A DNA stretch of 64,000 bases from Candidatus Bathyarchaeota archaeon (GCA_003141855.1 PLNS01000021.1:21060-85059); one strand, 5' to 3'; shown: positions 1 to 64,000, numbered from the stretch's first letter. Notes: a model not told the origin generated them from the letters alone. Numbers and translations are program-made.

Positions 1-2
1 CA

Positions 3-197
3 CTTAACCTCAAACTGCCCGAGGACTTAGGGACCAGATACAACAGCTACATAACAAGAGTCGTAGCTCATCAAGGATACGTTCCTTTTGGCATAAAAAC
101 GACAATCGCCTTTTTAGCAATAAAAGAATGGCTCGACAAAAACGAGAACAAATTGGACATCGATTTCTCTCGCCCAACCGGAAATCGAAAACATTAG
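3..197 (+). CDS. C-terminal part of a protein cut by the window edge (unknown function)
   Basis: Frame 3 is open from base 3 to TAG at 195-197: LNLKLPEDLGTRYNSYITRVVAHQGYVPFGIKTTIAFLAIKEWLDKNENKLDIDFSRPTGNRKH*. Confidence 0.5.
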   Translation, partial: LNLKLPEDLGTRYNSYITRVVAHQGYVPFGIKTTIAFLAIKEWLDKNENKLDIDFSRPTGNRKH

Positions 198-735
198 TTA
201 GGGCTCCCAAAAGCCCCAAATTCGTATTCCATTCATTGTTCCAGATCGCTGTTCCAAGAATTTTTTTTATTGATTATCTCAAAAGGCGTTGTGGCAAATC
301 TAGTTCGCCTTTTGACGGATTAACCGCATAATGGAGAATTTGTCCATAGCCTCATGCAATTTCATATCAAAAGAAACAGACAACAATTATGTTATACGAA
401 GTTGTCATGCATTTATTGGCAATGAATTATTACATCAATGCCTAATGCACAAAGATAAGAATAATATCAGCAAAAGGCAACAGTCATTTTCATGATTTAT
501 TCCAAATGCAAATTTTCGTAATTTCTGGTTACGAGTACCACAATCAGCAATTTGTTTCGTGGCTATTTTTTGTGCAGACAATAGAGAAAAAATACCGACA
601 AATACAAGCTATTATTAAATTTACGGCACGTATATCTATTGAATAGATAAAAGAAGCACTTATGTGTACGCTCTACACAAATAAGGCTATAAACTCACTC
701 CGCATACTCAATACACATCTGGAAGGTCGAGAAGA

Positions 736-1140
736 ATGACTGACGCGAACGCAAACGTTCTAAGGCGGGCTATTGCGGCCCGACCGAATGTGACACGCTC
801 AAATCATGTGCACACCTTCATCCGAAACGACTCAAGCGTCGGCACAAATGGGGATTCCCAACAGAAACCCAGGAAAACAACCCAAATTAACGAGACGCCG
901 TCAAAGAACCGACATTTAACCCATAAGGCACAAGAAACTGAAATAAGTGCTCTAGAAAGTATTTGCCTGTCTAGGAAAACGGTTGACATCCGTCCTCTCA
1001 AAGCTTTCGTTCGCGCCAATTACCAAAAAGACTCTGCAATCTACGAAGTGGTCGTTACAGATGAGGATTTCCTTGATGCGGCTGAGTTTTCCGCGAAAGT
1101 CGGTGTATTCTTGAAATTGTCTCGGAGGATCAAGAATTGA
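736..1140 (+). CDS. Small hypothetical protein preceding the recombinase cluster
   Basis: 134-aa ORF whose stop overlaps the start of the next ORF; no recognised domain. Confidence 0.4.
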   Translation: MTDANANVLRRAIAARPNVTRSNHVHTFIRNDSSVGTNGDSQQKPRKTTQINETPSKNRHLTHKAQETEISALESICLSRKTVDIRPLKAFVRANYQKDSAIYEVVVTDEDFLDAAEFSAKVGVFLKLSRRIKN

Positions 1141-2894
1141 CAATTTTCCGTCCGGAGACCGTAAGATTGGAGGGGCGAAGACAAGCCGAATGGGCATTTT
1201 TCCATCAGAAAATTATGCCACAATTACGTCACAAAATCAAGGAATTCGCGAGTTTTTGGCGATTTCACATTAAAAGTCGTATAAAACTTCATATAATTTT
1301 CAGGATTACGTCGTCGTACGACACGAAAATCCTAATTAGGATAAGAAATTTGATACAATTCTTTAAGTCCAAACGTTTAAGCATGGTCTTTTGTGGCTCT
1401 CCTTATATAGGGATGCCAAAATCCTATTTTTTAGGAGCGAGCATATTAGGCACAATTTTGGGTATTCTGTCGCTATCGCACTCTCTTTTCCCCTTTGTTT
1501 CATTGCCCTTTTTGATGGGTCTTGCTTCGCAGAATCCAAAACCAGACGATAAGCCTAAAACAGAAAGGGCTGAGCCTCCGGAAAAAAGTATCAATTCCAA
1601 GAACCAAAATGACCATCAAAAAAGGAAACGGTCAACAACCGCCTATATGAAAATCCTGTTTCCCGAAATAGAAGATATAATTGAAACCGGGTTGGATGGA
1701 CCACCAGTTGCCATTTACATCCGTGTTAGCACCTGGCTGCAGGTCCTTGAGGGCCAGAGCATGGAATACCAGAAGAAAGAACTTTTGAATCTGGCAAAAC
1801 AAACAATCAAAGCTTCAATTATCTACATTATTTCTGACGCAGGAAAAAGTGGACGCAACTTTAGTAACCGAAACCTAGGAATTATTCTTCAACTTGCCGC
1901 TGCTCAGAAAATCCAGCGCTTGCTCGTGTCGGAAGTTGACAGAGCTGGGAGAGATGCATTTGAATTGCTTTATTATCTTTTTCAGTTGAGGAGTTATAAT
2001 GTATTACTACAGACGCCACAAGAACTCCTCGACCTTAAACGCCTCGTCGATTTAATCAATCTTGCATTCAAATCTGCGGCCGCTGAGGACCAAGTATTGG
2101 CAAGAGGCGCTGGTTCGAAACGAACAAAGGTCGGCAACTTCTTAAAAGGACAATGGAACATTCCCGTTCCATTAGGATACAAGAAATCAGCAAAGAAATC
2201 CTGGATAAAAAAAGTGCCCGCTTGGGAACCAGTAAAAATCTTCAATGATATTTTTTTATTCTATCGTGAAATGAAAAATTATAAAGCAGTCTGTCGAACC
2301 GTAAACTGTCAATACGACAGCTTCTTAATGTCAACTATCAAGAGACATTTAACCCCTGCCGAGATTACGCGAATATTAAGGAATTCGGTCTACGTCGGAA
2401 AACCTCGCAGTGGTGAGGCGGTTAGAGACGATCCAACCTTAGCCTACATTGATGATATGAAGATTTTTGAAAAAGCCCAAGAAATAATGAGAGATAAAAG
2501 TGAAGAATATGAGCGTCACGACAAACGAATTCAGGAAGTTGCCAAATATTTTGACCCTGACGCCATAAAATGCATTGAAAACATCATAGTGCCGTGTCCA
2601 AGATGCGGAAAACCAATGGATGGCAATGGTCATCCAGGCTACGTTTGCCTAACTTGTAACAAGAATAGATGTGATCTTAAGAAAACAGAGATCGCTAACC
2701 TCAGGCACCACGTACTCTACCGAGAACAAATACTCAAGTTAACCATCAAATTCTCAAATGAAGATCAACTAAATCCGAAGGCTCGTAGAGAAGTTGCCGA
2801 ACTTGAACGCTTACTTGAAAAAGCGATAGCTAAAGCAATCAAGGTAAGTGCAAAGATGAAAAAAATAAAGAAGGAGGTGAGAAAAAATGAATAA
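1137..2894 (+). CDS. Serine recombinase (resolvase/invertase N-domain plus recombinase C-domain and zinc-ribbon-like Cys); start uncertain, real start may be ~1383 or later
   Basis: VAIYIRVSTWLQVLEGQSMEYQKKEL (intact catalytic Ser), EVDRAGRDAF Arg motif, LRNSVYVGKP recombinase motif, CPRCG...CLTC. Confidence 0.85.
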   Translation: MTIFRPETVRLEGRRQAEWAFFHQKIMPQLRHKIKEFASFWRFHIKSRIKLHIIFRITSSYDTKILIRIRNLIQFFKSKRLSMVFCGSPYIGMPKSYFLGASILGTILGILSLSHSLFPFVSLPFLMGLASQNPKPDDKPKTERAEPPEKSINSKNQNDHQKRKRSTTAYMKILFPEIEDIIETGLDGPPVAIYIRVSTWLQVLEGQSMEYQKKELLNLAKQTIKASIIYIISDAGKSGRNFSNRNLGIILQLAAAQKIQRLLVSEVDRAGRDAFELLYYLFQLRSYNVLLQTPQELLDLKRLVDLINLAFKSAAAEDQVLARGAGSKRTKVGNFLKGQWNIPVPLGYKKSAKKSWIKKVPAWEPVKIFNDIFLFYREMKNYKAVCRTVNCQYDSFLMSTIKRHLTPAEITRILRNSVYVGKPRSGEAVRDDPTLAYIDDMKIFEKAQEIMRDKSEEYERHDKRIQEVAKYFDPDAIKCIENIIVPCPRCGKPMDGNGHPGYVCLTCNKNRCDLKKTEIANLRHHVLYREQILKLTIKFSNEDQLNPKARREVAELERLLEKAIAKAIKVSAKMKKIKKEVRKNE

Positions 2895-3729
2895 TTCTAC
2901 ATCCAAAAAAAGAGGTGTGATATACGTGAGGGTAAACGCAAGTGTCGCAAGCGCATATAGTAGTGACAATTCTGTTGAACGCCAAATCTCTGAGTGTAAA
3001 GAAAAAATGAAACGTGATAACGTTGAAGAAGTCTACGCTCCAATAATAGATTTAACATCAGCAAAAAAAACTCAAAACAACGGTTTAATGGAAGTGCTGA
3101 AACTTGCCGAAAATGGAAGCATTGACTATCTATACACAATTGAGCTTGATAGGATAAGCAGAGACTCAATAGCGCTCCTATATTTTCTATTTAAACTACG
3201 TGGATGTAACGTTACCGTCGCAACTCCTTTTCAAATATATGACATAAAGAAAATTGAAGACTTGATATACATCGTCGTAAAAGCTTATGCAGCTGAGAAT
3301 CAAATCGAAATCCGGAGAAACACCAGCCTTAAGACTAGGATTCAAAGATTCAAAAATCGTATATGGATTTCTGCTATTCCGCCGGGATTCGAGAAGAAAG
3401 AAAAATGGATAACAAAAAGCCCTGGCTGGGAACCCGTAATAAATGCTTTGTTCAACCTCTTTCTCGAAAACAAAAACGACGAATCAGTCCGCGAAAGCGT
3501 TAATGAAACTTTCCGAGACTTTCTCAAACAACCCTTAACGCGGCAGCAAATCAGAGAAATCCTTAGAAATCCGCTCTATGTCGGCAAACCCCAACTCGGC
3601 GGCGCGGTTATTGAGAAAGCGTTTCCAGCAACAGTTGTCGAAGATCCAAATCTACGCTTTGTGACTGATGAACTATATGCAAAGGCACAAGAAATCATGG
3701 TGGCTATCGATGCTAAATATTCCCTTTAA
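2887..3729 (+). CDS. Serine-recombinase paralogue lacking the catalytic serine
   Basis: GVIYVRVNASVAS...VERQ (Ser position is Asn), ELDRISRDS retained, LRNPLYVGKP retained; perfect SD AAGGAGGTGA at 2871-2880. Confidence 0.8.
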   Translation: MNNSTSKKRGVIYVRVNASVASAYSSDNSVERQISECKEKMKRDNVEEVYAPIIDLTSAKKTQNNGLMEVLKLAENGSIDYLYTIELDRISRDSIALLYFLFKLRGCNVTVATPFQIYDIKKIEDLIYIVVKAYAAENQIEIRRNTSLKTRIQRFKNRIWISAIPPGFEKKEKWITKSPGWEPVINALFNLFLENKNDESVRESVNETFRDFLKQPLTRQQIREILRNPLYVGKPQLGGAVIEKAFPATVVEDPNLRFVTDELYAKAQEIMVAIDAKYSL

Positions 3730-3974
3730 CGGTGGAAAACGTTTCCAAGCTTGACCCAAGATTGAACTTTCTACACCGAAAGAGGCTAACCCCCATTTTT
3801 ATTTTTCCCGAAACTCGAAGAAGTTGGATTTCTTGCCTAAAGACGGCTGGAAGATGTTACAAAAAAGATGAAGACCAAACTAAAAAAACACGAAAATCAA
3901 GAAGTTCCAACAATCAGTCCAATTCGAACCCTAGACGTTGAGTTGTATACATTTCACACTAAGGAGGTGATATA

Positions 3975-4391
3975 ATGAAAAGTGATATCGAAAAAAAGAG
4001 AGGAATAATATATGTAAGAACCAACCTGAGAGCATGCGAACGCCTTATTGACCAGATTGAAATCTGCCTGCGCCTCAACGACTGGATTAAACTGTGCCGC
4101 AAAACCATGAAGAATGAAATGGTAATTGAGGTCCACGCTCCAATAATAGATTTAGGTTTCGGAGTGACCAGGCGCAAACCAAGATTGAAGAAACTGAGTA
4201 GCTTAGTTAAAAGCAGGAGCATCGACTTTCTGTATATTTACGATTTGTCTAGGCTTGGCAGAAAAGTCACTGAGGTTTTTGAGCTGTTGCAGACTTTAAA
4301 AGAATCAGGCGTTGAAGTGAAAACAGATGAAGGCGGCATCAATCTCTTCCAAGAGAGCTTGAGTCTAATTGCATGTCCAGCAATTGCGTAA
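3975..4391 (+). CDS. Stand-alone resolvase N-domain lacking the catalytic serine
   Basis: GIIYVRTNLRACERLIDQIEIC (Ser position is Asn), YDLSRLGRKV; perfect SD AAGGAGGTGA at 3961-3970. Confidence 0.7.
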   Translation: MKSDIEKKRGIIYVRTNLRACERLIDQIEICLRLNDWIKLCRKTMKNEMVIEVHAPIIDLGFGVTRRKPRLKKLSSLVKSRSIDFLYIYDLSRLGRKVTEVFELLQTLKESGVEVKTDEGGINLFQESLSLIACPAIA

Positions 4392-4537
4392 CTGAAGACA
4401 AACCTCTTTTCCTTTCTTTTTTGAACGAATATTTAATGTTAAAATTTTATGTTATAAGGAAACCTATCAAAGAAGCTTGCTAAATCAATAACGTTTTATT
4501 CTCTTTTCCGATTTACTTGTGTCAGCATTTCTTGTAT

Positions 4538-5410
4538 TTACAGGTAAATCTTGAAGAGAAGATGTTTGGATATCTCCTGGTACCGCGTGCACATCGTCGC
4601 CTGCGTTATCCGCCCTATCTCAGCTATTTCTCTTTGTGTCTTGGTTTCACCGCCTATTATGGACGAGATATAACACGATGCGGCGGCTATACTTACAGGG
4701 TTTTTCCCTTTGGCAAATCTCTGATCTTTAATCGCGCAAATGATTTTTTCCGCTAGCTCTATGGTTTTGTCTTTTTCGAATAGGCTTCTTGCCAGCTTGC
4801 TCACGTATAGTTCTGAAGTAGCGGGGCTTGATAGGGGCTTTATTTTCTTGAAAAGACGGTTGTGGACGCGTCTGATTTTGTCGGGGCTAATTTTCGTCAA
4901 GTATGCTATTTGATTTAATGAGGTTGCAATTCCTGCTTGTCTGCACGCGATGTAGACTATGGTTGCGGCTAGTACTTTTGTGGGGTTTCTTCGGGTTAGG
5001 TTTGAGTTGATAATTTTCTTGTAGATTTCTAAGGCAAGTTTTAGTGTGCTTTCTGGAAGGGACAAGGTTTGTCCGATTTTTGTGATCTCAAAAAGGGTTG
5101 TCGCCAACCTTTTTTCTGTGGCGTCGGAAACACCGAGCAGTTTTTGCCACTTCTTGTAACCGCCTTCGCCAAAATCTATATCAGCCACAGGTTTTGTGGT
5201 CATATTTTTCGAGTGGTTCGGCTCAAGTTTTTTGGACTTTAGTTTTTGGTTCTTGAGGTCTTTTAGGTCTATTACGGTACTACAGTTGACGCATATTGTT
5301 TTCTGGTCGTATTGCATAGTTTTTTTGCTTCCGCAATTAGGGCATTTTACGCTTCTTGCTGGTGACCTTTTAGGGGTTGATTTTTGCAGAGTCATCGCAT
5401 TAATCCTCAA
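4538..5410 (-). CDS. tfb: Transcription initiation factor B (TFIIB/TFB family)
   Basis: CPNCGSKKTMQYDQKTICVNCSTVI zinc ribbon plus two cyclin-like repeats (RNPTKVLAATIVYIACRQAG; NPVSIAAASCYISS, TQREIAEIGRITQATMCTRY); TTG start overlaps the upstream stop. Confidence 0.92.
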   Translation of the reverse strand: MRINAMTLQKSTPKRSPARSVKCPNCGSKKTMQYDQKTICVNCSTVIDLKDLKNQKLKSKKLEPNHSKNMTTKPVADIDFGEGGYKKWQKLLGVSDATEKRLATTLFEITKIGQTLSLPESTLKLALEIYKKIINSNLTRRNPTKVLAATIVYIACRQAGIATSLNQIAYLTKISPDKIRRVHNRLFKKIKPLSSPATSELYVSKLARSLFEKDKTIELAEKIICAIKDQRFAKGKNPVSIAAASCYISSIIGGETKTQREIAEIGRITQATMCTRYQEISKHLLFKIYL

Positions 5411-6390
5411 TGGTTCATGATTGTTGGGGATGGTTTCTTGGGCTCCAGAAGTTCGGAATATCGGTTGAAAACTTTTTCTATTTTGAGTGTTTTTCTGTCT
5501 CTTGGCATTGGCGGTCTTTTAGCGTTTCCTCTTTTGTATCTGGTTCGAACTTGCTGTGCTTTTCTGAAAAGTTTCAAGTCAACAATTCTAAATTCTTTCA
5601 CGAATTCATGAAAGCCAGCACAATTGAATTGTCCGACATACAATTCATTCGTGACGATTTTATGGACAGTTCTGCTTGTCCATATCTTGATCTTCTTGGA
5701 AACGATTTTTTCTTGGGTCAGTATAAAAGCGGTTTGTGGAAGACTTTTTATTTTAACATACATTCGGATGATTTTGTTTACTAGTGCAACTTCAGAGTTG
5801 TTGGGGCGGAGATCACCATTTTTGCGTCTGTCAAATCCCAGCGGCACCATTGCATTTGGCCATTTGTGTTCTTTAATAAGCCGATATAAGCCCATTTGTG
5901 TCCGTTCGCCAATTATTTCTCTTTCAAGCTCGCTATAGCTTGCCAGGTTTCGAAAGTTAAATCTGCCGAGAGCTGAAACAGTGTCAACGTTTTCGGTGAC
6001 AGAGCAAAGACCTATCCCCAGCTTACGTAGCGTTCTTTCAGTGTTGACGAGGTCGCAAAGGCTTCTGCAGAATCTATCAAGTTTCCAGGCTATGACTAAG
6101 TCAAATTCTTTTGCGTTGGCTTTCTCCATCATACATTGGAATTTTGGTCGGTCTGTGTTTTCTCCGCTTTTTGCTTCGTCAACAAAAATGTATTTCACTA
6201 TCCAGCCTTGTTCTTCGCAACGTTGCAGGCAGCAACTAACTTGCCCATCGATTGAATAGTTGAATCTGTTGCCTGAAGTCCGAGCGTAAACTGCGGCAAG
6301 TTTTTGGTTTTGTGGGCTGTCTATTTTGGCTTTCGTGTTAGTTTGTCTCCCATTGTTATGTGATTTATGAAAATTTGGGCTTGAATTCGT
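5407..6390 (-). CDS. Serine recombinase, catalytically intact; no canonical start upstream of its catalytic serine (ORF caller starts too late at 6198)
   Basis: Minus frame is open from the TAG at 6391-6393: TNSSPNFHKSHNNGRQTNTKAKIDSPQNQKLAAVYARTSGNRFNYSIDGQVSCCLQRCEEQGWIVKYIFVDEAKSGENTDRP...WKLDRFCRSL. Confidence 0.8.
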   Translation of the reverse strand, partial: TNSSPNFHKSHNNGRQTNTKAKIDSPQNQKLAAVYARTSGNRFNYSIDGQVSCCLQRCEEQGWIVKYIFVDEAKSGENTDRPKFQCMMEKANAKEFDLVIAWKLDRFCRSLCDLVNTERTLRKLGIGLCSVTENVDTVSALGRFNFRNLASYSELEREIIGERTQMGLYRLIKEHKWPNAMVPLGFDRRKNGDLRPNNSEVALVNKIIRMYVKIKSLPQTAFILTQEKIVSKKIKIWTSRTVHKIVTNELYVGQFNCAGFHEFVKEFRIVDLKLFRKAQQVRTRYKRGNAKRPPMPRDRKTLKIEKVFNRYSELLEPKKPSPTIMNH

Positions 6391-6810
6391 CTAAACCAAA
6401 CCCGACATTTCAGGTTCATTCACCGACTGTAGCGCCACATGGAAATCCCGGAGGATTTTGCTTACCTCTAATAGTTCCCTGGGAGATCGAGATATTCGGT
6501 CAATACTTGAAACCACAACGATATCGAAAGAGTACTGCGCTGCCTTCATCAACATCAGAGAGAGTTCTGGTCTTTCAATAGCCTCTTCGCTCACGCCTTC
6601 GTCAAAAAAGAGGTTAGAAAGGATCCAGCCTTTCTGGGTGATATATTCACTGCACCTTTTTACTTGCTCGATATTACTATCGTTTTGATTTCCTCGGGCT
6701 GTACGAGTATAGATCGCCGCTCTAACGATGTTGGTTTTGCAGGCGTTTCCTTTTTGGCTGCTTGATGAGCCGTTCAAATTTGTGTGTGGTGATTCTTTCT
6801 CGTTTGACAT
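6391..6810 (-). CDS. Resolvase N-domain with catalytic Ser replaced by Ala, same frame as the downstream recombinase across TAG
   Basis: RAAIYTRTARGNQNDSNIEQVKRC, SSIDRISRSPREL; GGAGGT SD upstream of ATG. Confidence 0.75.
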   Translation of the reverse strand: MSNEKESPHTNLNGSSSSQKGNACKTNIVRAAIYTRTARGNQNDSNIEQVKRCSEYITQKGWILSNLFFDEGVSEEAIERPELSLMLMKAAQYSFDIVVVSSIDRISRSPRELLEVSKILRDFHVALQSVNEPEMSGLV

Positions 6811-6813
6811 TTG

Positions 6814-8076
6814 CTAATTAACCTCCGGTACAACTTGGGTTGTTTCGATTTGAAATACGGCTTCATTTATCCGCGCTTGAAGTTCACCCAAAACACGTTT
6901 CAGATGAACATCAAGCTGTTCAGTGTCGTCCATTATTCCCTTAGCATTTGTTGCAATTCGCTGGGTTTTTTCCCTAATTTTTCTAACCCATTCGACGTAT
7001 TGACTTGCCTCTTGAATCGCAGAGTTTATCTTTTTTTCAGCGAACAATTTGGCAAAGTCCATTTCTCTTGGCTGAAATGGACGCAACGCAATAATGGCTG
7101 CTCTGAGTGCGCCATAGGAAATTTGAAAGTATCTTCTGTCAGTAACTAAAATAGTTCCTTCGGGACAAATTTCAATAAGAAAGCCATTTGTGCTTTTTGG
7201 CATGGTCTCGACAGCAAGGATCGCGAGCTTCTCACCCCTCACTAACATGTGTCTTCTCAGCTGCTGAATGAATCCACGATCCCACCCTCGACTGTTTTTC
7301 TTAGATTCAATAAGAATTTTTTGGCCAAGATTTGCCCCGTTAAACCTGGGCATAGCTACAAGATCAATATCGCCAGAGCCACCAAGATGTGTACAATCGT
7401 CTTCCGGATAGTAATCGCGAAGTTCTTGAATGAGTTCTAGTTCTCCAATTTTTCCTTTTTCGCCAGGTATTTTTTGAGAACGAATCAATTCCTCAAGCAA
7501 GGGTAAGGTCATAGGAATCAACTGCGTGAGCAGTTTCATCTGCTCCGGTTCGGGAAAGCCCATTTTTTCAAGAGTTCCCTTGAATTTCATTGCCAGATCT
7601 TGTTCGAGTTCGGTTAGTCTTATTTTGTTTGATAGGTTCAATTGTTCAAATGCGGTCTGAATCGAACTCATGAACTCCGTTGGTTTGGGCGAGAAGTCCA
7701 CAATTGTTTTAAACTGTTTTTCAAATGTTGATCGGCTTTCATAGAACTCTGCCTGGATACTGCTTCTTAGCTCATCAGGGAGTTTCTCTACTATTCTTGG
7801 CAATTTTTCAATCGTAAGTTTAATTGGCTCTAGAATTTTGTATGCTTCTTGCTGAAAATTCTTCACCATTGCTTTTGCCAACCCATCCAGAAGTTCAGAC
7901 TCAGCAACGTGTTTAAGCTGAGGAAAGTTTTCCCAGACAATTTTTGCCAATGATAGTGAGGCGTTTATTTTACCTTCTTTGGCTCGCGCTTCAAGAAAAT
8001 CAAGAGTTTCTTTGTCAACGCTACAATTTGAGAAACTACTTCCACAAATTGGGCATTCTATTGAAGTTGTATTCAT
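6814..8076 (-). CDS. PD-(D/E)XK restriction-endonuclease-like protein with N-terminal zinc-binding CPICG
   Basis: GEKGKIGELELIQELRDYYPEDDCTHLGGSGDIDLVAMPR...KILIESKKNSRGWDRGFIQQLRRHM. Confidence 0.65.
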   Translation of the reverse strand: MNTTSIECPICGSSFSNCSVDKETLDFLEARAKEGKINASLSLAKIVWENFPQLKHVAESELLDGLAKAMVKNFQQEAYKILEPIKLTIEKLPRIVEKLPDELRSSIQAEFYESRSTFEKQFKTIVDFSPKPTEFMSSIQTAFEQLNLSNKIRLTELEQDLAMKFKGTLEKMGFPEPEQMKLLTQLIPMTLPLLEELIRSQKIPGEKGKIGELELIQELRDYYPEDDCTHLGGSGDIDLVAMPRFNGANLGQKILIESKKNSRGWDRGFIQQLRRHMLVRGEKLAILAVETMPKSTNGFLIEICPEGTILVTDRRYFQISYGALRAAIIALRPFQPREMDFAKLFAEKKINSAIQEASQYVEWVRKIREKTQRIATNAKGIMDDTEQLDVHLKRVLGELQARINEAVFQIETTQVVPEVN

Positions 8077-8098
8077 ATTCAGTTACTCCTCTGATGGT

Positions 8099-8534
8099 TT
8101 ATTTTCGCATTTTTCGCTCGAATAATGAAAAACTATTTCCTTCCAAACCATTTTTCGTCACCTCAACGATTAAGTTGGCTTTCTTGGATATTCCAACAAG
8201 CGATCATTCCAATAAAATATCCTTCTGATTTGCCGCGACATAAAAGGTAGCTAACTACAAAGTCAAATTTGTTCGACCGGGCTCGGGCTCTCAAAAGTTC
8301 AGTTATATCAGTTCCATCTTTCTGGAGGAATAAGTCCCCCGAAAATAGCAGACCCTGGCTATTCAGATATTTTTGGCAGGCCTCTATTTGTTTTGCGATG
8401 CTAACTTCTTGTGAGGCGGATTGGTTAACATAAATGGCGGCAAGTTGGTTATTTTTCGGCACCGAAGGTTCTGAGTATTTTTTGTCGTTGTTTACAAAAT
8501 TAGGTTTAATCATATTTTCATTTCTCCGTAACAT
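8099..8534 (-). pseudogene. Decayed resolvase N-domain
   Basis: AAIYVNQSASQEVSIAKQIEAC resembles YxRxS...; DRxxR motif lost at LCRGKS; after a frame change the sequence reads NQKDILLE*SLVGISKKANLIVEVTKNGLEGNSF with an in-frame TGA. Confidence 0.65.
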
Positions 8535-8541
8535 GTTTATA

Positions 8542-8606
8542 GGTTATATAACCTTTATAGGTTAAATAACCAAAGAGAATGTAAAGCATATAAAGGTTAT
8601 GTTACC
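8542..8606. promoter_or_regulatory. Three palindromic GGTTAnnnTAACC-type operators upstream of the AbrB-like gene
   Basis: GGTTATATAACC 8542-8553, GGTTAAATAACC 8560-8571, GGTTATGTTACC 8595-8606. Confidence 0.7.
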
Positions 8607-8631
8607 AATATCGCCAATAAAGGTTAATGAA

Positions 8632-8790
8632 ATGCGGAAAGAAGTCGCCATTATTTCAGTTGTACGCAATGGAAGAATAACAATACCTGAAGAATTACGA
8701 AAAGAGCTAGGAATAATTGATGGAACAAAAATTAAAGTGGAACTCGATATTGAAAGCGGCAGAAAAAGCGTCGTTCTTACAAAGATGTAA
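8632..8790 (+). CDS. AbrB/SpoVT-type swapped-hairpin DNA-binding protein
   Basis: VVRNGRITIPEELRKELGIIDGTKIKVELDIESG; start at 8632 preferred because 8599 lies inside the third palindrome. Confidence 0.85.
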   Translation: MRKEVAIISVVRNGRITIPEELRKELGIIDGTKIKVELDIESGRKSVVLTKM

Positions 8791-9147
8791 TCCAAACAAC
8801 GAGCCAGATTCCTTTGGAAGATTTTAATTGAAATAAAGTCCGCGAAGAATGTTTAGAGGTATCCTGTTAGGACGACTAATCTGCAGAATAACCTCTTTCG
8901 ACTCAATTTGTATTAGCTTAGCTATTTATAATCGCTTGAAAATAAGAGAGTAATGTGGGATTCTATTGGTTAGTGAATTTGAAAAACGTGTAGATCTTTT
9001 GAAATTGGACAAGAAAACTACGGAACAAATTATGCAATTGATAGTTGAGGTTGGAAAAGAGTATCCATGTTTATCTTGTGGGTCAAGGGGGAAATGTGAA
9101 AATTTTAAGTGGCATGTAAAGTGGTTTGGAAAGCAAGAATGATGATT

Positions 9148-9396
9148 CTATTTTCTTTTTATTAGAGTGTATTTCCCCGAATCATTCCGTTCAAAGATTT
9201 CAGGTAGCTTAATGGGATTTCCTTTTCTGTGATGTACCAAAAATATTCCATAATATTTTTCAGCAAACCCTGGGCAAGCTGCCATTAGGTCTTTTGCATC
9301 GAATGGTTCTTTCAATTTTTTCTTTTCTATGGCTTCTTTAACACAGCTTAAAAGATTATTTTTCAAACGATCCACCTGACATATTCTCTGCTTCAA
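9148..9396 (-). CDS. Small hypothetical protein
   Basis: 82-aa ORF of plausible composition. Confidence 0.35.
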   Translation of the reverse strand: MKQRICQVDRLKNNLLSCVKEAIEKKKLKEPFDAKDLMAACPGFAEKYYGIFLVHHRKGNPIKLPEIFERNDSGKYTLIKRK

Positions 9397-9654
9397 TGTG
9401 ATTATATGTTTTTTGTTTATTTGTTGTAAAATATTTTTTAAAATGGGTGATTAGGGCCGAGTTACTAATTAATTTGTGAAAAGTGTAGTTTGTTTTTTAA
9501 TTAAAAAATAGTTTTTTCAAAACTGGATTTATTTCGGCTTATTTTTGTTTTTAAGGCTTAATTGAGTTTAATTCGGAAGTCTACAATTATAGTCTGGAAG
9601 TTCCAAAAGCTTTTAACTGAGTTCCTATAATTCTGGAAGTAAGCGGTAATATCA

Positions 9655-10800
9655 ATGGCTGAGGAACCTATTAATGATTTGTTAGCCGACTTCAAAGATG
9701 CGGAATCCAACAACTATACTTTTATGGCTCTCAGGGGGATACAAGCAGGCCGAGAATACTACAGCGTAATGTGCCAATTAAGTTTCATTCCTAAACTATT
9801 TATGTTTGATGAAAAACAGCTACCTCCTGCACTAAGAGCTCAACGACAACTAAACCGCGGCAGGATCCCAACAATTAGCCGGTATATCCTGGATGATCCT
9901 GAAAATTATGTATTTTCTTCTATCACAGCTTCAATCGACGGGCGTGTTGAGTTTGTACCCTTCCGTTCAAATGGAGCAGCAAGCAAAGTAGGTCACCTCA
10001 TCATTCCTCAATCTGCAAGATTCGTGATAAATGACGGACAACATCGAAAGGCAGCGATTGAAGACGCACTAAAAAAAATGCCCAAACTTGGGGTGGAGCA
10101 CATATCCGTAGTTTTCTTTGTTGATGGCGGGTTGAAACGAAGCCAACAAATGTTTTCCGATTTAAATAAGCATGCTTTAAGACCTACAATGTCTCTTGCA
10201 ATTTTATATAACCATAGAGATCCTTTGGCACGTTTATGCAAGAAAATTGCGGATCAAGTTCCAGTTTTTGAGGAACGGATTGAGATTGAGAAAAGCTCAA
10301 TATCCAATAGATCGAACAAGCTGTTTACTTTGAGTAGTCTTTACCAAGCAACGAAATCCCTACTTAGTATTAACCAAAAAGTTGGGCGTTTTCCAGAAAA
10401 AAGTGAAACCACCGCAATTCAGTATTGGACTGAAGTGTCTAAACACATGCCTCTTTGGCAACTTGTCAAAGAAGGGAAAGCGGCTGCTTATGATCTAAGA
10501 AGGAACTATGTTAATGTTCATGGAATCGTACTTCAGGCATTAGGCACTGCTGGTCGAGCGTTGCTTGACGAATACCCTGATGGCTGGAAAGAAAGATTAG
10601 ATGGTCTTGAAAAAATCGATTGGTCTCGTTCGAATAAAGCGGTCTGGGAAGGACGCGCCATTTATTCGGGTAGAATTTCTGCCTCAAACATGAACGTAGC
10701 TCTAGTTACAATAGTAATTAAAGAAGCGCTAGGACTACATTTAGGGCAAGTTGAGCTGGAATTAGAAAGAAACTTTCAAGAAAAAAGCAGAGCTGACTAA
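9655..10800 (+). CDS. dndB: DNA sulfur modification regulator DndB (DGQHR domain)
   Basis: FVINDGQHRKAAIEDAL; position immediately upstream of dndC. Confidence 0.9.
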   Translation: MAEEPINDLLADFKDAESNNYTFMALRGIQAGREYYSVMCQLSFIPKLFMFDEKQLPPALRAQRQLNRGRIPTISRYILDDPENYVFSSITASIDGRVEFVPFRSNGAASKVGHLIIPQSARFVINDGQHRKAAIEDALKKMPKLGVEHISVVFFVDGGLKRSQQMFSDLNKHALRPTMSLAILYNHRDPLARLCKKIADQVPVFEERIEIEKSSISNRSNKLFTLSSLYQATKSLLSINQKVGRFPEKSETTAIQYWTEVSKHMPLWQLVKEGKAAAYDLRRNYVNVHGIVLQALGTAGRALLDEYPDGWKERLDGLEKIDWSRSNKAVWEGRAIYSGRISASNMNVALVTIVIKEALGLHLGQVELELERNFQEKSRAD

Positions 10801-10802
10801 AA

Positions 10803-12242
10803 ATGGACACAGTTACTGAGCAAACAATCTCAACTTCAATTTTTGACAAACAGAACCTAAAAGATATTCATAAAGAAATACAAGAAGTCTATTTATCCGA
10901 TCACAGACCATGGGTAATAGGTTACAGTGGCGGTAAAGATTCAACAACATCGCTTCAACTCATTTTCTACGCGCTCTCTGAGTTACCCCTGGAAAAACGT
11001 AACAAAACTGTTCATGTTATATCGACTGATACGTTAGTTGAAACTCCTTTAATGGTGGATCTGATCGACAACACTCTGAAAAGAATCGCCACAAAAGCTG
11101 CCGAAGCTAATTTACCTATTGTAACTCACCGGTTAAAACCGCTTATAACTGATAGTTTTTGGGTAAATCTAATAGGAAAAGGGTATCCGGCACCCTCCCA
11201 ACGTTTTCGATGGTGCACAGAACGTCTCAAGATCGAGCCCGCAAATAGGTTCATAACCGAACAGCTATCAAAATACGGTGAAGTAGTTTTAGTACTTGGA
11301 GTGCGACGCCAAGAAAGTGCCACACGCGCTCAAGTCATCAATCTTTATGAAATTCCTAATTCCGTTTTATCAAGACATTCAACATTTTCTAGCGCCTTTG
11401 TATATGCACCAATAAAAGAATGGAGCATTAATGACGTCTGGTCGTACCTGTTACAGGTTCCTTCTCCCTGGGGTAATGAGAATAGAGATTTAGTCGCATT
11501 GTACAAAACAGCCCAAGGCGAATGCCCCTTGGTAGTGGATGACACAACACCAACATGTGGCAACAGCCGATTCGGATGTTGGGTCTGCACTTTAGTAAGC
11601 GAAGACAAGTCCCTAAAAGCTCTTATCGATTCAGGAGAAACATGGCTCCACCCACTATTGGAGATTCATGATTTTCTTGTTAAGACGCAAAATCCGGAAA
11701 ACAAACATCTATACAGAGAATATAAGCGAAAAGACGGAAAAGTATGGTTCAAAAGTGATGGATCGGGATCGATCTCAAGAGGCCCTTACACTCTCGAAGT
11801 TCGCAAGCAAATATTATCAATGGTATTGAAAGCGCAGATAAGCGCTAACGCTCAAAACCCAGGTTTCAATCTGCAACTGATTCTTCCTGAAGAGTTGTAT
11901 GAAATAAGGCGCCTCTGGAGAACCAAAGAAGGTGACTGGGAGGATTCCTTACCAAAAATCTATAGAGAAATAAACGGCGCCGATCTGGAATGGTTGCAAG
12001 ACGACGTTGCCTTTTCAATAAAAGAAAAATCTTTGTTACTTGAGATCTGCAACAAACACAATCTTCCTCTTGGTCTTGCGATGAAAATTCTTGATGTGGC
12101 TCTTCAATCAAGAGGCATGACGCGACGTGCTTCTATTTATAAAAAGATTAACCGAATTTTTTCTGAAGAATGGCGAACCGAAGAAGATTTGCTTAAAGAA
12201 GTAAAAACTGTTGATGGTAAAGTTCCGGGGGGACCTGCATAA
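10803..12242 (+). CDS. dndC: DndC, PAPS-reductase/ATP-pyrophosphatase family phosphorothioation protein
   Basis: WVIGYSGGKDSTTSLQLIFYAL (PP-loop SGGKDS), RWCTERLK, CGNSRFGCWVCT cysteines. Confidence 0.95.
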   Translation: MDTVTEQTISTSIFDKQNLKDIHKEIQEVYLSDHRPWVIGYSGGKDSTTSLQLIFYALSELPLEKRNKTVHVISTDTLVETPLMVDLIDNTLKRIATKAAEANLPIVTHRLKPLITDSFWVNLIGKGYPAPSQRFRWCTERLKIEPANRFITEQLSKYGEVVLVLGVRRQESATRAQVINLYEIPNSVLSRHSTFSSAFVYAPIKEWSINDVWSYLLQVPSPWGNENRDLVALYKTAQGECPLVVDDTTPTCGNSRFGCWVCTLVSEDKSLKALIDSGETWLHPLLEIHDFLVKTQNPENKHLYREYKRKDGKVWFKSDGSGSISRGPYTLEVRKQILSMVLKAQISANAQNPGFNLQLILPEELYEIRRLWRTKEGDWEDSLPKIYREINGADLEWLQDDVAFSIKEKSLLLEICNKHNLPLGLAMKILDVALQSRGMTRRASIYKKINRIFSEEWRTEEDLLKEVKTVDGKVPGGPA

Positions 12243-14275
12243 GATTCAAACGACTTGAAATAACGAATTTCGGGGTCTTTTCAGGGGAACAATCATTCGA
12301 TTTACAGCCAACAAAATCGATCGAAGGATCTAAACCTATAATTATTTTTGGTGGAAAAAATGGAACTGGCAAAACTACACTTCTCGAAGCTTTCAAAATA
12401 TGCCTATATGGTTTCTCGTTTAAAGGCCAAAAAATGGAAAAAAAAGACTACAACAAGCATATACAGTCACGGCTACACAGGAATCTTGACGGTTCAAGAG
12501 CACCTTATGCATCGATAGCTTTAGAATTTGACTATGCTCGTTCTGGGTATGTTGATAATTTTCTTATTAAACGATCTTGGAAATACACTGACCAAGAAAT
12601 TGTTGAAGTACTAGATATTCACCGCAATAACGAACCATTGGTTGAAGTAAACGAAGAGCAGTGGCAAAATTTTCTTATGGAGTTAATTCCGCCTGGGCTT
12701 TCAAAACTGTTCTTCTTTGACGGTGAAAAGATTCAAAGTTTAGCTCGGGGGCAAGGCGAAAATAGGTATATTCTCGAGTCAATTAATTCCCTTCTTGGAA
12801 TTGATTTGATTGAGCGCCTCAGATACGACATAAAAATGTATTTGGCTAAAGAATCAACTAACAACGCAGTCGGCCTTGAAGCCAGTTTATGTGAAATAAA
12901 GAACCGAAGAAAATCTATTGAATTAAGACTTGATTCACTACTTCAAGAAAAAGCTTCTATGCAAAATAAAATGATGCGCGTTAATTCAGAAATTGAGAAT
13001 CAGGAACTGCAAATTTCAACGGATGGTGGTGGTTTTGCTTCTCAAAGAGAACAGCTTAAAGATAAGGCAAAGACACTTGAGGCTAAAATCGAATCAACAA
13101 AAGAAGAAATACGTGATTTATGCGCTGGATTACTGCCGTTTGCGATTGTACCCGAATTTTGTAAAACTTTGAAAAGCCGCTTGGAACACGAAGAAAAAGA
13201 GCAACAAAGACAAGCTGCCATAACTTACCTAAATAATATGGTGAACGAATTATCAGAAGATATTGGAAAGGCGTTGTTCTTTGATGTATTAAGATTATCC
13301 AAAGATGAAAAGCATTTAGTAGCAAGTGAAACCATCAAAATCCTGCGAGGCAAAATAGAAAAAGTAAATGGCTTCTCTAAAGAGAACATCCACGCTGTAT
13401 CTTCAATTGAACGCCTTGAACTTCTAAGATGGATTCAAGTAGCCACAGATCAAATTCCTTCCAATCTTAAAGAACTTTCATCAAGGCTAGCAGAGCTGGA
13501 GTCAGAAAATGAAATAACTAGGGGATACATCTTCAACGCTCCATCAGATGATGTACTCAAGCCCTTTTTCATAAAGTTGGGACAATTACATGAAGAACTT
13601 GGAACACTTCAACAGAAACAAGCAATCACAGAGAAAGAAATTGAGTCTATCAAACTTCAGTTGACCATAATATTACGCGAACAAGATAAACTTCTAAATG
13701 AAAAAACTCAATTTGATAAATCCATTAGGCGCCTAGAACTCGCTGCTAAAACACAAGATGTATTAGAAGAGTATCTGCAACGATTGAGGACTGAGAAAGT
13801 TGGCGAATTTAGAGAAAACTTTTTGGAATGTTTCAACCTACTATTTGGGAAACAAAACTTAGTCAGTAATGTTGATGTTTCTGCTTCGAACTTCGAAATA
13901 ACGTTGCTTACATCTCAGAATATTCCGCTACCTAGAGTTGAGCTTTCTTTGGGAGAGAGGCAGATTTATGCTATGGCTATGATCTGGGCGTTGGCTAAAA
14001 CATCAAACAGATTGTTGCCATTCCTAATGGACACACCTTTAGGTCGGCTTGATACAGATCACAGAAAAAATATTATGGACAATTTTCTGCTTAATGCTTC
14101 TCATCAAATAATAGTGTTTTCGACAAATACCGAAATAGACCAACATTACTATGACCAGTTGCAGCCCTACATCGCTAAAGCGTATAACTTGGAATACGAC
14201 TCTGATAAAAGAGAAACAACAGTTAAGCAAGGCTATTTTTGGAAAAGCTTAGAGGTGGAAAAGAATGAGCTTTAG
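12239..14275 (+). CDS. dndD: DndD, SMC-like ATPase; ORF-caller start (12434) omits the Walker A, which lies upstream in frame
   Basis: In-frame upstream reading RFKRLEITNFGVFSGEQSFDLQPTKSIEGSKPIIIFGGKNGTGKTTLLEAFKICLYG; Walker B LLPFLMDTPLGRLDTDHR. Confidence 0.92.
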   Translation: MRFKRLEITNFGVFSGEQSFDLQPTKSIEGSKPIIIFGGKNGTGKTTLLEAFKICLYGFSFKGQKMEKKDYNKHIQSRLHRNLDGSRAPYASIALEFDYARSGYVDNFLIKRSWKYTDQEIVEVLDIHRNNEPLVEVNEEQWQNFLMELIPPGLSKLFFFDGEKIQSLARGQGENRYILESINSLLGIDLIERLRYDIKMYLAKESTNNAVGLEASLCEIKNRRKSIELRLDSLLQEKASMQNKMMRVNSEIENQELQISTDGGGFASQREQLKDKAKTLEAKIESTKEEIRDLCAGLLPFAIVPEFCKTLKSRLEHEEKEQQRQAAITYLNNMVNELSEDIGKALFFDVLRLSKDEKHLVASETIKILRGKIEKVNGFSKENIHAVSSIERLELLRWIQVATDQIPSNLKELSSRLAELESENEITRGYIFNAPSDDVLKPFFIKLGQLHEELGTLQQKQAITEKEIESIKLQLTIILREQDKLLNEKTQFDKSIRRLELAAKTQDVLEEYLQRLRTEKVGEFRENFLECFNLLFGKQNLVSNVDVSASNFEITLLTSQNIPLPRVELSLGERQIYAMAMIWALAKTSNRLLPFLMDTPLGRLDTDHRKNIMDNFLLNASHQIIVFSTNTEIDQHYYDQLQPYIAKAYNLEYDSDKRETTVKQGYFWKSLEVEKNEL

Positions 14276-14642
14276 TAGAATTAGACTAAGCAAGAGTGCT
14301 ACGACACGTCTCTCACTTTTGAAGGGTCGAACTGGCCTTACACCCAACATTTTGTGCAGAATTGGATTCTCTCTTTCTATTCGTGATCCAATAGTCCCTA
14401 AACCCGAAAACTATGACGAGGACGGTCAAGAAATAAATCGATATACATTAATGGGCGAATGGGACAAATTTTTTATTGCATTGCTTAAAGAACGTCTTCT
14501 CAAAGATGGATTAGATCTAAAAGAAGACTTATTCCCACAATTACGCGCACACATCAATCGAGGGGCAATTAGCTTGTATGATAAAGTCAAGACAATAGAA
14601 GACTTCCAAGAATTGCTCCCAAAGGAGGGCGCTTTGTCTTGA
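14265..14642 (+). CDS. dndE: DndE
   Basis: MSFSRIRLSKSATTRLSLLKGRTGLTPNILCRIGFSLSI, small basic protein between dndD and desulfurase. Confidence 0.9.
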   Translation: MSFSRIRLSKSATTRLSLLKGRTGLTPNILCRIGFSLSIRDPIVPKPENYDEDGQEINRYTLMGEWDKFFIALLKERLLKDGLDLKEDLFPQLRAHINRGAISLYDKVKTIEDFQELLPKEGALS

Positions 14643-15799
14643 ACTTTCCAATCTATTTAGATTCACACGCTACGACGCCAGTTGATCCAAGAGTGCTCAA
14701 AGAAATGATGCCCTACTTCACAGAGAAGTTCGGCAATGCTTCTAGTATTGACCATTCATTTGGCACAGAAGCTGCAGATGTTGTCGATAAATCGAGAAAG
14801 AAAATCGCAAGGTGCATTAATGCATCACCTGAAGATATAATTTTCACTAGCGGTGCAACTGAGTCAAATAATATTGTACTACAAGGCTTGGCTGGAAAAG
14901 ATCCGTTTAAAAATCATATAATCACTTGTGTGACAGAGCATAAATCGATCCTTGATACATGCAAGCATCTTGAGACTATTGGCAAGAAGGTTACTTATGT
15001 GCCTGTTGATAACCAAGGTGTAGTTGATCTTGAATTACTAGAAAATGCCATCAGTGAAAGAACTGCGTTGATAAGTGTAATGACTGCTAACAATGAAATC
15101 GGAACAATAGCGCCAATAAAAGAAATAGGTGAAATCGCCCACAAACATTATGTGCCTTTTCATACTGATGCGACTCAAGCAGTTGGCCATATACCTTTTG
15201 ATGTTGGTGCTTACAACATAGATTTCGCTTCAATTTCAGCTCATAAGATTTATGGTCCCAAAGGAGTTGGAGCTCTATTTTTTAAGAGCGATGGTTTAGT
15301 TGGAAAACCCTCGCCGCTCTTCTTTGGAGGTGGACACGAACGCGGCGTTCGGTCTGGTACTTTAAACGTTTCGGGAATTGTGGGTTTGGCTAGCGCATTG
15401 GAGTTATCAATTGAATTAATGAAGGAAGAGAACAATAGATACCGAGAAATGTCTAAACTCTTGATTAATAATTTTCTGGAAGAGGTCAGCCCTGCCGAGC
15501 TCAACGGTCATCCACTTCAAAGACTTACGCATAACATCAATATTTCGTTCGATAATGTGGAAAACAAAGCGCTCATCCACGCAGTTAAAGATAAATTAGC
15601 TATTTCAACTGGATCAGCTTGCACGACACTGAATGTTGAACCATCGCATGTCATAACTGCCTTAGGTGTTGGCACAGTAAGAGCATTTAATGCTATTCGA
15701 TTGGGGCTTGGAAGATTCAATACTTTTGAGGAAATTCAGTTCTCAGCCGACTATATCATTGAAAAGGTCAAGAAATTAAGAAAGTTGAAACTTTCATAA
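14639..15799 (+). CDS. dndA: Cysteine desulfurase, DndA/IscS type
   Basis: IYLDSHATTPVDPRVL, SAHKIYGPKGVGAL PLP lysine, STGSACTT catalytic Cys; overlaps dndE stop. Confidence 0.9.
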   Translation: MNFPIYLDSHATTPVDPRVLKEMMPYFTEKFGNASSIDHSFGTEAADVVDKSRKKIARCINASPEDIIFTSGATESNNIVLQGLAGKDPFKNHIITCVTEHKSILDTCKHLETIGKKVTYVPVDNQGVVDLELLENAISERTALISVMTANNEIGTIAPIKEIGEIAHKHYVPFHTDATQAVGHIPFDVGAYNIDFASISAHKIYGPKGVGALFFKSDGLVGKPSPLFFGGGHERGVRSGTLNVSGIVGLASALELSIELMKEENNRYREMSKLLINNFLEEVSPAELNGHPLQRLTHNINISFDNVENKALIHAVKDKLAISTGSACTTLNVEPSHVITALGVGTVRAFNAIRLGLGRFNTFEEIQFSADYIIEKVKKLRKLKLS

Positions 15800-15973
15800 T
15801 TAAGAATGATCAGAAATACACAAAGCTAATTTAGCTATTCCGCCTACGATCTTGTAAACTATATACCAATAAGTTGATTGAAGTTCAAACTATTGGCATA
15901 TGAATAATAGGGTTTAACAGGAGGAGTAGGGACGGAAATAGAACATGATCTTGGGCTTAACGTTCTTCAACGA

Positions 15974-17739
15974 ATGCTTACCAAAGGATTTGTGGGTGAG
16001 AAATGCGATGAGCTTGAATGTATGGCTTACAATGTAAGTCTTGATCTTGTTTTAAGGCTGTTTAAAGAATTCCCTTCGCTGAAAAGTATTTCTATATGGT
16101 CAAATGCTGAAAAAATTACCTATTCAACAGAGCACTATAAAGAATTGGAGAATCTCATGAAACTAAAGAAACTTGCATTTTTTACTATTCCAGAAAATTT
16201 AACATTAATTCATGGCAAATTATACTTGTTTAAAAAAGAAGGGCAAATAAAATTTTTAGCGGTTGGTTCTCCAAATCTTTCTGAATATTCCAACTTAAAC
16301 TTTGAATCACTTTTCTATTTAACATCAAATTGCGAAGCAATATGGAATGATATTCCTCGAATATATGCTGATCTTAGCTTGATACCTAAGACGGATCTGC
16401 CGATTAAAAGGTCACCAATAAAGACATCAGATTCGAAAATTGATCCAAAGTTACTCTCTTCTCTTTGGAAACACCAGACTGAGGTTTTAATTTGGTTAGA
16501 GGATAAAACCAGTTCGATCGTAAACATCCCGCCCGGTACAGGCAAGACCAAGATTGCTTTTACTTACCTGCGATACCTATTTGGAAAAGATGCAGATTTG
16601 ACTTCAGTAGTAATAGTTCCGACAATCACACTCTTAAACCAATGGAGGAAACTATTAGATGAAGCGAACATTCCAAATTTAGAATGGGGTACAGATCTAA
16701 ACGACTTGGCTCTTATTTCGCAGATCCGAGCCATCGAGTTTTAGTAACACTTTATAGTAGATTTTTTGATCAATATCGTGAGTATTATAAGAGAGCAAAA
16801 ATTCTGAAGCCGTCCTTATTACTCATTTTAGATGAATGCCATAATTCCTATGGTCACATAGATAATTTAAGCGAATTTAATAGCTTAATTCAATCATTTG
16901 GAAGTCAAACTTATCGACTTGGTCTTTCAGCGACCATCGATTCATTCAGGGAAGACGAAGTAAAAAGCTTTGTCAATTTCATGGATGGAAGTAACAATCG
17001 TTTCGAAATTTCTTTGCAGCGTTTTTACTCCTATTGGAATAGGCTAAATTCCACTTTAGTATTAAAACCTCTCAAGTACTTTCCTTTGAAATACAATTTG
17101 ACTCTTGCCGAAATGGATGAATTCAAGAACCTTAGCAAAAATATAGCTATTCAAATCGGTAAATCTACCATGGGAGGAGCTAATGAGCCGACAGCCGCTA
17201 TCAAACGTGCAAGATGGCTGAGAAGTTTACCCGGTGGCGTTAGAGTTCTCCAGAATTATATCACTTCTCACATTGATGGTTTTTCAGACAAAGCCTCAAT
17301 AATATTTGTGCAAACGAATGAGATTGCAGAGCATTTAAGGGATTTTATCACTAAACAACCTGGATGGAACCCAGACGCATCTACATATGTTTATGATTCA
17401 TCAAAAAGTGAGGATCATAATGCGTATGCCTTCAGTCAATTTAAAAAGAATGTAGGTTATTGCTTAATTTCAGAAAAGATGCTCTCAGAGGGATTTGATC
17501 TACCAAAAGTTGATAGAGTTATTCTTCATGGTTCCGATAAATCTGAAAGAGACTGGATACAAAAAATAGGTCGTGCTTTGCGCTTTGATGCAAAAAGTCC
17601 TAACACAATAGCTGAAATAATCGATATAGTTTTTTGCGAAACAAATGGCGAGCCTTTGCTTTTAGAAAGGGAGCGCTATGAAACACTATTATCTATTGAT
17701 CAAATATCGGGTGATTTGAATGACCAACAAAGTAGATAA
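15974..17739 (+). CDS. Superfamily-2 helicase with N-terminal PLD-like (HGK) region; split by a frameshift at ~16690-16740
   Basis: LIHGKLYLFKKEG...VGSPNLSEYSN; NIPPGTGKTKIAFTYL (Walker A) in 15974-16744; LLLILDECHNSYG (DEAD-type), GLSATI, KMLSEGFDLPKVD, QKIGRALR in 16684-17739, another frame. Confidence 0.8.
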
Positions 17740-17914
17740 TGATAAAAAACAAATTGCTATACAAAGCAGGATTGAAGAAGTAATGAATGCTGAATTTGAC
17801 AAACTTCTTGCTGAAGCTGGCGATGACATTCTTTTAAAATTAGTTCGTCAAAACAAAATTGATTCCATTTCACTAGAGGAAATCAAGCGGTTGTTAAAGG
17901 GGGATAAAAAATGA
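17720..17914 (+). CDS. 64-aa hypothetical protein coupled to helicase and ATPase
   Basis: Overlaps the end of the helicase and the start of the next ORF. Confidence 0.55.
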   Translation: MTNKVDNDKKQIAIQSRIEEVMNAEFDKLLAEAGDDILLKLVRQNKIDSISLEEIKRLLKGDKK

Positions 17915-19800
17915 ATAACATTCATTTTTCGCTCATAAAAGTATCTGGTTATCGAGGAAGAAACTTTACCCTGAAAATGAATCCTCGAGGTCAGCATACT
18001 ATTTTTATTATGGATGGCAATACAGGGAAAACGACGACCATCGAACTATTGAGATGGTGCTTCAAATACCCCCAAAGTCAGTGTATCAATAATTTTAGTC
18101 ACACATGGTTTAATCATGCTTATGTTCTAGACGAATCCAAAAATTCGCCTCAACATTGCGAGATACTTATTCGATTTTCCGCATTTGACGAAAAAGGGAA
18201 AGACCATCTTTACCAATTTACGCGATCCGTTGATGGAATTTCCGATCTTGAGCATAAACCAAACTCCGACATAATCAGGGAAGTCTACGATACATTAGAA
18301 ATAGACCAGGGAAAAAATGTCCTAACAGGTAACGCTGTTTTCGATTTTCTAAAAGATGAATTGCGTTTCAAAGAATGTGCCGACTTTTTCTGTTTCGATG
18401 GAGAAAAAGCACGGGAATTAATGCAGCTTTCTTCAAATTCTGAAAAGGTGGGTGACTTATTATTCCTTGTAAACCAAAGGGCAACTCATCCCAGAATTGA
18501 GGAATACAAAGAAAAACTCAATGGATTGAAAAATAGACTTCTGGAGGAAGCTAATGCAAAAGTATCAGATAAGGCACTAGAAATATTGATCGGACGTCTA
18601 AGAACTGCGATTGAAGATTTGCGTCAGGCTGAGAAAGAAGGAAATTCAATTAAAGTTGAAATGGCTGCCAATTCATTAGCGCTAAAGAGCCAACAGGATC
18701 GTTTTAATGAGCTTGAAAACAAGATAACTCAAGCTAAGGCAGACGAAATTGTTCAAAAACTACGATTTGATGACGATTTGAAAACTAAAACTGCTGAAAT
18801 TGCACGTAAACGCTCCGCCATCTATGCCTTTGCTTCACAATGGTATAGTGCAGATATTGGTTTAATTAATCAGCTTAAAACACAAGTACGTGAAAAAGGA
18901 AATCTACCCGAACCTTTCAGAAAAAATTTGATCTCAAATTGCTTAACAATTGGAAAATGCGAAATCTGTGGAAGATTGTTAGATGAATCCTCGAGAAAAC
19001 ACATATTGGCACTAGAATCCGTAGTTGCTGATCCAGATGTGCATACGTTTTTACAAAAAACACTTGATCCGCGAGCTAATGTGCTGGATACCGAGAAAGA
19101 ATACAAGGAAATCAAGAACTTGATTGATGAATGCAAGAGAATTCAAAACCAAATAGACAGTATAAAACTCACCAAAGAAGATAGCCAACTTTTCACTGAA
19201 AGAGAACTAGTACAAAAGGACATTGCTTTGATCATGACAAACAATGCCAATTTACAAAGTAAACTAAATGAACGTAATTCTTGGATAATTGATCTGAAGC
19301 AACAAGTCACAGAGTTGCAAAGCAAAAACTCAACGTTAAAAGAAAATAAAGTCATCATCGATAGAATTGACGAATCAATTAGCAAGGTCGAGGCGGCGGG
19401 GGAAACAATAAAATCTAAAACTATTGATATCATTAGCGGTGTCATTTCAGAAGGGGTTTCATCAATTTTGGGACCCAAGTTTTCTGCAAAGCTCTCTGTC
19501 AAAGAAGGACTTGTATTAGGTGAAGATGGTCACTATGGGCGTGAAAGGGGTGGATATTCGGGTCGTCTCATTCTATCCTACTGTTTTGCCGAAGCTATGA
19601 CGCTAATAGACCCTATAATCGTCGATACACCATCAGGAAACGTTGGAAGCCATAGAGAAAAACTGGCAAGACACTTAGTCGCAAATCATCAACAAATTAT
19701 ACTCCTATGCTTGCCTACTGAGATCAATGATTTTGGACCTTTCATCTCATCTAATCCCATAAAAATAGTAAATGAAGAGGGTGTAACCAATGAAGCTTAA
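17911..19800 (+). CDS. SMC/Rad50/DndD-like ATPase with zinc-hook-like CxxC and degenerate Walker A
   Basis: TIFIMDGNTGKTTTIELLRWCF; GKCEICGRLL; DPIIVDTPSGNVGSHREKL; central coiled coil. Confidence 0.8.
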   Translation: MNNIHFSLIKVSGYRGRNFTLKMNPRGQHTIFIMDGNTGKTTTIELLRWCFKYPQSQCINNFSHTWFNHAYVLDESKNSPQHCEILIRFSAFDEKGKDHLYQFTRSVDGISDLEHKPNSDIIREVYDTLEIDQGKNVLTGNAVFDFLKDELRFKECADFFCFDGEKARELMQLSSNSEKVGDLLFLVNQRATHPRIEEYKEKLNGLKNRLLEEANAKVSDKALEILIGRLRTAIEDLRQAEKEGNSIKVEMAANSLALKSQQDRFNELENKITQAKADEIVQKLRFDDDLKTKTAEIARKRSAIYAFASQWYSADIGLINQLKTQVREKGNLPEPFRKNLISNCLTIGKCEICGRLLDESSRKHILALESVVADPDVHTFLQKTLDPRANVLDTEKEYKEIKNLIDECKRIQNQIDSIKLTKEDSQLFTERELVQKDIALIMTNNANLQSKLNERNSWIIDLKQQVTELQSKNSTLKENKVIIDRIDESISKVEAAGETIKSKTIDIISGVISEGVSSILGPKFSAKLSVKEGLVLGEDGHYGRERGGYSGRLILSYCFAEAMTLIDPIIVDTPSGNVGSHREKLARHLVANHQQIILLCLPTEINDFGPFISSNPIKIVNEEGVTNEA

Positions 19801-20932
19801 AGGAAATATTCAGGTTCCAGAAAATCTTAAACAAATAATAAGAGCAATACCACCAGTTGAAGCAGATGAACAAGGGCTACCCGAGAAATCTTTAGCGAAC
19901 ATATCCGATTTTAAAAGAAAGATAGACCCAGTATTAATTTGCACTTATTTTGGACTTTATAAATCCCGCGAGCTTCCTCCCATGGTTGAAGAGATAAGAA
20001 TTTTTTCCGAAAAGAAGGACTTTAGTGTCGAAATTGGAGAATTTGATGATTTACTGAATCATTTGCTTTTCTGTCTATGGGTAAAAAAGAATGGATTTCC
20101 AGATTCCTGTCAAGATAACGTTAAGTATCGAGAAGATCTGTATTCATTTATAAAAAAATTGTTGGATGAAGATTATTATAGAAATGTCCTAATACCATTC
20201 TATATTAATAAAGCAGATGAAAGAGAAAGCGGAACATCCTCATTTTTACACAGGCTTACAAGCAGTGACATCATAAAGTTAGAATTGGCTGATTATTCTC
20301 CAGAGTTTCTTTCGCGAGAATTTTCCAATGCTCAACATGAATTCATGGATGAAGTAATTAAGCCAATTCTAAATCATCAATCTCAACAATTAAACTCCAA
20401 GCTAAAGGATTTTTTGCTTAAAGAAGAGGGGGAATGCCTCGAATTCAAAGGTTCACTTAGATATAATATAAATATTAAAGCCGTCAAAAATGGCGTTGAA
20501 TCAGCTGATCCTCGATTGGAAAAAACAGCCCTGGCAACAATATGTGCTTTTCTAAATTCTGAAGGAGGGACTTTAATTATTGGAATCGAGAATAACACAA
20601 AAAAAGTCTTGGGTCTAAAAAATGATTACAACACGTTTTCAGATGAAAAGAAAAGAAATAGAGACGGATTCGAAAATCATCTGAGAAATATGATAGTAGA
20701 TAACATAACACCTTATGTACCTAGGCTAGTAAAGATAGACTTTGAATCTGTCGGTGACGAAGAGGTTTGTTTAGTTCAAGTCCAGAAATCAAGTGAAGCC
20801 ATGTTTCTTAAAGACAAGGTTGGTAACAGAGATATCCAAGAACTTTGGGTAAGAGATGGAAATGGAAAACGACAGTTAGAAGGCGTTGACATGGCTGAAT
20901 ACTTAAAAAGAAATTGGAGCCCAGCGGTATAA
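19790..20932 (+). CDS. Schlafen-type AlbA_2 domain protein
   Basis: EEGECLEFKGSLRYN...EKTALATICAFLNSEGGTLIIGIENNTKKVLGL. Confidence 0.75.
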   Translation: MKLKGNIQVPENLKQIIRAIPPVEADEQGLPEKSLANISDFKRKIDPVLICTYFGLYKSRELPPMVEEIRIFSEKKDFSVEIGEFDDLLNHLLFCLWVKKNGFPDSCQDNVKYREDLYSFIKKLLDEDYYRNVLIPFYINKADERESGTSSFLHRLTSSDIIKLELADYSPEFLSREFSNAQHEFMDEVIKPILNHQSQQLNSKLKDFLLKEEGECLEFKGSLRYNINIKAVKNGVESADPRLEKTALATICAFLNSEGGTLIIGIENNTKKVLGLKNDYNTFSDEKKRNRDGFENHLRNMIVDNITPYVPRLVKIDFESVGDEEVCLVQVQKSSEAMFLKDKVGNRDIQELWVRDGNGKRQLEGVDMAEYLKRNWSPAV

Positions 20933-20962
20933 CTACATAATAGAACGCAAATTGACCTGGAA

Positions 20963-21442
20963 TTAACGGGCCTTATCCTTAATTATGCTGTTCGTATCAG
21001 CTTCAGGAAGTAGCGCTTTAAAAGGAGACGTTGGATCGCTTCGGCATTCCCTCAAAAGCCAAGAGCCAATGTGCATTTCCCAGCGGCTCCAACCGATTCC
21101 TGTTGCGTAAACTACAAACGTTTGCCATTGTTGATAATTCGTTATTTTCTTGAAAAAGTTATGGATAACCTCATATTCTCTGATCTCAAAAGCTTTAACC
21201 AACTTTTGTATAAAGCAGCAATTACTAATTGGGATTTTTAAGCGTTCATCAGTTGAAATACCACATTCACAATGTTGATCCGCATTATTTTCACTCTGTT
21301 CCTCATTTGAGTCGGTCAAACCCTTTTGCTTTAAGCCGCAAAAAAGCAAGCCCGTTCTTGAATGTGACCTTGCTTTGGCACTTATTTGAAAGGGACAAGT
21401 GTAACAGCTTTCAAGAGATTGTTTTGTACTTGTCCTTTTCAT
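20963..21442 (-). CDS. Possible Cys-rich hypothetical protein, convergent with the AlbA_2 gene
   Basis: 159-aa ORF with several Cys (CYTCPF, CGLK, CECG, CCF); no opposing gene in this interval. Confidence 0.35.
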   Translation of the reverse strand: MKRTSTKQSLESCYTCPFQISAKARSHSRTGLLFCGLKQKGLTDSNEEQSENNADQHCECGISTDERLKIPISNCCFIQKLVKAFEIREYEVIHNFFKKITNYQQWQTFVVYATGIGWSRWEMHIGSWLLRECRSDPTSPFKALLPEADTNSIIKDKAR

Positions 21443-21538
21443 TTTGTTAACCCACCTAGCGCTGGCAACTAAGTTATCCTATATTCGCGGTAATGACTTT
21501 TATATTTTATTAGTCAGTAGTCTGGAGCCTAAGTTTTT

Positions 21539-22749
21539 TTATATCATATCGTCAAACATGCTATCCGATTCTTCTGTTAGTTGATCATCCCAGCATTCCC
21601 AACACATATCATCGTAATCTGCGCTATCTTGTTTGCTTATCGGTTTTCTGCATACTCTGCAAGTGTATTCTTCTTTTCCTTTTCAAATATTTGATCTCTG
21701 TTTACATCATAGAAGAAACTGTTTGCGTAGTCTTCCCTTGGCGGTATCTTGTATCTTGGCTTGCTTTCTGCTTTTCTTTTATCGTAACAACGGTCGCATA
21801 TTTGGTGTGAAAAATCGGGTCCCAAACTGAATAAAGTCCCACAAACACCGGTTTTGGTTCTTCTTCTGCACTTCGCTTCTATTGATAAAACATCCTTTAT
21901 TTCAGCCCCCGAAACATGCAGATTGACTTCACTTCCTCTTTTCTTACGAAGTATACTTTTATCGCCCGCATGATCGCTACATACAAAAAAATCCAACCAT
22001 TCATCAGGAATAGGCAGTATTCTTCCGCATTGATTACAGAGTCCTGCTATTTGGCTAAGAGGGTACTCATTACCGTCAATCCAAATCGTTAGTTCTTGGT
22101 CCTTTGGGATGTATTCAAATGCAGTCTTGTTTTTTGGCAATAGGGATTTTGGCAATTTACCCTTATTATGACCTTCTGTGGTCAGAATCTGTTCTTTGTC
22201 TTCTTTGTAAATTGTCAAATCTTTGTTGGTTAAAGGGTATGAATGCGCCCATAGCCAATCAAAATACGAATTCGCGTTCCTTATCGCTGGATACCAACTA
22301 TCTGCTTCAAGAAGCAAATTTGCTTCGCTATTGTTTCTAACTCCGCCTTGGGTAATGTTTGAAGAACCAACTAGTAGTGCTGATTTTTTCTTACCATTGA
22401 AGACAAACATCTTCATGTGAAATCTCGAATCTGGGATGTAACGTAACTCTATTCTACTGGATTCTTTAAAAAGCTCTTCCTTGAAATTGAGAAGCTTCTG
22501 TAGGGGTTCAAAATCGGTAGTGAAGTGAGTCTCTGAAAGTCCCACAATGCATTTGATTCTCAAATTAGCTGACAGAAAGACGTCGCTAGATTTCAAGCAA
22601 AGCGATTTAGACAGAGAATCGAAACCCTTCTGCTTAACATAAGCCATTCCAACTTTAACATCCTTTAAGTCCCTGCAGAGATTCCAAATTGTGTCAGGAA
22701 TCTCAAAGGACTGAATAAAAGCAACGTGTGGGATCAGACTTATTGGCAT
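21539..22749 (-). CDS. PLD-family (HxK) nuclease-like protein with zinc-binding C-terminus; annotated ORF ends at 21637, probable frameshift, true end ~21539
   Basis: RFHMKMFVFNGKKKSALLVGSSNITQGGVRNNSEANLLL; alternate frame continues EEYTCRVCRKPISKQDSADYDDMCWECWDDQLTEESDSMFDDMI*. Confidence 0.7.
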
Positions 22750-22773
22750 TTACCAAATCCCTCTTTTGTAAAT

Positions 22774-23280
22774 TCATTCAAAGTTAACTTTACCCGCTGT
22801 CGTTATCCTTGCCACTTTCCAATCGTAGTTTTCTTTGTCTACCGCAGCCTTCAGCGATTCAATCATGGGTCGCATCGCAATGCATGGTGTTCGGGTTAGA
22901 AAAGTGATGTCTTTGACAGCCTTGCCTTCGTTTAATCCGTCGAATACTACGAAGTCCACTGGGTTCATGACAGGTTTCATGTCGTATGGGTCATAGGATA
23001 GTTTTTTGAAGTCATTGCAGAGGCAGGTATTGACAATCTTGGGAACTTTGGCTCTTCCACGTTCAATCGCTTTTTCCCTCAGCTCATCTTCCTTCTCTTC
23101 AAACTCCTGTTCCTTGGTTTGTAGAGAAACAAGGTCAAGCTCATATATGTCCAGCCAAGTTTTGGCAACTTTGCCCTTGTATTGCAAGTGAAGGTCACTA
23201 ACTCGCACTAATTCGCCGCAGCAGGGACATATACAAAGGATTTTTCTAAGGGACTGGAAGGCGTCAATTAATTCCTTCAT
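22774..23280 (-). CDS. Holliday-junction-resolvase-related endonuclease paralogue with catalytic ExK lost
   Basis: MNPVDFVVFDGLNEGKAVKDITFLTRTPCIAMRPMIESLKAAV aligns with the neighbour's PIDLIVFDGL...VSFVEIKSGKSSLNKHQRLIRDAV. Confidence 0.65.
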   Translation of the reverse strand: MKELIDAFQSLRKILCICPCCGELVRVSDLHLQYKGKVAKTWLDIYELDLVSLQTKEQEFEEKEDELREKAIERGRAKVPKIVNTCLCNDFKKLSYDPYDMKPVMNPVDFVVFDGLNEGKAVKDITFLTRTPCIAMRPMIESLKAAVDKENYDWKVARITTAGKVNFE

Positions 23281-23759
23281 TATATAATCCTCACGTCAAC
23301 TCTCTGATCGAGAACAGCATCTCGAATCAGCCTTTGGTGCTTGTTGAGGCTGGACTTGCCAGATTTTATCTCCACAAAGGAAACATGGTTGATCTCATTT
23401 CTGAGTAAGCCATCGAAAACTATGAGGTCTATTGGGTCAAACAGCGGTCTGCACTCGGCAAATTGTAGATTTAGGTTTTTGTAAGCAGGAATGAATTTCT
23501 CAATGATTTTTCCGAATCCTACATCGATTGCTTTCTGTTCAGCACCAGCGTCCACAGAGATTTTGCGTTTTGCAAGTTGTTCTTCTCGTTCTTTGAAAGC
23601 TTCAACAAGTTTTTGTTTTATTTCATCTGCTTCGGATGGAAAAGCCTTTGTGCCTTCAAAAAGCATTGAATCGGCAAGTTTAAAGTCGCCATCACACTTG
23701 GGACATCGTGCACCAAGCGTTGAGGATTTTAAGTCTCTTATGAGTGCGGATGTGCTCAT
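23280..23759 (-). CDS. Endonuclease related to archaeal Holliday junction resolvase
   Basis: CPKCDGDFKL zinc motif; DPIDLIVFDGLLRNEINHVSFVEIKSGKSSLNKHQRLIRDAVLDQRV (PD-(D/E)XK). Confidence 0.75.
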   Translation of the reverse strand: MSTSALIRDLKSSTLGARCPKCDGDFKLADSMLFEGTKAFPSEADEIKQKLVEAFKEREEQLAKRKISVDAGAEQKAIDVGFGKIIEKFIPAYKNLNLQFAECRPLFDPIDLIVFDGLLRNEINHVSFVEIKSGKSSLNKHQRLIRDAVLDQRVDVRII

Positions 23760-23879
23760 GTTCTCTCACTGCTTGGCTGTGTGCTCTGTGTCCGCTTAAA
23801 TAATTTGCGCAATGGCGGAAAGCCTTAAAGGCAAATTGAAATAAAACAGGACTATCCTACTCAAATAGGTGAACCTCTC

Positions 23880-24539
23880 TTGAACAATCCCGAGCAACAT
23901 CTTCATACAACAGTTTGGTATTGCACTGAAAAGGACTTCAAGAACACAGTTAGCAGAATGATACTTGGTGTAACTCATAATAAATTTAGTAGGAAAAAGG
24001 GACAATATTATCAGCATAATCAGCACAACAGATTTGCCGTTCGAAGACTTACCGATGATTTATATGCCAAATTGCTGGAACTAAAAGACTTAAGCACCTA
24101 TTATGTGACAGTCGATTTTGATATATCTTGGAACTCAACAGGTAAAATAACAGGTGCCTCAGGAATATCTGTGGGTATCTATACACCAGTTGGAAAGGTA
24201 ACAGCAAACGAGCTTAAAGTATTTCGAACTAACGACAAAGTTAAGCTTGATGTTTTCATTTCAGATTTAGATTCTGGAAGCAAACACCTCCTGAACGCAC
24301 TTTCAGAAATAAAGAAGCAGTATGGCGAAGATAGTTTTGAATATCAAGAACACAAATTATTAAACGACGCTGATTATAAGAAATGGTCAGACTCTTATGG
24401 AGTTACTTATGTTCCCACAATTCTAATAAACGAAAAGAAATTCGAGAATCCTTCAGATAGCGTTTTGCAGTCTAATGTTGAAGTCGCTATTAACTCGGCA
24501 GTATTCTTAGAAGGAATCAAGCTAACTAGAATGAAGTGA
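23880..24539 (+). CDS. Hypothetical protein with C-terminal thioredoxin-fold-like domain lacking CxxC
   Basis: KLDVFISDLDSGSKHLLNALSEIKKQYGED...SYGVTYVPTILINEKKFENP resembles a thioredoxin fold with cis-Pro (VPT) but SDLDSGS where CxxC is expected. Confidence 0.5.
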   Translation: MNNPEQHLHTTVWYCTEKDFKNTVSRMILGVTHNKFSRKKGQYYQHNQHNRFAVRRLTDDLYAKLLELKDLSTYYVTVDFDISWNSTGKITGASGISVGIYTPVGKVTANELKVFRTNDKVKLDVFISDLDSGSKHLLNALSEIKKQYGEDSFEYQEHKLLNDADYKKWSDSYGVTYVPTILINEKKFENPSDSVLQSNVEVAINSAVFLEGIKLTRMK

Positions 24540-25474
24540 CTTCTATACATGAAGGATTGGGAAACTTGTTTGAAGAAACTGGAATAACAAAAAAGCAGGA
24601 ATTTGCAGGTGTTGGCGAATCAGCTACAGAAATGGTGTTAAAGTCATTTGCTCAGGTTTTTCGTCCAGTTCCTCTTTTTGAGTATTCCATTGACTTCTAT
24701 TGTCGTTTGATTCACAAGGGAAAGCCAATGACACCTTTCTGGGTAGAAGTAAAGTCTTCTAAATGTATAAAGGATAATTGGAAAAAGCCAATAGACCGAG
24801 AAATGGCGATATTTTGGCTGAATCAGTTATCTCCAGTTTTCGTAGTTATTTATGATATTGTCAAAAACGTTTGTTATTGGGTTTCAGTAGAAGACAATAG
24901 AGAATCGTGGAGTAATAAACTGGAAAATGGTGCTAAAACCATAACCTTGAAAATTGATAAGTCAAAAACACTAAAAAACCCCAATCGTTCAAATTTTGAT
25001 TTCATTCGAAAAATAGAAAAAGATACAATCTCTGTTGGCATCACCAATGGGATTCCTGAAGTAATATCTAGAGTCGGAAAAGGTGTAACTCCGAATTATG
25101 CGTTTTTCGATTTCCCAAATATTGAGCTTTCTGAAAACGCCAAAAATAACTTTCGACAAAAAATACGCCTTTCTTTAAATTTCTTATTTAGAGATGCGTA
25201 CACCAGAAAAGCTTGGAGTGAAGCTTACGAAATAGGCAAAATACTCACTATTTTTGACAAAAGCCATTATGACCATTTTGAGCTATTGGGTGACATTTGT
25301 GCTCTATTGCGGAACTACAATGAAGCTTTGAATTACTATGACATTGCCATAGGCATGTTTAGAAGAGACCCGAATTGGGATAAAAATAGAGTTAAAGGAA
25401 TACTATCCACATCTGAAAATATCCAGAGAATAGAGCAAAAAAAGAGGCAATTACTTAACGAGAAGAACTCATGA
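24536..25474 (+). CDS. DUF4365-like protein with C-terminal TPR-like region
   Basis: GESATEMVLKSFAQVFRPVPLFEYSIDFYC...FWVEVKSSK...FWLNQLSPVFVVIYDIVKNVCYWVSVE; GTG start overlaps previous stop. Confidence 0.65.
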   Translation: MTSIHEGLGNLFEETGITKKQEFAGVGESATEMVLKSFAQVFRPVPLFEYSIDFYCRLIHKGKPMTPFWVEVKSSKCIKDNWKKPIDREMAIFWLNQLSPVFVVIYDIVKNVCYWVSVEDNRESWSNKLENGAKTITLKIDKSKTLKNPNRSNFDFIRKIEKDTISVGITNGIPEVISRVGKGVTPNYAFFDFPNIELSENAKNNFRQKIRLSLNFLFRDAYTRKAWSEAYEIGKILTIFDKSHYDHFELLGDICALLRNYNEALNYYDIAIGMFRRDPNWDKNRVKGILSTSENIQRIEQKKRQLLNEKNS

Positions 25475-25863
25475 GTTGACTTTTAGTGAGAGATAGAAGC
25501 ATAAGAAGCTATGCGTACATGTCAACAGAGATTTGCCAGATCATTAGCTACTGGAGGATTCAGGTAAAATGTGTATTCAAGCAACTTCTTTGAACCTTAA
25601 GTTGGGGAAGGGAATCGAAACTCAAATAAAAGCTCATGCCGAGATTTGAAGTTGAGTCTTTTCTGCTTGACTAATTTCAGTAAAGAGACGTTTACGAGAA
25701 ACCTTTCATTGGAACCGCTTGAATTAAAACATATGTAAAATATAGAAAATATCGAGCTTCACTTTCACTTAAGACTCTCCTATTTGAAAGAGTCGGATGG
25801 ACTTGCAGTATAAGAACTGGAAATGCTTTTAGGCTATCCGTCAACATAAAGGAGACGTATGAT

Positions 25864-26586
25864 TTGAGTCAAAGAGTAATAGTTAAGCCGGGGCTATCTC
25901 AGCCCGTTTTTCCATTAAACATAAGAAGTGTTAGCGAGATTTTTCCTGGATTCGCATTAGGTGATTTTGCAGTTCTGCAAGGCTCATCAGTTTTGTCATT
26001 GGCATCGCTGCTATGCGTAAAAGCGCAGCTTCCAATTCAGCTGGGAGGATTACAGAGCAACGTTGTCTTTATCGACGGTGGAAATACCTTCAGACTCTAC
26101 CAAATAGCACAATTAGCCCAGATTCACCACCTTAACCCAAAGAAGGTCTTGGATAACATTTACATTTCAAGAGCCTTCACAGCCTACCAAGCAGCCGCGC
26201 TCATTACTCACCAGCTAAAAGAAACTATCCAAAAATACAATGCTAAACTCGTCATAATCTCAGATATTGCCGGCTTCTTCTTAGACAAGGACATTCCCGA
26301 AGTCGAAGCTCAAAGAATCTTTGGCCATACGGCAGTTTACCTTTCGAATTTTGCAAGAGAAAACCAGATAATAGTAATCGCAACTTATCCCCCGCACGGG
26401 GACACGCCCAGAAATAGTCTGCTCCATAAGCAAACATGCGCAAGAGCAAACGTTGTTCTATCGATAAGCAGAACAAGCTACGCAAGAAGAATCGCGTTGG
26501 AAAAACATCCGTATCTCTTGGCTGGTTCTGTAGAGCTATCAAATGAAGCCTCAACTATGGCTGATTTTTCGGAGGCGACTGCGTAA
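25864..26586 (+). CDS. RecA/RadA-like ATPase family protein with degenerate P-loop
   Basis: FPGFALGDFAVLQGSSVLSLASLL...NVVFIDGGNTFRLYQIA...KLVIISDIAGFFLDKD...NQIIVIATYPPH. Confidence 0.65.
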   Translation: MSQRVIVKPGLSQPVFPLNIRSVSEIFPGFALGDFAVLQGSSVLSLASLLCVKAQLPIQLGGLQSNVVFIDGGNTFRLYQIAQLAQIHHLNPKKVLDNIYISRAFTAYQAAALITHQLKETIQKYNAKLVIISDIAGFFLDKDIPEVEAQRIFGHTAVYLSNFARENQIIVIATYPPHGDTPRNSLLHKQTCARANVVLSISRTSYARRIALEKHPYLLAGSVELSNEASTMADFSEATA

Positions 26587-26846
26587 TGGGAAAAACAGTT
26601 GAATCCTACCGGATGGCTCTTGAAGATGAAATAAGCCGCTGGAGCGGCTTTGTAAAAGCACTGCGAATCGAGGACAAGATAGCTTTTGACGCTTTAATGG
26701 ATGCCTGTAGAAACCATGCGTCAGCCGGAAGTAACGCTACAAACCCAATTCTCTTCGAACCCATGGTCATGTCCATTCTATTGTCCCAGCAAGTGAAGAT
26801 TACCCGATTAGAGAAGGCTTTAGATGCAGTCAAGCACCAGCCCTAA
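26586..26846 (+). CDS. Small conserved-looking protein between RecA-like and PolB
   Basis: 86-aa ORF; stop/start coupling with both neighbours. Confidence 0.6.
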   Translation: MGKTVESYRMALEDEISRWSGFVKALRIEDKIAFDALMDACRNHASAGSNATNPILFEPMVMSILLSQQVKITRLEKALDAVKHQP

Positions 26847-29130
26847 GATTCGCGGCTGGATATTCGACGTTTATCCCTCCGACATCGGTCAGATGGCAGT
26901 CTGGATAATAAGCGAAAAAGGCCAAAGAATTAGGCTGACAGATAAGTTCCAACCAAAAATCTACGTCTCGGGAAAAAAAGAGGACCAGGAAAAACTCGTA
27001 GGCAAAATCTATTCAAACCCAGATATTGCAAACTGGACCTTTGTCTGCAAATACGCTCAGCCCACCGATTCAGAAAAATCCCGCGTACTAGAAATAACGC
27101 TAAAAGACTGCAGAAAAGTATCATCCTTAACTAACCAAATTCTGAAAATAGGCGATTACATGCGCCTTGAAGTCCACAACTGCGATTTACGCGGCGACAG
27201 AACATATTTCTTCACCCATGATTTGTTCCCGCTTGCCTATTTAGAAGTTGAAAACCTCAAATCAGGCTTGAAGTACACTCTCCTAGATTGTGTTGAAAGC
27301 ATCGATTACGTTTTGCCCCCGCTGAAAATAACGCATCTGAAAATCGAGATAGCTAAAACAGGCAAAATAGCGAGCCTTCAAGACTCCATTGCCAGCATAA
27401 GCCTTGAGCAAGAAGATCAGCGAATAATAATCGACTCGGGCGATGAGGGGGAAAAGCTCCTGCAACTTAGCAAGACGGTTAAGGAACTTGACCCAGACAT
27501 AATTGTTACCAACGGCGGCGACTCCTATCTCTTCTCCTATCTGCTTCAACGAGCAATCGTCAGCGGGGTGTCGCCCAAGTTTATTCTTAGCCGCGATGAA
27601 GTTCCATTTGTGCCTAAAGCGCAGCAGGGAAAGACCTTCTTTTCCTATGGACGAACATTCTACAAAGCCCCAACAATCCGCCTCTACGGAAGAGTCCACA
27701 TAGACGCCGGCAACACATTCATTCTAAACGAAAGCAGCTTCCAAGGCTTATTTGAAATAGCAAGAACCTGCCGCGCACCCCTGCACACATCCTCCCGATC
27801 ATCCATTGGGTCAAGCATGTCTTCCCTTCAGTTCTATCAAGCGTTCAAACAAGAGATTTTGATTCCCCGAAACAAAAGCATCCCTGAAGCCTTCAAATCA
27901 GCCTACGAACTCCTCGTTGCAGACAGAGGTGGCTTTGTATATGAACCAAAAGTAGGCATCCACGACAACACAGGCGAAGTGGACTTTTCATCGATGTATC
28001 CAAGCCTCATGGTAAACAACAACATTTCCGCTGAAACCGTCTTATGCAAGTGCTGCCCAGACTCTCACCTTCGTATCCCAGAATTAAACTATAATATTTG
28101 CGAGAAACGAATCGGCGTCGTTCCGAAAGCCCTAAAACTCGTCGTAGAGAAGCGGCTGAAGTATAAGCACCTAAGGGATGACGTGATGAATCCCAAACTC
28201 AAAGAGATGTACGACAACAGACAAACCGCTCTAAAGTGGATTCTTGTAACCTGTTTTGGTTATCTGGGCTATCGGAACGCGAAGTTCGGAACGGTTGACG
28301 GTCACATTGGAGTTTGCGCGTTTGGCCGAGATGCATTTCTTAAAGCTGCACGAATCTCTGAGAGCCGCGGCTTTGAGGTTCTGCACGGAATCGTAGATTC
28401 GCTGTGGCTGAAAAAAGAAAACACAAGTCTTGAAGAATACGAGGAGCTATGCAAACAGGTAAGCGATGACATTGGTGTCCTATTAAATTTTGAAGGCCGA
28501 TACAAATGGATTGTTTTCTTGCCCTCAAAAATGCATCCTAACATCGGCGTCCTAAACCGTTACTACGGAGTAATGGAGAATGGAAAACTAAAAGTCAGAG
28601 GCATTGAAGTACGCAAACACGACACACCCAGATTTGTTTACAATGCCCAGATGGAAATGATCAACACATTTTCAGCGGCAAACAACTCAAAAGAATTCAT
28701 GCAAAAAATCCCCCAAGCACTAAACGTGGTAAAAACTTACCGGCAAAAACTAATCAATGGAGAAGTGCCCATAGAGGATTTGATTGTTTCCAAGCACTTA
28801 TCGAAAAGCCCCAACCGTTACAAGCAGCACGTTAGCCAGGTTATCGCAGCCGAGCAGCTAATCAAAGAAGGCAGCGAAGTCCACGCAGGAAAGAATGTGC
28901 ATTTTGTTTTCACTGATTCAAAAAACAAGCGGTTTGAACGACGAGTAAGAGCGGAACAACTACTTGACAAAGGCGTTAACCCCGATGAAAGAAAATACCT
29001 GCAGCTTCTGTATGAGTCAGCGGCTAACCTTCTGAGCTTCTCAAATTACACTGCAAAAACAGTTCAAGACTCTATTAGAGGGTATGAGTACAAGGACCTC
29101 TTTAGTTTTTGTTCCACTGAAGATTATTAG
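26824..29130 (+). CDS. Family-B DNA polymerase with altered catalytic motif C (PolB2/'inactivated' archaeal PolB type)
   Basis: Motif A GEVDFSSMYPSLMVNNN; motif B KWILVTCFGYLGYRNAKFG; motif C HGIVDSLWL instead of YxDTDS. Confidence 0.88.
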   Translation: MQSSTSPKIRGWIFDVYPSDIGQMAVWIISEKGQRIRLTDKFQPKIYVSGKKEDQEKLVGKIYSNPDIANWTFVCKYAQPTDSEKSRVLEITLKDCRKVSSLTNQILKIGDYMRLEVHNCDLRGDRTYFFTHDLFPLAYLEVENLKSGLKYTLLDCVESIDYVLPPLKITHLKIEIAKTGKIASLQDSIASISLEQEDQRIIIDSGDEGEKLLQLSKTVKELDPDIIVTNGGDSYLFSYLLQRAIVSGVSPKFILSRDEVPFVPKAQQGKTFFSYGRTFYKAPTIRLYGRVHIDAGNTFILNESSFQGLFEIARTCRAPLHTSSRSSIGSSMSSLQFYQAFKQEILIPRNKSIPEAFKSAYELLVADRGGFVYEPKVGIHDNTGEVDFSSMYPSLMVNNNISAETVLCKCCPDSHLRIPELNYNICEKRIGVVPKALKLVVEKRLKYKHLRDDVMNPKLKEMYDNRQTALKWILVTCFGYLGYRNAKFGTVDGHIGVCAFGRDAFLKAARISESRGFEVLHGIVDSLWLKKENTSLEEYEELCKQVSDDIGVLLNFEGRYKWIVFLPSKMHPNIGVLNRYYGVMENGKLKVRGIEVRKHDTPRFVYNAQMEMINTFSAANNSKEFMQKIPQALNVVKTYRQKLINGEVPIEDLIVSKHLSKSPNRYKQHVSQVIAAEQLIKEGSEVHAGKNVHFVFTDSKNKRFERRVRAEQLLDKGVNPDERKYLQLLYESAANLLSFSNYTAKTVQDSIRGYEYKDLFSFCSTEDY

Positions 29131-29182
29131 CTTGCTGTCTTGAAAATATCTTGTCAAACAATAAATAAAGCCCAAACGCTAA

Positions 29183-29962
29183 TTGATAACTCGTTTTAAC
29201 GGGATATTCAAGGCGGTTGATTTGATAGAAATTAAACAAACTTCAGAAGGCAACCCGCTTATAATGTCCTCTGTATCTGATTTTTGCGGTTCAATGGGTT
29301 ACTGTGAACTTCGAATAAGGCACTATCTTAAAGGAATCAAGCCTCCTCAAACGCAGAAAACTATTGACGGAACCAAATCACATGAGAAGGAAGAAGTTTA
29401 CGAAAAAGAACACTTTACTTTTGAACCTGTAACAGAAGAAGGCTTGAAAGATTTAACCAAGGACATAGAATTTGCCCGTGAAGGATTATTTACACGGTTT
29501 CAAAGAGAATTATCATTTGGTACTGAGAAGCTTTCAATTTTGCTTTATGGCAGAGCCGATAAGGTAATGCGAAGTAACGGAACGTTGATTATAGAAGATT
29601 CAAAGTATCCCGCTTCAAAAGGAAAATACTCAATCCAATATCAGCCGTTTGACGACCAAAAACTTCAGACTCTGCTATATTTGAACTCTAATTATAGTGA
29701 GAGCGGCTCTCTAAATGAGAGTGACTGCTTTGAGATTTCCTGTGAGAAAAAAGCCTGGATCATTAATATAAAAGACAAGGCAACCTTGGAAAGCATCAAG
29801 ATATTTCAAGGCTTTCAAACATCCGAAGCTAAAGATTTCTTAAATGAAAAAGTTACAAGATTCGCATTGATAGCTTTGGGAAAAGTAGAACCCGAGCATC
29901 ACAATAACGTTAGGAAATGCCAGAGTTGCAGATTCACAGATTGCCAATATATTTTGCATTAA
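29183..29962 (+). CDS. Cas4/RecB-like PD-(D/E)XK nuclease with Fe-S-type cysteines
   Basis: SVSDFCGSMGYCELRIRHYLKG; GRADKVMRSNGTLIIEDSKYP; C-terminal KCQSCRFTDC. Confidence 0.75.
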   Translation: MITRFNGIFKAVDLIEIKQTSEGNPLIMSSVSDFCGSMGYCELRIRHYLKGIKPPQTQKTIDGTKSHEKEEVYEKEHFTFEPVTEEGLKDLTKDIEFAREGLFTRFQRELSFGTEKLSILLYGRADKVMRSNGTLIIEDSKYPASKGKYSIQYQPFDDQKLQTLLYLNSNYSESGSLNESDCFEISCEKKAWIINIKDKATLESIKIFQGFQTSEAKDFLNEKVTRFALIALGKVEPEHHNNVRKCQSCRFTDCQYILH

Positions 29963-30018
29963 ATCCGATAAGAAGGCAAGATTCAATTATCCGTAGACCA
30001 ATATTCGCAAGAACTAAA

Positions 30019-30276
30019 ATGAATATGTCCGAAGCAATGAAAATTAAGCGTCAAATAAAAGACTCTTGCGGTATTGAGGCAATAATGGTGGATTTGCCCG
30101 AAGTCGGCCTTGTCCTAACTGTCGAACGAAGCACGCTCGACAAGGACTCATACAAACTTTTAGCAGATTATACCGCCGAAAACAACCTTAACCTACAGCT
30201 GGAACTGGGCAGATTCATCATTTCTAACCAAGCCCTGCCGCCTCCAAAGTCTTTCGGGGTTGAAAAGCAATATTAA
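30019..30276 (+). CDS. Small hypothetical protein
   Basis: MNMSEAMKIKRQIKDSCGIEAIMVDLPEVGLVLTVERSTLDKDSYKLLADYTAENNLNLQLELGRF...; internal ATG of the 29917 ORF. Confidence 0.5.
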   Translation: MNMSEAMKIKRQIKDSCGIEAIMVDLPEVGLVLTVERSTLDKDSYKLLADYTAENNLNLQLELGRFIISNQALPPPKSFGVEKQY

Positions 30277-30460
30277 ATCTCCTATTAAGAGAGGTTTAGG
30301 AGGAAATTGTTTTTCGGCTAAACTCCATCATGTCAGCGAAAAAAACCAATTGAGATCCAGATCAAGGTCCATACAAATATACGTCTCATCTTGATACAGC
30401 AAAACTGCGTCAATTTATAAAACTGGGTTTAATCCAGATGGGTTTAAATCTTTATTTGGT

Positions 30461-30951
30461 TTACCAGAATTTGAGCGGTGACTTGAAACTCTTTTCAATT
30501 TCTCTTCTAGTCTTGGAGCCTAGCTTAATTGGAGCATCCTTTAACCATGGGATATACTCCCATTTCCAAATCCTGCTGTTCGCGTCATGCTCAGCCATGG
30601 CATGGTTCGCGTGTTTACAAACACAACAGGGTGCTTACCGTCTAAAAAATAGTACATGATAGGATGTTTCGGTGCTGGCGGAGGAGTTTTGTCGCCGTGA
30701 ATTGAATCTGAATTCATTCCGTTCTCATAGATGTATATCCCTTCGAAGGTAAATCTATCGTTTACCGGATCCTTTGCGACAAGAATCTTGAACGATTCCA
30801 GATCCATCACCCTGCCGTAAATTAATCGCCGTAGCCCAGTGTAAACAGAATTCAAGATTCCATGCTGACGAAGTCTTTCGTTGTTAAAAAGAAGCTTGCT
30901 TTGTGTTGAAGGTTCCAAACCCATTTGGGTCTGAGACCCAGCGGCCCCCAC
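30461..30951 (-). pseudogene. Hypothetical protein gene broken by a frameshift
   Basis: ...DGKHPVVFVN then in the next frame HANHAMAEHDANSRIWKWEYIPWLKDAPIKLGSKTRREIEKSFKSPLKFW*. Confidence 0.7.
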
Positions 30952-31188
30952 CGCACGAATATGTACTTTTTAGAAGCCCAAGAGTTTTGAGGGTGGCATC
31001 TCCACTTTGGCTGGATTCAAATCCATGCCCTGTTCAATTTATCAGAGGGTGGAAGTTCCACATTAACCAAGGCCTCCAAAGAACAACAGTTTAGTCAAGA
31101 AACGAGACCGTGTGAAAATTACTTAACGACCGTTTGTAAGCTTGAAAAATTACCCAATACTCTTGGGATTTTACCTTTCTCTTATTCT

Positions 31189-32676
31189 TTATTTCTTAAC
31201 AAGCGCCTGAATTAGCGCTTCAACCCCAAGAATGTTTAGAGCTCTCCTCAAATTATAAGAAAACAAAAGCAACCCAACTTCCCCACTGACTTTTCTAAGG
31301 CCTCTAAGCAGCAAATATGGAGCACCAAAAGCTCTCTTTAGTGTACCAAACGTATGCTCAACCACCTTTTTGCGCTCACCCATAACTTCAGGATGCAATT
31401 TCATCCGCTCTCTCATATCATCGACAACTCCCTCATGGATCCACCGACAAATTACGCGACCAACCTTATTGCCTGTACACTTAGTCATGAAAAACTGGCA
31501 TGAAGAACAAACACCCTTCAGGCACTTGTAGATTCGTTTATGCATACCATCTTGAACTTTGCTGCCATGAAAGTAAAGGCGTTGCCCAGCCGGGCAAACA
31601 TACATGTCAGCACTCTTATCGTAGCGGAATTTGTCAGCAGTAAACTCCGGTGACACAATACTGCCACCACTTCCAGATCGCTTCACTGCAACAAAGGGTG
31701 TAACCCCACTATCGACACACTGCTTGATTTGCATAAAATCAAAATAACCCTTATCAGATAAACAATCAATCTGCTCAACGCATAGTGTTTCTTTAGCGCT
31801 TATAGCTACGCCACTGAGTTGATTTAGGTCTGAGGCTTCGTTAGTGACCAAGTAGTTAACGATCAGGTGGTTTTTTGAATCCACTGCTGCTTGCATGTTG
31901 TAGCAGGATTCAACTCTGCCATGATTCATCATCTGCCGACAATCTTGATCTGTTAGAGCAACTTCCTTTTGGCCGCTCTTTTCCATTTTGCTAAGGATTT
32001 CTTCGGATTTTTCCTTTTTTTCAAGCAAGGCAGCGAGTTTGTCCACTTCAAAAGCTTTAGCCTCTTCACTCGACTCGCTATTGGCTTGTTGCTCGTCAGA
32101 TGCTTCCTGCGTATCTGCAGCGTCCAGCTCTTCAAGGTAGTGTTTTACTGATTTTTCCATGACCTTTATTCTCTTTGCAAGCGCTCTTTGGGTAAAGGCT
32201 TTATCGTTGGAGTTGACTGCCCGCAGTTTAGTGCCGTCTACGGTTACTTGTTTTGCTCCATAGAGGCTGAGCTCTTTTAGGAAAGAGACAAATTCTTTGA
32301 ATAAGGCGCCTATTGCCTGTGGGTTGTCTTTTCTAAAGTCTGCTATGGTTTTAAAGTCAGGTGCTAAGCCTTTGAGCAGCCAGATGCATTCGAGGTTGGT
32401 TTTGCTTTCTCGTTCTAGTTTTCTGCTTGAGCGGATGTGGTTTAGGCCTCCGTAGAGGTAGAGTTTACAGAGGTCTTTTGGGTTGTATGATGGTCTTCCA
32501 AGCTCCTGTGGTGTTGAGTGGGTAAAGCCTAACTTTTCCATATCCAGCGTGTTTACGTAGGCGTCTATAAATCTAACGGGATTGTCTGTTTGAACGTATT
32601 GTTCTATTGTTTTTGGCAGTAGAAATGTTTGGCTTCTGGATAAACCTTCCACATAGCTGTTGGTTTCGTTGTTCAT
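31189..32676 (-). mobile_element. IS1182-family-like DDE transposase (element ends not resolved)
   Basis: FLLPKTIEQYVQTDNPVRFIDAYVNTLDM...GRPSYNPKDLCKLYLYGGLNHIRSSRKLERE...VTVDGTKLRA; C-terminal KKVVEHTFGTLKRAFG. Confidence 0.88.
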
Positions 32677-32850
32677 TGTCTGCTCATCCGTTCTGGTCTT
32701 GGTTTGTTATGGTCATGGAACTAGATTTAAAATTAACGACAATCTAGGCGAGCTAGAGCAGACTTTTCACACAGTCTCAAACCTTGACGAATCTCAGTCA
32801 AGGGACGTTTACGAGAAGTCTTTTATTGCTATAGGTTCAATCAACTAACT

Positions 32851-33699
32851 ATGGGTACTAAAAACAAGAGTTTCGCTGTTCTTATTCTCCTATTCCTTGC
32901 GCTAATTCTTTTGCCATTTGTATTGGCTGATAGTGAATTAACATCTGCAACTTTTACATTGGCACCCGGCAGTTACATCCAATTCTCTATTGAATTGCAG
33001 AAGAATGACCGCTTTGAAGGTAACTTTACAGTAAGCGACCTTTTGCCTTACAAACCCGTTGTTACCTTCCCGTGGGGTAATAACGACATTCATACATATT
33101 CTATTGATGTTACTATGATAATGAGCAACCCTGAGTTCAATAAACCCTATACCCCGCAGAAGATTTTAGATTTTAACGGAGTAAAAGGAAATTCTCTATA
33201 CTTCTTTAATTGGACAGCTAATCGTTCAGCACCCTATCTTGTTATATTTTACTGTAGCTCAGAATACTTTCCTCAAGAGGCAAAAATCCCACAAATGACA
33301 TTTAATTATAATGTAAGGGAGGATAATTCCCTTAAAGTCAACATTTTATCACCGTTAAGTCAGACATACGAAGAAATGAGTATTCCTCTTAATTTTACTG
33401 TAAGCAGGGCTAATAATATAGTAACGTACAGTCTTGACAGAAAAGACAATGTGACTCTTTATGGCAACACAACACTAACGGGATTATCCAATGGTATTCA
33501 TACTGCTACAGTTTACGCTAGTGATACTTTCGGCTATTCAGACAGTCAAACAGTCACCTTTAGGGTTGAACCCATAACGACTGCCGAAAGTGGTTCTATA
33601 ACTTGGTTGGGTGTAGCTTTTGCTGTGTCCATTGTCGCTTTAGCTGCAGTTATGGTGGTAGTGTTTTATAGAAGGCATCGAAAACCCGCTTCATGTTAA
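32851..33699 (+). CDS. Secreted/membrane-anchored protein with signal peptide and C-terminal TM
   Basis: N-terminal FAVLILLFLALILLPFVLA and C-terminal GVAFAVSIVALAAVMVVVFYRRHRK. Confidence 0.7.
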   Translation: MGTKNKSFAVLILLFLALILLPFVLADSELTSATFTLAPGSYIQFSIELQKNDRFEGNFTVSDLLPYKPVVTFPWGNNDIHTYSIDVTMIMSNPEFNKPYTPQKILDFNGVKGNSLYFFNWTANRSAPYLVIFYCSSEYFPQEAKIPQMTFNYNVREDNSLKVNILSPLSQTYEEMSIPLNFTVSRANNIVTYSLDRKDNVTLYGNTTLTGLSNGIHTATVYASDTFGYSDSQTVTFRVEPITTAESGSITWLGVAFAVSIVALAAVMVVVFYRRHRKPASC

Positions 33700-33781
33700 G
33701 TTAAGATTGTTAGGTCAAGAATCCTTTTGACGAAAAGGCTTTTTATTAATAAACTAATACACACAGATTAAGTGAGCTTGC

Positions 33782-34300
33782 TTGTTTGAGAGAATAGTTG
33801 CTTTGGACGCCGAGAAAGCCTACTCTGAATTGAAAAACCAATTATTCAGACAAAACAGTAAACTGATAATAGATGAGCCTCCACAGCACTTAGTTGTTGA
33901 GCAAGGGTCTCTGTTTGGATTGACTCCAAAGGGTGCCAAGAAGCGTATTGAATGTCACTTTCATCCTCAAGGAGACCATACACGAATAGTTGCCAAAACT
34001 TCTTTGTCTTCTAATTGGAAAAAGGTTACCTGTTTAGGCTACTTAATTGGGGCTGTTTGTATAGCCTTAGCAATCTTGCTTGCATTTACGGTTCAAGCGA
34101 TAGCAACTCAGCCATACTTCTTGAGTATTTTTACTGAATTTGGAAGTTACAATTATTCCCAACTTCAGCTCATTGCTAATATGTTATGGGGCTTGGCGAT
34201 TTTTCTTGTATCAATATTATCGGTAAATATAATCGCTGATTTGTTAATTTACAGAAGGAAGGATTCTCTTATAGAAGAAACTTTGAAAATGCTTCCTTAA
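33782..34300 (+). CDS. Membrane protein, unknown
   Basis: Two hydrophobic segments; good ORF. Confidence 0.6.
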   Translation: MFERIVALDAEKAYSELKNQLFRQNSKLIIDEPPQHLVVEQGSLFGLTPKGAKKRIECHFHPQGDHTRIVAKTSLSSNWKKVTCLGYLIGAVCIALAILLAFTVQAIATQPYFLSIFTEFGSYNYSQLQLIANMLWGLAIFLVSILSVNIIADLLIYRRKDSLIEETLKMLP

Positions 34301-34438
34301 TTATTAGAAGATTAACAGCCAAGCCCTAAGATTTCAATTTCTTCGATTATAGGGACACGAATACCTTTTCCCACGATTGGGTGTACCTTGCTTATAAGGC
34401 TAAATCTTTTAAGTAAGGTCAGAAAATATGCAAATTTT

Positions 34439-34481
34439 AGGGATTCGCTTAAATAATTATGCGCATCCCAGCGGGCCCGCC
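34439..34481. repeat. Intergenic hairpin repeat, copy 1
   Basis: AGGGATTCGCTTAAATAATTATGCGCATCCCAGCGGGCCCGCC; about 34/43 positions shared with 38199-38241. Confidence 0.65.
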
Positions 34482-34755
34482 GCCACCTGCGCACATTTAT
34501 ACCATTTTTCCCCTTTTTTCTTTCTTCTTTTTCTTTTAACACGTCTGTATGGTATATGCTAAAGAGCTGGGGATGGGAGTTTGATTTGAAGTGCGATTTC
34601 CATCTTTGTTTCTGGAGCCGAATCGCTTTCTATCAGAAACTTTCGAAAATAATTAGCGTTAGCGAAACAAGTTATGCAGCGTGCTGGCGTGGTGGATACC
34701 CCGAGCATCTACTTCCTCAATGAGGCTGACAGAATAATTCTCTGAAAGAGATCAC

Positions 34756-35145
34756 TCAGACGCTCGCGGGGCGAACCGCAAGCTTTCTCATCTTCGTTCT
34801 TCTGCCGAACATGTTCCTAACTTGCTCTTCTGTCATCGCGACCACGATGGTCGTCGGTTTACCTTCCCAACTACTGTCAACTTCCAGTAACTGGATTTCC
34901 GGCGTCAATTCACTAGCAATGAAACTGAACTCCGGCAAGCTAAGCTCGCCCATAAGAAAGGTCACTGGAAAGTCCTCCGAAATGTCCTCGACGAACACCT
35001 TCTTCCCGGTCTTCTTGTTTCTGAACGAGTCCATCTCCATTTCCTCATCTTTTCCTTGGAATTCCCAACTCTTGCTTGTCAGGAACTCGAGAACTCTGGA
35101 ATAGGTCATCGCTATTTTGAACACGTTTTCTACTTCCAAGATCAA
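34756..35145 (-). CDS. Hypothetical protein
   Basis: 129-aa ORF of plausible composition. Confidence 0.5.
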   Translation of the reverse strand: MILEVENVFKIAMTYSRVLEFLTSKSWEFQGKDEEMEMDSFRNKKTGKKVFVEDISEDFPVTFLMGELSLPEFSFIASELTPEIQLLEVDSSWEGKPTTIVVAMTEEQVRNMFGRRTKMRKLAVRPASV

Positions 35146-35584
35146 CGCCTCTCCCGATCTCTTTATTGTACTTTCTCACCAAATAATAGTATGTCGGTTG
35201 CATTACTGGTTGCGCGCGCTTTGACCCCAAAAGCGATAAACGGTAAATTGGTCTTCAATCAAAGACAGATATTTCCACCGCTGCTGGCGTTATCGCCATT
35301 TTCTCAATATTTCCGGTCTCTCTTTTTCTTTTTCTAAATTTAGCGATTTTTGTTAATTTTGATAGGAGGATAGATTATGGTGGTGGGCCGCTGAGATTTG
35401 AACCTAGCCTTCGTGGCGATGTTAGCGTAAATCATCGCTAATTTCATTTCTACGCAGCTATTTTTCCCTTTTTTAATATGGGAAGTTCAATTCCAACAGG
35501 GATACGCCCTCTGGAGGAGAATTTATCTTGCTCTTTCCCCTCTTTTCTTAGCTGGCATTGGGCTTTAACCAATTTTGTGATTGA

Positions 35585-36592
35585 ATGTTGGGGAGAAGCC
35601 CTGCACAACATTATTTATTTACCATTAACCTAACAAACAATCGGCAGCGTTCAATCCAAAAGGTAATCGCATTGATAGATACTGACAACCTCACCAAAAA
35701 ATTCGGAGATCTAACAGCAGTAGACAACCTTACCCTACATGTAAACGACGGCGAAGTCTTCGGTTTCCTCGGACCAAACGGTGCGGGAAAAACCACCACC
35801 ATTAGAATGCTTTGTTGCCTAATATCAAAGACAAGTGGAAGCGCCACAATAGGCGGGTATGAAATAGGCAATAAAGAAGGTTCTTTAAAAATACGTAAAA
35901 TGATTGGGTTGGTTCCTGATAATGTCGGACTATCTGAACATCTAACCGCTTATGATAACCTAGACTTTTACGGAAAAATATATGATTGCTCGGAATCTCA
36001 AAGGAAAGAAAACATTAAACGGTTCCTTGAGATGTTGGGTCTTTGGGAAAAGAGGAATGATTTGGCAGGAACCTTTTCTAAAGGTATGAAGCAAAAGTTA
36101 GCAATTGCGCGTGCTCTTATTCATGACCCTCAAATATTATTTTTGGATGAGCCGACAGCGAACTTGGATCCTGAATCTGCGAAGACAGTTAGAGAATTTA
36201 TTCTTGAACTGAAAAAGCAGAAGAAAACTATTTTCTTAAATACCCATAACCTTGATGAGGCACAGAGGATATGTGATAAAATAGGGATTTTGAATACGAA
36301 GCTTCGTGTGACTGGTACCCCTCAAGATCTTGAAGAGGCAGTTAAGGGTAAGAAAACCATTGTCTCATTGGAACAAGTTAACGAAAAAATTCTTAGCGCT
36401 TTGAAAAAACTATCACTTAAGAATTTGACCAGCGAGGGAAATAAGATAACGTTTGATGTGTCAGACCCAGATAAGGAGAATTGGGGTGCTGTGGAAGCCA
36501 TGGTTTTAGCGGGCGGTCATGTTAACACAGTTAATGTTGTTGGGTCCTCTTTGGAGGATGTGTATTTGAAGCTTGTGAGGGAGTCTGCATGA
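35585..36592 (+). CDS. ABC transporter ATP-binding protein (real start probably later)
   Basis: GPNGAGKTTTIRML, TFSKGMKQKLAIARAL, ILFLDEPTANLDP. Confidence 0.92.
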   Translation: MLGRSPAQHYLFTINLTNNRQRSIQKVIALIDTDNLTKKFGDLTAVDNLTLHVNDGEVFGFLGPNGAGKTTTIRMLCCLISKTSGSATIGGYEIGNKEGSLKIRKMIGLVPDNVGLSEHLTAYDNLDFYGKIYDCSESQRKENIKRFLEMLGLWEKRNDLAGTFSKGMKQKLAIARALIHDPQILFLDEPTANLDPESAKTVREFILELKKQKKTIFLNTHNLDEAQRICDKIGILNTKLRVTGTPQDLEEAVKGKKTIVSLEQVNEKILSALKKLSLKNLTSEGNKITFDVSDPDKENWGAVEAMVLAGGHVNTVNVVGSSLEDVYLKLVRESA

Positions 36593-37329
36593 GATTATCT
36601 AAAGCGTGGCTTGTGGCCTCAAGGGACTTTAAGATATTTAGACGTCAGAAAAATATTTTGTATTCAATCATAGTATTTCCAGTAATAACTTCTGTTCTCT
36701 TTCCAGCCATACTAGAGTTTACTCAACAACGAAGCGGCGGGCTTTCAGCTCCGGGGGTCCTTCCAAACCTATTGAATTCATTTTCGTTCTTTTTTATTAT
36801 TGGAGCAGCGTACATTCCCTTAGGAATTGCCTCTTACAGTATAGTAGGCGAAAAAATCGAAAAGAGTTTGGAACCGCTCCTTGCTACTCCGTTGACGGAT
36901 GGGGAGATTTTGCTTGGGAAAGCGCTTTCTGCTGTGTTGCCAACCCTAGTAGCAATGTACGCAGCCTCCATAGTCTTTATGGTTGGCATCGATGCCACGA
37001 CGGTCGGTAAGCTTGGCTATAATTATTTTCCAAATTCGACATTTGGCGTTTTGCTACTAATTCTACTCCCCGTCGCTGTTGTCATGAGTGTACTATATAG
37101 CGTGATCGTTTCGTCGAGAGCTAACGACGTGCGAAGCGCAAACAGTTATGGGATACTAATTTTGTTTCCACTTTTAGCGACTTATTTACTTAGCGAAGTA
37201 GGCATAATAAGTCTGGACATAAACGGGCTTCTCATAATCGCAGGTATTCTTTTGGCGATTGATATCGCTCTTTATTTCGTAAGTAAAGCAGCGTTTCAAC
37301 GAGAGGAAATACTGACAAAATGGAAGTAA
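36589..37329 (+). CDS. ABC-2 type permease
   Basis: Multiple TM segments; stop/start overlap with ATPase. Confidence 0.85.
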   Translation: MRLSKAWLVASRDFKIFRRQKNILYSIIVFPVITSVLFPAILEFTQQRSGGLSAPGVLPNLLNSFSFFFIIGAAYIPLGIASYSIVGEKIEKSLEPLLATPLTDGEILLGKALSAVLPTLVAMYAASIVFMVGIDATTVGKLGYNYFPNSTFGVLLLILLPVAVVMSVLYSVIVSSRANDVRSANSYGILILFPLLATYLLSEVGIISLDINGLLIIAGILLAIDIALYFVSKAAFQREEILTKWK

Positions 37330-37385
37330 AGCCTCTTTATGCTTGCCAAGATACAGAACAACACATTGAAACGAGGTGGTGGTAA

Positions 37386-37493
37386 ATGACTACAGAGACA
37401 CTTTACATCGTTATTGTTGCAACCATTGTTATTATGGTATTAGGATATCTTTTCAAGTATCGTTTCAAGAAGAACCCGCAAACAATGCAATAA
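37386..37493 (+). CDS. 35-aa single-pass membrane microprotein
   Basis: GAGGTGGTGGTAA-ATG; MTTETLYIVIVATIVIMVLGYLFKYRFKKNPQTMQ*. Confidence 0.5.
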   Translation: MTTETLYIVIVATIVIMVLGYLFKYRFKKNPQTMQ

Positions 37494-37560
37494 ATCAGGG
37501 AGGAAATACTACCAAAGTGGAAGTAGCAAAGTTGGAACTGACGAGGGCGGAGGTGGAACA

Positions 37561-37770
37561 GTGGACTGGAGTAAATACTACCAAACTAACAAGGGGAGAC
37601 TCCTCGGAATTGGAGGAATACTAATTGTGGTAGGTCTTTTTCTCTACTTTGGGAGAGGAGTTGACGCGCGCGTGCTCATCTTACCCGTCGTTGGAATAGT
37701 GTTGCTCATTGCCGGAGTTATTTACAAGCCGCGCAAGAAGACAGAAAACGTCACCAGCAGCTCGCCGTAG
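37561..37770 (+). CDS. Small membrane protein
   Basis: WSKYYQTNKGRLLGIGGILIVVGLFLYFGRGVDARVLILPVVGIVLLIAGVIYKPRKK, two TM segments. Confidence 0.6.
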   Translation: MDWSKYYQTNKGRLLGIGGILIVVGLFLYFGRGVDARVLILPVVGIVLLIAGVIYKPRKKTENVTSSSP

Positions 37771-38198
37771 GCAGGATTACTCGACCGCTTGGATATCTGT
37801 CCATTCGTTCTATCTTTTTCCCTTATTACAAATTTCAGCACTGTTTATCTGTTTCCCATGGCATGCGCTATAGATTGAGAATCAGGCGAGGTTATCTGCC
37901 CATTTAGGTCAAATCTCTACTGTATTCATATCCGTTTGAAAGTACGTTTGATCTGATTCATGTAGAATCCATTCAGGTATCTAACCCGAGGGTTCGCTCC
38001 TTTAATTTTTAAAGTATGTTTTGAACTTGTTTGGGTATGGGGACGGGCGCCTTCAAACTTGGTCAAAATCTGCGAAGATTAGTCTTATTCAATAAGTTTG
38101 AGTTAGGGACTCATACCGTGTAGGGGTTAAGCCCGGTACGGCTCACTTTGCTGAGGACAGAAAATGATTCTTTGTGCGTTGCTGTTTGCTTATTGGGC

Positions 38199-38241
38199 AG
38201 GGATTCGCTTAATAGTTTAAGCGCATCCCACAGGTCCCGCT
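38199..38241. repeat. Intergenic hairpin repeat, copy 2
   Basis: AGGGATTCGCTTAATAGTTTAAGCGCATCCCACAGGTCCCGCT; stem GGGAT/ATCCC plus GCTTAA/TTAAGC. Confidence 0.65.
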
Positions 38242-38492
38242 TTGTACTGATTGTTTGAAAAATTCAAAATCACATCTTCAGGTTTCAAATAGGTTTTTGA
38301 ACCCTTTTGGGTTCAGGGACATAGAGACCTGAACCAGTTCAGGTTTGAATCCTAATGGAATAGTTTTGCGAAATGAGTTTTTGCTTCGATAGCTCACATA
38401 AAAATTTAACATCAGAGCTTTATAGAGCAATTGTTTTCTTGATAAGCTAACCGTAAATTAGTTCATTATTAGCCTATGGTGAATATGTCTGA

Positions 38493-40943
38493 ATGGAAGA
38501 AAAAAGAAGCCCCGACAGCTTTGCTGCGCTTCCCGTAGATGAAACTCTGAAGCAATTACAAACTGATCCAATTATAGGTTTAACCGACAATGAAGCGAAA
38601 CAAAGAATAGACCAGTATGGTCGCAATGAAGTAGTAGAAAAACGGCAAAATCCCTTAATTGGATTTCTAAAACGTTTCTGGGGCTTAACAGCTTGGATGC
38701 TTGAAATAGCAATAATACTCTCGTTCGTTTTAAGCAAATACTTAGACTTATACATCATAACAGCTCTGTTGCTTGTGAATGCCATTTTAGGGTTTGCTCA
38801 AGAACAGCAAGCGACAAGAGCAGTCAAAGCGCTCAAGCAAAAACTGCAACTGCAAACAAGAGTCCTAAGAGACAAAGTATGGTCAACCATATCAGCCGCC
38901 GATTTAGTTCCTGGCGATATTATCAGAGTTAGGTCAGGCGATTTTGTTCCCGCAGACCTCAAAATAATAGATGCAGAAGTAACCGTAGACCAATCAGCCA
39001 TAACGGGGGAATCCATGCCCCTTGAAAAGAAAAGCGGCGAAATCATTTACTCTGGTTCCATAATACGAAAGGGAGAAGCCACAAGCGTGGTAACCTCCAC
39101 TGGATCACGTACATATTTTGGAAAAACAATCCAACTTGTTCAACTAGCCAAACCTAGACTCCACATGGAAACGGTCATTACAGGATTAATGAAGTGGCTT
39201 CTAATCTTGGTGGTATCCCTACTTCTCGTAGCTTTCGCTGTATCATGGATACGCGGCATAAATCTCTTAGATATGTTGTCGCTGGCGCTAATATTGCTCG
39301 TATCAGCAATACCCGTCGCATTGCCCACCATGTTCACGGTCACAATGGCACTGGGCTCATTAGAACTCGCAAAGAAAGGAGTCCTAGTTACGCGGCTTAG
39401 TGCCTCGGAAGACGCCGCTTTGATGGATGTTCTATGCGTTGACAAAACAGGAACACTCACCTTAAACATGCTAACCGTAGCAGACGTACTGGAAAGTAAC
39501 AACTATAAAAAAGATGACGCCCTGCTGTTTGGCGCCTTAGCCTCACAAAAAGCAAACCAAGACCCCATTGACATGGCTTTCTTAGCAGCAGCCAATGAAA
39601 AAAACATACCGTTAGATGGCTACATTCAAAAGGAATTCATGCCCTTTGACCCTTCTACTCGAAGAACAGAGGCAATCGTAGAGAAGCAGGGTGTAAAATT
39701 AAGGGTTGCTAAAGGCGCGGTCTCTGTGATAACGCCATTGTGTGAAATTGAAGGAAAAGAACTAGCAGATCTTGAGGCAAAAATGGAAGCTTTCGCCAGC
39801 AAGGGATACAGAATTATCGCTGTTGCAGTAAGCCGCGAAGAATCAAAAATGGGTCTGGTTGGGTTAGTGGCACTCTATGATAAACCTAGGTCTGAATCTG
39901 CAAAAATGATAGATAAGCTTCGATCGCTAGGAATATCGGTCAAGATGCTAACAGGCGATTCATTACCTATTGCAAAACAGGTAGCGCAAGAAATACATTT
40001 GGGCGACAGAATAACGCGCACACCTGAATTAAAAGAGGACACAAACAAAGATGCCATAATGGCTACAGAAATTATTGAAAAAAGTGATGGCTTCGCGGAG
40101 ATCTACCCTGAAGGCAAATACCAAATAGTCCGAGGACTACAAACCGAAAAGCATGTTGTTGGGATGACTGGAGACGGAGTAAACGACGCTGCCGCCCTGA
40201 AACAGGCAGAAGTCGGAATCGCTGTAAGCAACGCCACTGACGTTGCAAAAGGTGCAGCAAGTGTAGTTCTAACCGAGCCAGGATTGGCTAACATTATAGG
40301 TCTCGTTACTACTGGAAGGATGATTTATCAGAGAATTTTAACGTGGATATTCAACAAAGTCGTCAAAACATTCCAAGTAGTGTTTTTCGTAGTGTTGGCT
40401 TTCCTTTTTACTGGATTGTTTGTTGTGAGTGCTTTTCAGGTTGTGCTGCTGTTGTTCTTGGTGGATTTTGTGACCATATCGCTTGCTACAGACAATGTGA
40501 GACCCTCAGAAAAACCTGAAACGTGGAACATTACTCCTCTTGTTAAGGCATCTACCGTATTAGGCGTCTTAACAGTAGCCGAATCGCTTGGACTCCTGTA
40601 CATAGGACTTACTTACTTGGGGCTTTCTAACACAGCGTTGCTTCAAACTTTTGTCTTTGACATGCTGTTATTCGGAGGATTATTCACAATATTCGTAGTG
40701 CGCGAAAGAGGCAACTTCTGGAAGTCAAAGCCCAGCAAACCGCTTTTAGCTGCAATTCTTGCTGACATTGCCATCTCCTCGATAATCTCTGTTATCGGAA
40801 TTCCAGGTTTGGCACCGATACCCATCCAATACGTAGGTATAGCGTTAGCGTGGTTCTTTGTATTTGGGCTTTTGTTAAATGACCAGATAAAAACTAGGCT
40901 TCTGCCATATCTAGTCTCAACAAGACAACTAAACAATGTGTGA
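38493..40943 (+). CDS. P-type ATPase, P3A (plasma-membrane H+-ATPase) type
   Basis: VDKTGTLT, MLTGDSLPIAKQ, MTGDGVNDAAALKQAEVGIAV. Confidence 0.93.
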   Translation: MEEKRSPDSFAALPVDETLKQLQTDPIIGLTDNEAKQRIDQYGRNEVVEKRQNPLIGFLKRFWGLTAWMLEIAIILSFVLSKYLDLYIITALLLVNAILGFAQEQQATRAVKALKQKLQLQTRVLRDKVWSTISAADLVPGDIIRVRSGDFVPADLKIIDAEVTVDQSAITGESMPLEKKSGEIIYSGSIIRKGEATSVVTSTGSRTYFGKTIQLVQLAKPRLHMETVITGLMKWLLILVVSLLLVAFAVSWIRGINLLDMLSLALILLVSAIPVALPTMFTVTMALGSLELAKKGVLVTRLSASEDAALMDVLCVDKTGTLTLNMLTVADVLESNNYKKDDALLFGALASQKANQDPIDMAFLAAANEKNIPLDGYIQKEFMPFDPSTRRTEAIVEKQGVKLRVAKGAVSVITPLCEIEGKELADLEAKMEAFASKGYRIIAVAVSREESKMGLVGLVALYDKPRSESAKMIDKLRSLGISVKMLTGDSLPIAKQVAQEIHLGDRITRTPELKEDTNKDAIMATEIIEKSDGFAEIYPEGKYQIVRGLQTEKHVVGMTGDGVNDAAALKQAEVGIAVSNATDVAKGAASVVLTEPGLANIIGLVTTGRMIYQRILTWIFNKVVKTFQVVFFVVLAFLFTGLFVVSAFQVVLLLFLVDFVTISLATDNVRPSEKPETWNITPLVKASTVLGVLTVAESLGLLYIGLTYLGLSNTALLQTFVFDMLLFGGLFTIFVVRERGNFWKSKPSKPLLAAILADIAISSIISVIGIPGLAPIPIQYVGIALAWFFVFGLLLNDQIKTRLLPYLVSTRQLNNV

Positions 40944-41107
40944 GCGTATTTTTCAGAGGATAGGTTGCTCATAAACCATAAGAAAAGACGAATCTAATTA
41001 ACTTAAGGCATTCTCGCTGTTTTCTTCAAAAAAGCACTTCATAAAGAAGCGGTTTAGTTTCAAACCGTTGTTAACACTGGAATCCCAAAGAGTATTGTAT
41101 TGGAACC

Positions 41108-41353
41108 TTATTCTTCCATCATTATCAATGTCAATGTTGACCGCACTTGGTTGATTGTTCGGATTTTATGCGTCACAGCTTCTTTTAGTTCTTCCATTGT
41201 ATCTGCCTTAACTTTTATGATAAGATCGTATACGCCGTAAGAAACATAGGCTTCCTCTACGACCCCAATTTGCTTGAGCTGTTTTAATACGTTGTCTTCT
41301 GAGCCAGTTTCTACGTTAAGCAAGACAAACGCTCGCGGCATAAAATTCTCCAT
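41108..41353 (-). CDS. Lrp/AsnC ligand-binding (RAM) domain protein, no HTH
   Basis: RAFVLLNVETGSEDNVLKQLKQIGVVEEAYVSYGVYDLIIKVKADTMEELKEAVTHKIRTINQVRSTLTLIMME. Confidence 0.88.
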   Translation of the reverse strand: MENFMPRAFVLLNVETGSEDNVLKQLKQIGVVEEAYVSYGVYDLIIKVKADTMEELKEAVTHKIRTINQVRSTLTLIMMEE

Positions 41354-41519
41354 ATATTAGTAAAGACTTAAGATAATTAAACTGTTTGTCGTAAGTGGAA
41401 TGGTGAAGAGTATCCAAGAAGAGAACGGGTGGAGGGGTTTTTATTGTGAAAAACTTGGAGATCTGTTAACAACCACCTGAATGGTGCAAAGAAAAATAAG
41501 TAAGTGAAAGTATTTTTAG

Positions 41520-41900
41520 ATGGGTTTGTTCGGTATGAAGTGTGAGCGTTGTGGGTCGCATCTCAAAGAAGGCGAAAGTTATGATTTTCATGAAAAAATC
41601 TTGTGTGAAGATTGTTGCATGTACGAAACAAATCCGCCAAAAGCTTGTGACCCGATGGCTGTTTCTGCTGCGTTGTCAATTCGAAAACAGTTGGGGCAAT
41701 CGGGCATTGATGGTTTAACGGAACTGCAGAAAACGATTTGCAATACAATTGAGGCGCGTGGAAAAATTACCCGCGAAGAATTGGCAAAGATTGTTAGTTT
41801 AAAGCCTGAAGAATTAGATCAACAATTTGCTATTCTGTGTCATTGCGAACTAGCCCGCGCCCTTAAGGAAGCAGGCAAAGTATACTTGACAAAATGGTGA
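41520..41900 (+). CDS. Zinc-binding (LIM-like Cys) hypothetical protein, intact paralogue of 48951-49323
   Basis: CERCGSHLKEGESYDFHEKILCEDCCMYETNPPKACDPMAVSAALSIRKQLGQSGIDGLTELQ. Confidence 0.75.
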   Translation: MGLFGMKCERCGSHLKEGESYDFHEKILCEDCCMYETNPPKACDPMAVSAALSIRKQLGQSGIDGLTELQKTICNTIEARGKITREELAKIVSLKPEELDQQFAILCHCELARALKEAGKVYLTKW

Positions 41901-42034
41901 ATTTGCACCTTTACTTATGTTTTCAACATAGTTCTTTTTCCAAAAAAGGGGATTTAAATTCGTCTTTGCAAATGTGTCAAATCAAAATTTGCTTTGACGG
42001 CAATAACGGAAACGTCTGGAGCCGCTTTTAGCCG

Positions 42035-42341
42035 CTAAAGAGTTTTGGCCACTTCGCTAAGGGGTTGGACTGGTCTCACTTCCACGGTCATTGGGCCGAA
42101 GAACTTTGACTTTCTCTGCGTTATCGGTTTCTATTGTAAAGAACCCTTTATGGTCTGCTGCTGTATCTTTTGGGCAGCTCATGTAGGCTGCGGCTATTTT
42201 TATTCCGGCTTTCTTAACGTTCTCGTCCGAAAACAGCTGTTTGATCATCGCTTTTCCTTCGGGTTTCAGCAGTGGGCACATTGCGGCAGGATGGGTGTGA
42301 GTAGCTTCAAATAACAATAAATCACCTCCAGAGTTAAGCAA
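42035..42341 (-). pseudogene. Small conserved-looking protein with a frameshift near its C-terminus
   Basis: LLLFEATHTHPAAMCPLLKPEGKAMIKQLF...AEKVKV; alternate frame gives FFGPMTVEVRPVQPLSEVAKTL*. Confidence 0.6.
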
Positions 42342-42453
42342 GACTATAAGAATAGTCTCTTGAGTGAGTTAATCTTGTAATTAAGCTATTGTGATTGCTG
42401 GCATACAACAACAGACACTGTTATCAGTTAACAGTATGAAATAATAGTCTCGG

Positions 42454-42801
42454 ATGCAAAGTTGTAGAGTGAGATGTAACATGAAGATAACGCGAATTGA
42501 GAAAACCGCTGCATTTCAGAACGTACACTTGGTTGAGGCTAAGCAAATATATGATACCGAAAACGCCACAGTAATCCATATGTCTTTGCAGCCTGGGCAG
42601 TCTTTGAAAAAACACACTACTCCAGTTGACGTTTTCTTCTATATTCTTGAAGGCAAAGGAACCGTCGAAATCGGCGAAGAAAAACAAGAAGTACAAAAAG
42701 ATGCGCTTGTAGAAAGCCCCAAAGGTATTCCGCACCTTTTGCGAAATTCAGGAGAGAGTGTCTTTAGGTTTCTAGTAGTCAAGCTCCCCAAACAAAAGTA
42801 G
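42454..42801 (+). CDS. Cupin-domain protein (start probably 42481)
   Basis: MSLQPGQSLKKHTTPVDVFFYILEGKGTVEIGEEKQEVQKDALVESPKGIPHLLRN. Confidence 0.85.
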   Translation: MQSCRVRCNMKITRIEKTAAFQNVHLVEAKQIYDTENATVIHMSLQPGQSLKKHTTPVDVFFYILEGKGTVEIGEEKQEVQKDALVESPKGIPHLLRNSGESVFRFLVVKLPKQK

Positions 42802-42857
42802 ATGAGACTTTCCTTATTGCACTACAGCTTCCTTGTCCGAGGTTTTTATAGGTAGAG

Positions 42858-43319
42858 TCAGTTTTTCATGAATTCTAGCTTTCTCTTGGATGTTCCACAG
42901 AAAATCGAAAACAACACTATCAGAAACAAAACTGCAATTTTAAACTCAACATACACCTGGAAATTTGAAGCAATAATAAAGGCAGCTGGAACTATAGTCA
43001 ATAATACGTTAACAAAAACAATCAAACCCAAAAGAGAACGAGAGCTTAAGCCTCCAAGCTCCGCCTTTCCGAACACTAACTCGGCCAGTTTGCCCCAGCC
43101 CTGCGTGCAAGCTTTGCAGTAAGCACAAGTTTTGCAGAGCTTTTTACGCACTACACCATAAACAGCAAATAATGCGAAAAACAAGAAGAACCAAGCCCCA
43201 AGCGGATAGTAGAACCACACGGCCACGGTGCCCAGCAAAATCCACAGCAAAAGACCAAGATTACCTAAGACTGCCCTTTTTTGGTCATATAGTCTTTTAT
43301 CTTCTTTTAGTCCGCCCAT
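42858..43319 (-). CDS. Membrane protein with cysteine cluster
   Basis: CKTCAYCKACTQGWG plus TM segments. Confidence 0.6.
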   Translation of the reverse strand: MGGLKEDKRLYDQKRAVLGNLGLLLWILLGTVAVWFYYPLGAWFFLFFALFAVYGVVRKKLCKTCAYCKACTQGWGKLAELVFGKAELGGLSSRSLLGLIVFVNVLLTIVPAAFIIASNFQVYVEFKIAVLFLIVLFSIFCGTSKRKLEFMKN

Positions 43320-43421
43320 TTTACATCTTCCTGTAATCTATATCAGCGTATTTGCCATTTATTTGTCGTATCCATTACGAGTTGAACCTAATTAAAGTGC
43401 GCATCTGTAACTTGCAACGAA

Positions 43422-43862
43422 TTATTTAGATTTTCTTTCTGCATTTGCCGCTTTAGTTGCAAGAGCTTTTGCGATCATTTCGTTGAATACGGAGTGGCAG
43501 CAATGTCCTGTTGGGTTGTTAATTTTGCAGTTGCTCTTTACGTTTCCACGCAGATGCAGCATGATAGGTCCCGCTTCTGTCAATCCTGTTTCCAGGACTG
43601 TTTTTGTGACTTCTTCTTGGGTTATTTTTCTGCAGTAGCATGCGTACTTGGGGTTTGCATCTTTCTTGTACCAAAGCGACTTCTTGAGGGCTGATTTGTC
43701 AAAAACTGATTCCGAATTATAGTATGCGACCTCGCAGTCTGGATTCATGCAAAGATAGTAGTCCTTTTCTCCAATCTTACTTTTACATTTGGCTTTGAGC
43801 ATGTGCCTTACGGTTTTGTTAGAAACTTTTTGATTTGTTTTACTGCATGTTGGGCACTTCAT
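43422..43862 (-). CDS. CopZ-like / (2Fe-2S)-type Cys-rich protein
   Basis: CPTCSKTNQKVSNKTVRHML...ACYCRKITQEEV...NPTGHCCHSVF. Confidence 0.7.
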   Translation of the reverse strand: MKCPTCSKTNQKVSNKTVRHMLKAKCKSKIGEKDYYLCMNPDCEVAYYNSESVFDKSALKKSLWYKKDANPKYACYCRKITQEEVTKTVLETGLTEAGPIMLHLRGNVKSNCKINNPTGHCCHSVFNEMIAKALATKAANAERKSK

Positions 43863-44266
43863 CGCAACATATCCTTCAGGTAATTAATTGATTTCAAGTA
43901 TTTGAGACGTTAGTCTCTAAACGCATTTCTATGTATTCGCTTCTTGACCTTTTCTGCCGTGTGGTTCAGATGCAGTTTAAGCAAAGTAGCGGAAAATGGG
44001 AGTAAGTTGAACAAAAGTTAGCGGTTATGCAATTTTCCTTTTTGTTGCTTGGTTTGCTTTCGTGTTTGGGCGATTTAGCTATCCAGTTAAGCAGTGACTA
44101 AGCTGCACTTACATTTCTTAAAGTGTCCAAACCAACTCACCGCACCACTCACCCCAAGAAAAGAAGCATTTTTCGAAACAAATTTTACTGTCATGATTAC
44201 GCTTGACGCTATTAGAAACACAAGAATAACCACACAATTTGCTGAACACGTTTTTCCAAAAATGAA

Positions 44267-45172
44267 TCATTTTCTATATAGGACATAAACTCCAAAAACC
44301 ATGGCCATCCCAGCAAGGGCCTGCACGAAAGTAAACTCTTCTCTGAGAATAATGAAAGCGAAAACAGCTCCGAAAAGCGAAGCTGTTGAAAAAATCATTC
44401 CTGTTCTCATTGAACCGATTTCTCTAAGACCCAACATAAAAAACAGAATTGAGAAGCCTATGCTAAATGCCCCAACAGTGATTAGGTATGGGAAAGCTGA
44501 GAGCGGAACGTAGAAGTTCAATTTTAATGCGTACGCAACAAGCAGAAGGCTTATCCCGCCTATCAGGCATTTTAGGGCAGTCACAAGAATTAGATCTTCC
44601 TTGACGCATAGAAACTTGCTTAGGTTGTTGTCTATGCCCCAAAACAAGCAGGCGGTCAATATGAGAAGGTTACCTAGAAGCCACGTTTCTAAAGACAACT
44701 GGTAAAATTGTGCGTTGGTTGACAGAAACACCGCACCTATGACTAGCAGTGCAATGGCGCCTAGTTCTTTTTTGTTACAGCGTTCTCTTAGAAAAGAAAG
44801 AGCTATCAAAACTGTAAAAAGTGCTTCGGCGTTTTGCAGCAAAGACGCATTTACCGCCGTGGTTTGATTAAGACCGTTGAGAAACAAAAAGGGCGCAATA
44901 ATAGAGCCACAAAGCACCACCAAGCCAAGAGTAGCCACGTCTTTTTTGCAGAATTTTGGGTCGGTCTTTGTTGGAGTTTTCAGCAGTTGCATGACATGTT
45001 TGCGAATTGGAGAGAAGCGAACTGCTGATAAGGAGATTCCTGCAAAAAGATAGATTAGCCCTGCCACGATAGTTGGATTAACATTTGCTAGGGCAATCTT
45101 GTTAAGTGTGGTTCCTATCCCAAAAAGAAGGGCCGACCCAACAGCACCTACGTAACCCCAGTGATGTGTCAT
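44267..45172 (-). CDS. EamA/DMT-family transporter
   Basis: Ten-TM-like hydrophobic pattern; GYVGAVGSALLFGIGTTLNK. Confidence 0.8.
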   Translation of the reverse strand: MTHHWGYVGAVGSALLFGIGTTLNKIALANVNPTIVAGLIYLFAGISLSAVRFSPIRKHVMQLLKTPTKTDPKFCKKDVATLGLVVLCGSIIAPFLFLNGLNQTTAVNASLLQNAEALFTVLIALSFLRERCNKKELGAIALLVIGAVFLSTNAQFYQLSLETWLLGNLLILTACLFWGIDNNLSKFLCVKEDLILVTALKCLIGGISLLLVAYALKLNFYVPLSAFPYLITVGAFSIGFSILFFMLGLREIGSMRTGMIFSTASLFGAVFAFIILREEFTFVQALAGMAMVFGVYVLYRK

Positions 45173-45177
45173 ATCAA

Positions 45178-46068
45178 CTACCGCGTATATGCGGTTTTAC
45201 GCTTATCGCCTTCGGGCATTGAGTTAATTCCTGAATTTAGAAGTTCCAGTATTTCTTTTCTGGCTTCGCTAATAGTGAGGGGAAGTAGTTCGTCTATTGG
45301 CAGATTGTCTTCTTTCTTTAGCACCTCAAAAAGGTGCGCTATTCGCGGCGAGCGAAGATTAACTTTTCTAATCAACTCTGTATTTGAGAAGCTTTCTTTT
45401 GGAGTTCCTTCAGAAGCAACTCTGCCTTTGTCTAGAATGACCATTTTGTTTGCGAACATCGGCACCATATCAACGTCATGCGTAGCTAACAGCAGTGTAA
45501 TGCCGTTTTCCGTGTTAAGATGGAGAAGCAAATGAAGAATTTCGCTGATAGCACGAGGGTCAAGATTTGCAGTGGGTTCGTCCATGATGATAACTTCAGG
45601 CTGCATAGCAAGAACACCCGCGAGCGCAACCCGCTTCTTCTGTCCCAAACTCAGGAAATGCGGCGGTTTTTCTGTGAATTCTGTCATCCCAACAGTTTTG
45701 AGCGCGTCATCCACCAGTTTTTTGACATGATCAGGAGCGTAGCCCAAATTTAATGGCCCGAAGGCTACATCCTGTTTTACAGTTGAAGCGAAAAGTTGGT
45801 CGTTTGGGTCTTGAAAAACAAAACCCACCCGTTTCCTCAGGCTCAAAAGAGATTTCGCGTCGTATTCTAACGGTTTGTCTTCGAAGTATATTTTGCCTGA
45901 AGTTGGTTTTAAGATGCCGTTTAAGTGGTTTAATAGAGTGGTTTTTCCTGAGCCGTTAGTGCCTAAGAGCGCGATGCGGTCGCCTTTTGCAAAGTTTAGG
46001 GAGATTTCTTTTAAAGCCAGGGTTCCATCCGAGTATCGGTGGGAGAGGTTTTCTAGTTTGAACAGCAT
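45178..46068 (-). CDS. cbiO: Cobalt/nickel ECF transporter ATPase
   Basis: GTNGSGKTTLLNHLNGIL, FLSLGQKKRVALAGVLAMQPEVIIMDEPTANLDP; follows CbiQ. Confidence 0.9.
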   Translation of the reverse strand: MLFKLENLSHRYSDGTLALKEISLNFAKGDRIALLGTNGSGKTTLLNHLNGILKPTSGKIYFEDKPLEYDAKSLLSLRKRVGFVFQDPNDQLFASTVKQDVAFGPLNLGYAPDHVKKLVDDALKTVGMTEFTEKPPHFLSLGQKKRVALAGVLAMQPEVIIMDEPTANLDPRAISEILHLLLHLNTENGITLLLATHDVDMVPMFANKMVILDKGRVASEGTPKESFSNTELIRKVNLRSPRIAHLFEVLKKEDNLPIDELLPLTISEARKEILELLNSGINSMPEGDKRKTAYTR

Positions 46069-46074
46069 TTTGTA

Positions 46075-46884
46075 TTATACAACTCCAATATTTGTCGTTA
46101 GAAAGATTGCAATCGCGAGTATGATGTCAAATAGTACTATTCCAAATATCGCGGCTTTTTTGGGTTTGGGAAGGTCTTCGAGGACGCGGATGTTTCCGTC
46201 GTATCCTCTTGCGTTCATAGCAACGAAGGTGCGTTCTCCCTGTTCTAAGGTTCTGATAAAAAGGTTTCCAGCAACTAAAGCAACAGATCGCATTCTCTTT
46301 ATCAAGCCTGAATTTCCCAGCCTCAGTTTCTGGGCTGTGTTCATTTTTACGGATATTTCCAAGAGAACGAATATGTAACGGTAAATTAGCAAAGACAATT
46401 CGACCACTACTCTTGGAACCTTAAATCGTCTAAGCGTGATGAAAATATCAGTTATTGAGGTTGTTAACACTAAGAAATATAGGCAAGAAAGAGCACTTTC
46501 CACTCTGAAAAATGTATTAACGCTCATGGTGATGCCATTTTTGAAAATGGTCCATGTAAACCACGGCAAATTAATTTGGGTGAGAGCTTGGCCGTAGCCG
46601 AAGAAGAGGGCTATGAAGAGGCAACTTAACGCAGCCATGGCAGTAGGGTAAATGAGTAGGTCAAGGTAGAAATGGGCTTTAATTTTTGCGAAGCGTAAAA
46701 GCAAAACCGTGGTTATTGTAAATATAATTATTGGCACTATTATTGACTGCGAAGAAACGCTTATGATGAGGGCTGAGAGCGCAAAGAAACCTTTTGTTAT
46801 GGGGCTGTTTTTTGCCAAAAGGTTAGTGTAAGCGGATCTATCTATGTGCGCATATATGTCGCTGTGGGCCATAGAGGTTTTCAC
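46075..46884 (-). CDS. cbiQ: Cobalt/nickel ECF transporter T component
   Basis: CbiQ-like sequence including RFKVPRVVVELSLLIYRYIFVLLE and NARGYDGNIRVL. Confidence 0.88.
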   Translation of the reverse strand: MKTSMAHSDIYAHIDRSAYTNLLAKNSPITKGFFALSALIISVSSQSIIVPIIIFTITTVLLLRFAKIKAHFYLDLLIYPTAMAALSCLFIALFFGYGQALTQINLPWFTWTIFKNGITMSVNTFFRVESALSCLYFLVLTTSITDIFITLRRFKVPRVVVELSLLIYRYIFVLLEISVKMNTAQKLRLGNSGLIKRMRSVALVAGNLFIRTLEQGERTFVAMNARGYDGNIRVLEDLPKPKKAAIFGIVLFDIILAIAIFLTTNIGVV

Positions 46885-47192
46885 TCAATTTTGGCAATGA
46901 CCTGTGTTTTGCTCTTTGTTCCTTTCTGTGCTCTCTTTCCCCGTTCGTACCCTATAAAGTACCCTATTATGATTGCGCCTATGGCTGCTTGAACTGAGAA
47001 TAGCAGAGTTTCGATTTCGCTGCTAGGGGGCGTCCAAATCGGGCTAAACCATGGTTTATAGCCTTGGTCGGAGATTGCTTGTTCGGCACTACTGTCCGCG
47101 CCACTGAATTCCGCTGCAGGAAAAAGAATTAAAGGCGCAGCAAAAAGAACGACCACCACTATGATTAAGATAGCGTAGTGTTTGGCGTTCAA
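46881..47192 (-). CDS. cbiN: CbiN-like component
   Basis: Two TM segments, [56 protein letters not shown]. Confidence 0.8.
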
Positions 47193-47884
47193 GATTTTAT
47201 TTCCTCCTGTGTACTGGATACACCAGGTAACTTAATCACCTTCAATGTTGCTAAGAGTTGTCCCTTGTATTTCGCCAAGAAGTCAAAGAGAATTACTGCT
47301 AATATGCCTTCGCCGATAGCTAATGGAATCTGGGTGATTGCAAAAATTGTTCCAAACTTCAAGAACGCATCAAAGAAACCTGCTGATGTTGGGAAAACAA
47401 GTGCAAGCTGAACTGATGTTGTAACGTATGTAAATAAATCGCCTAAAGCAGCAGCGAGAAATATGCCTGCCGATGTTGGAAGCCTCGCCTTCTTTGAGGC
47501 GATCCATACGGCGTAGGCTACCATTGGCCCTACTATCCCCATGGAAAAGACGTTTGCGCCTAGGGTAGTTATGCCGCCATGCGCCAGCAACAAAGCTTGA
47601 AACAATAAGACAATTATTGAAAGAACTGAAGTGATTCCAGGTCCAACCACTACGGCAGCTAAACCAGTGCCTGTTGGATGTGAGGTGCTGCCCGTAACTG
47701 AGGGAAGCTTCAAAGATGAAAGCACAAAGATGAATGCTCCCATTAATGCGAGAAGCGGGAGAGCTTCAGGGATTTTTTTCGTAACTTTCGAAAGCCTATA
47801 GATGCCATAAGCTACGAATGGCATGGCTATTGCAAACCAAATTTCCCACCAAGGGTTAGGTAGAAAACCTTCCATTATGTGCAT
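47189..47884 (-). CDS. cbiM: Cobalt/nickel ECF transporter S component
   Basis: [46 protein letters not shown]. Confidence 0.93.
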
Positions 47885-47928
47885 TTCTTTCTCTCTCCAA
47901 AGTCCGTTTATCTATCCGACGATTTATA

Positions 47929-47999
47929 AACTTTGGCTTAACTAAAGTTAATGCCAAGTTGATTAACTTAGGTTGAATAACTTGCCTAACAATCAAGTT
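47929..47999. promoter_or_regulatory. Operator array upstream of cbiMNQO: two AACTTK-N9-MAAGTT dyads plus extra half-sites
   Basis: AACTTT(47929)-N9-AAAGTT(47944); AACTTG(47979)-N9-CAAGTT(47994); extra AAGTT at 47956 and AACTT at 47965. Confidence 0.7.
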
Positions 48000-48244
48000 A
48001 TAATAATTTTTTTTTACCTATTGTCGTGCGTTAGGATCAGTCGCGATTAAGCTGTTGAGAATAGAAGCTTTCGGTGTAGCGGTAGTGATGATACTCGTTT
48101 TGCACTGTCCTCGGCAACCATATGGCTCATCGGCAAAGCCACTCACAGGAAGTGCCGTTGGCTACAAAAAGCAAGAGCCCTGCACGCTAAGTATAAAATG
48201 TTCAACGTTCTTCTGTCAGTATGCTTAATAGGTAGGGACAAAGA

Positions 48245-48754
48245 ATGCCTAGAACAATCATAGTTTTGGAAGTTGAGGATCCCCATTTCACAATTAGGCT
48301 CTACGAGGATCTACTCAAAATTGACTTGAAAGGAAGTTTCAAGAACGAAATCGAAGAAGCACTAGAAAATAAACCAGTTCTCAAAGAAACGATCGGTAGG
48401 ATGCTTGGAATATTTGTTCCGTTGCACATTCGCTTAAGCGACATAGATTCGGTGCATTTAGACGAGACCGGAAAAATCACTGTAAGCCTCCCGCATCATC
48501 GCAGTATTGTCATTCCGCTTGAACGCAAAGAAGATGCTGAGAAACTCGTCGAAAAACTGAATGAGTTGACTTCCAACGCATTGGATGTGAAAATCAAAGA
48601 AGATATTACGAAGAGGCGAGCTAAAAGGAAGCTAAAAAGGAAACCAAGAGGAGTCTCTCCAAGTTCCTATGGTACGGTGCCGTACTACTTTCCTACCGAA
48701 CAAGCTGACATTGTTGACAAGCTCAAACGAAAGAGAAAGAAACAGAAAAAGTAG
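48245..48754 (+). CDS. Hypothetical protein with basic C-terminal tail
   Basis: 169-aa ORF; KRRAKRKLKRKPRG... tail. Confidence 0.6.
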   Translation: MPRTIIVLEVEDPHFTIRLYEDLLKIDLKGSFKNEIEEALENKPVLKETIGRMLGIFVPLHIRLSDIDSVHLDETGKITVSLPHHRSIVIPLERKEDAEKLVEKLNELTSNALDVKIKEDITKRRAKRKLKRKPRGVSPSSYGTVPYYFPTEQADIVDKLKRKRKKQKK

Positions 48755-48950
48755 ACAGATTTTTACCGCCAATTTTGACGTGTAAACATGTTCCGAAAAT
48801 TGACAAAAATGTTTTTTATTACTTTTAATTTTGGGGCTGCACCGCCCAATCACCAAAAACCTATGAGACCGCGATAATCGTTTCATAATTCCCTTTTTTG
48901 AGCCATAACATTACGAAATATACTGCAGCTGTTACCTCAGATTTCCTGTT

Positions 48951-49323
48951 TCACCATTTTGTAAAGTAAACCTTGTTATCTTCCTTAAATGCACGGCAAT
49001 TCACAATGACGAAGAATGGCAAACTCTTGATCTAACTCTTCAGGCTTAATATTAACTGTCACTAGTAATTCTTCCCTTGTGATCTTTCCTTTTTTCTCAA
49101 TTTCACTGTAAATCCGGTTCTGCAACTCCGTTAAGCCAGCAATACCCGACTGCCCCAACTGTTTCCGAATTGACAACGCAGCCGAAACAGCCATTGGGTC
49201 ACAAGCTTTTGGCGGATTTGTTTCATACATGCAACAATCTTCACACAAGATTTTTCCATGAAAACTGTAACTCTCGCCTTCTTTGAGAAACGACCCGCAA
49301 CGATCACACAGCATACCGAACAC
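48951..49323 (-). pseudogene. Paralogue of 41520-41900 with a C-terminal frameshift
   Basis: CDRCGSFLKEGESYSFHGKILCEDCCMYETNPPKACDPMAVSAALSIRKQLGQSGIAGLTELQ...; annotated end HCELPCI*; alternate frame reads RAFKEDNKVYFTKW* (paralogue: ARALKEAGKVYLTKW). Confidence 0.75.
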
Positions 49324-49555
49324 CTATTCAAAAGTGTACTTTCACTTACCTATTTATTCTTCACCATTCAGGCTATTAACATAAATCACTTATGGTTGCG
49401 AAATATGCAAGACAATATATGCTTATTCCCGTGGACTTCCACAATTGAAAGTATATGTAGAAGAGGCTTTAAAAAAAACGCATGTCAGAGCATAACCGTT
49501 AAATCCCCTCCAACCGCATTTTCCCATTACCCACATTAACAGCTGGTTTACAAAC

Positions 49556-50734
49556 ATGGAAACCGACACCATCATCGTTCGCCTCAGCGGAGAAATCGGT
49601 GTGAAAAGCGAATGGACAAGACGCACGTACGAAAAGAAGCTCAAAGAAAACATGAAACATGCACTTAGCAGCCTAGACCTTAAACCAAACGCGATTGTCC
49701 GCGCAAGAGGAAGAATCTACGTCAGAACCCAATCCGCAATGGAAACTGCAAAGGCGCTGACAAAAGTTTTCGGCATCAGCAGCGTTTCCCCAGCCAAACA
49801 AACCACATCCGAGTTAAACGACATAACCCAAACAGCACTCGCAATAGCGGAAACTGCAATCCAAGAAAACGCGACGTTTGCTGTTCGCTGCCACAGAGTA
49901 GGAACACACCCATACAGCAGTCAAGAAGTCTGCCGCAAACTCGGCGAACAAATCCTTGAACACCTAAAGCGCACGCGTAACCTAAAAGTCAACCTAACCA
50001 AACCAGAAGTCACCGTAAGCGTAGAAGTCCGAGACAAAGAAGCCTACGTTTACGCCCAATCCCTTCCCGCTCAAGGCGGATTCCCGCTGGGAACGCAAGC
50101 CCGAACCGTTAGCCTCTTAAGCGGTGGAATCGATTCCCCAGTAGCATGCTGGCTCACCATGAAACGCGGAAGCCCAACCATCCCAATCTACATCGACAAC
50201 GCACCATACACTGATGAACGCACAAAACAGAAAGCCATCGACACCGCACGCAAACTGCAGGAATGGAGCACAGGGCACCTTCGAAAAATCTACATCGTCC
50301 CCAACGGCGAAAACATAAAAGCCATCCAAGAAAAAGCACCCGCAAGATTCACATGCCTACTCTGCAAACGCCTCATGTACCGCATAGCTGAACGCATCGC
50401 AGACACCGAAAACGCATTAGGCATTGTGACAGGTGAAGCCATTGGTGAACAAGCCAGCCAAACCATGCACAACCTCTACGCCATAGACGAAGCCGCAACA
50501 CGCTATCCAATTCACCGTCCACTACTGGGCTTTGACAAGCTGGAAACAGAAGCGATAGCGCGAAAAATCGGCACTTTCGAAATCTCCATAATGAAGGCAA
50601 AAGGCTGCACCGCTGCACCATCCATGCCAGCAACACAAGCAAGGCTAAACGCTGTTAAAGAAGCAGAGGCAAAACTGGACATGATCGCCATGGTGGAAGC
50701 AGCATTGCAGAACGCCCAAATTATAGAGTTATAA
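49556..50734 (+). CDS. thiI: tRNA 4-thiouridine synthetase ThiI
   Basis: VSLLSGGIDSPVACWLTMKRGSPTIPIYIDN PP-loop; THUMP region; CLLCKRLMYRIAERIA. Confidence 0.9.
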   Translation: METDTIIVRLSGEIGVKSEWTRRTYEKKLKENMKHALSSLDLKPNAIVRARGRIYVRTQSAMETAKALTKVFGISSVSPAKQTTSELNDITQTALAIAETAIQENATFAVRCHRVGTHPYSSQEVCRKLGEQILEHLKRTRNLKVNLTKPEVTVSVEVRDKEAYVYAQSLPAQGGFPLGTQARTVSLLSGGIDSPVACWLTMKRGSPTIPIYIDNAPYTDERTKQKAIDTARKLQEWSTGHLRKIYIVPNGENIKAIQEKAPARFTCLLCKRLMYRIAERIADTENALGIVTGEAIGEQASQTMHNLYAIDEAATRYPIHRPLLGFDKLETEAIARKIGTFEISIMKAKGCTAAPSMPATQARLNAVKEAEAKLDMIAMVEAALQNAQIIEL

Positions 50735-50836
50735 AATTGGGCGAGCGCTTTCCGCCAGGTTTTTAACATTCAAAAATCCAATCGAAATCAGCGAATTTAT
50801 CTTCCATTAGTCGTGAAGTATTTTAAATTTATCAAT

Positions 50837-51229
50837 TCAGGCAGATGGCTTGGCTTTGAGATGTTTTGTGAGATCCGATTCGAAGTTGTCAATCAAATTT
50901 TCGAGGCCCTCTGTGATCTCTTTCACTTTCTGCCTTGCCTGCTCTTTAATCTTTGAAGGTTCAACCAGACTGTACACATGGTAATATCCGCCACCTTTCA
51001 GAGTTCTAGACCTTTTAATTACGAGACCAGCGCTTACTAGTTTAGAGAGGCACCGATGAGTAGAACTTCGATCTCTTTGCACCGACTCAGCGACCCAGTC
51101 AAGAGTGGCACAATCTTTTCTCGCCACTTCAAGAAACACTTCTATATCGATGGGTTTTAGGTTGTACAAACAGCTAAGAAGGTCGGAGCACGTGGCTCCT
51201 TTTCCGGTAAGTGATTGGATGCTGTCCAT
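50837..51229 (-). CDS. HTH transcriptional regulator (TrmB/MarR-like)
   Basis: TLDWVAESVQRDRSSTHRCLSKLVSAGLVIKRSRTLKGGGYYHVYSL. Confidence 0.75.
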   Translation of the reverse strand: MDSIQSLTGKGATCSDLLSCLYNLKPIDIEVFLEVARKDCATLDWVAESVQRDRSSTHRCLSKLVSAGLVIKRSRTLKGGGYYHVYSLVEPSKIKEQARQKVKEITEGLENLIDNFESDLTKHLKAKPSA

Positions 51230-51383
51230 ACTTCTTGAATGGGTTTGCCAACATATAAGTATTGCGTGGTATTGACATTACCGTAACATATATGTGTTTC
51301 AAAATACACATTATTTCAAAAACTTGAAGGGTCAAACGAACAAAAACGTTGAAAAAGTTTATTTTACCTGAAAACAATGCACC

Positions 51384-52160
51384 TTGACCACAATGGAAAT
51401 GCTTGAAGTTAAAGACCTATCAGTCAAGGTCGAAGGCAAACTCATACTGAAAGACATGAACTTCAGCCTGAAGGAGGGCGTTAGCCACATTCTCTTTGGA
51501 CCAAATGGCTCAGGGAAAACCACACTCATTAGCACTCTTATGGGATTGCCAGGCTACGAAGTGGTCTCTGGCAAAATCCTCTTTCGCGGCATCGACATCA
51601 CAAACAAAGGCGTCGATGAACGCGCTAAACTGGGCATGATAGTAAGCTTCCAGAACCCGCCGGAAATCACCGGTGTAAAGCTTGGCGACCTGCTAAAGTT
51701 GTGCCTGAGTAAAGGTGAAACTGACGAGTTCAGCACCGAAGAAACAAAGCGAATTGAAGCTTTCAGGTTAACCAGTTTCCTGAACAGGGACACTAACGTA
51801 GGTTTCAGTGGTGGAGAGCGGAAGCGTTCCGAAATTCTACAATTAATTTTCCTCAAGCCAAAGCTGTTGCTTCTGGATGAACCTGATTCAGGAGTGGACG
51901 TAGAGAGCCTGCGAATGATCGCAATTGAAATTCAAAACTACATTGAGAGTTCAGGCAGTTCAGCGTTGATAATTACACACAAAGGTGACATACTGGAGTA
52001 CGTAAAAGCCGAATACGGTTGCATACTGCTCGAGGGCCAGTTCCACTGCTTTACTGACCCAATGAGAATTTACGATGATATCAAGCGGGTAGGTTACGAA
52101 GAGTGTGTAGCCTGCAGACGAAGAAAGCCAGAGGGATGGAAAACTGAACAAACAAAGTGA
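51384..52160 (+). CDS. sufC: Fe-S cluster assembly ATPase SufC
   Basis: ILFGPNGSGKTTLISTLMGLPGYEVVSGKILFRGIDIT, VGFSGGERKRSEILQL, LLLDEPDSGVDVESL. Confidence 0.94.
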   Translation: MTTMEMLEVKDLSVKVEGKLILKDMNFSLKEGVSHILFGPNGSGKTTLISTLMGLPGYEVVSGKILFRGIDITNKGVDERAKLGMIVSFQNPPEITGVKLGDLLKLCLSKGETDEFSTEETKRIEAFRLTSFLNRDTNVGFSGGERKRSEILQLIFLKPKLLLLDEPDSGVDVESLRMIAIEIQNYIESSGSSALIITHKGDILEYVKAEYGCILLEGQFHCFTDPMRIYDDIKRVGYEECVACRRRKPEGWKTEQTK

Positions 52161-53268
52161 CCTGACGAAAGTTCCACACAAAATACTTGAAGAGGCCCAA
52201 AAAGCAGGCCTAGAAACCCAAGAGAAGAACCGTTCAGCCACTTTCTTCCACCTAAATCAAGAAACGATAGCAGCTAAGGTCAATGATCTCTATGAAGGCA
52301 AGATAGAACTCATGGACACAAAAGCGGCACTTAAGAAGTATTCGTGGCTAGAGGAGTATCGTTGGAAGCTTGTAAGCAAGGACAAGGACGAGTTCACGAA
52401 GAAAGTGGCGGAAGATTACAGTGGCGGCTACTTCATGCACATACTGCCAGGGGCTGAAATATCGTTTCCACTACAATCTTGCCTGATGATTACCGAGAAG
52501 AACTTAGAGCAAAGAGTACACAACATCATTATCGCCGAAGAGGGATCAAAAGCCCACATAATCACCAGCTGCGTACAACATTCCTCAGTTCCTAAAGCAG
52601 CGCATTTGGGCATTTCGGAGATTTATGTGAAGAATAACGCCATGCTAAACTTCACTATGATTCATCAGTGGAGCGAGGACACGCTGGTCCGACCAAGAAG
52701 CGCAACTCAAGTTGATGATAGGGCAACTTTTGTTTCGAACTACGTGTGCATGCGCCCTGTACGGGATGTACAGATGTACCCAGTCGCGTATTGCAATGGT
52801 GAAGACTCTCGTGTAAGCTTCAACAGCATACTATACGGACAAAAAAACAGCCAACTGGACATCGGATCCAAAGCGGTTCTAAGCGGAAAAGGCAGCAAAG
52901 CAGAGATGGTAAGTCGGGCAATAGCTCGTGAAGGCTCCAAAATGATAATTCGCGGAATGATTGAGGGAAACAACTCCGAATGTAAAGGTCACCTAGAATG
53001 CCGAGGGTTACTCATGGATGATGAATCGCTAATGCAATCCATTCCAGAGCTTATTGCAAGGAAAAAAGGTGTAGAAATAACACATGAAGCTGCCGTGGGG
53101 AAGATCAGCGAGAAAGAAATCACGTACCTAATGACACGCAGATTATCGCGAGACCAAGCAGTCTCCCTCATTATACGCGGCTTCATGGATGTGAGCATTC
53201 TTGGTTTGCCAGAGGCTTTAAACGCCGAGATCAAGAACATCGTTAACACATCTGCTAACGCCGAATAG
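52144..53268 (+). CDS. SufB/SufD family protein; likely CTG start at 52144, ORF caller starts late at 52312
   Basis: In-frame upstream LNKQSDLTKVPHKILEEAQKAGLETQEKNRSATFFHLNQETIAAKVNDLYEGKIEL; SufBD core EGNNSECKGHLECRGLLMDD. Confidence 0.88.
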   Translation: MNKQSDLTKVPHKILEEAQKAGLETQEKNRSATFFHLNQETIAAKVNDLYEGKIELMDTKAALKKYSWLEEYRWKLVSKDKDEFTKKVAEDYSGGYFMHILPGAEISFPLQSCLMITEKNLEQRVHNIIIAEEGSKAHIITSCVQHSSVPKAAHLGISEIYVKNNAMLNFTMIHQWSEDTLVRPRSATQVDDRATFVSNYVCMRPVRDVQMYPVAYCNGEDSRVSFNSILYGQKNSQLDIGSKAVLSGKGSKAEMVSRAIAREGSKMIIRGMIEGNNSECKGHLECRGLLMDDESLMQSIPELIARKKGVEITHEAAVGKISEKEITYLMTRRLSRDQAVSLIIRGFMDVSILGLPEALNAEIKNIVNTSANAE

Positions 53269-53383
53269 CCTGGAGACAAAACGGTTTGTGGACAACAACG
53301 GTTGCCATGGCGGTTTTTGTGCCTGTTAGGAATGGAAGACTTACGACCCCCTCGAAGTAGCATCCATAGTTTACAACCGCCTT

Positions 53384-54133
53384 TTATTCTAGTAGCAGAA
53401 GCAGTAACATTGGGAGAACGCCAAGAACGAGAGACATCATCTGCAATGCAGCTTTCTTTGGCTCGGGCGTATCTTTGCGAAGCTCTGGAATCAAATCTGA
53501 TCCTGCAATGTATATGAAGTTGCCCGCTGCAAAAGGTACCAATAATGGTACGAAACCGCCGATAGTTGAACCTACCACAAACGCGATTATGGCTCCAACA
53601 ATCGCTGTCAAAGCAGTCAAAAAGTTGAACATGAGTGCTTTTTTCTTGTTGAACCCCCCATAAACTAAGACGCTGAAGTCTCCAAGTTCCTGAGGAACCT
53701 CGTGGAATATCACAGCTATCGTTGTGGCTATGCCTAAGGGGATGCTGGCTATGTAGCTGCCTCCAATTATTAATCCATCTATTAGGTTGTGGACAGCGTC
53801 TCCGAATAGATTCATGTATGCAAAAGAATGTGGATGCTCGTTGGATGTTGGAATGTGGCAGTGTCTCCACTGCAGAAATTTTTCCACCGCAAAAGAGGAA
53901 AGTATGCCCACGATGATTAGCAAAGATGTGGCTATTCCAAGACCAGTTTCTTCTGCTGCCTCCGGTAAGAGATGCAAAAACGCGTCTCCAAGCAAGCCGC
54001 CAGCTGCGAAACTAACTAAGTAAATGAATACTTTTTTGAGCTTCTTATCGGATACCCATAAAGCTAGTACACCAATCAAAGAAATCATGCTTACAGCTAA
54101 AACGCTTAGTATGCCAAGTACCCATGCATCCAT
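53384..54133 (-). CDS. ZIP-family metal transporter
   Basis: FAAGGLLGDAFLHLLPEA, DAVHNLIDGLIIGGSYI, IFHEVPQELGDFSVL. Confidence 0.92.
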   Translation of the reverse strand: MDAWVLGILSVLAVSMISLIGVLALWVSDKKLKKVFIYLVSFAAGGLLGDAFLHLLPEAAEETGLGIATSLLIIVGILSSFAVEKFLQWRHCHIPTSNEHPHSFAYMNLFGDAVHNLIDGLIIGGSYIASIPLGIATTIAVIFHEVPQELGDFSVLVYGGFNKKKALMFNFLTALTAIVGAIIAFVVGSTIGGFVPLLVPFAAGNFIYIAGSDLIPELRKDTPEPKKAALQMMSLVLGVLPMLLLLLLE

Positions 54134-54206
54134 GTTATTTCACGGAGGAGTGGAATATTCTGGATGTTATTAAATATTGTTAAATTCTTAATAAAAGTTT
54201 ATATTA

Positions 54207-54234
54207 TAAAACATATAATATTAATAAGATTTTC
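54207..54234. promoter_or_regulatory. Shared dyad element, copy 1 (zip/nikR intergenic)
   Basis: TAAAAC-N16-ATTTTC containing TATTAATA. Confidence 0.5.
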
Positions 54235-54236
54235 AA

Positions 54237-54623
54237 ATGGGCATCATTAGTCTTTCAATCCCAAGTAACCTGTTAGAAAAAGTTGACCTCTACATAAAAG
54301 AACAAGGTTTTGCGAATCGCTCTGAAATAATCAGGCAAGCCCTGAGAGCATACATATCTGAAGGCAAAAGGCTCAGTGAGCTTAAAGGAAAAACCACAGC
54401 CACAATAACAATTATTTACCAGAAGGGCGCGAGAACAGGGCAGATAGCGGACGTTCAACACAGTTACGGCAATATAGTCTCAACATTTCTCCACACACAT
54501 ATAGAAGAAGGCTACTGCATCGAAATCATCGTAGCCAAAGGAGACGCTCAAGTTATGAAAGCCTTCATTGCAGCCTTGAAAGCAAACAAACAAATTTCAG
54601 AAGTTAAAGTCACGCTCCTATAA
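54237..54623 (+). CDS. nikR: NikR-family nickel-responsive regulator
   Basis: RHH domain ISLSIPSNLLEKVDLYIKEQGFANRSEIIRQALRAYI; VQHSYGNIVSTFLHTHIEEGYCIEIIVAKGD matches NikR His/HxH/Cys ligand pattern. Confidence 0.9.
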   Translation: MGIISLSIPSNLLEKVDLYIKEQGFANRSEIIRQALRAYISEGKRLSELKGKTTATITIIYQKGARTGQIADVQHSYGNIVSTFLHTHIEEGYCIEIIVAKGDAQVMKAFIAALKANKQISEVKVTLL

Positions 54624-54626
54624 AGT

Positions 54627-55030
54627 TACTTAGGTATCTGAAGTAATACAGATGACTTGGTTGATAGACGATAGCAACCAGGCTTATCTACTATATGAAT
54701 TTTGACGAAACCTGCTTGTCTCAAAATCCTTTTCATTCTTGCCTTAGGAAGGCTATTATGAGCAACTGCTGAAGATGTGTTGTGGTGATGACTTTTTATT
54801 TCCGTACTGCTAAGACCATGAGCTATGATGAGTCAACCTAAAGTTTTCAGCACACGATTCATTCGACTCACAGCTGCCTCTTTGTTCTCCAAGTGAGGGA
54901 ACAAGCCAAAGCAAGTAATAGTATCAAAAAGATTCGAAATTGAACTGAGGTTTCCAGCCCATCGGATAGACACGCTGATGTCTGGGAAACGGGCGTGTTT
55001 TTGCTCAGCATATGCGATTAATAGGCAAGA
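54627..55030 (-). pseudogene. SAM-dependent methyltransferase remnant (N-terminally truncated, in-frame TGA)
   Basis: NLFDTITCFGLFPHLENKEAAVSRMNRVLKTLG*LIIAHGLSSTEIKSHHHNTSSAVAHNSLPKARMKRILRQAGFVKIHIVDKPGCYRLSTKSSVLLQIPK*. Confidence 0.75.
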
Positions 55031-55037
55031 AAAACAC

Positions 55038-56114
55038 TTATTTTTCGCGAAGAACCTTCGGGATGTAGGTGCATTGAGGATCTGAACCCAAGATGTCGCC
55101 TGTGAAGAAAAGTGCCGAGGTTCGACATCCGCCGCATATGTCCTTGTACTCACATACGCCGCATTTACCTTTGAGGTTGTTCTTGTCCCTTATTTTGGTG
55201 AAGAACTCGCTGTTCTGCATTTGATCCCAGATACTTTGAAGTGTTTGGGTTTTAACATTGCCGAAGCGATAGACGTCGTTGTAGCTGCAGGGGATAGCGT
55301 CGCCGTTCTCCGCGATGCTCATGAACTTGCCAAAGAAGCAACGCCCCAAGAAAAAGTGGTTAAACCAGTTATCCCAGTCAGCTATGCCTCGTTGCTTGGC
55401 AACGCGAGCATAGGATGGATAGTAGACGTTGATCGCAGGTTTTCCCTTGTACACGGACTGCAAATCGAATAGTTTATTCCATGCCCACTCGTTCTGCTGC
55501 GGTGAAGGGCACGCTTTTAGGCTGGCTGGGTCTTTGCTGTAGGGAATCATGCCGTGGTAAATGACCCACCTTGCGCCATACTTCTCAGCCAAATCCAGCA
55601 CGTCCCTGAAGTCCGTTTCGTTAACGTTCGTGACTGATTCGTTCACGTTGGCAAGGGTGTAAACTAGGCAGTTTAGGAGTTTCTCTTTAGAGAGTTTCTC
55701 AATTGCCTTAACGGAAGCTGCATAGGCACCTTTTCCCCTCACAAGGTCATTTGTTTCTTTGCCGCCGTCGATGCTGACTGAAACCTTAACCTCATTCTTG
55801 ACGATGTTGCCGAAGGCTTTGTCGTCGAGTAGGCGTCCGTCGGTTATGATGCTTGCGTTCATGCCAACCTTCCTTGCGTAGGCGATCACGTCGAAAAGAT
55901 CCTCTCGCAGCAGTGCTTCGCCTCCTGTTATCCCGAAAAAGCTGGCGCCAAACTCGTATACTTTGTCAACGATGTGCTTGGCATCTTCAGTTTTAATTTC
56001 GTCTCTAACTGCAGGTTTTCCCGCAGAAGTGCAGTGTACGCAGTTGAAGTCACAGCCAAACGTACATCGCCAGGGCAAAATGTACAAAGGACCTTTTCTT
56101 TGCATACCTATCAC
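55038..56114 (-). CDS. Radical SAM/SPASM-domain protein
   Basis: CTFGCDFNCVHC, ITGGEALLREDLFDVI, CGVCEYKDICGGCRTSALFFTGDILGSDPQC. Confidence 0.93.
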   Translation of the reverse strand: MIGMQRKGPLYILPWRCTFGCDFNCVHCTSAGKPAVRDEIKTEDAKHIVDKVYEFGASFFGITGGEALLREDLFDVIAYARKVGMNASIITDGRLLDDKAFGNIVKNEVKVSVSIDGGKETNDLVRGKGAYAASVKAIEKLSKEKLLNCLVYTLANVNESVTNVNETDFRDVLDLAEKYGARWVIYHGMIPYSKDPASLKACPSPQQNEWAWNKLFDLQSVYKGKPAINVYYPSYARVAKQRGIADWDNWFNHFFLGRCFFGKFMSIAENGDAIPCSYNDVYRFGNVKTQTLQSIWDQMQNSEFFTKIRDKNNLKGKCGVCEYKDICGGCRTSALFFTGDILGSDPQCTYIPKVLREK

Positions 56115-56163
56115 AACCTCAAATTATTATTTAATTCTCCAGAATGACTTGGCACTTTTATGT

Positions 56164-57150
56164 TCATAACTCGTAGAGATTCCCGACGCTGTTCCAAACC
56201 AAAGCCTCAGGTAACGCTTTAGCTATGGCGCACATACCTCTCCACCCAGTACAATGCGAGGGCACTATCAGCTTAGGGCTTATTAGTCGCAATTCTTTTG
56301 TAGTCTGGTCAATTCTGTTTTCGTATCCTTTTCCGGCAAGGTGAAAGCCGCCCATCACTGCATAAGTGTTAATGATTCCAGAGATTCTTTGCGCATATGA
56401 TATAGTATTTATGATACCTGAGTGTGCACAGCCCGAGATGACGACCAGACCTTTTCCTTTAACGTTAAAGACGACTGCACGGTCATCCAAAATCAAAGGG
56501 TCCGGCTGCCAAATCCCATCTGTCAGGGTTCTGTGTAGCAAATACCCTGTTTCAAAACTTGTTTCACGTGGGATCTCGCCTGTTACGAGAATTGTGCCGT
56601 CGCCGATTAGATAAGGTTGCTTTGTATTGATTAACTGCGCTGAGCCTAATTGTTCCTTCGCAGGAAACTTTGGGTAAGTTCGAATCGTTCCGTCAGTGTT
56701 TGCGTTTCCTCTTGTTTTAAACATGTTCTCGTGAACGATGAGCGGGAGATTAGATTTGTTGATTGTTTTCAGTGCGGATACGAGGCCTCCGAAGTGGTCA
56801 TAATGCCCATGCGATAGGACAATGTATTCCACTTCATTGAGTTCTAAGCCCATCCGCTTAGTGTTTTCAACGACTCCATCCGCGCTGATGCCCGTATCGA
56901 ATAGAATGGTAACTGATTTTCTTCCTCGTAGAACTCGGATAAGCATTGAGAAGCCATGTTCAGCAAAAGGCAGTTGAGAATTGTCCCATGCCCATTCTTG
57001 ACCGTTCCGTTTTTTCGTCCATTGCCTGAAGGAGTGTGCCTCTTTTTTGTCGATGGTGGAGAGATAATCTACTGAATTATCAACCAAGCTGAAAACTTCT
57101 AGGCCATCGGTTTCTGTAATCTTGAATTGCCCAAGCGCCGTGGTACTCAT
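56164..57150 (-). CDS. Metallo-beta-lactamase-fold hydrolase
   Basis: LSHGHYDHFGGL, VISGCAHSGIINT, GGFHLAG. Confidence 0.9.
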   Translation of the reverse strand: MSTTALGQFKITETDGLEVFSLVDNSVDYLSTIDKKEAHSFRQWTKKRNGQEWAWDNSQLPFAEHGFSMLIRVLRGRKSVTILFDTGISADGVVENTKRMGLELNEVEYIVLSHGHYDHFGGLVSALKTINKSNLPLIVHENMFKTRGNANTDGTIRTYPKFPAKEQLGSAQLINTKQPYLIGDGTILVTGEIPRETSFETGYLLHRTLTDGIWQPDPLILDDRAVVFNVKGKGLVVISGCAHSGIINTISYAQRISGIINTYAVMGGFHLAGKGYENRIDQTTKELRLISPKLIVPSHCTGWRGMCAIAKALPEALVWNSVGNLYEL

Positions 57151-57165
57151 AGTGCGGCTTCCATG

Positions 57166-57735
57166 CTACAGAGAACCTTTGTATTGACTCATTGTTGGGC
57201 AACCTACGCACTTTTGGGTTTCATATCGTTTGCAGGGGTCACAGTCAACTTTACATGGAGTCCCTGTTCTTTCTTTATGAGCTAGATTTTCTCTTATTTG
57301 AAGGAAGGGTGAAAAGTAAGTGCCACTTATGGGGTAGAATTCTGATCGGCGTATTCCTTTGCTGCATCTCAGGGAACACTTCTCCATCGATATGCTCTCA
57401 AGGGTTTCTTTTGTTTCTGCAACAACAAGCGCGATTAAGTTATAGCCACCCATTGTCTTGAATATCTGAATTATCCGGGGGCATTCCTCGAAGCGGTCTA
57501 GAACGTTCTGCATTGCCTCTGCACTTTCCATTTCTAGCATTACGATTGCTGGGTGAAGTTTGAGGACGTTTGGATTAATTAAAGCTGATACTTTTATCGT
57601 TCCATTTTTTAGGAGCCTTTCGAGTCTTTTCTTGGTCCCCATACTTGAGAAGCCTGTATTTTTAGCTAAGTCTTGTAATGTTGTTCGCCCATCTGCTTGG
57701 AGCTGGGTAATTATTTTTTTGTCTATGTCGTCCAA
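57166..57735 (-). CDS. Lrp/AsnC-family regulator with C-terminal Cys-rich extension
   Basis: DDIDKKIITQLQADGRTTLQDLAKNTGFSSMGTKKRLERLLKNG; C-terminal CKVDCDPCKRYETQKCVGCP. Confidence 0.9.
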   Translation of the reverse strand: MDDIDKKIITQLQADGRTTLQDLAKNTGFSSMGTKKRLERLLKNGTIKVSALINPNVLKLHPAIVMLEMESAEAMQNVLDRFEECPRIIQIFKTMGGYNLIALVVAETKETLESISMEKCSLRCSKGIRRSEFYPISGTYFSPFLQIRENLAHKERTGTPCKVDCDPCKRYETQKCVGCPTMSQYKGSL

Positions 57736-57755
57736 ACTTCTTCACTGTTTATTTT

Positions 57756-57783
57756 ATAAACATAAAGTATTAATAAGGTTTAT
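57756..57783. promoter_or_regulatory. Shared dyad element, copy 2 (lrp/metK intergenic)
   Basis: ATAAAC-N16-GTTTAT, perfect 6-bp dyad, containing AGTATTAATA. Confidence 0.6.
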
Positions 57784-57842
57784 CTATTAAACTTTTTCTA
57801 AAACGTGCCTTAACACGCATCAAGCAGAGTACGGTGACAAGA

Positions 57843-57971
57843 ATGAATGAATTTAACGTTAAATATGATTTAAGCTTAACCCCCTTGCGTAAAAAACTAA
57901 GAAAAGAGTTCAGGTCTACCTTGAAAGATGAAAAAGGAAAGCTGAAGGGTTACACATGGCCTCAACAATAA
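57843..57971 (+). CDS. Possible small ORF overlapping the metK start
   Basis: ATG...[45 protein letters not shown]; stop lies 13-15 nt inside metK. Confidence 0.4.
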
Positions 57972-59173
57972 ATGAGCGCCACATGTTTTCCTCGGAATCC
58001 GTAGCAGAGGGTCATCCCGACAAAGTCGCAGACCAAATATCGGACAGCGTCGTAGATGCCATAATTGGCAAAGACCCTAAAGCAAGGGTAGATTGTGAAA
58101 CATTAATCATGCAAGGCAACATCATAGTCACAGGTCAAATCACAACTTCCTGCTATGTACCTATCCCAAACGTTGTTAGAAAGACTTTGAAGGAAATAGG
58201 TTTCGACAACGCTAAAGACGGCTTAGACTGGGAAACATGCGGTATCCTGGTTTCTTTTACGGAGCAGTCTCCAGACATCGCAGTAGGTGTGAACGAAAGC
58301 AATGGACATGAACAGGGGGCTGGAGACCAAGGCATGGTATTCGGCTATGCCACAAATGAGACAAAAGAGTTGATGCCTCTGCCTATTATGCTTGCACATA
58401 AACTTGTTGAAAGACTATCTGAATGCAGAAAAAAAGGAATATTGCCCTATTTACGACCGGATGGCAAATCTCAGGCTACCGTTGAATATGTTAATGGAAA
58501 ACCAAAGAGGGTGGATGCCGTCGTAATTGCTGCTCAACATGCTCCCGAGATTGATGCAGAGAAGATACGGGAAGACATCATAAATCAGGTGATAAAGAAA
58601 GTGATACCTGCCAACTTGCTGGATTCAGAGACAAAGTACATAGTCAATGGAACAGGAAGATTCGTGGTCGGAGGAACCTTAGCAGATTCAGGCTTGACGG
58701 GGCGGAAAATCATCGTTGACACGTATGGTGGCGTCGGAAGGCACGGCGGAGGCTGTTTCTCAGGCAAAGACCCTTCAAAAGTTGACCGCTCAGGTTGCTA
58801 CATGGCAAGATACATCGCCAAAAACATTGTTGCGGCAGGATTGGCAGATCAATGCGAGACCCAAATATCCTATGCAATAGGCGTTGCCCAACCAGTCTCA
58901 GTCATGGTAAACACGTTTGGTACGGGCAAGATACCTGATGAGAAAATCCTTGAGTTGGTAAAGAAACATTTTGACATGAGACCCAAAGCAATCATAGACC
59001 ACTTAGATCTTCAAAGACCGATATATAGAAAAACCGCTGTGTTTGGGCATTTCGGAAGAAACGATCCTGACTTCACATGGGAAAGAACCGACAAAGCAGC
59101 ATTACTGCGAAAAGCCGCTGAAGAAAATGGTTCTGGGCAGCTACAAGTGTCAAGTTCAAAACACTTGACATAA
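57956..59173 (+). CDS. metK: S-adenosylmethionine synthetase, bacterial-type MetK
   Basis: [74 protein letters not shown]. Confidence 0.96.
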
Positions 59174-59249
59174 ATTTGCAGGAAACTTTGCCAGGAGGGC
59201 GCTGGAACTGACGAGATACAATGAGGTACATTGTCATAAATGGGCTGTC

Positions 59250-61280
59250 TTGTTAGAAAAAAGAAGGTGCAAGATGGAGCAGGCAATAGCAGCAATACAC
59301 TCTGGAAACTTTGAAACGGCCCAGATGTTTGTCTCTGAAATTTTTCATGGTGAAGAATCGCGAAACGGCAAGGACACAGATCCTGGTATGGAAGGGTCAT
59401 TGCTTTATCATATGGCGATGGTGACTAAAATGGAGGCAGAGCCCAAATTTGTGTTGGAGGAACTTGGACTTGATGAACCTGACGTCACCGCTCGCGAGTT
59501 GACTTTCTTCGACGATTTTGTTTCGGATGTTAAAGAACTCACCAAAAAGCTGGAAATAGACGTCAACTCTAAATCAACATTATGCAAAGCCGCTCTGGAC
59601 GAAGAAGAAAAAATCGCCCTATTCGAAAAACTTTCAGAAAAGACCCAAACCGTTGAAGCAATGCTTAAAAAAGAAGATTTTAACGCTGAACTTGAGCTGC
59701 AAAGAACATTCTTAGAATGGGCAACAAATGTCATTGATATGCGTATGAGGCAAGAATACGAGATAATAAAGGGCTTCTTGATACTGGCGGATTTAACGAG
59801 CAATCTTGGAATCGAACGCGTAAGCAAGATTATGGATAGCGTCCAAGAAAAATTTGGAAAGGCAACTGCAACTGCTGCCCTCAACGTGACTCTTAAGGTT
59901 GGAATCTCGAGGCAAAAATTGCAGACAATCATGCTAAGTGACCATTATATTGAATATAAAATGAATATGGCTGAGCTAGAGGCGTATATGCGATTTTTGA
60001 ATTGCCCTATCTTTGGAAGTCATCATTACCTATTGGATAGGCTCAAGGCAGAGGCTGGGACGGCTGAACTGTTTTGTCGTTATTTCTGTGTTGCCCACGC
60101 AAAGGCTATGTTTGAAACTGTTCTGCCTTTCACGTTTGAAATGTCTCAGCCCAAACGAATGTCCTCTGATGGAAAATGCGAATTTCACCTTAAACTTGCC
60201 CAACCATCAAACGAGACTAACGCGAAATTCATTCCTCTAGTGATTTCTTGGAACGTGACAGCAAAATGCAACTTGAAATGTGCACACTGCTACATAAATG
60301 CAGGTGAAAAGAAAAACATCGATGAACTTAGTACTGACGCTGCAAAACTGCTTATACATCAGATTGCGGAAGTCAGCAAACCTTTACTTATACTAAGCGG
60401 TGGCGAACCTCTGCTCAGAAAGGACATTTTTGAACTCATTAGATATGGTACAGAGCGCGGTCTAAAGATGGCTCTGGGAAGCAACGGCATGCTGATTGAC
60501 GATATTGTGGCGCGAAAATTGAAAGATGCAGGGATAACTACAGTGTCAATCAGTCTCGACTCAAGTGTGCCTGTACTGCATGATCAATTTCGAGGAGTAA
60601 CGGGCTCTTGGCAACGGGCTGTGGAAGCAATTAAAGCACTTAAAAGAAATGGAGTAGTTGTTCAGGTAAACACAACTGTGACGCAGCAGAATTACAGCCA
60701 AATTGGAGATATCTTAGCCTTAGCTGAAAAATTGGGCGCGGAGAATTTTCATTTGTTCTTTTTAGTTCCTACGGGCAGAGGAGCAAGAATTGAAGACATA
60801 ACTCCTGATATGTACGAAAAGATGATCACTTCTTCATTCTCAAAGAGTATGCAGTACAATCTTAACGTTAAGCCGTCTTGTGCACCACAGTTCATGCGTA
60901 TTGCACAGGAAACTGGGATTGACATGACCCGGTGGGTAAGAGGCTGCATGGCTGGATTGTATTACTGTCGTATCTATCCTACTGGAGAAGTCACTCCTTG
61001 TCCTTATCTTCCGATTGCTCTGGGTAACATCCGCCAAAAATCCTTTAAGGACATATGGTTCAACTCAGAGATTCTTCGAAACCTGCGAGATTTCAAGAAA
61101 CTGAAAGGCAAATGCGGTAAATGTGAGTATAATGAGGTTTGCGGCGGTTGCCGAGCTCGGGCTTATGGTCTTACTAGCGATTTCATAGATTTCTGTGGGG
61201 ATCTCCATGAACCGACTGAACTACACGGTGACTACTTGGCAGAGGAACCATGGTGTACTTACAAACCTAAAGGTTCGTAG
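59250..61280 (+). CDS. Radical SAM/SPASM protein with long N-terminal helical domain (start probably 59274)
   Basis: SWNVTAKCNLKCAHCYINAG, LSGGEPLLRKDIFELI, CGKCEYNEVCGGCRARAYG; AhbC/AhbD-like SPASM. Confidence 0.9.
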   Translation: MLEKRRCKMEQAIAAIHSGNFETAQMFVSEIFHGEESRNGKDTDPGMEGSLLYHMAMVTKMEAEPKFVLEELGLDEPDVTARELTFFDDFVSDVKELTKKLEIDVNSKSTLCKAALDEEEKIALFEKLSEKTQTVEAMLKKEDFNAELELQRTFLEWATNVIDMRMRQEYEIIKGFLILADLTSNLGIERVSKIMDSVQEKFGKATATAALNVTLKVGISRQKLQTIMLSDHYIEYKMNMAELEAYMRFLNCPIFGSHHYLLDRLKAEAGTAELFCRYFCVAHAKAMFETVLPFTFEMSQPKRMSSDGKCEFHLKLAQPSNETNAKFIPLVISWNVTAKCNLKCAHCYINAGEKKNIDELSTDAAKLLIHQIAEVSKPLLILSGGEPLLRKDIFELIRYGTERGLKMALGSNGMLIDDIVARKLKDAGITTVSISLDSSVPVLHDQFRGVTGSWQRAVEAIKALKRNGVVVQVNTTVTQQNYSQIGDILALAEKLGAENFHLFFLVPTGRGARIEDITPDMYEKMITSSFSKSMQYNLNVKPSCAPQFMRIAQETGIDMTRWVRGCMAGLYYCRIYPTGEVTPCPYLPIALGNIRQKSFKDIWFNSEILRNLRDFKKLKGKCGKCEYNEVCGGCRARAYGLTSDFIDFCGDLHEPTELHGDYLAEEPWCTYKPKGS

Positions 61281-61372
61281 CTAACGATTCTGCTCTTCAA
61301 GCGATATGCGTGGCTGAATATTCTTTTGCCATTTCAAATAAGCTCGACGATGGCTTAGCTGGCGTTTACTTT

Positions 61373-61400
61373 ATAAACAAAAAGTATTAATATTATTTAG
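61373..61400. promoter_or_regulatory. Shared dyad element, copy 3 (upstream of mrp-hydrogenase)
   Basis: ATAAAC-N16-ATTTAG containing AGTATTAATA. Confidence 0.5.
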
Positions 61401-61434
61401 CTAATATACTATATTCTCCTTAAACGGTGAAAAA

Positions 61435-62382
61435 ATGACAAATACAACTAAGCAGGTAAACGTCGCCGAGGAATGCGACGGGAAATGCAGTTCATGCTCA
61501 ACATCTGATGGTTGCAACGATCACAGAAAGCAACAGTATGAACAAGAGCAAAAACTAAAATTGAAACTGAGCAAGATTAAGCATAAAATAGCAATTATCA
61601 GCGGCAAGGGCGGCGTTGGCAAAAGCACCGTAACTGCGAATCTTGCTATGGCCTTCGCGATTCAAGGACACAAAGATAAAGTCGGGGTTCTTGATGCAGA
61701 CATTCACGGCCCATGTATTCCAAAGATGCTTGGCCTTAAAGGGCAGAAACTTGTAGGCGGGCCTGGTGGATTACTCTTTCCAGTCACTGGTAAACTAGGC
61801 ATAAAAGTTGTATCAATGGACTTCTTGCTTCCAAACGATGAGGCACCCGTTATTTGGCGTGGTCCATTAAAAATGAAAATTATTCAACAATTTTTATCTG
61901 ATGTAACGTGGGGAGACCTTGACTATTTACTAGTGGACCTTCCGCCTGGAACTGGCGATGAACCGCTAAGTGTTATACAGTTGATTCCTGACATGGATGG
62001 TGTTGTTATAGTGACTATGCCGTCAGAGGTTTCCGAAGCTGTTGTTAAAAAATCTGTTTCCTTCGCTAAGCAAGTCGGCGTTCCAGTTATCGGCATAATT
62101 GAGAACATGAGTGGATTTGTCTGCCCCGAGTGCGGAGCCAAAATTGACGTTTTCAAAGCTGGTGGCGGAAAAAGAATAGCCGATGATATGAACATTCCTT
62201 ATCTGGGTTCTATACCTTTAGATCCTAAGATTTGTAATGACTCTGACGGCGGGCTGTCTTTTATAGTTGAAAACAAAACTTCACCTGCAACTAAAGCGTT
62301 CTTGGAAATTGTCAAAGAGATCGAGCAATTCTTGGAGCACACTGAGCCTTCAGAAAAAGCAACTAAGCCAAAGGCAGTTTAA
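61435..62382 (+). CDS. Mrp/NBP35-type P-loop Fe-S carrier ATPase
   Basis: IAIISGKGGVGKSTVTANLAMAFA, DADIHGPCIPKMLGL, FVCPECG. Confidence 0.93.
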   Translation: MTNTTKQVNVAEECDGKCSSCSTSDGCNDHRKQQYEQEQKLKLKLSKIKHKIAIISGKGGVGKSTVTANLAMAFAIQGHKDKVGVLDADIHGPCIPKMLGLKGQKLVGGPGGLLFPVTGKLGIKVVSMDFLLPNDEAPVIWRGPLKMKIIQQFLSDVTWGDLDYLLVDLPPGTGDEPLSVIQLIPDMDGVVIVTMPSEVSEAVVKKSVSFAKQVGVPVIGIIENMSGFVCPECGAKIDVFKAGGGKRIADDMNIPYLGSIPLDPKICNDSDGGLSFIVENKTSPATKAFLEIVKEIEQFLEHTEPSEKATKPKAV

Positions 62383-62397
62383 AAGAGAAGTAGACAA

Positions 62398-63855
62398 ATG
62401 AACAAAACAATAACTATAGATCCAATTACTCGTCTGGAAGGTCATGGCAAGATAACGATTTTCCTGAACAAAGCGGGAAATGTTGAAAATGCTTATTTGC
62501 AAATTCCAGAGCTCAGAGGGTTTGAAAAGTTTTGTGAAGGAAGAAAAGCCGAGGATATGCCTCAGCTAACAAGCAGAATTTGTGGCGTGTGCCCTGTTGC
62601 CCACCATTTTGCTTCTACAAAGGCGCTAGATGCCGCATTTCATGTTGAACCTCCAGCAACAGCTAAGAAACTTGGAGAACTCATGTACTGCGGCTACATT
62701 ATCTATGATCACATCCTTCACTTCTACTTCTTAGGCGCACCAGACTTTATTGTAGGCCCAGAGGCTTCGCCATCTGAGAGGAACATTCTCGGAGTCATGA
62801 AGAAAGTTGGTCTTGACATCACCAAGGAAGTGATTAAGCATCGAGCCTATGGTCAGCAAATCACAGCCATAATTGGTGGAAAGGCAACTCATCCCGTGTG
62901 TGGGCTGCCGGGGGGCATTTCTAAACCATTAAATGAGGAAGATAGACAAGCGATTGAAAAAATGGCTGAATCATGTATCGAGTTTGCAAAATTCAGTTTA
63001 AGATTGTTTGACGATGTTGTATTGAAGAATAAACGTTATTTAGACATGATTCTGAGTGATGCCTATACTCTGAAAACATATTACATGGGGTTAGTAGATG
63101 AGAACAACAAGGTTAACTTCTATGACGGTAAAGTGCGAGTGGTTGATCCTGAGGGCAAAGAGTTTGTGAAATTTGCTCCATGTGAGTATTTGGATGTGAT
63201 TGAGGAGCGGGTTGAACCTTGGAGCTATGGCAAGTTTCCCTACTTAAAGAAAGTGGGTTGGAAGGGCTTTGTTGGCGGGTCGGACAGCGGTATTTATCGT
63301 GTTGGACCCCTTGGAAGGCTTAACGTTTCAGAAGGCATGGCAACACCTCTTGCTCAGCAGGAATACAAGAGAATGTATGAGACGCTCGGGGGGAAACCTG
63401 TTCATTCTACTCTTGCGTTTCATTGGGCTCGCTTGATAGAATTATTGTACGCGGCAGAAAGGTGTTTGGAACTGAGCAGAGATAAAGATATAACGGGCAA
63501 GGAAATTCGGAGTAAGCCCGGCATCCCAGGGGAAGGGGTTGGGATTGTTGAAGCAGCACGAGGTACTCTAATTCATCACTACGTTTTGGATGAAGAGGCT
63601 TTGGTTAAGAATGTTAACTTGATAGTTGCCACGACAAACAACACCCCTGCGATCTGCATTTCAATTAGAGACGCAGCTAAGGCTCTGATACATGGTGAAG
63701 ACGTGAGTGAAGGGCTTTTAAACGAAGTAGAGATGGTTTTCAGAGCCTATGACCCCTGTTTGGCGTGCGCAACACACTGTGCAATAGGTCAAATGCCTCT
63801 TCAAATCAAAGTGTATGATAATGAAAAAAAATTATTGAAAACGCTTGAAAGGTAA
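62398..63855 (+). CDS. [NiFe]-hydrogenase large subunit, group-3-like (Mvh/Frh/sulfhydrogenase alpha)
   Basis: ITIDPITRLEGHGKI, SRICGVCPVAHHFAS (N-terminal CxxC), DPCLACATH (C-terminal CxxC). Confidence 0.93.
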   Translation: MNKTITIDPITRLEGHGKITIFLNKAGNVENAYLQIPELRGFEKFCEGRKAEDMPQLTSRICGVCPVAHHFASTKALDAAFHVEPPATAKKLGELMYCGYIIYDHILHFYFLGAPDFIVGPEASPSERNILGVMKKVGLDITKEVIKHRAYGQQITAIIGGKATHPVCGLPGGISKPLNEEDRQAIEKMAESCIEFAKFSLRLFDDVVLKNKRYLDMILSDAYTLKTYYMGLVDENNKVNFYDGKVRVVDPEGKEFVKFAPCEYLDVIEERVEPWSYGKFPYLKKVGWKGFVGGSDSGIYRVGPLGRLNVSEGMATPLAQQEYKRMYETLGGKPVHSTLAFHWARLIELLYAAERCLELSRDKDITGKEIRSKPGIPGEGVGIVEAARGTLIHHYVLDEEALVKNVNLIVATTNNTPAICISIRDAAKALIHGEDVSEGLLNEVEMVFRAYDPCLACATHCAIGQMPLQIKVYDNEKKLLKTLER

Positions 63856-63871
63856 TGAGGAGATAAAACGA

Positions 63872-64000
63872 ATGAAAATATGCGTAAGTGCAACAGCAAA
63901 CAATTTAGAAGCGCAATTAGATCCCCGCTTCGGTAGATGTCTCTACCTTATAATTGTGGACTCTGAAACTATGCAGTTTGAAGCCATTCCAAACATGGCA
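63872..64000 (+). CDS. Dinitrogenase iron-molybdenum cofactor (NifX/NifB-C-like) family protein, truncated by window end
   Basis: MKICVSATANNLEAQLDPRFGRCLYLIIVDSETMQFEAIPNMA. Confidence 0.8.
   Translation, partial: MKICVSATANNLEAQLDPRFGRCLYLIIVDSETMQFEAIPNMA

Follow-up and report, generated by a model that had tools for sequence, protein, structure and literature searches.

Serine-less recombinase paralogues around a cassette of a nuclease, two serine recombinases and a TFB that occurs in two archaeal phyla

Why would a short run of serine recombinase genes contain copies that lack the catalytic serine? The question is raised by a locus of Candidatus Bathyarchaeota archaeon, which we analysed within a window of 64,000 nucleotides (GCA_003141855.1 PLNS01000021.1:21060-85059; positions count from its first letter). 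A TFB and a B-family polymerase mark the source as archaeal, and it seems Bathyarchaeia-like. An earlier note had described six open reading frames (ORFs) of the serine recombinase fold, and a sequence check found all six, with their strands and motifs, at the positions that it gave. Five of them matched Pfam Resolvase (PF00239), with 42-108 bits against a curated cut-off of 23.3 (E-values: 1137, 6e-14; 2887, 7e-15; 3975, 9e-11; 5407, 5e-31; 6391, 1e-18), and these are all five of the matches in the whole 2.39 Mb genome. The sixth, 8163, had no Resolvase match in the Pfam search and was recovered only by a profile of one of the two recombinase types found here, SR1, made from active copies only (E=7e-7); by profile similarity, it is a divergent relative of the other five. 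At the YxRxS column the ORFs read YIRVS (1137), YVRVN (2887), YVRTN (3975), YARTS (5407), YTRTA (6391) and YVNQS (8163). The catalytic serine is therefore present in 1137 and 5407 and absent from 2887, 3975 and 6391, as had been read, but 8163, which had been called decayed, still has Ser at this column, and what it no longer has is the Arg, the DR motif and a short stretch reading ERP. The DRxxR motif said to persist in the serine-less proteins is kept in 2887 (LDRISR) and 6391 (IDRISR), whereas 3975 has lost the D and reads SRLGR. Nor are intact and serine-less copies interleaved at random, as type follows strand: SR2-type copies lie on the + strand and SR1-type copies on the - strand, with a TFB gene between them.

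We found that the organising unit of the locus, which the earlier note had missed, is a cassette in which a nuclease > SR1 > TFB operon faces SR2, and that SR1 and SR2 are two different serine recombinases. SR2 (1647..2894, + strand) is a probable large serine recombinase with the motif YIRVST, PF00239, a weak zinc ribbon and a weak PF07508 match, below cut-off (19.0 vs 21.1). Its ORF is open from 1137, but the first ~170 codons are not coding-like: codon use resembles that of genes from 1686 and does not do so over 1137-1640 (z 1.0), and ATG 1647 is the likely start. Where helix E begins, SR2 reads RGAGS in place of the GER motif, which makes its activity uncertain. TFB (4538..5410, - strand) is a TFIIB-like transcription initiation factor of 290 aa (PF00382, 6e-23), and the start of its gene overlaps the stop of SR1 (5407..6324, - strand), a serine recombinase of ~305 aa with the motif YARTSG, PF00239 and PF07508 above cut-off and no zinc ribbon. 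No in-frame ATG, GTG or TTG precedes YARTSG in SR1, the first such codon being GTG 6198, past the motif; the candidate starts are an in-frame ATA at 6324 or an ATG at 6353, one base out of frame (-1) at an AAAA run. An ATA start is plausible because dndD, on the same island, apparently also begins at ATA, with GGGAGG 6 bases before. The resident 'active' pair may thus be impaired itself, SR1 by its missing canonical start and SR2 by its changed GER motif. Readthrough of a TAG codon that would fuse 6391 to SR1 was not favoured, although the two frames are in register, because TAG often serves as the stop codon here (it ends 9 of 45 large ORFs).

The remaining cassette gene (6814..8076, - strand) encodes a DUF2130-like protein of 420 aa (PF09903, 4e-8), which its ESKKN motif and its gene slot suggest to be a putative PD-(D/E)XK-type nuclease. 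The 8163 operon diverges from an AbrB/MazE-like gene (8599-8790, + strand; PF04014, 9e-6), and between the two sit palindromic repeats (GGTTATATAACC-like; 8538..8610) that contain a 22-nt inverted repeat, 86% complementary, and are a probable operator/promoter.

The cassette occurs elsewhere. Two other genomes of the same archaeal family (L050 and L051) carry nuclease > SR1 > TFB facing SR2, with the serine intact and no inactive copies. In a third, which belongs to the class but is less closely related (L155), the contig breaks off after nuclease > SR1 > TFB. In another phylum, the Haloarcula marina plasmid NZ_CP100409.1 (L203) holds the complete cassette with SR2 convergent, in the gene order PDDEXK_1 (PF12705), Resolvase+Recombinase, TFIIB and Resolvase+Recombinase. 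SR1 of the genome G016 is 48% identical to Haloarcula SR1 and 46% to the resident SR1, and the latter two share 44%; the protein in the Haloarcula TFB slot, annotated 'hypothetical', is of the TFIIB family (PF00382, 6e-14). A TFB occupies the matching slot in L050, L051 and L155, the L155 nuclease is of the same family as the 6814..8076 gene (40% identity), and SR2 homologues are present in L050, L051, L052 and L203. The TFBs of the family and class loci are only 26-35% identical, and the nuclease position is taken by members of two or more unrelated families, so that slot order is conserved above sequence. SR1 was found in 4 of 257 genomes of the class and in 2 of 398 sampled genomes of the phylum, both among those already known, and its viral relatives were matches of 24-39% only. 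Across these loci, the cassette resides in tRNA-associated integrative elements of this family and, in Haloarcula, on a plasmid.

None of these cassettes bears out a conserved pairing of active and inactive copies, for which the earlier note had proposed a search, as L050, L051, L155 (partial) and L203 carry intact copies only; since other cassettes contain none, the inactive copies are not needed for cassette function. This absence, which the earlier note had itself named as a refuting outcome, weighs against its model, in which active and inactive subunits would be obligate heteromeric partners that set directionality, and it is what would be expected if the serine-less ORFs were passive relics, functionless and decaying after element insertions or cassette exchanges, that have not yet acquired stops. 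Viral contigs at first seemed to offer a parallel for an active and a dead copy, in large serine recombinases of bacteria arranged in tandem, but this was rejected: the serine is present wherever the upstream frame is complete.

The inactive copies differ greatly from one another in what they retain. The most complete, 2887 (2887..3729, + strand), is an SR2-type protein of 280 aa with an N-domain, helix E and a recombinase domain (PF07508 above cut-off) and no zinc ribbon. In a 41-row alignment of serine recombinases, in which 2887 was compared with 40 others, the nucleophile serine is found in all 40 other rows, the R45-equivalent in 38 and a conserved Gln in 36; 2887 has N, N and A at these three positions (the first being S10), and keeps R8 and LDRISR. 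An AlphaFold2 model of 2887, for which two rows from the Haloarcula plasmid record were left out of the alignment, had a pLDDT of 91.1, a high-confidence prediction in which both the N-domain and the recombinase domain are kept, together with a long helix E (123-156). Its closest folds are the serine integrases 9dxd and 9dxf, and it also matches 9iu2 and the laboratory-dead phiC31 integrase S12A (PDB 9tep). S12A resembles 2887 in having its serine replaced and its fold kept, but it is an engineered variant of one protein, whereas 2887 is a natural paralogue with further active-site losses. The gene overlaps SR2 by 8 nt and follows a perfect Shine-Dalgarno (SD) sequence at 2871-2880. Its tree branch (0.90, vs 0.87 and 1.23 in an active sister pair) is not accelerated, and the AU test rejected 2887 as a recent duplicate of the resident SR2 (p 0.024). 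With its predicted fold, dimer helix and recombinase domain kept and its rate unaccelerated, 2887 is most likely a non-catalytic partner of SR2.

The other three inactive ORFs are short. An SR2-type N-domain of 138 aa (3975..4391, + strand; YVRTNL) is nearest to the SR2 proteins of G068 and G016 (40-42%), with no match to the resident SR2; its gene follows a perfect SD at 3961-3970 and faces TFB, which is the SR2 slot. An SR1-type N-domain of 139 aa (6391..6810, - strand; YTRTAR) is closer to G016 SR1 (41% identity) than to the resident one (37%), and starts 3 nt after the nuclease stop, in the slot held by SR1 in L050, L155 and L203. Its AlphaFold2 model (pLDDT 77) has a resolvase-like core and no helix E, and its top PDB match is the TP901-1 catalytic domain; a recent duplication of the resident SR1 was rejected here as well (AU p 0.034). 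The third, 8163 (8163..8534, - strand), is an SR1-derived N-domain remnant of 123 aa without DRxxR. It and the inactive domain of a fused 353-aa protein in the genome G031 are mutual best matches (48 bits, vs 30 and 42 to active SR1) and form a clade with support of 98/86 and 99/97 in two trees; the element that holds the G031 protein carries a related integrase (42%), and no domain of this type was found in viral contigs. All three ORFs end before the helix-E dimerisation region, and neither PF07508 nor a zinc ribbon was found in any of them by Pfam search. A canonical heterotetramer role, as had been suggested for the serine-less proteins, is therefore unlikely for 3975, 6391 and 8163; of the four, 2887 alone has retained helix E together with a recombinase domain.

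In the trees, 2887 and 3975 fall inside SR2, and 6391, 8163, the G031 domain (G031:C1) and a further inactive fragment from the genome G082 (G082:C55; 126 aa, YARTN, decayed past the DR motif) inside SR1; the stretches examined around the G031 and G082 N-domains hold no SR1/SR2 cassette. The active/inactive label changed 4-5 times on the tree across bootstraps. The AU test rejected a single clade of SR1-type inactive copies (p 0.016) and did not reject one of 2887 with 3975 (p 0.14). The extra ORFs thus have several origins, in ancestors of SR1 or SR2 type other than the resident genes; their nearest relatives are ~40% identical. Point loss of the serine alone, for which the earlier note had set a check, was rejected: in 2887 the R45-equivalent is gone too, and about half of the residues that are invariant in active copies are missing from the short ones. 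Judged by these losses, none of the four extra ORFs has a working active site, and residues invariant in active copies are retained in them no better than variable positions.

Separate acquisition from outside the resident pair, together with short copies that have no helix E, leaves obligate partnership as a whole unlikely, even though 2887 overlaps SR2, is of the same family and has a predicted intact fold and dimer helix, and strong SDs precede serine-less genes. Another possibility is that the short N-domain proteins act in trans on the recombinases of incoming elements, by a dominant-negative effect or superinfection exclusion. Such inhibition would explain the repeated independent origins from foreign SR1 and SR2 types, and several non-resident origins, all inactive, are indeed seen in three genomes (the present one, G031 and G082). 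However, these proteins have neither a dimer helix nor a DNA-binding domain and the G082 copy is decayed past the DR motif, and we regard this explanation as quite improbable.

Are the inactive copies then decaying? All four ORFs are open, with codon use like that of other genes (z 3.1-5.5), and openness was not a criterion of selection in the genome searches because these read through stops. In a neutral simulation run to the observed loss of invariant residues, on the premise that all of this loss came after constraint was released, the probability of finding no stop was 0.003, 0.014, 0.018 and 0.021 per ORF; it rose to 0.05-0.14 per ORF if half of the loss fell after release. The perfect SD, AAGGAGGTGA, occurs only twice in the window of 64 kb, once immediately ahead of 2887 and once ahead of 3975, vs 0.21 expected (at least two in 3 of 100 shuffles), and GGAGGT precedes 6391, as the earlier note had said. 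Its view that these genes are translated rather than dead gains support from the open frames, coding-like codon use and SDs, from which we infer that the inactive ORFs are still translated; the serine-less ORFs look maintained as coding genes.

For the passive-relic explanation, these features are hard to accommodate: the neutral simulation disfavours decay for each ORF, 2887 is predicted to fold fully, and the 8163 lineage is seen again in G031 within a fused protein. On the other side stand the truncation of three of the four ORFs before helix E, the lost invariant residues and the end branches of the short copies, which evolve faster in the trees (1.0-1.8, where neighbouring active copies mostly have 0-0.46). 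On balance, we consider passive relics possible but doubtful. Base-call or assembly errors as the source of the serine-less motifs or absent starts would fit the missing canonical start of SR1, near an A-run, and a frame change that splits a PbeA-like gene at 15974-17739, but single errors cannot yield fully open frames that differ from active copies at dozens of positions; for the inactive copies an artefact is refuted, and overall it is very improbable.

We therefore favour, at a probability of roughly one half, a joint reading of this single metagenome-assembled genome in which leftovers of replacement surround a conserved cassette, with 2887 as a partner of SR2 and the short ORFs as relics or regulators. 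In this scheme, successive cassette replacements would have left the inactive ORFs behind: an older set of G016 type would have given way to an incoming SR2/SR1/TFB set, and the 5' halves of its genes would persist in their old slots, 3975 opposite TFB and 6391 beside the nuclease gene. The replacement history is suggested by gene slots and by a few AU tests among long branches. Most likely 2887 would serve SR2 without catalysis, through mixed tetramers, site occupancy or dosage control, and the short N-domain ORFs would be fast-evolving relics or small regulators. SR1 and SR2 would jointly move or rearrange the element, in the manner of CcrAB of SCC, and TFB would be the element's own initiation factor, transcribing element genes. 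A broader proposal, which we offer tentatively, is that the cross-phylum archaeal cassette (PD-(D/E)XK nuclease, SR1, TFB, SR2) recruits dead paralogues as non-catalytic subunits or inhibitors, the 8163/G031 lineage recurring as a fused protein.

The cassette lies in a mobile element. Consistent with the earlier suggestion of an element-encoded recombinase system, which the conservation of the cassette elsewhere also upholds, a tyrosine integrase gene stands directly after tRNA-Pro and ends ~0.8 kb left of the window. Related integrases are found directly after tRNA-Pro in G016 (76% identical) and likewise after tRNA-Pro in G017, and tRNA-Arg adjoins a different integrase in G045. The integrase has no Pfam match of its own, and its G016 homologue matches PF00589 at 1e-4, below cut-off. 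No convincing att direct repeats were found for tRNA-Pro; the tRNA-like match at the far side is only 19 nt long and inverted (35386-35404).

Among known systems, the SCC recombinases CcrA and CcrB are likewise a pair of distinct serine recombinases, encoded near each other on a mobile island with possible restriction or defence cargo, and the best NCBIfam scores of SR1 are those against CcrB (2e-31) and CcrA (8e-17). Its scores, however, are 109 bits vs a cut-off of 900 for CcrB and 62 vs 700 for CcrA, and none of the cassette recombinases reached the curated NCBIfam cut-offs for CcrA, CcrB or CcrC. Moreover, SR1 lacks the C-terminal part, the cassette genes are convergent and include TFB and a nuclease gene, the host is archaeal and the element carries, in addition, a tyrosine integrase next to a tRNA gene. 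By analogy, the cassette may thus resemble SCC Ccr in mode of action, not in family membership. Phage large serine integrases (SPbeta YokA/SprA, Bxb1, phiC31, TP901-1) share the catalytic N-domain, helix E and recombinase domain, and the SR1 profile matches those of TP901-1, Bxb1 and SPbeta; they differ in that 2887 has neither nucleophile nor zinc ribbon, SR1 has no zinc ribbon, and one cassette here holds two recombinases. The IS607-family transposase is a serine recombinase of archaeal transposons with weak profile similarity, but its TnpA has an N-terminal HTH, is much shorter and is accompanied by neither a TFB nor a nuclease cassette.

Taken singly, the parts are all of known kinds. In the literature searched we found no description of inactive serine recombinase paralogues, of a cassette of serine recombinase and TFB, or of this combination and its conservation across phyla, which is not proof of absence; according to a review, archaeal serine recombinases have been seen in transposons and never fully investigated (PMC8371274). 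The cassette is a compact cross-phylum system of two serine recombinases with a dedicated TFB. It can be tested on the Haloarcula plasmid, and genetic tools exist for the Haloarcula group. Should 2887 prove to function as a subunit without catalysis, it would match in nature the dead-serine integrases made in the laboratory and might provide protein control of recombination direction or dosage.

To the right of the cassette, the cargo comprises dndB, C, D, E and A together with PbeA/PbeC-like genes, the PbeA-like one being that broken by a frame change. The locus resembles dnd genomic islands in this cargo, and differs from them in its archaeal host and its cassette of two serine recombinases and TFB; in E. 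coli, dnd clusters are found on diverse genomic islands (PMC4373003). Further along lies a PolB region (26824-29130), whose membership of the element is uncertain; PolB is present in 11 of 32 genomes of the genus, in several copies in some.

Outside the window, a resolvase-like protein of 153 aa is encoded in a phage-like contig (L252:4915-5376, G019:C42). Its serine column is occupied by alanine (YCRSAT), and the remaining N-domain is well preserved. This protein adds, outside the families seen in the window, one more naturally occurring copy that lacks the serine. In another genome, an inactive SR1-derived domain forms the C-terminus of a 353-aa protein (L191:9348-10409, G031:C1). The element around it encodes ParA and type I restriction functions, and its tyrosine integrase, which is related, lies close to a tRNA-Arg. 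The SR2 gene of G068:C8 (L052:9434-11257), a homologue of SR2 in the window, is fused in frame with an NTP-transferase-like domain, and no SR1, TFB or nuclease gene was found beside this lone SR2.

Within the window, the recombinase cassette is adjoined by genes for Dnd phosphorothioation (dndB, C, D, E and A) together with PbeA/PbeC-like restriction genes; these occupy 9655-25474 in an archaeal island. A frame change near 16700 splits the PbeA-like helicase gene (15974-17739). The first ATG of dndD falls inside the coding frame, which opens upstream (12239-12434); the apparent start is an ATA codon preceded by GGGAGG, and the Walker A region lies upstream of the called start.

A B-family polymerase gene, at 26824-29130 in the window and in loci L161-L166, occurs in 11 of the 32 genus genomes, being multicopy in some and represented by copies with stops in others. 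A short stretch resembling a tRNA 3'-end (window 35386-35404) is inverted relative to the tRNA-Pro outside the window, and a similar scar lies near the polymerase gene in L161 (10489-10511).
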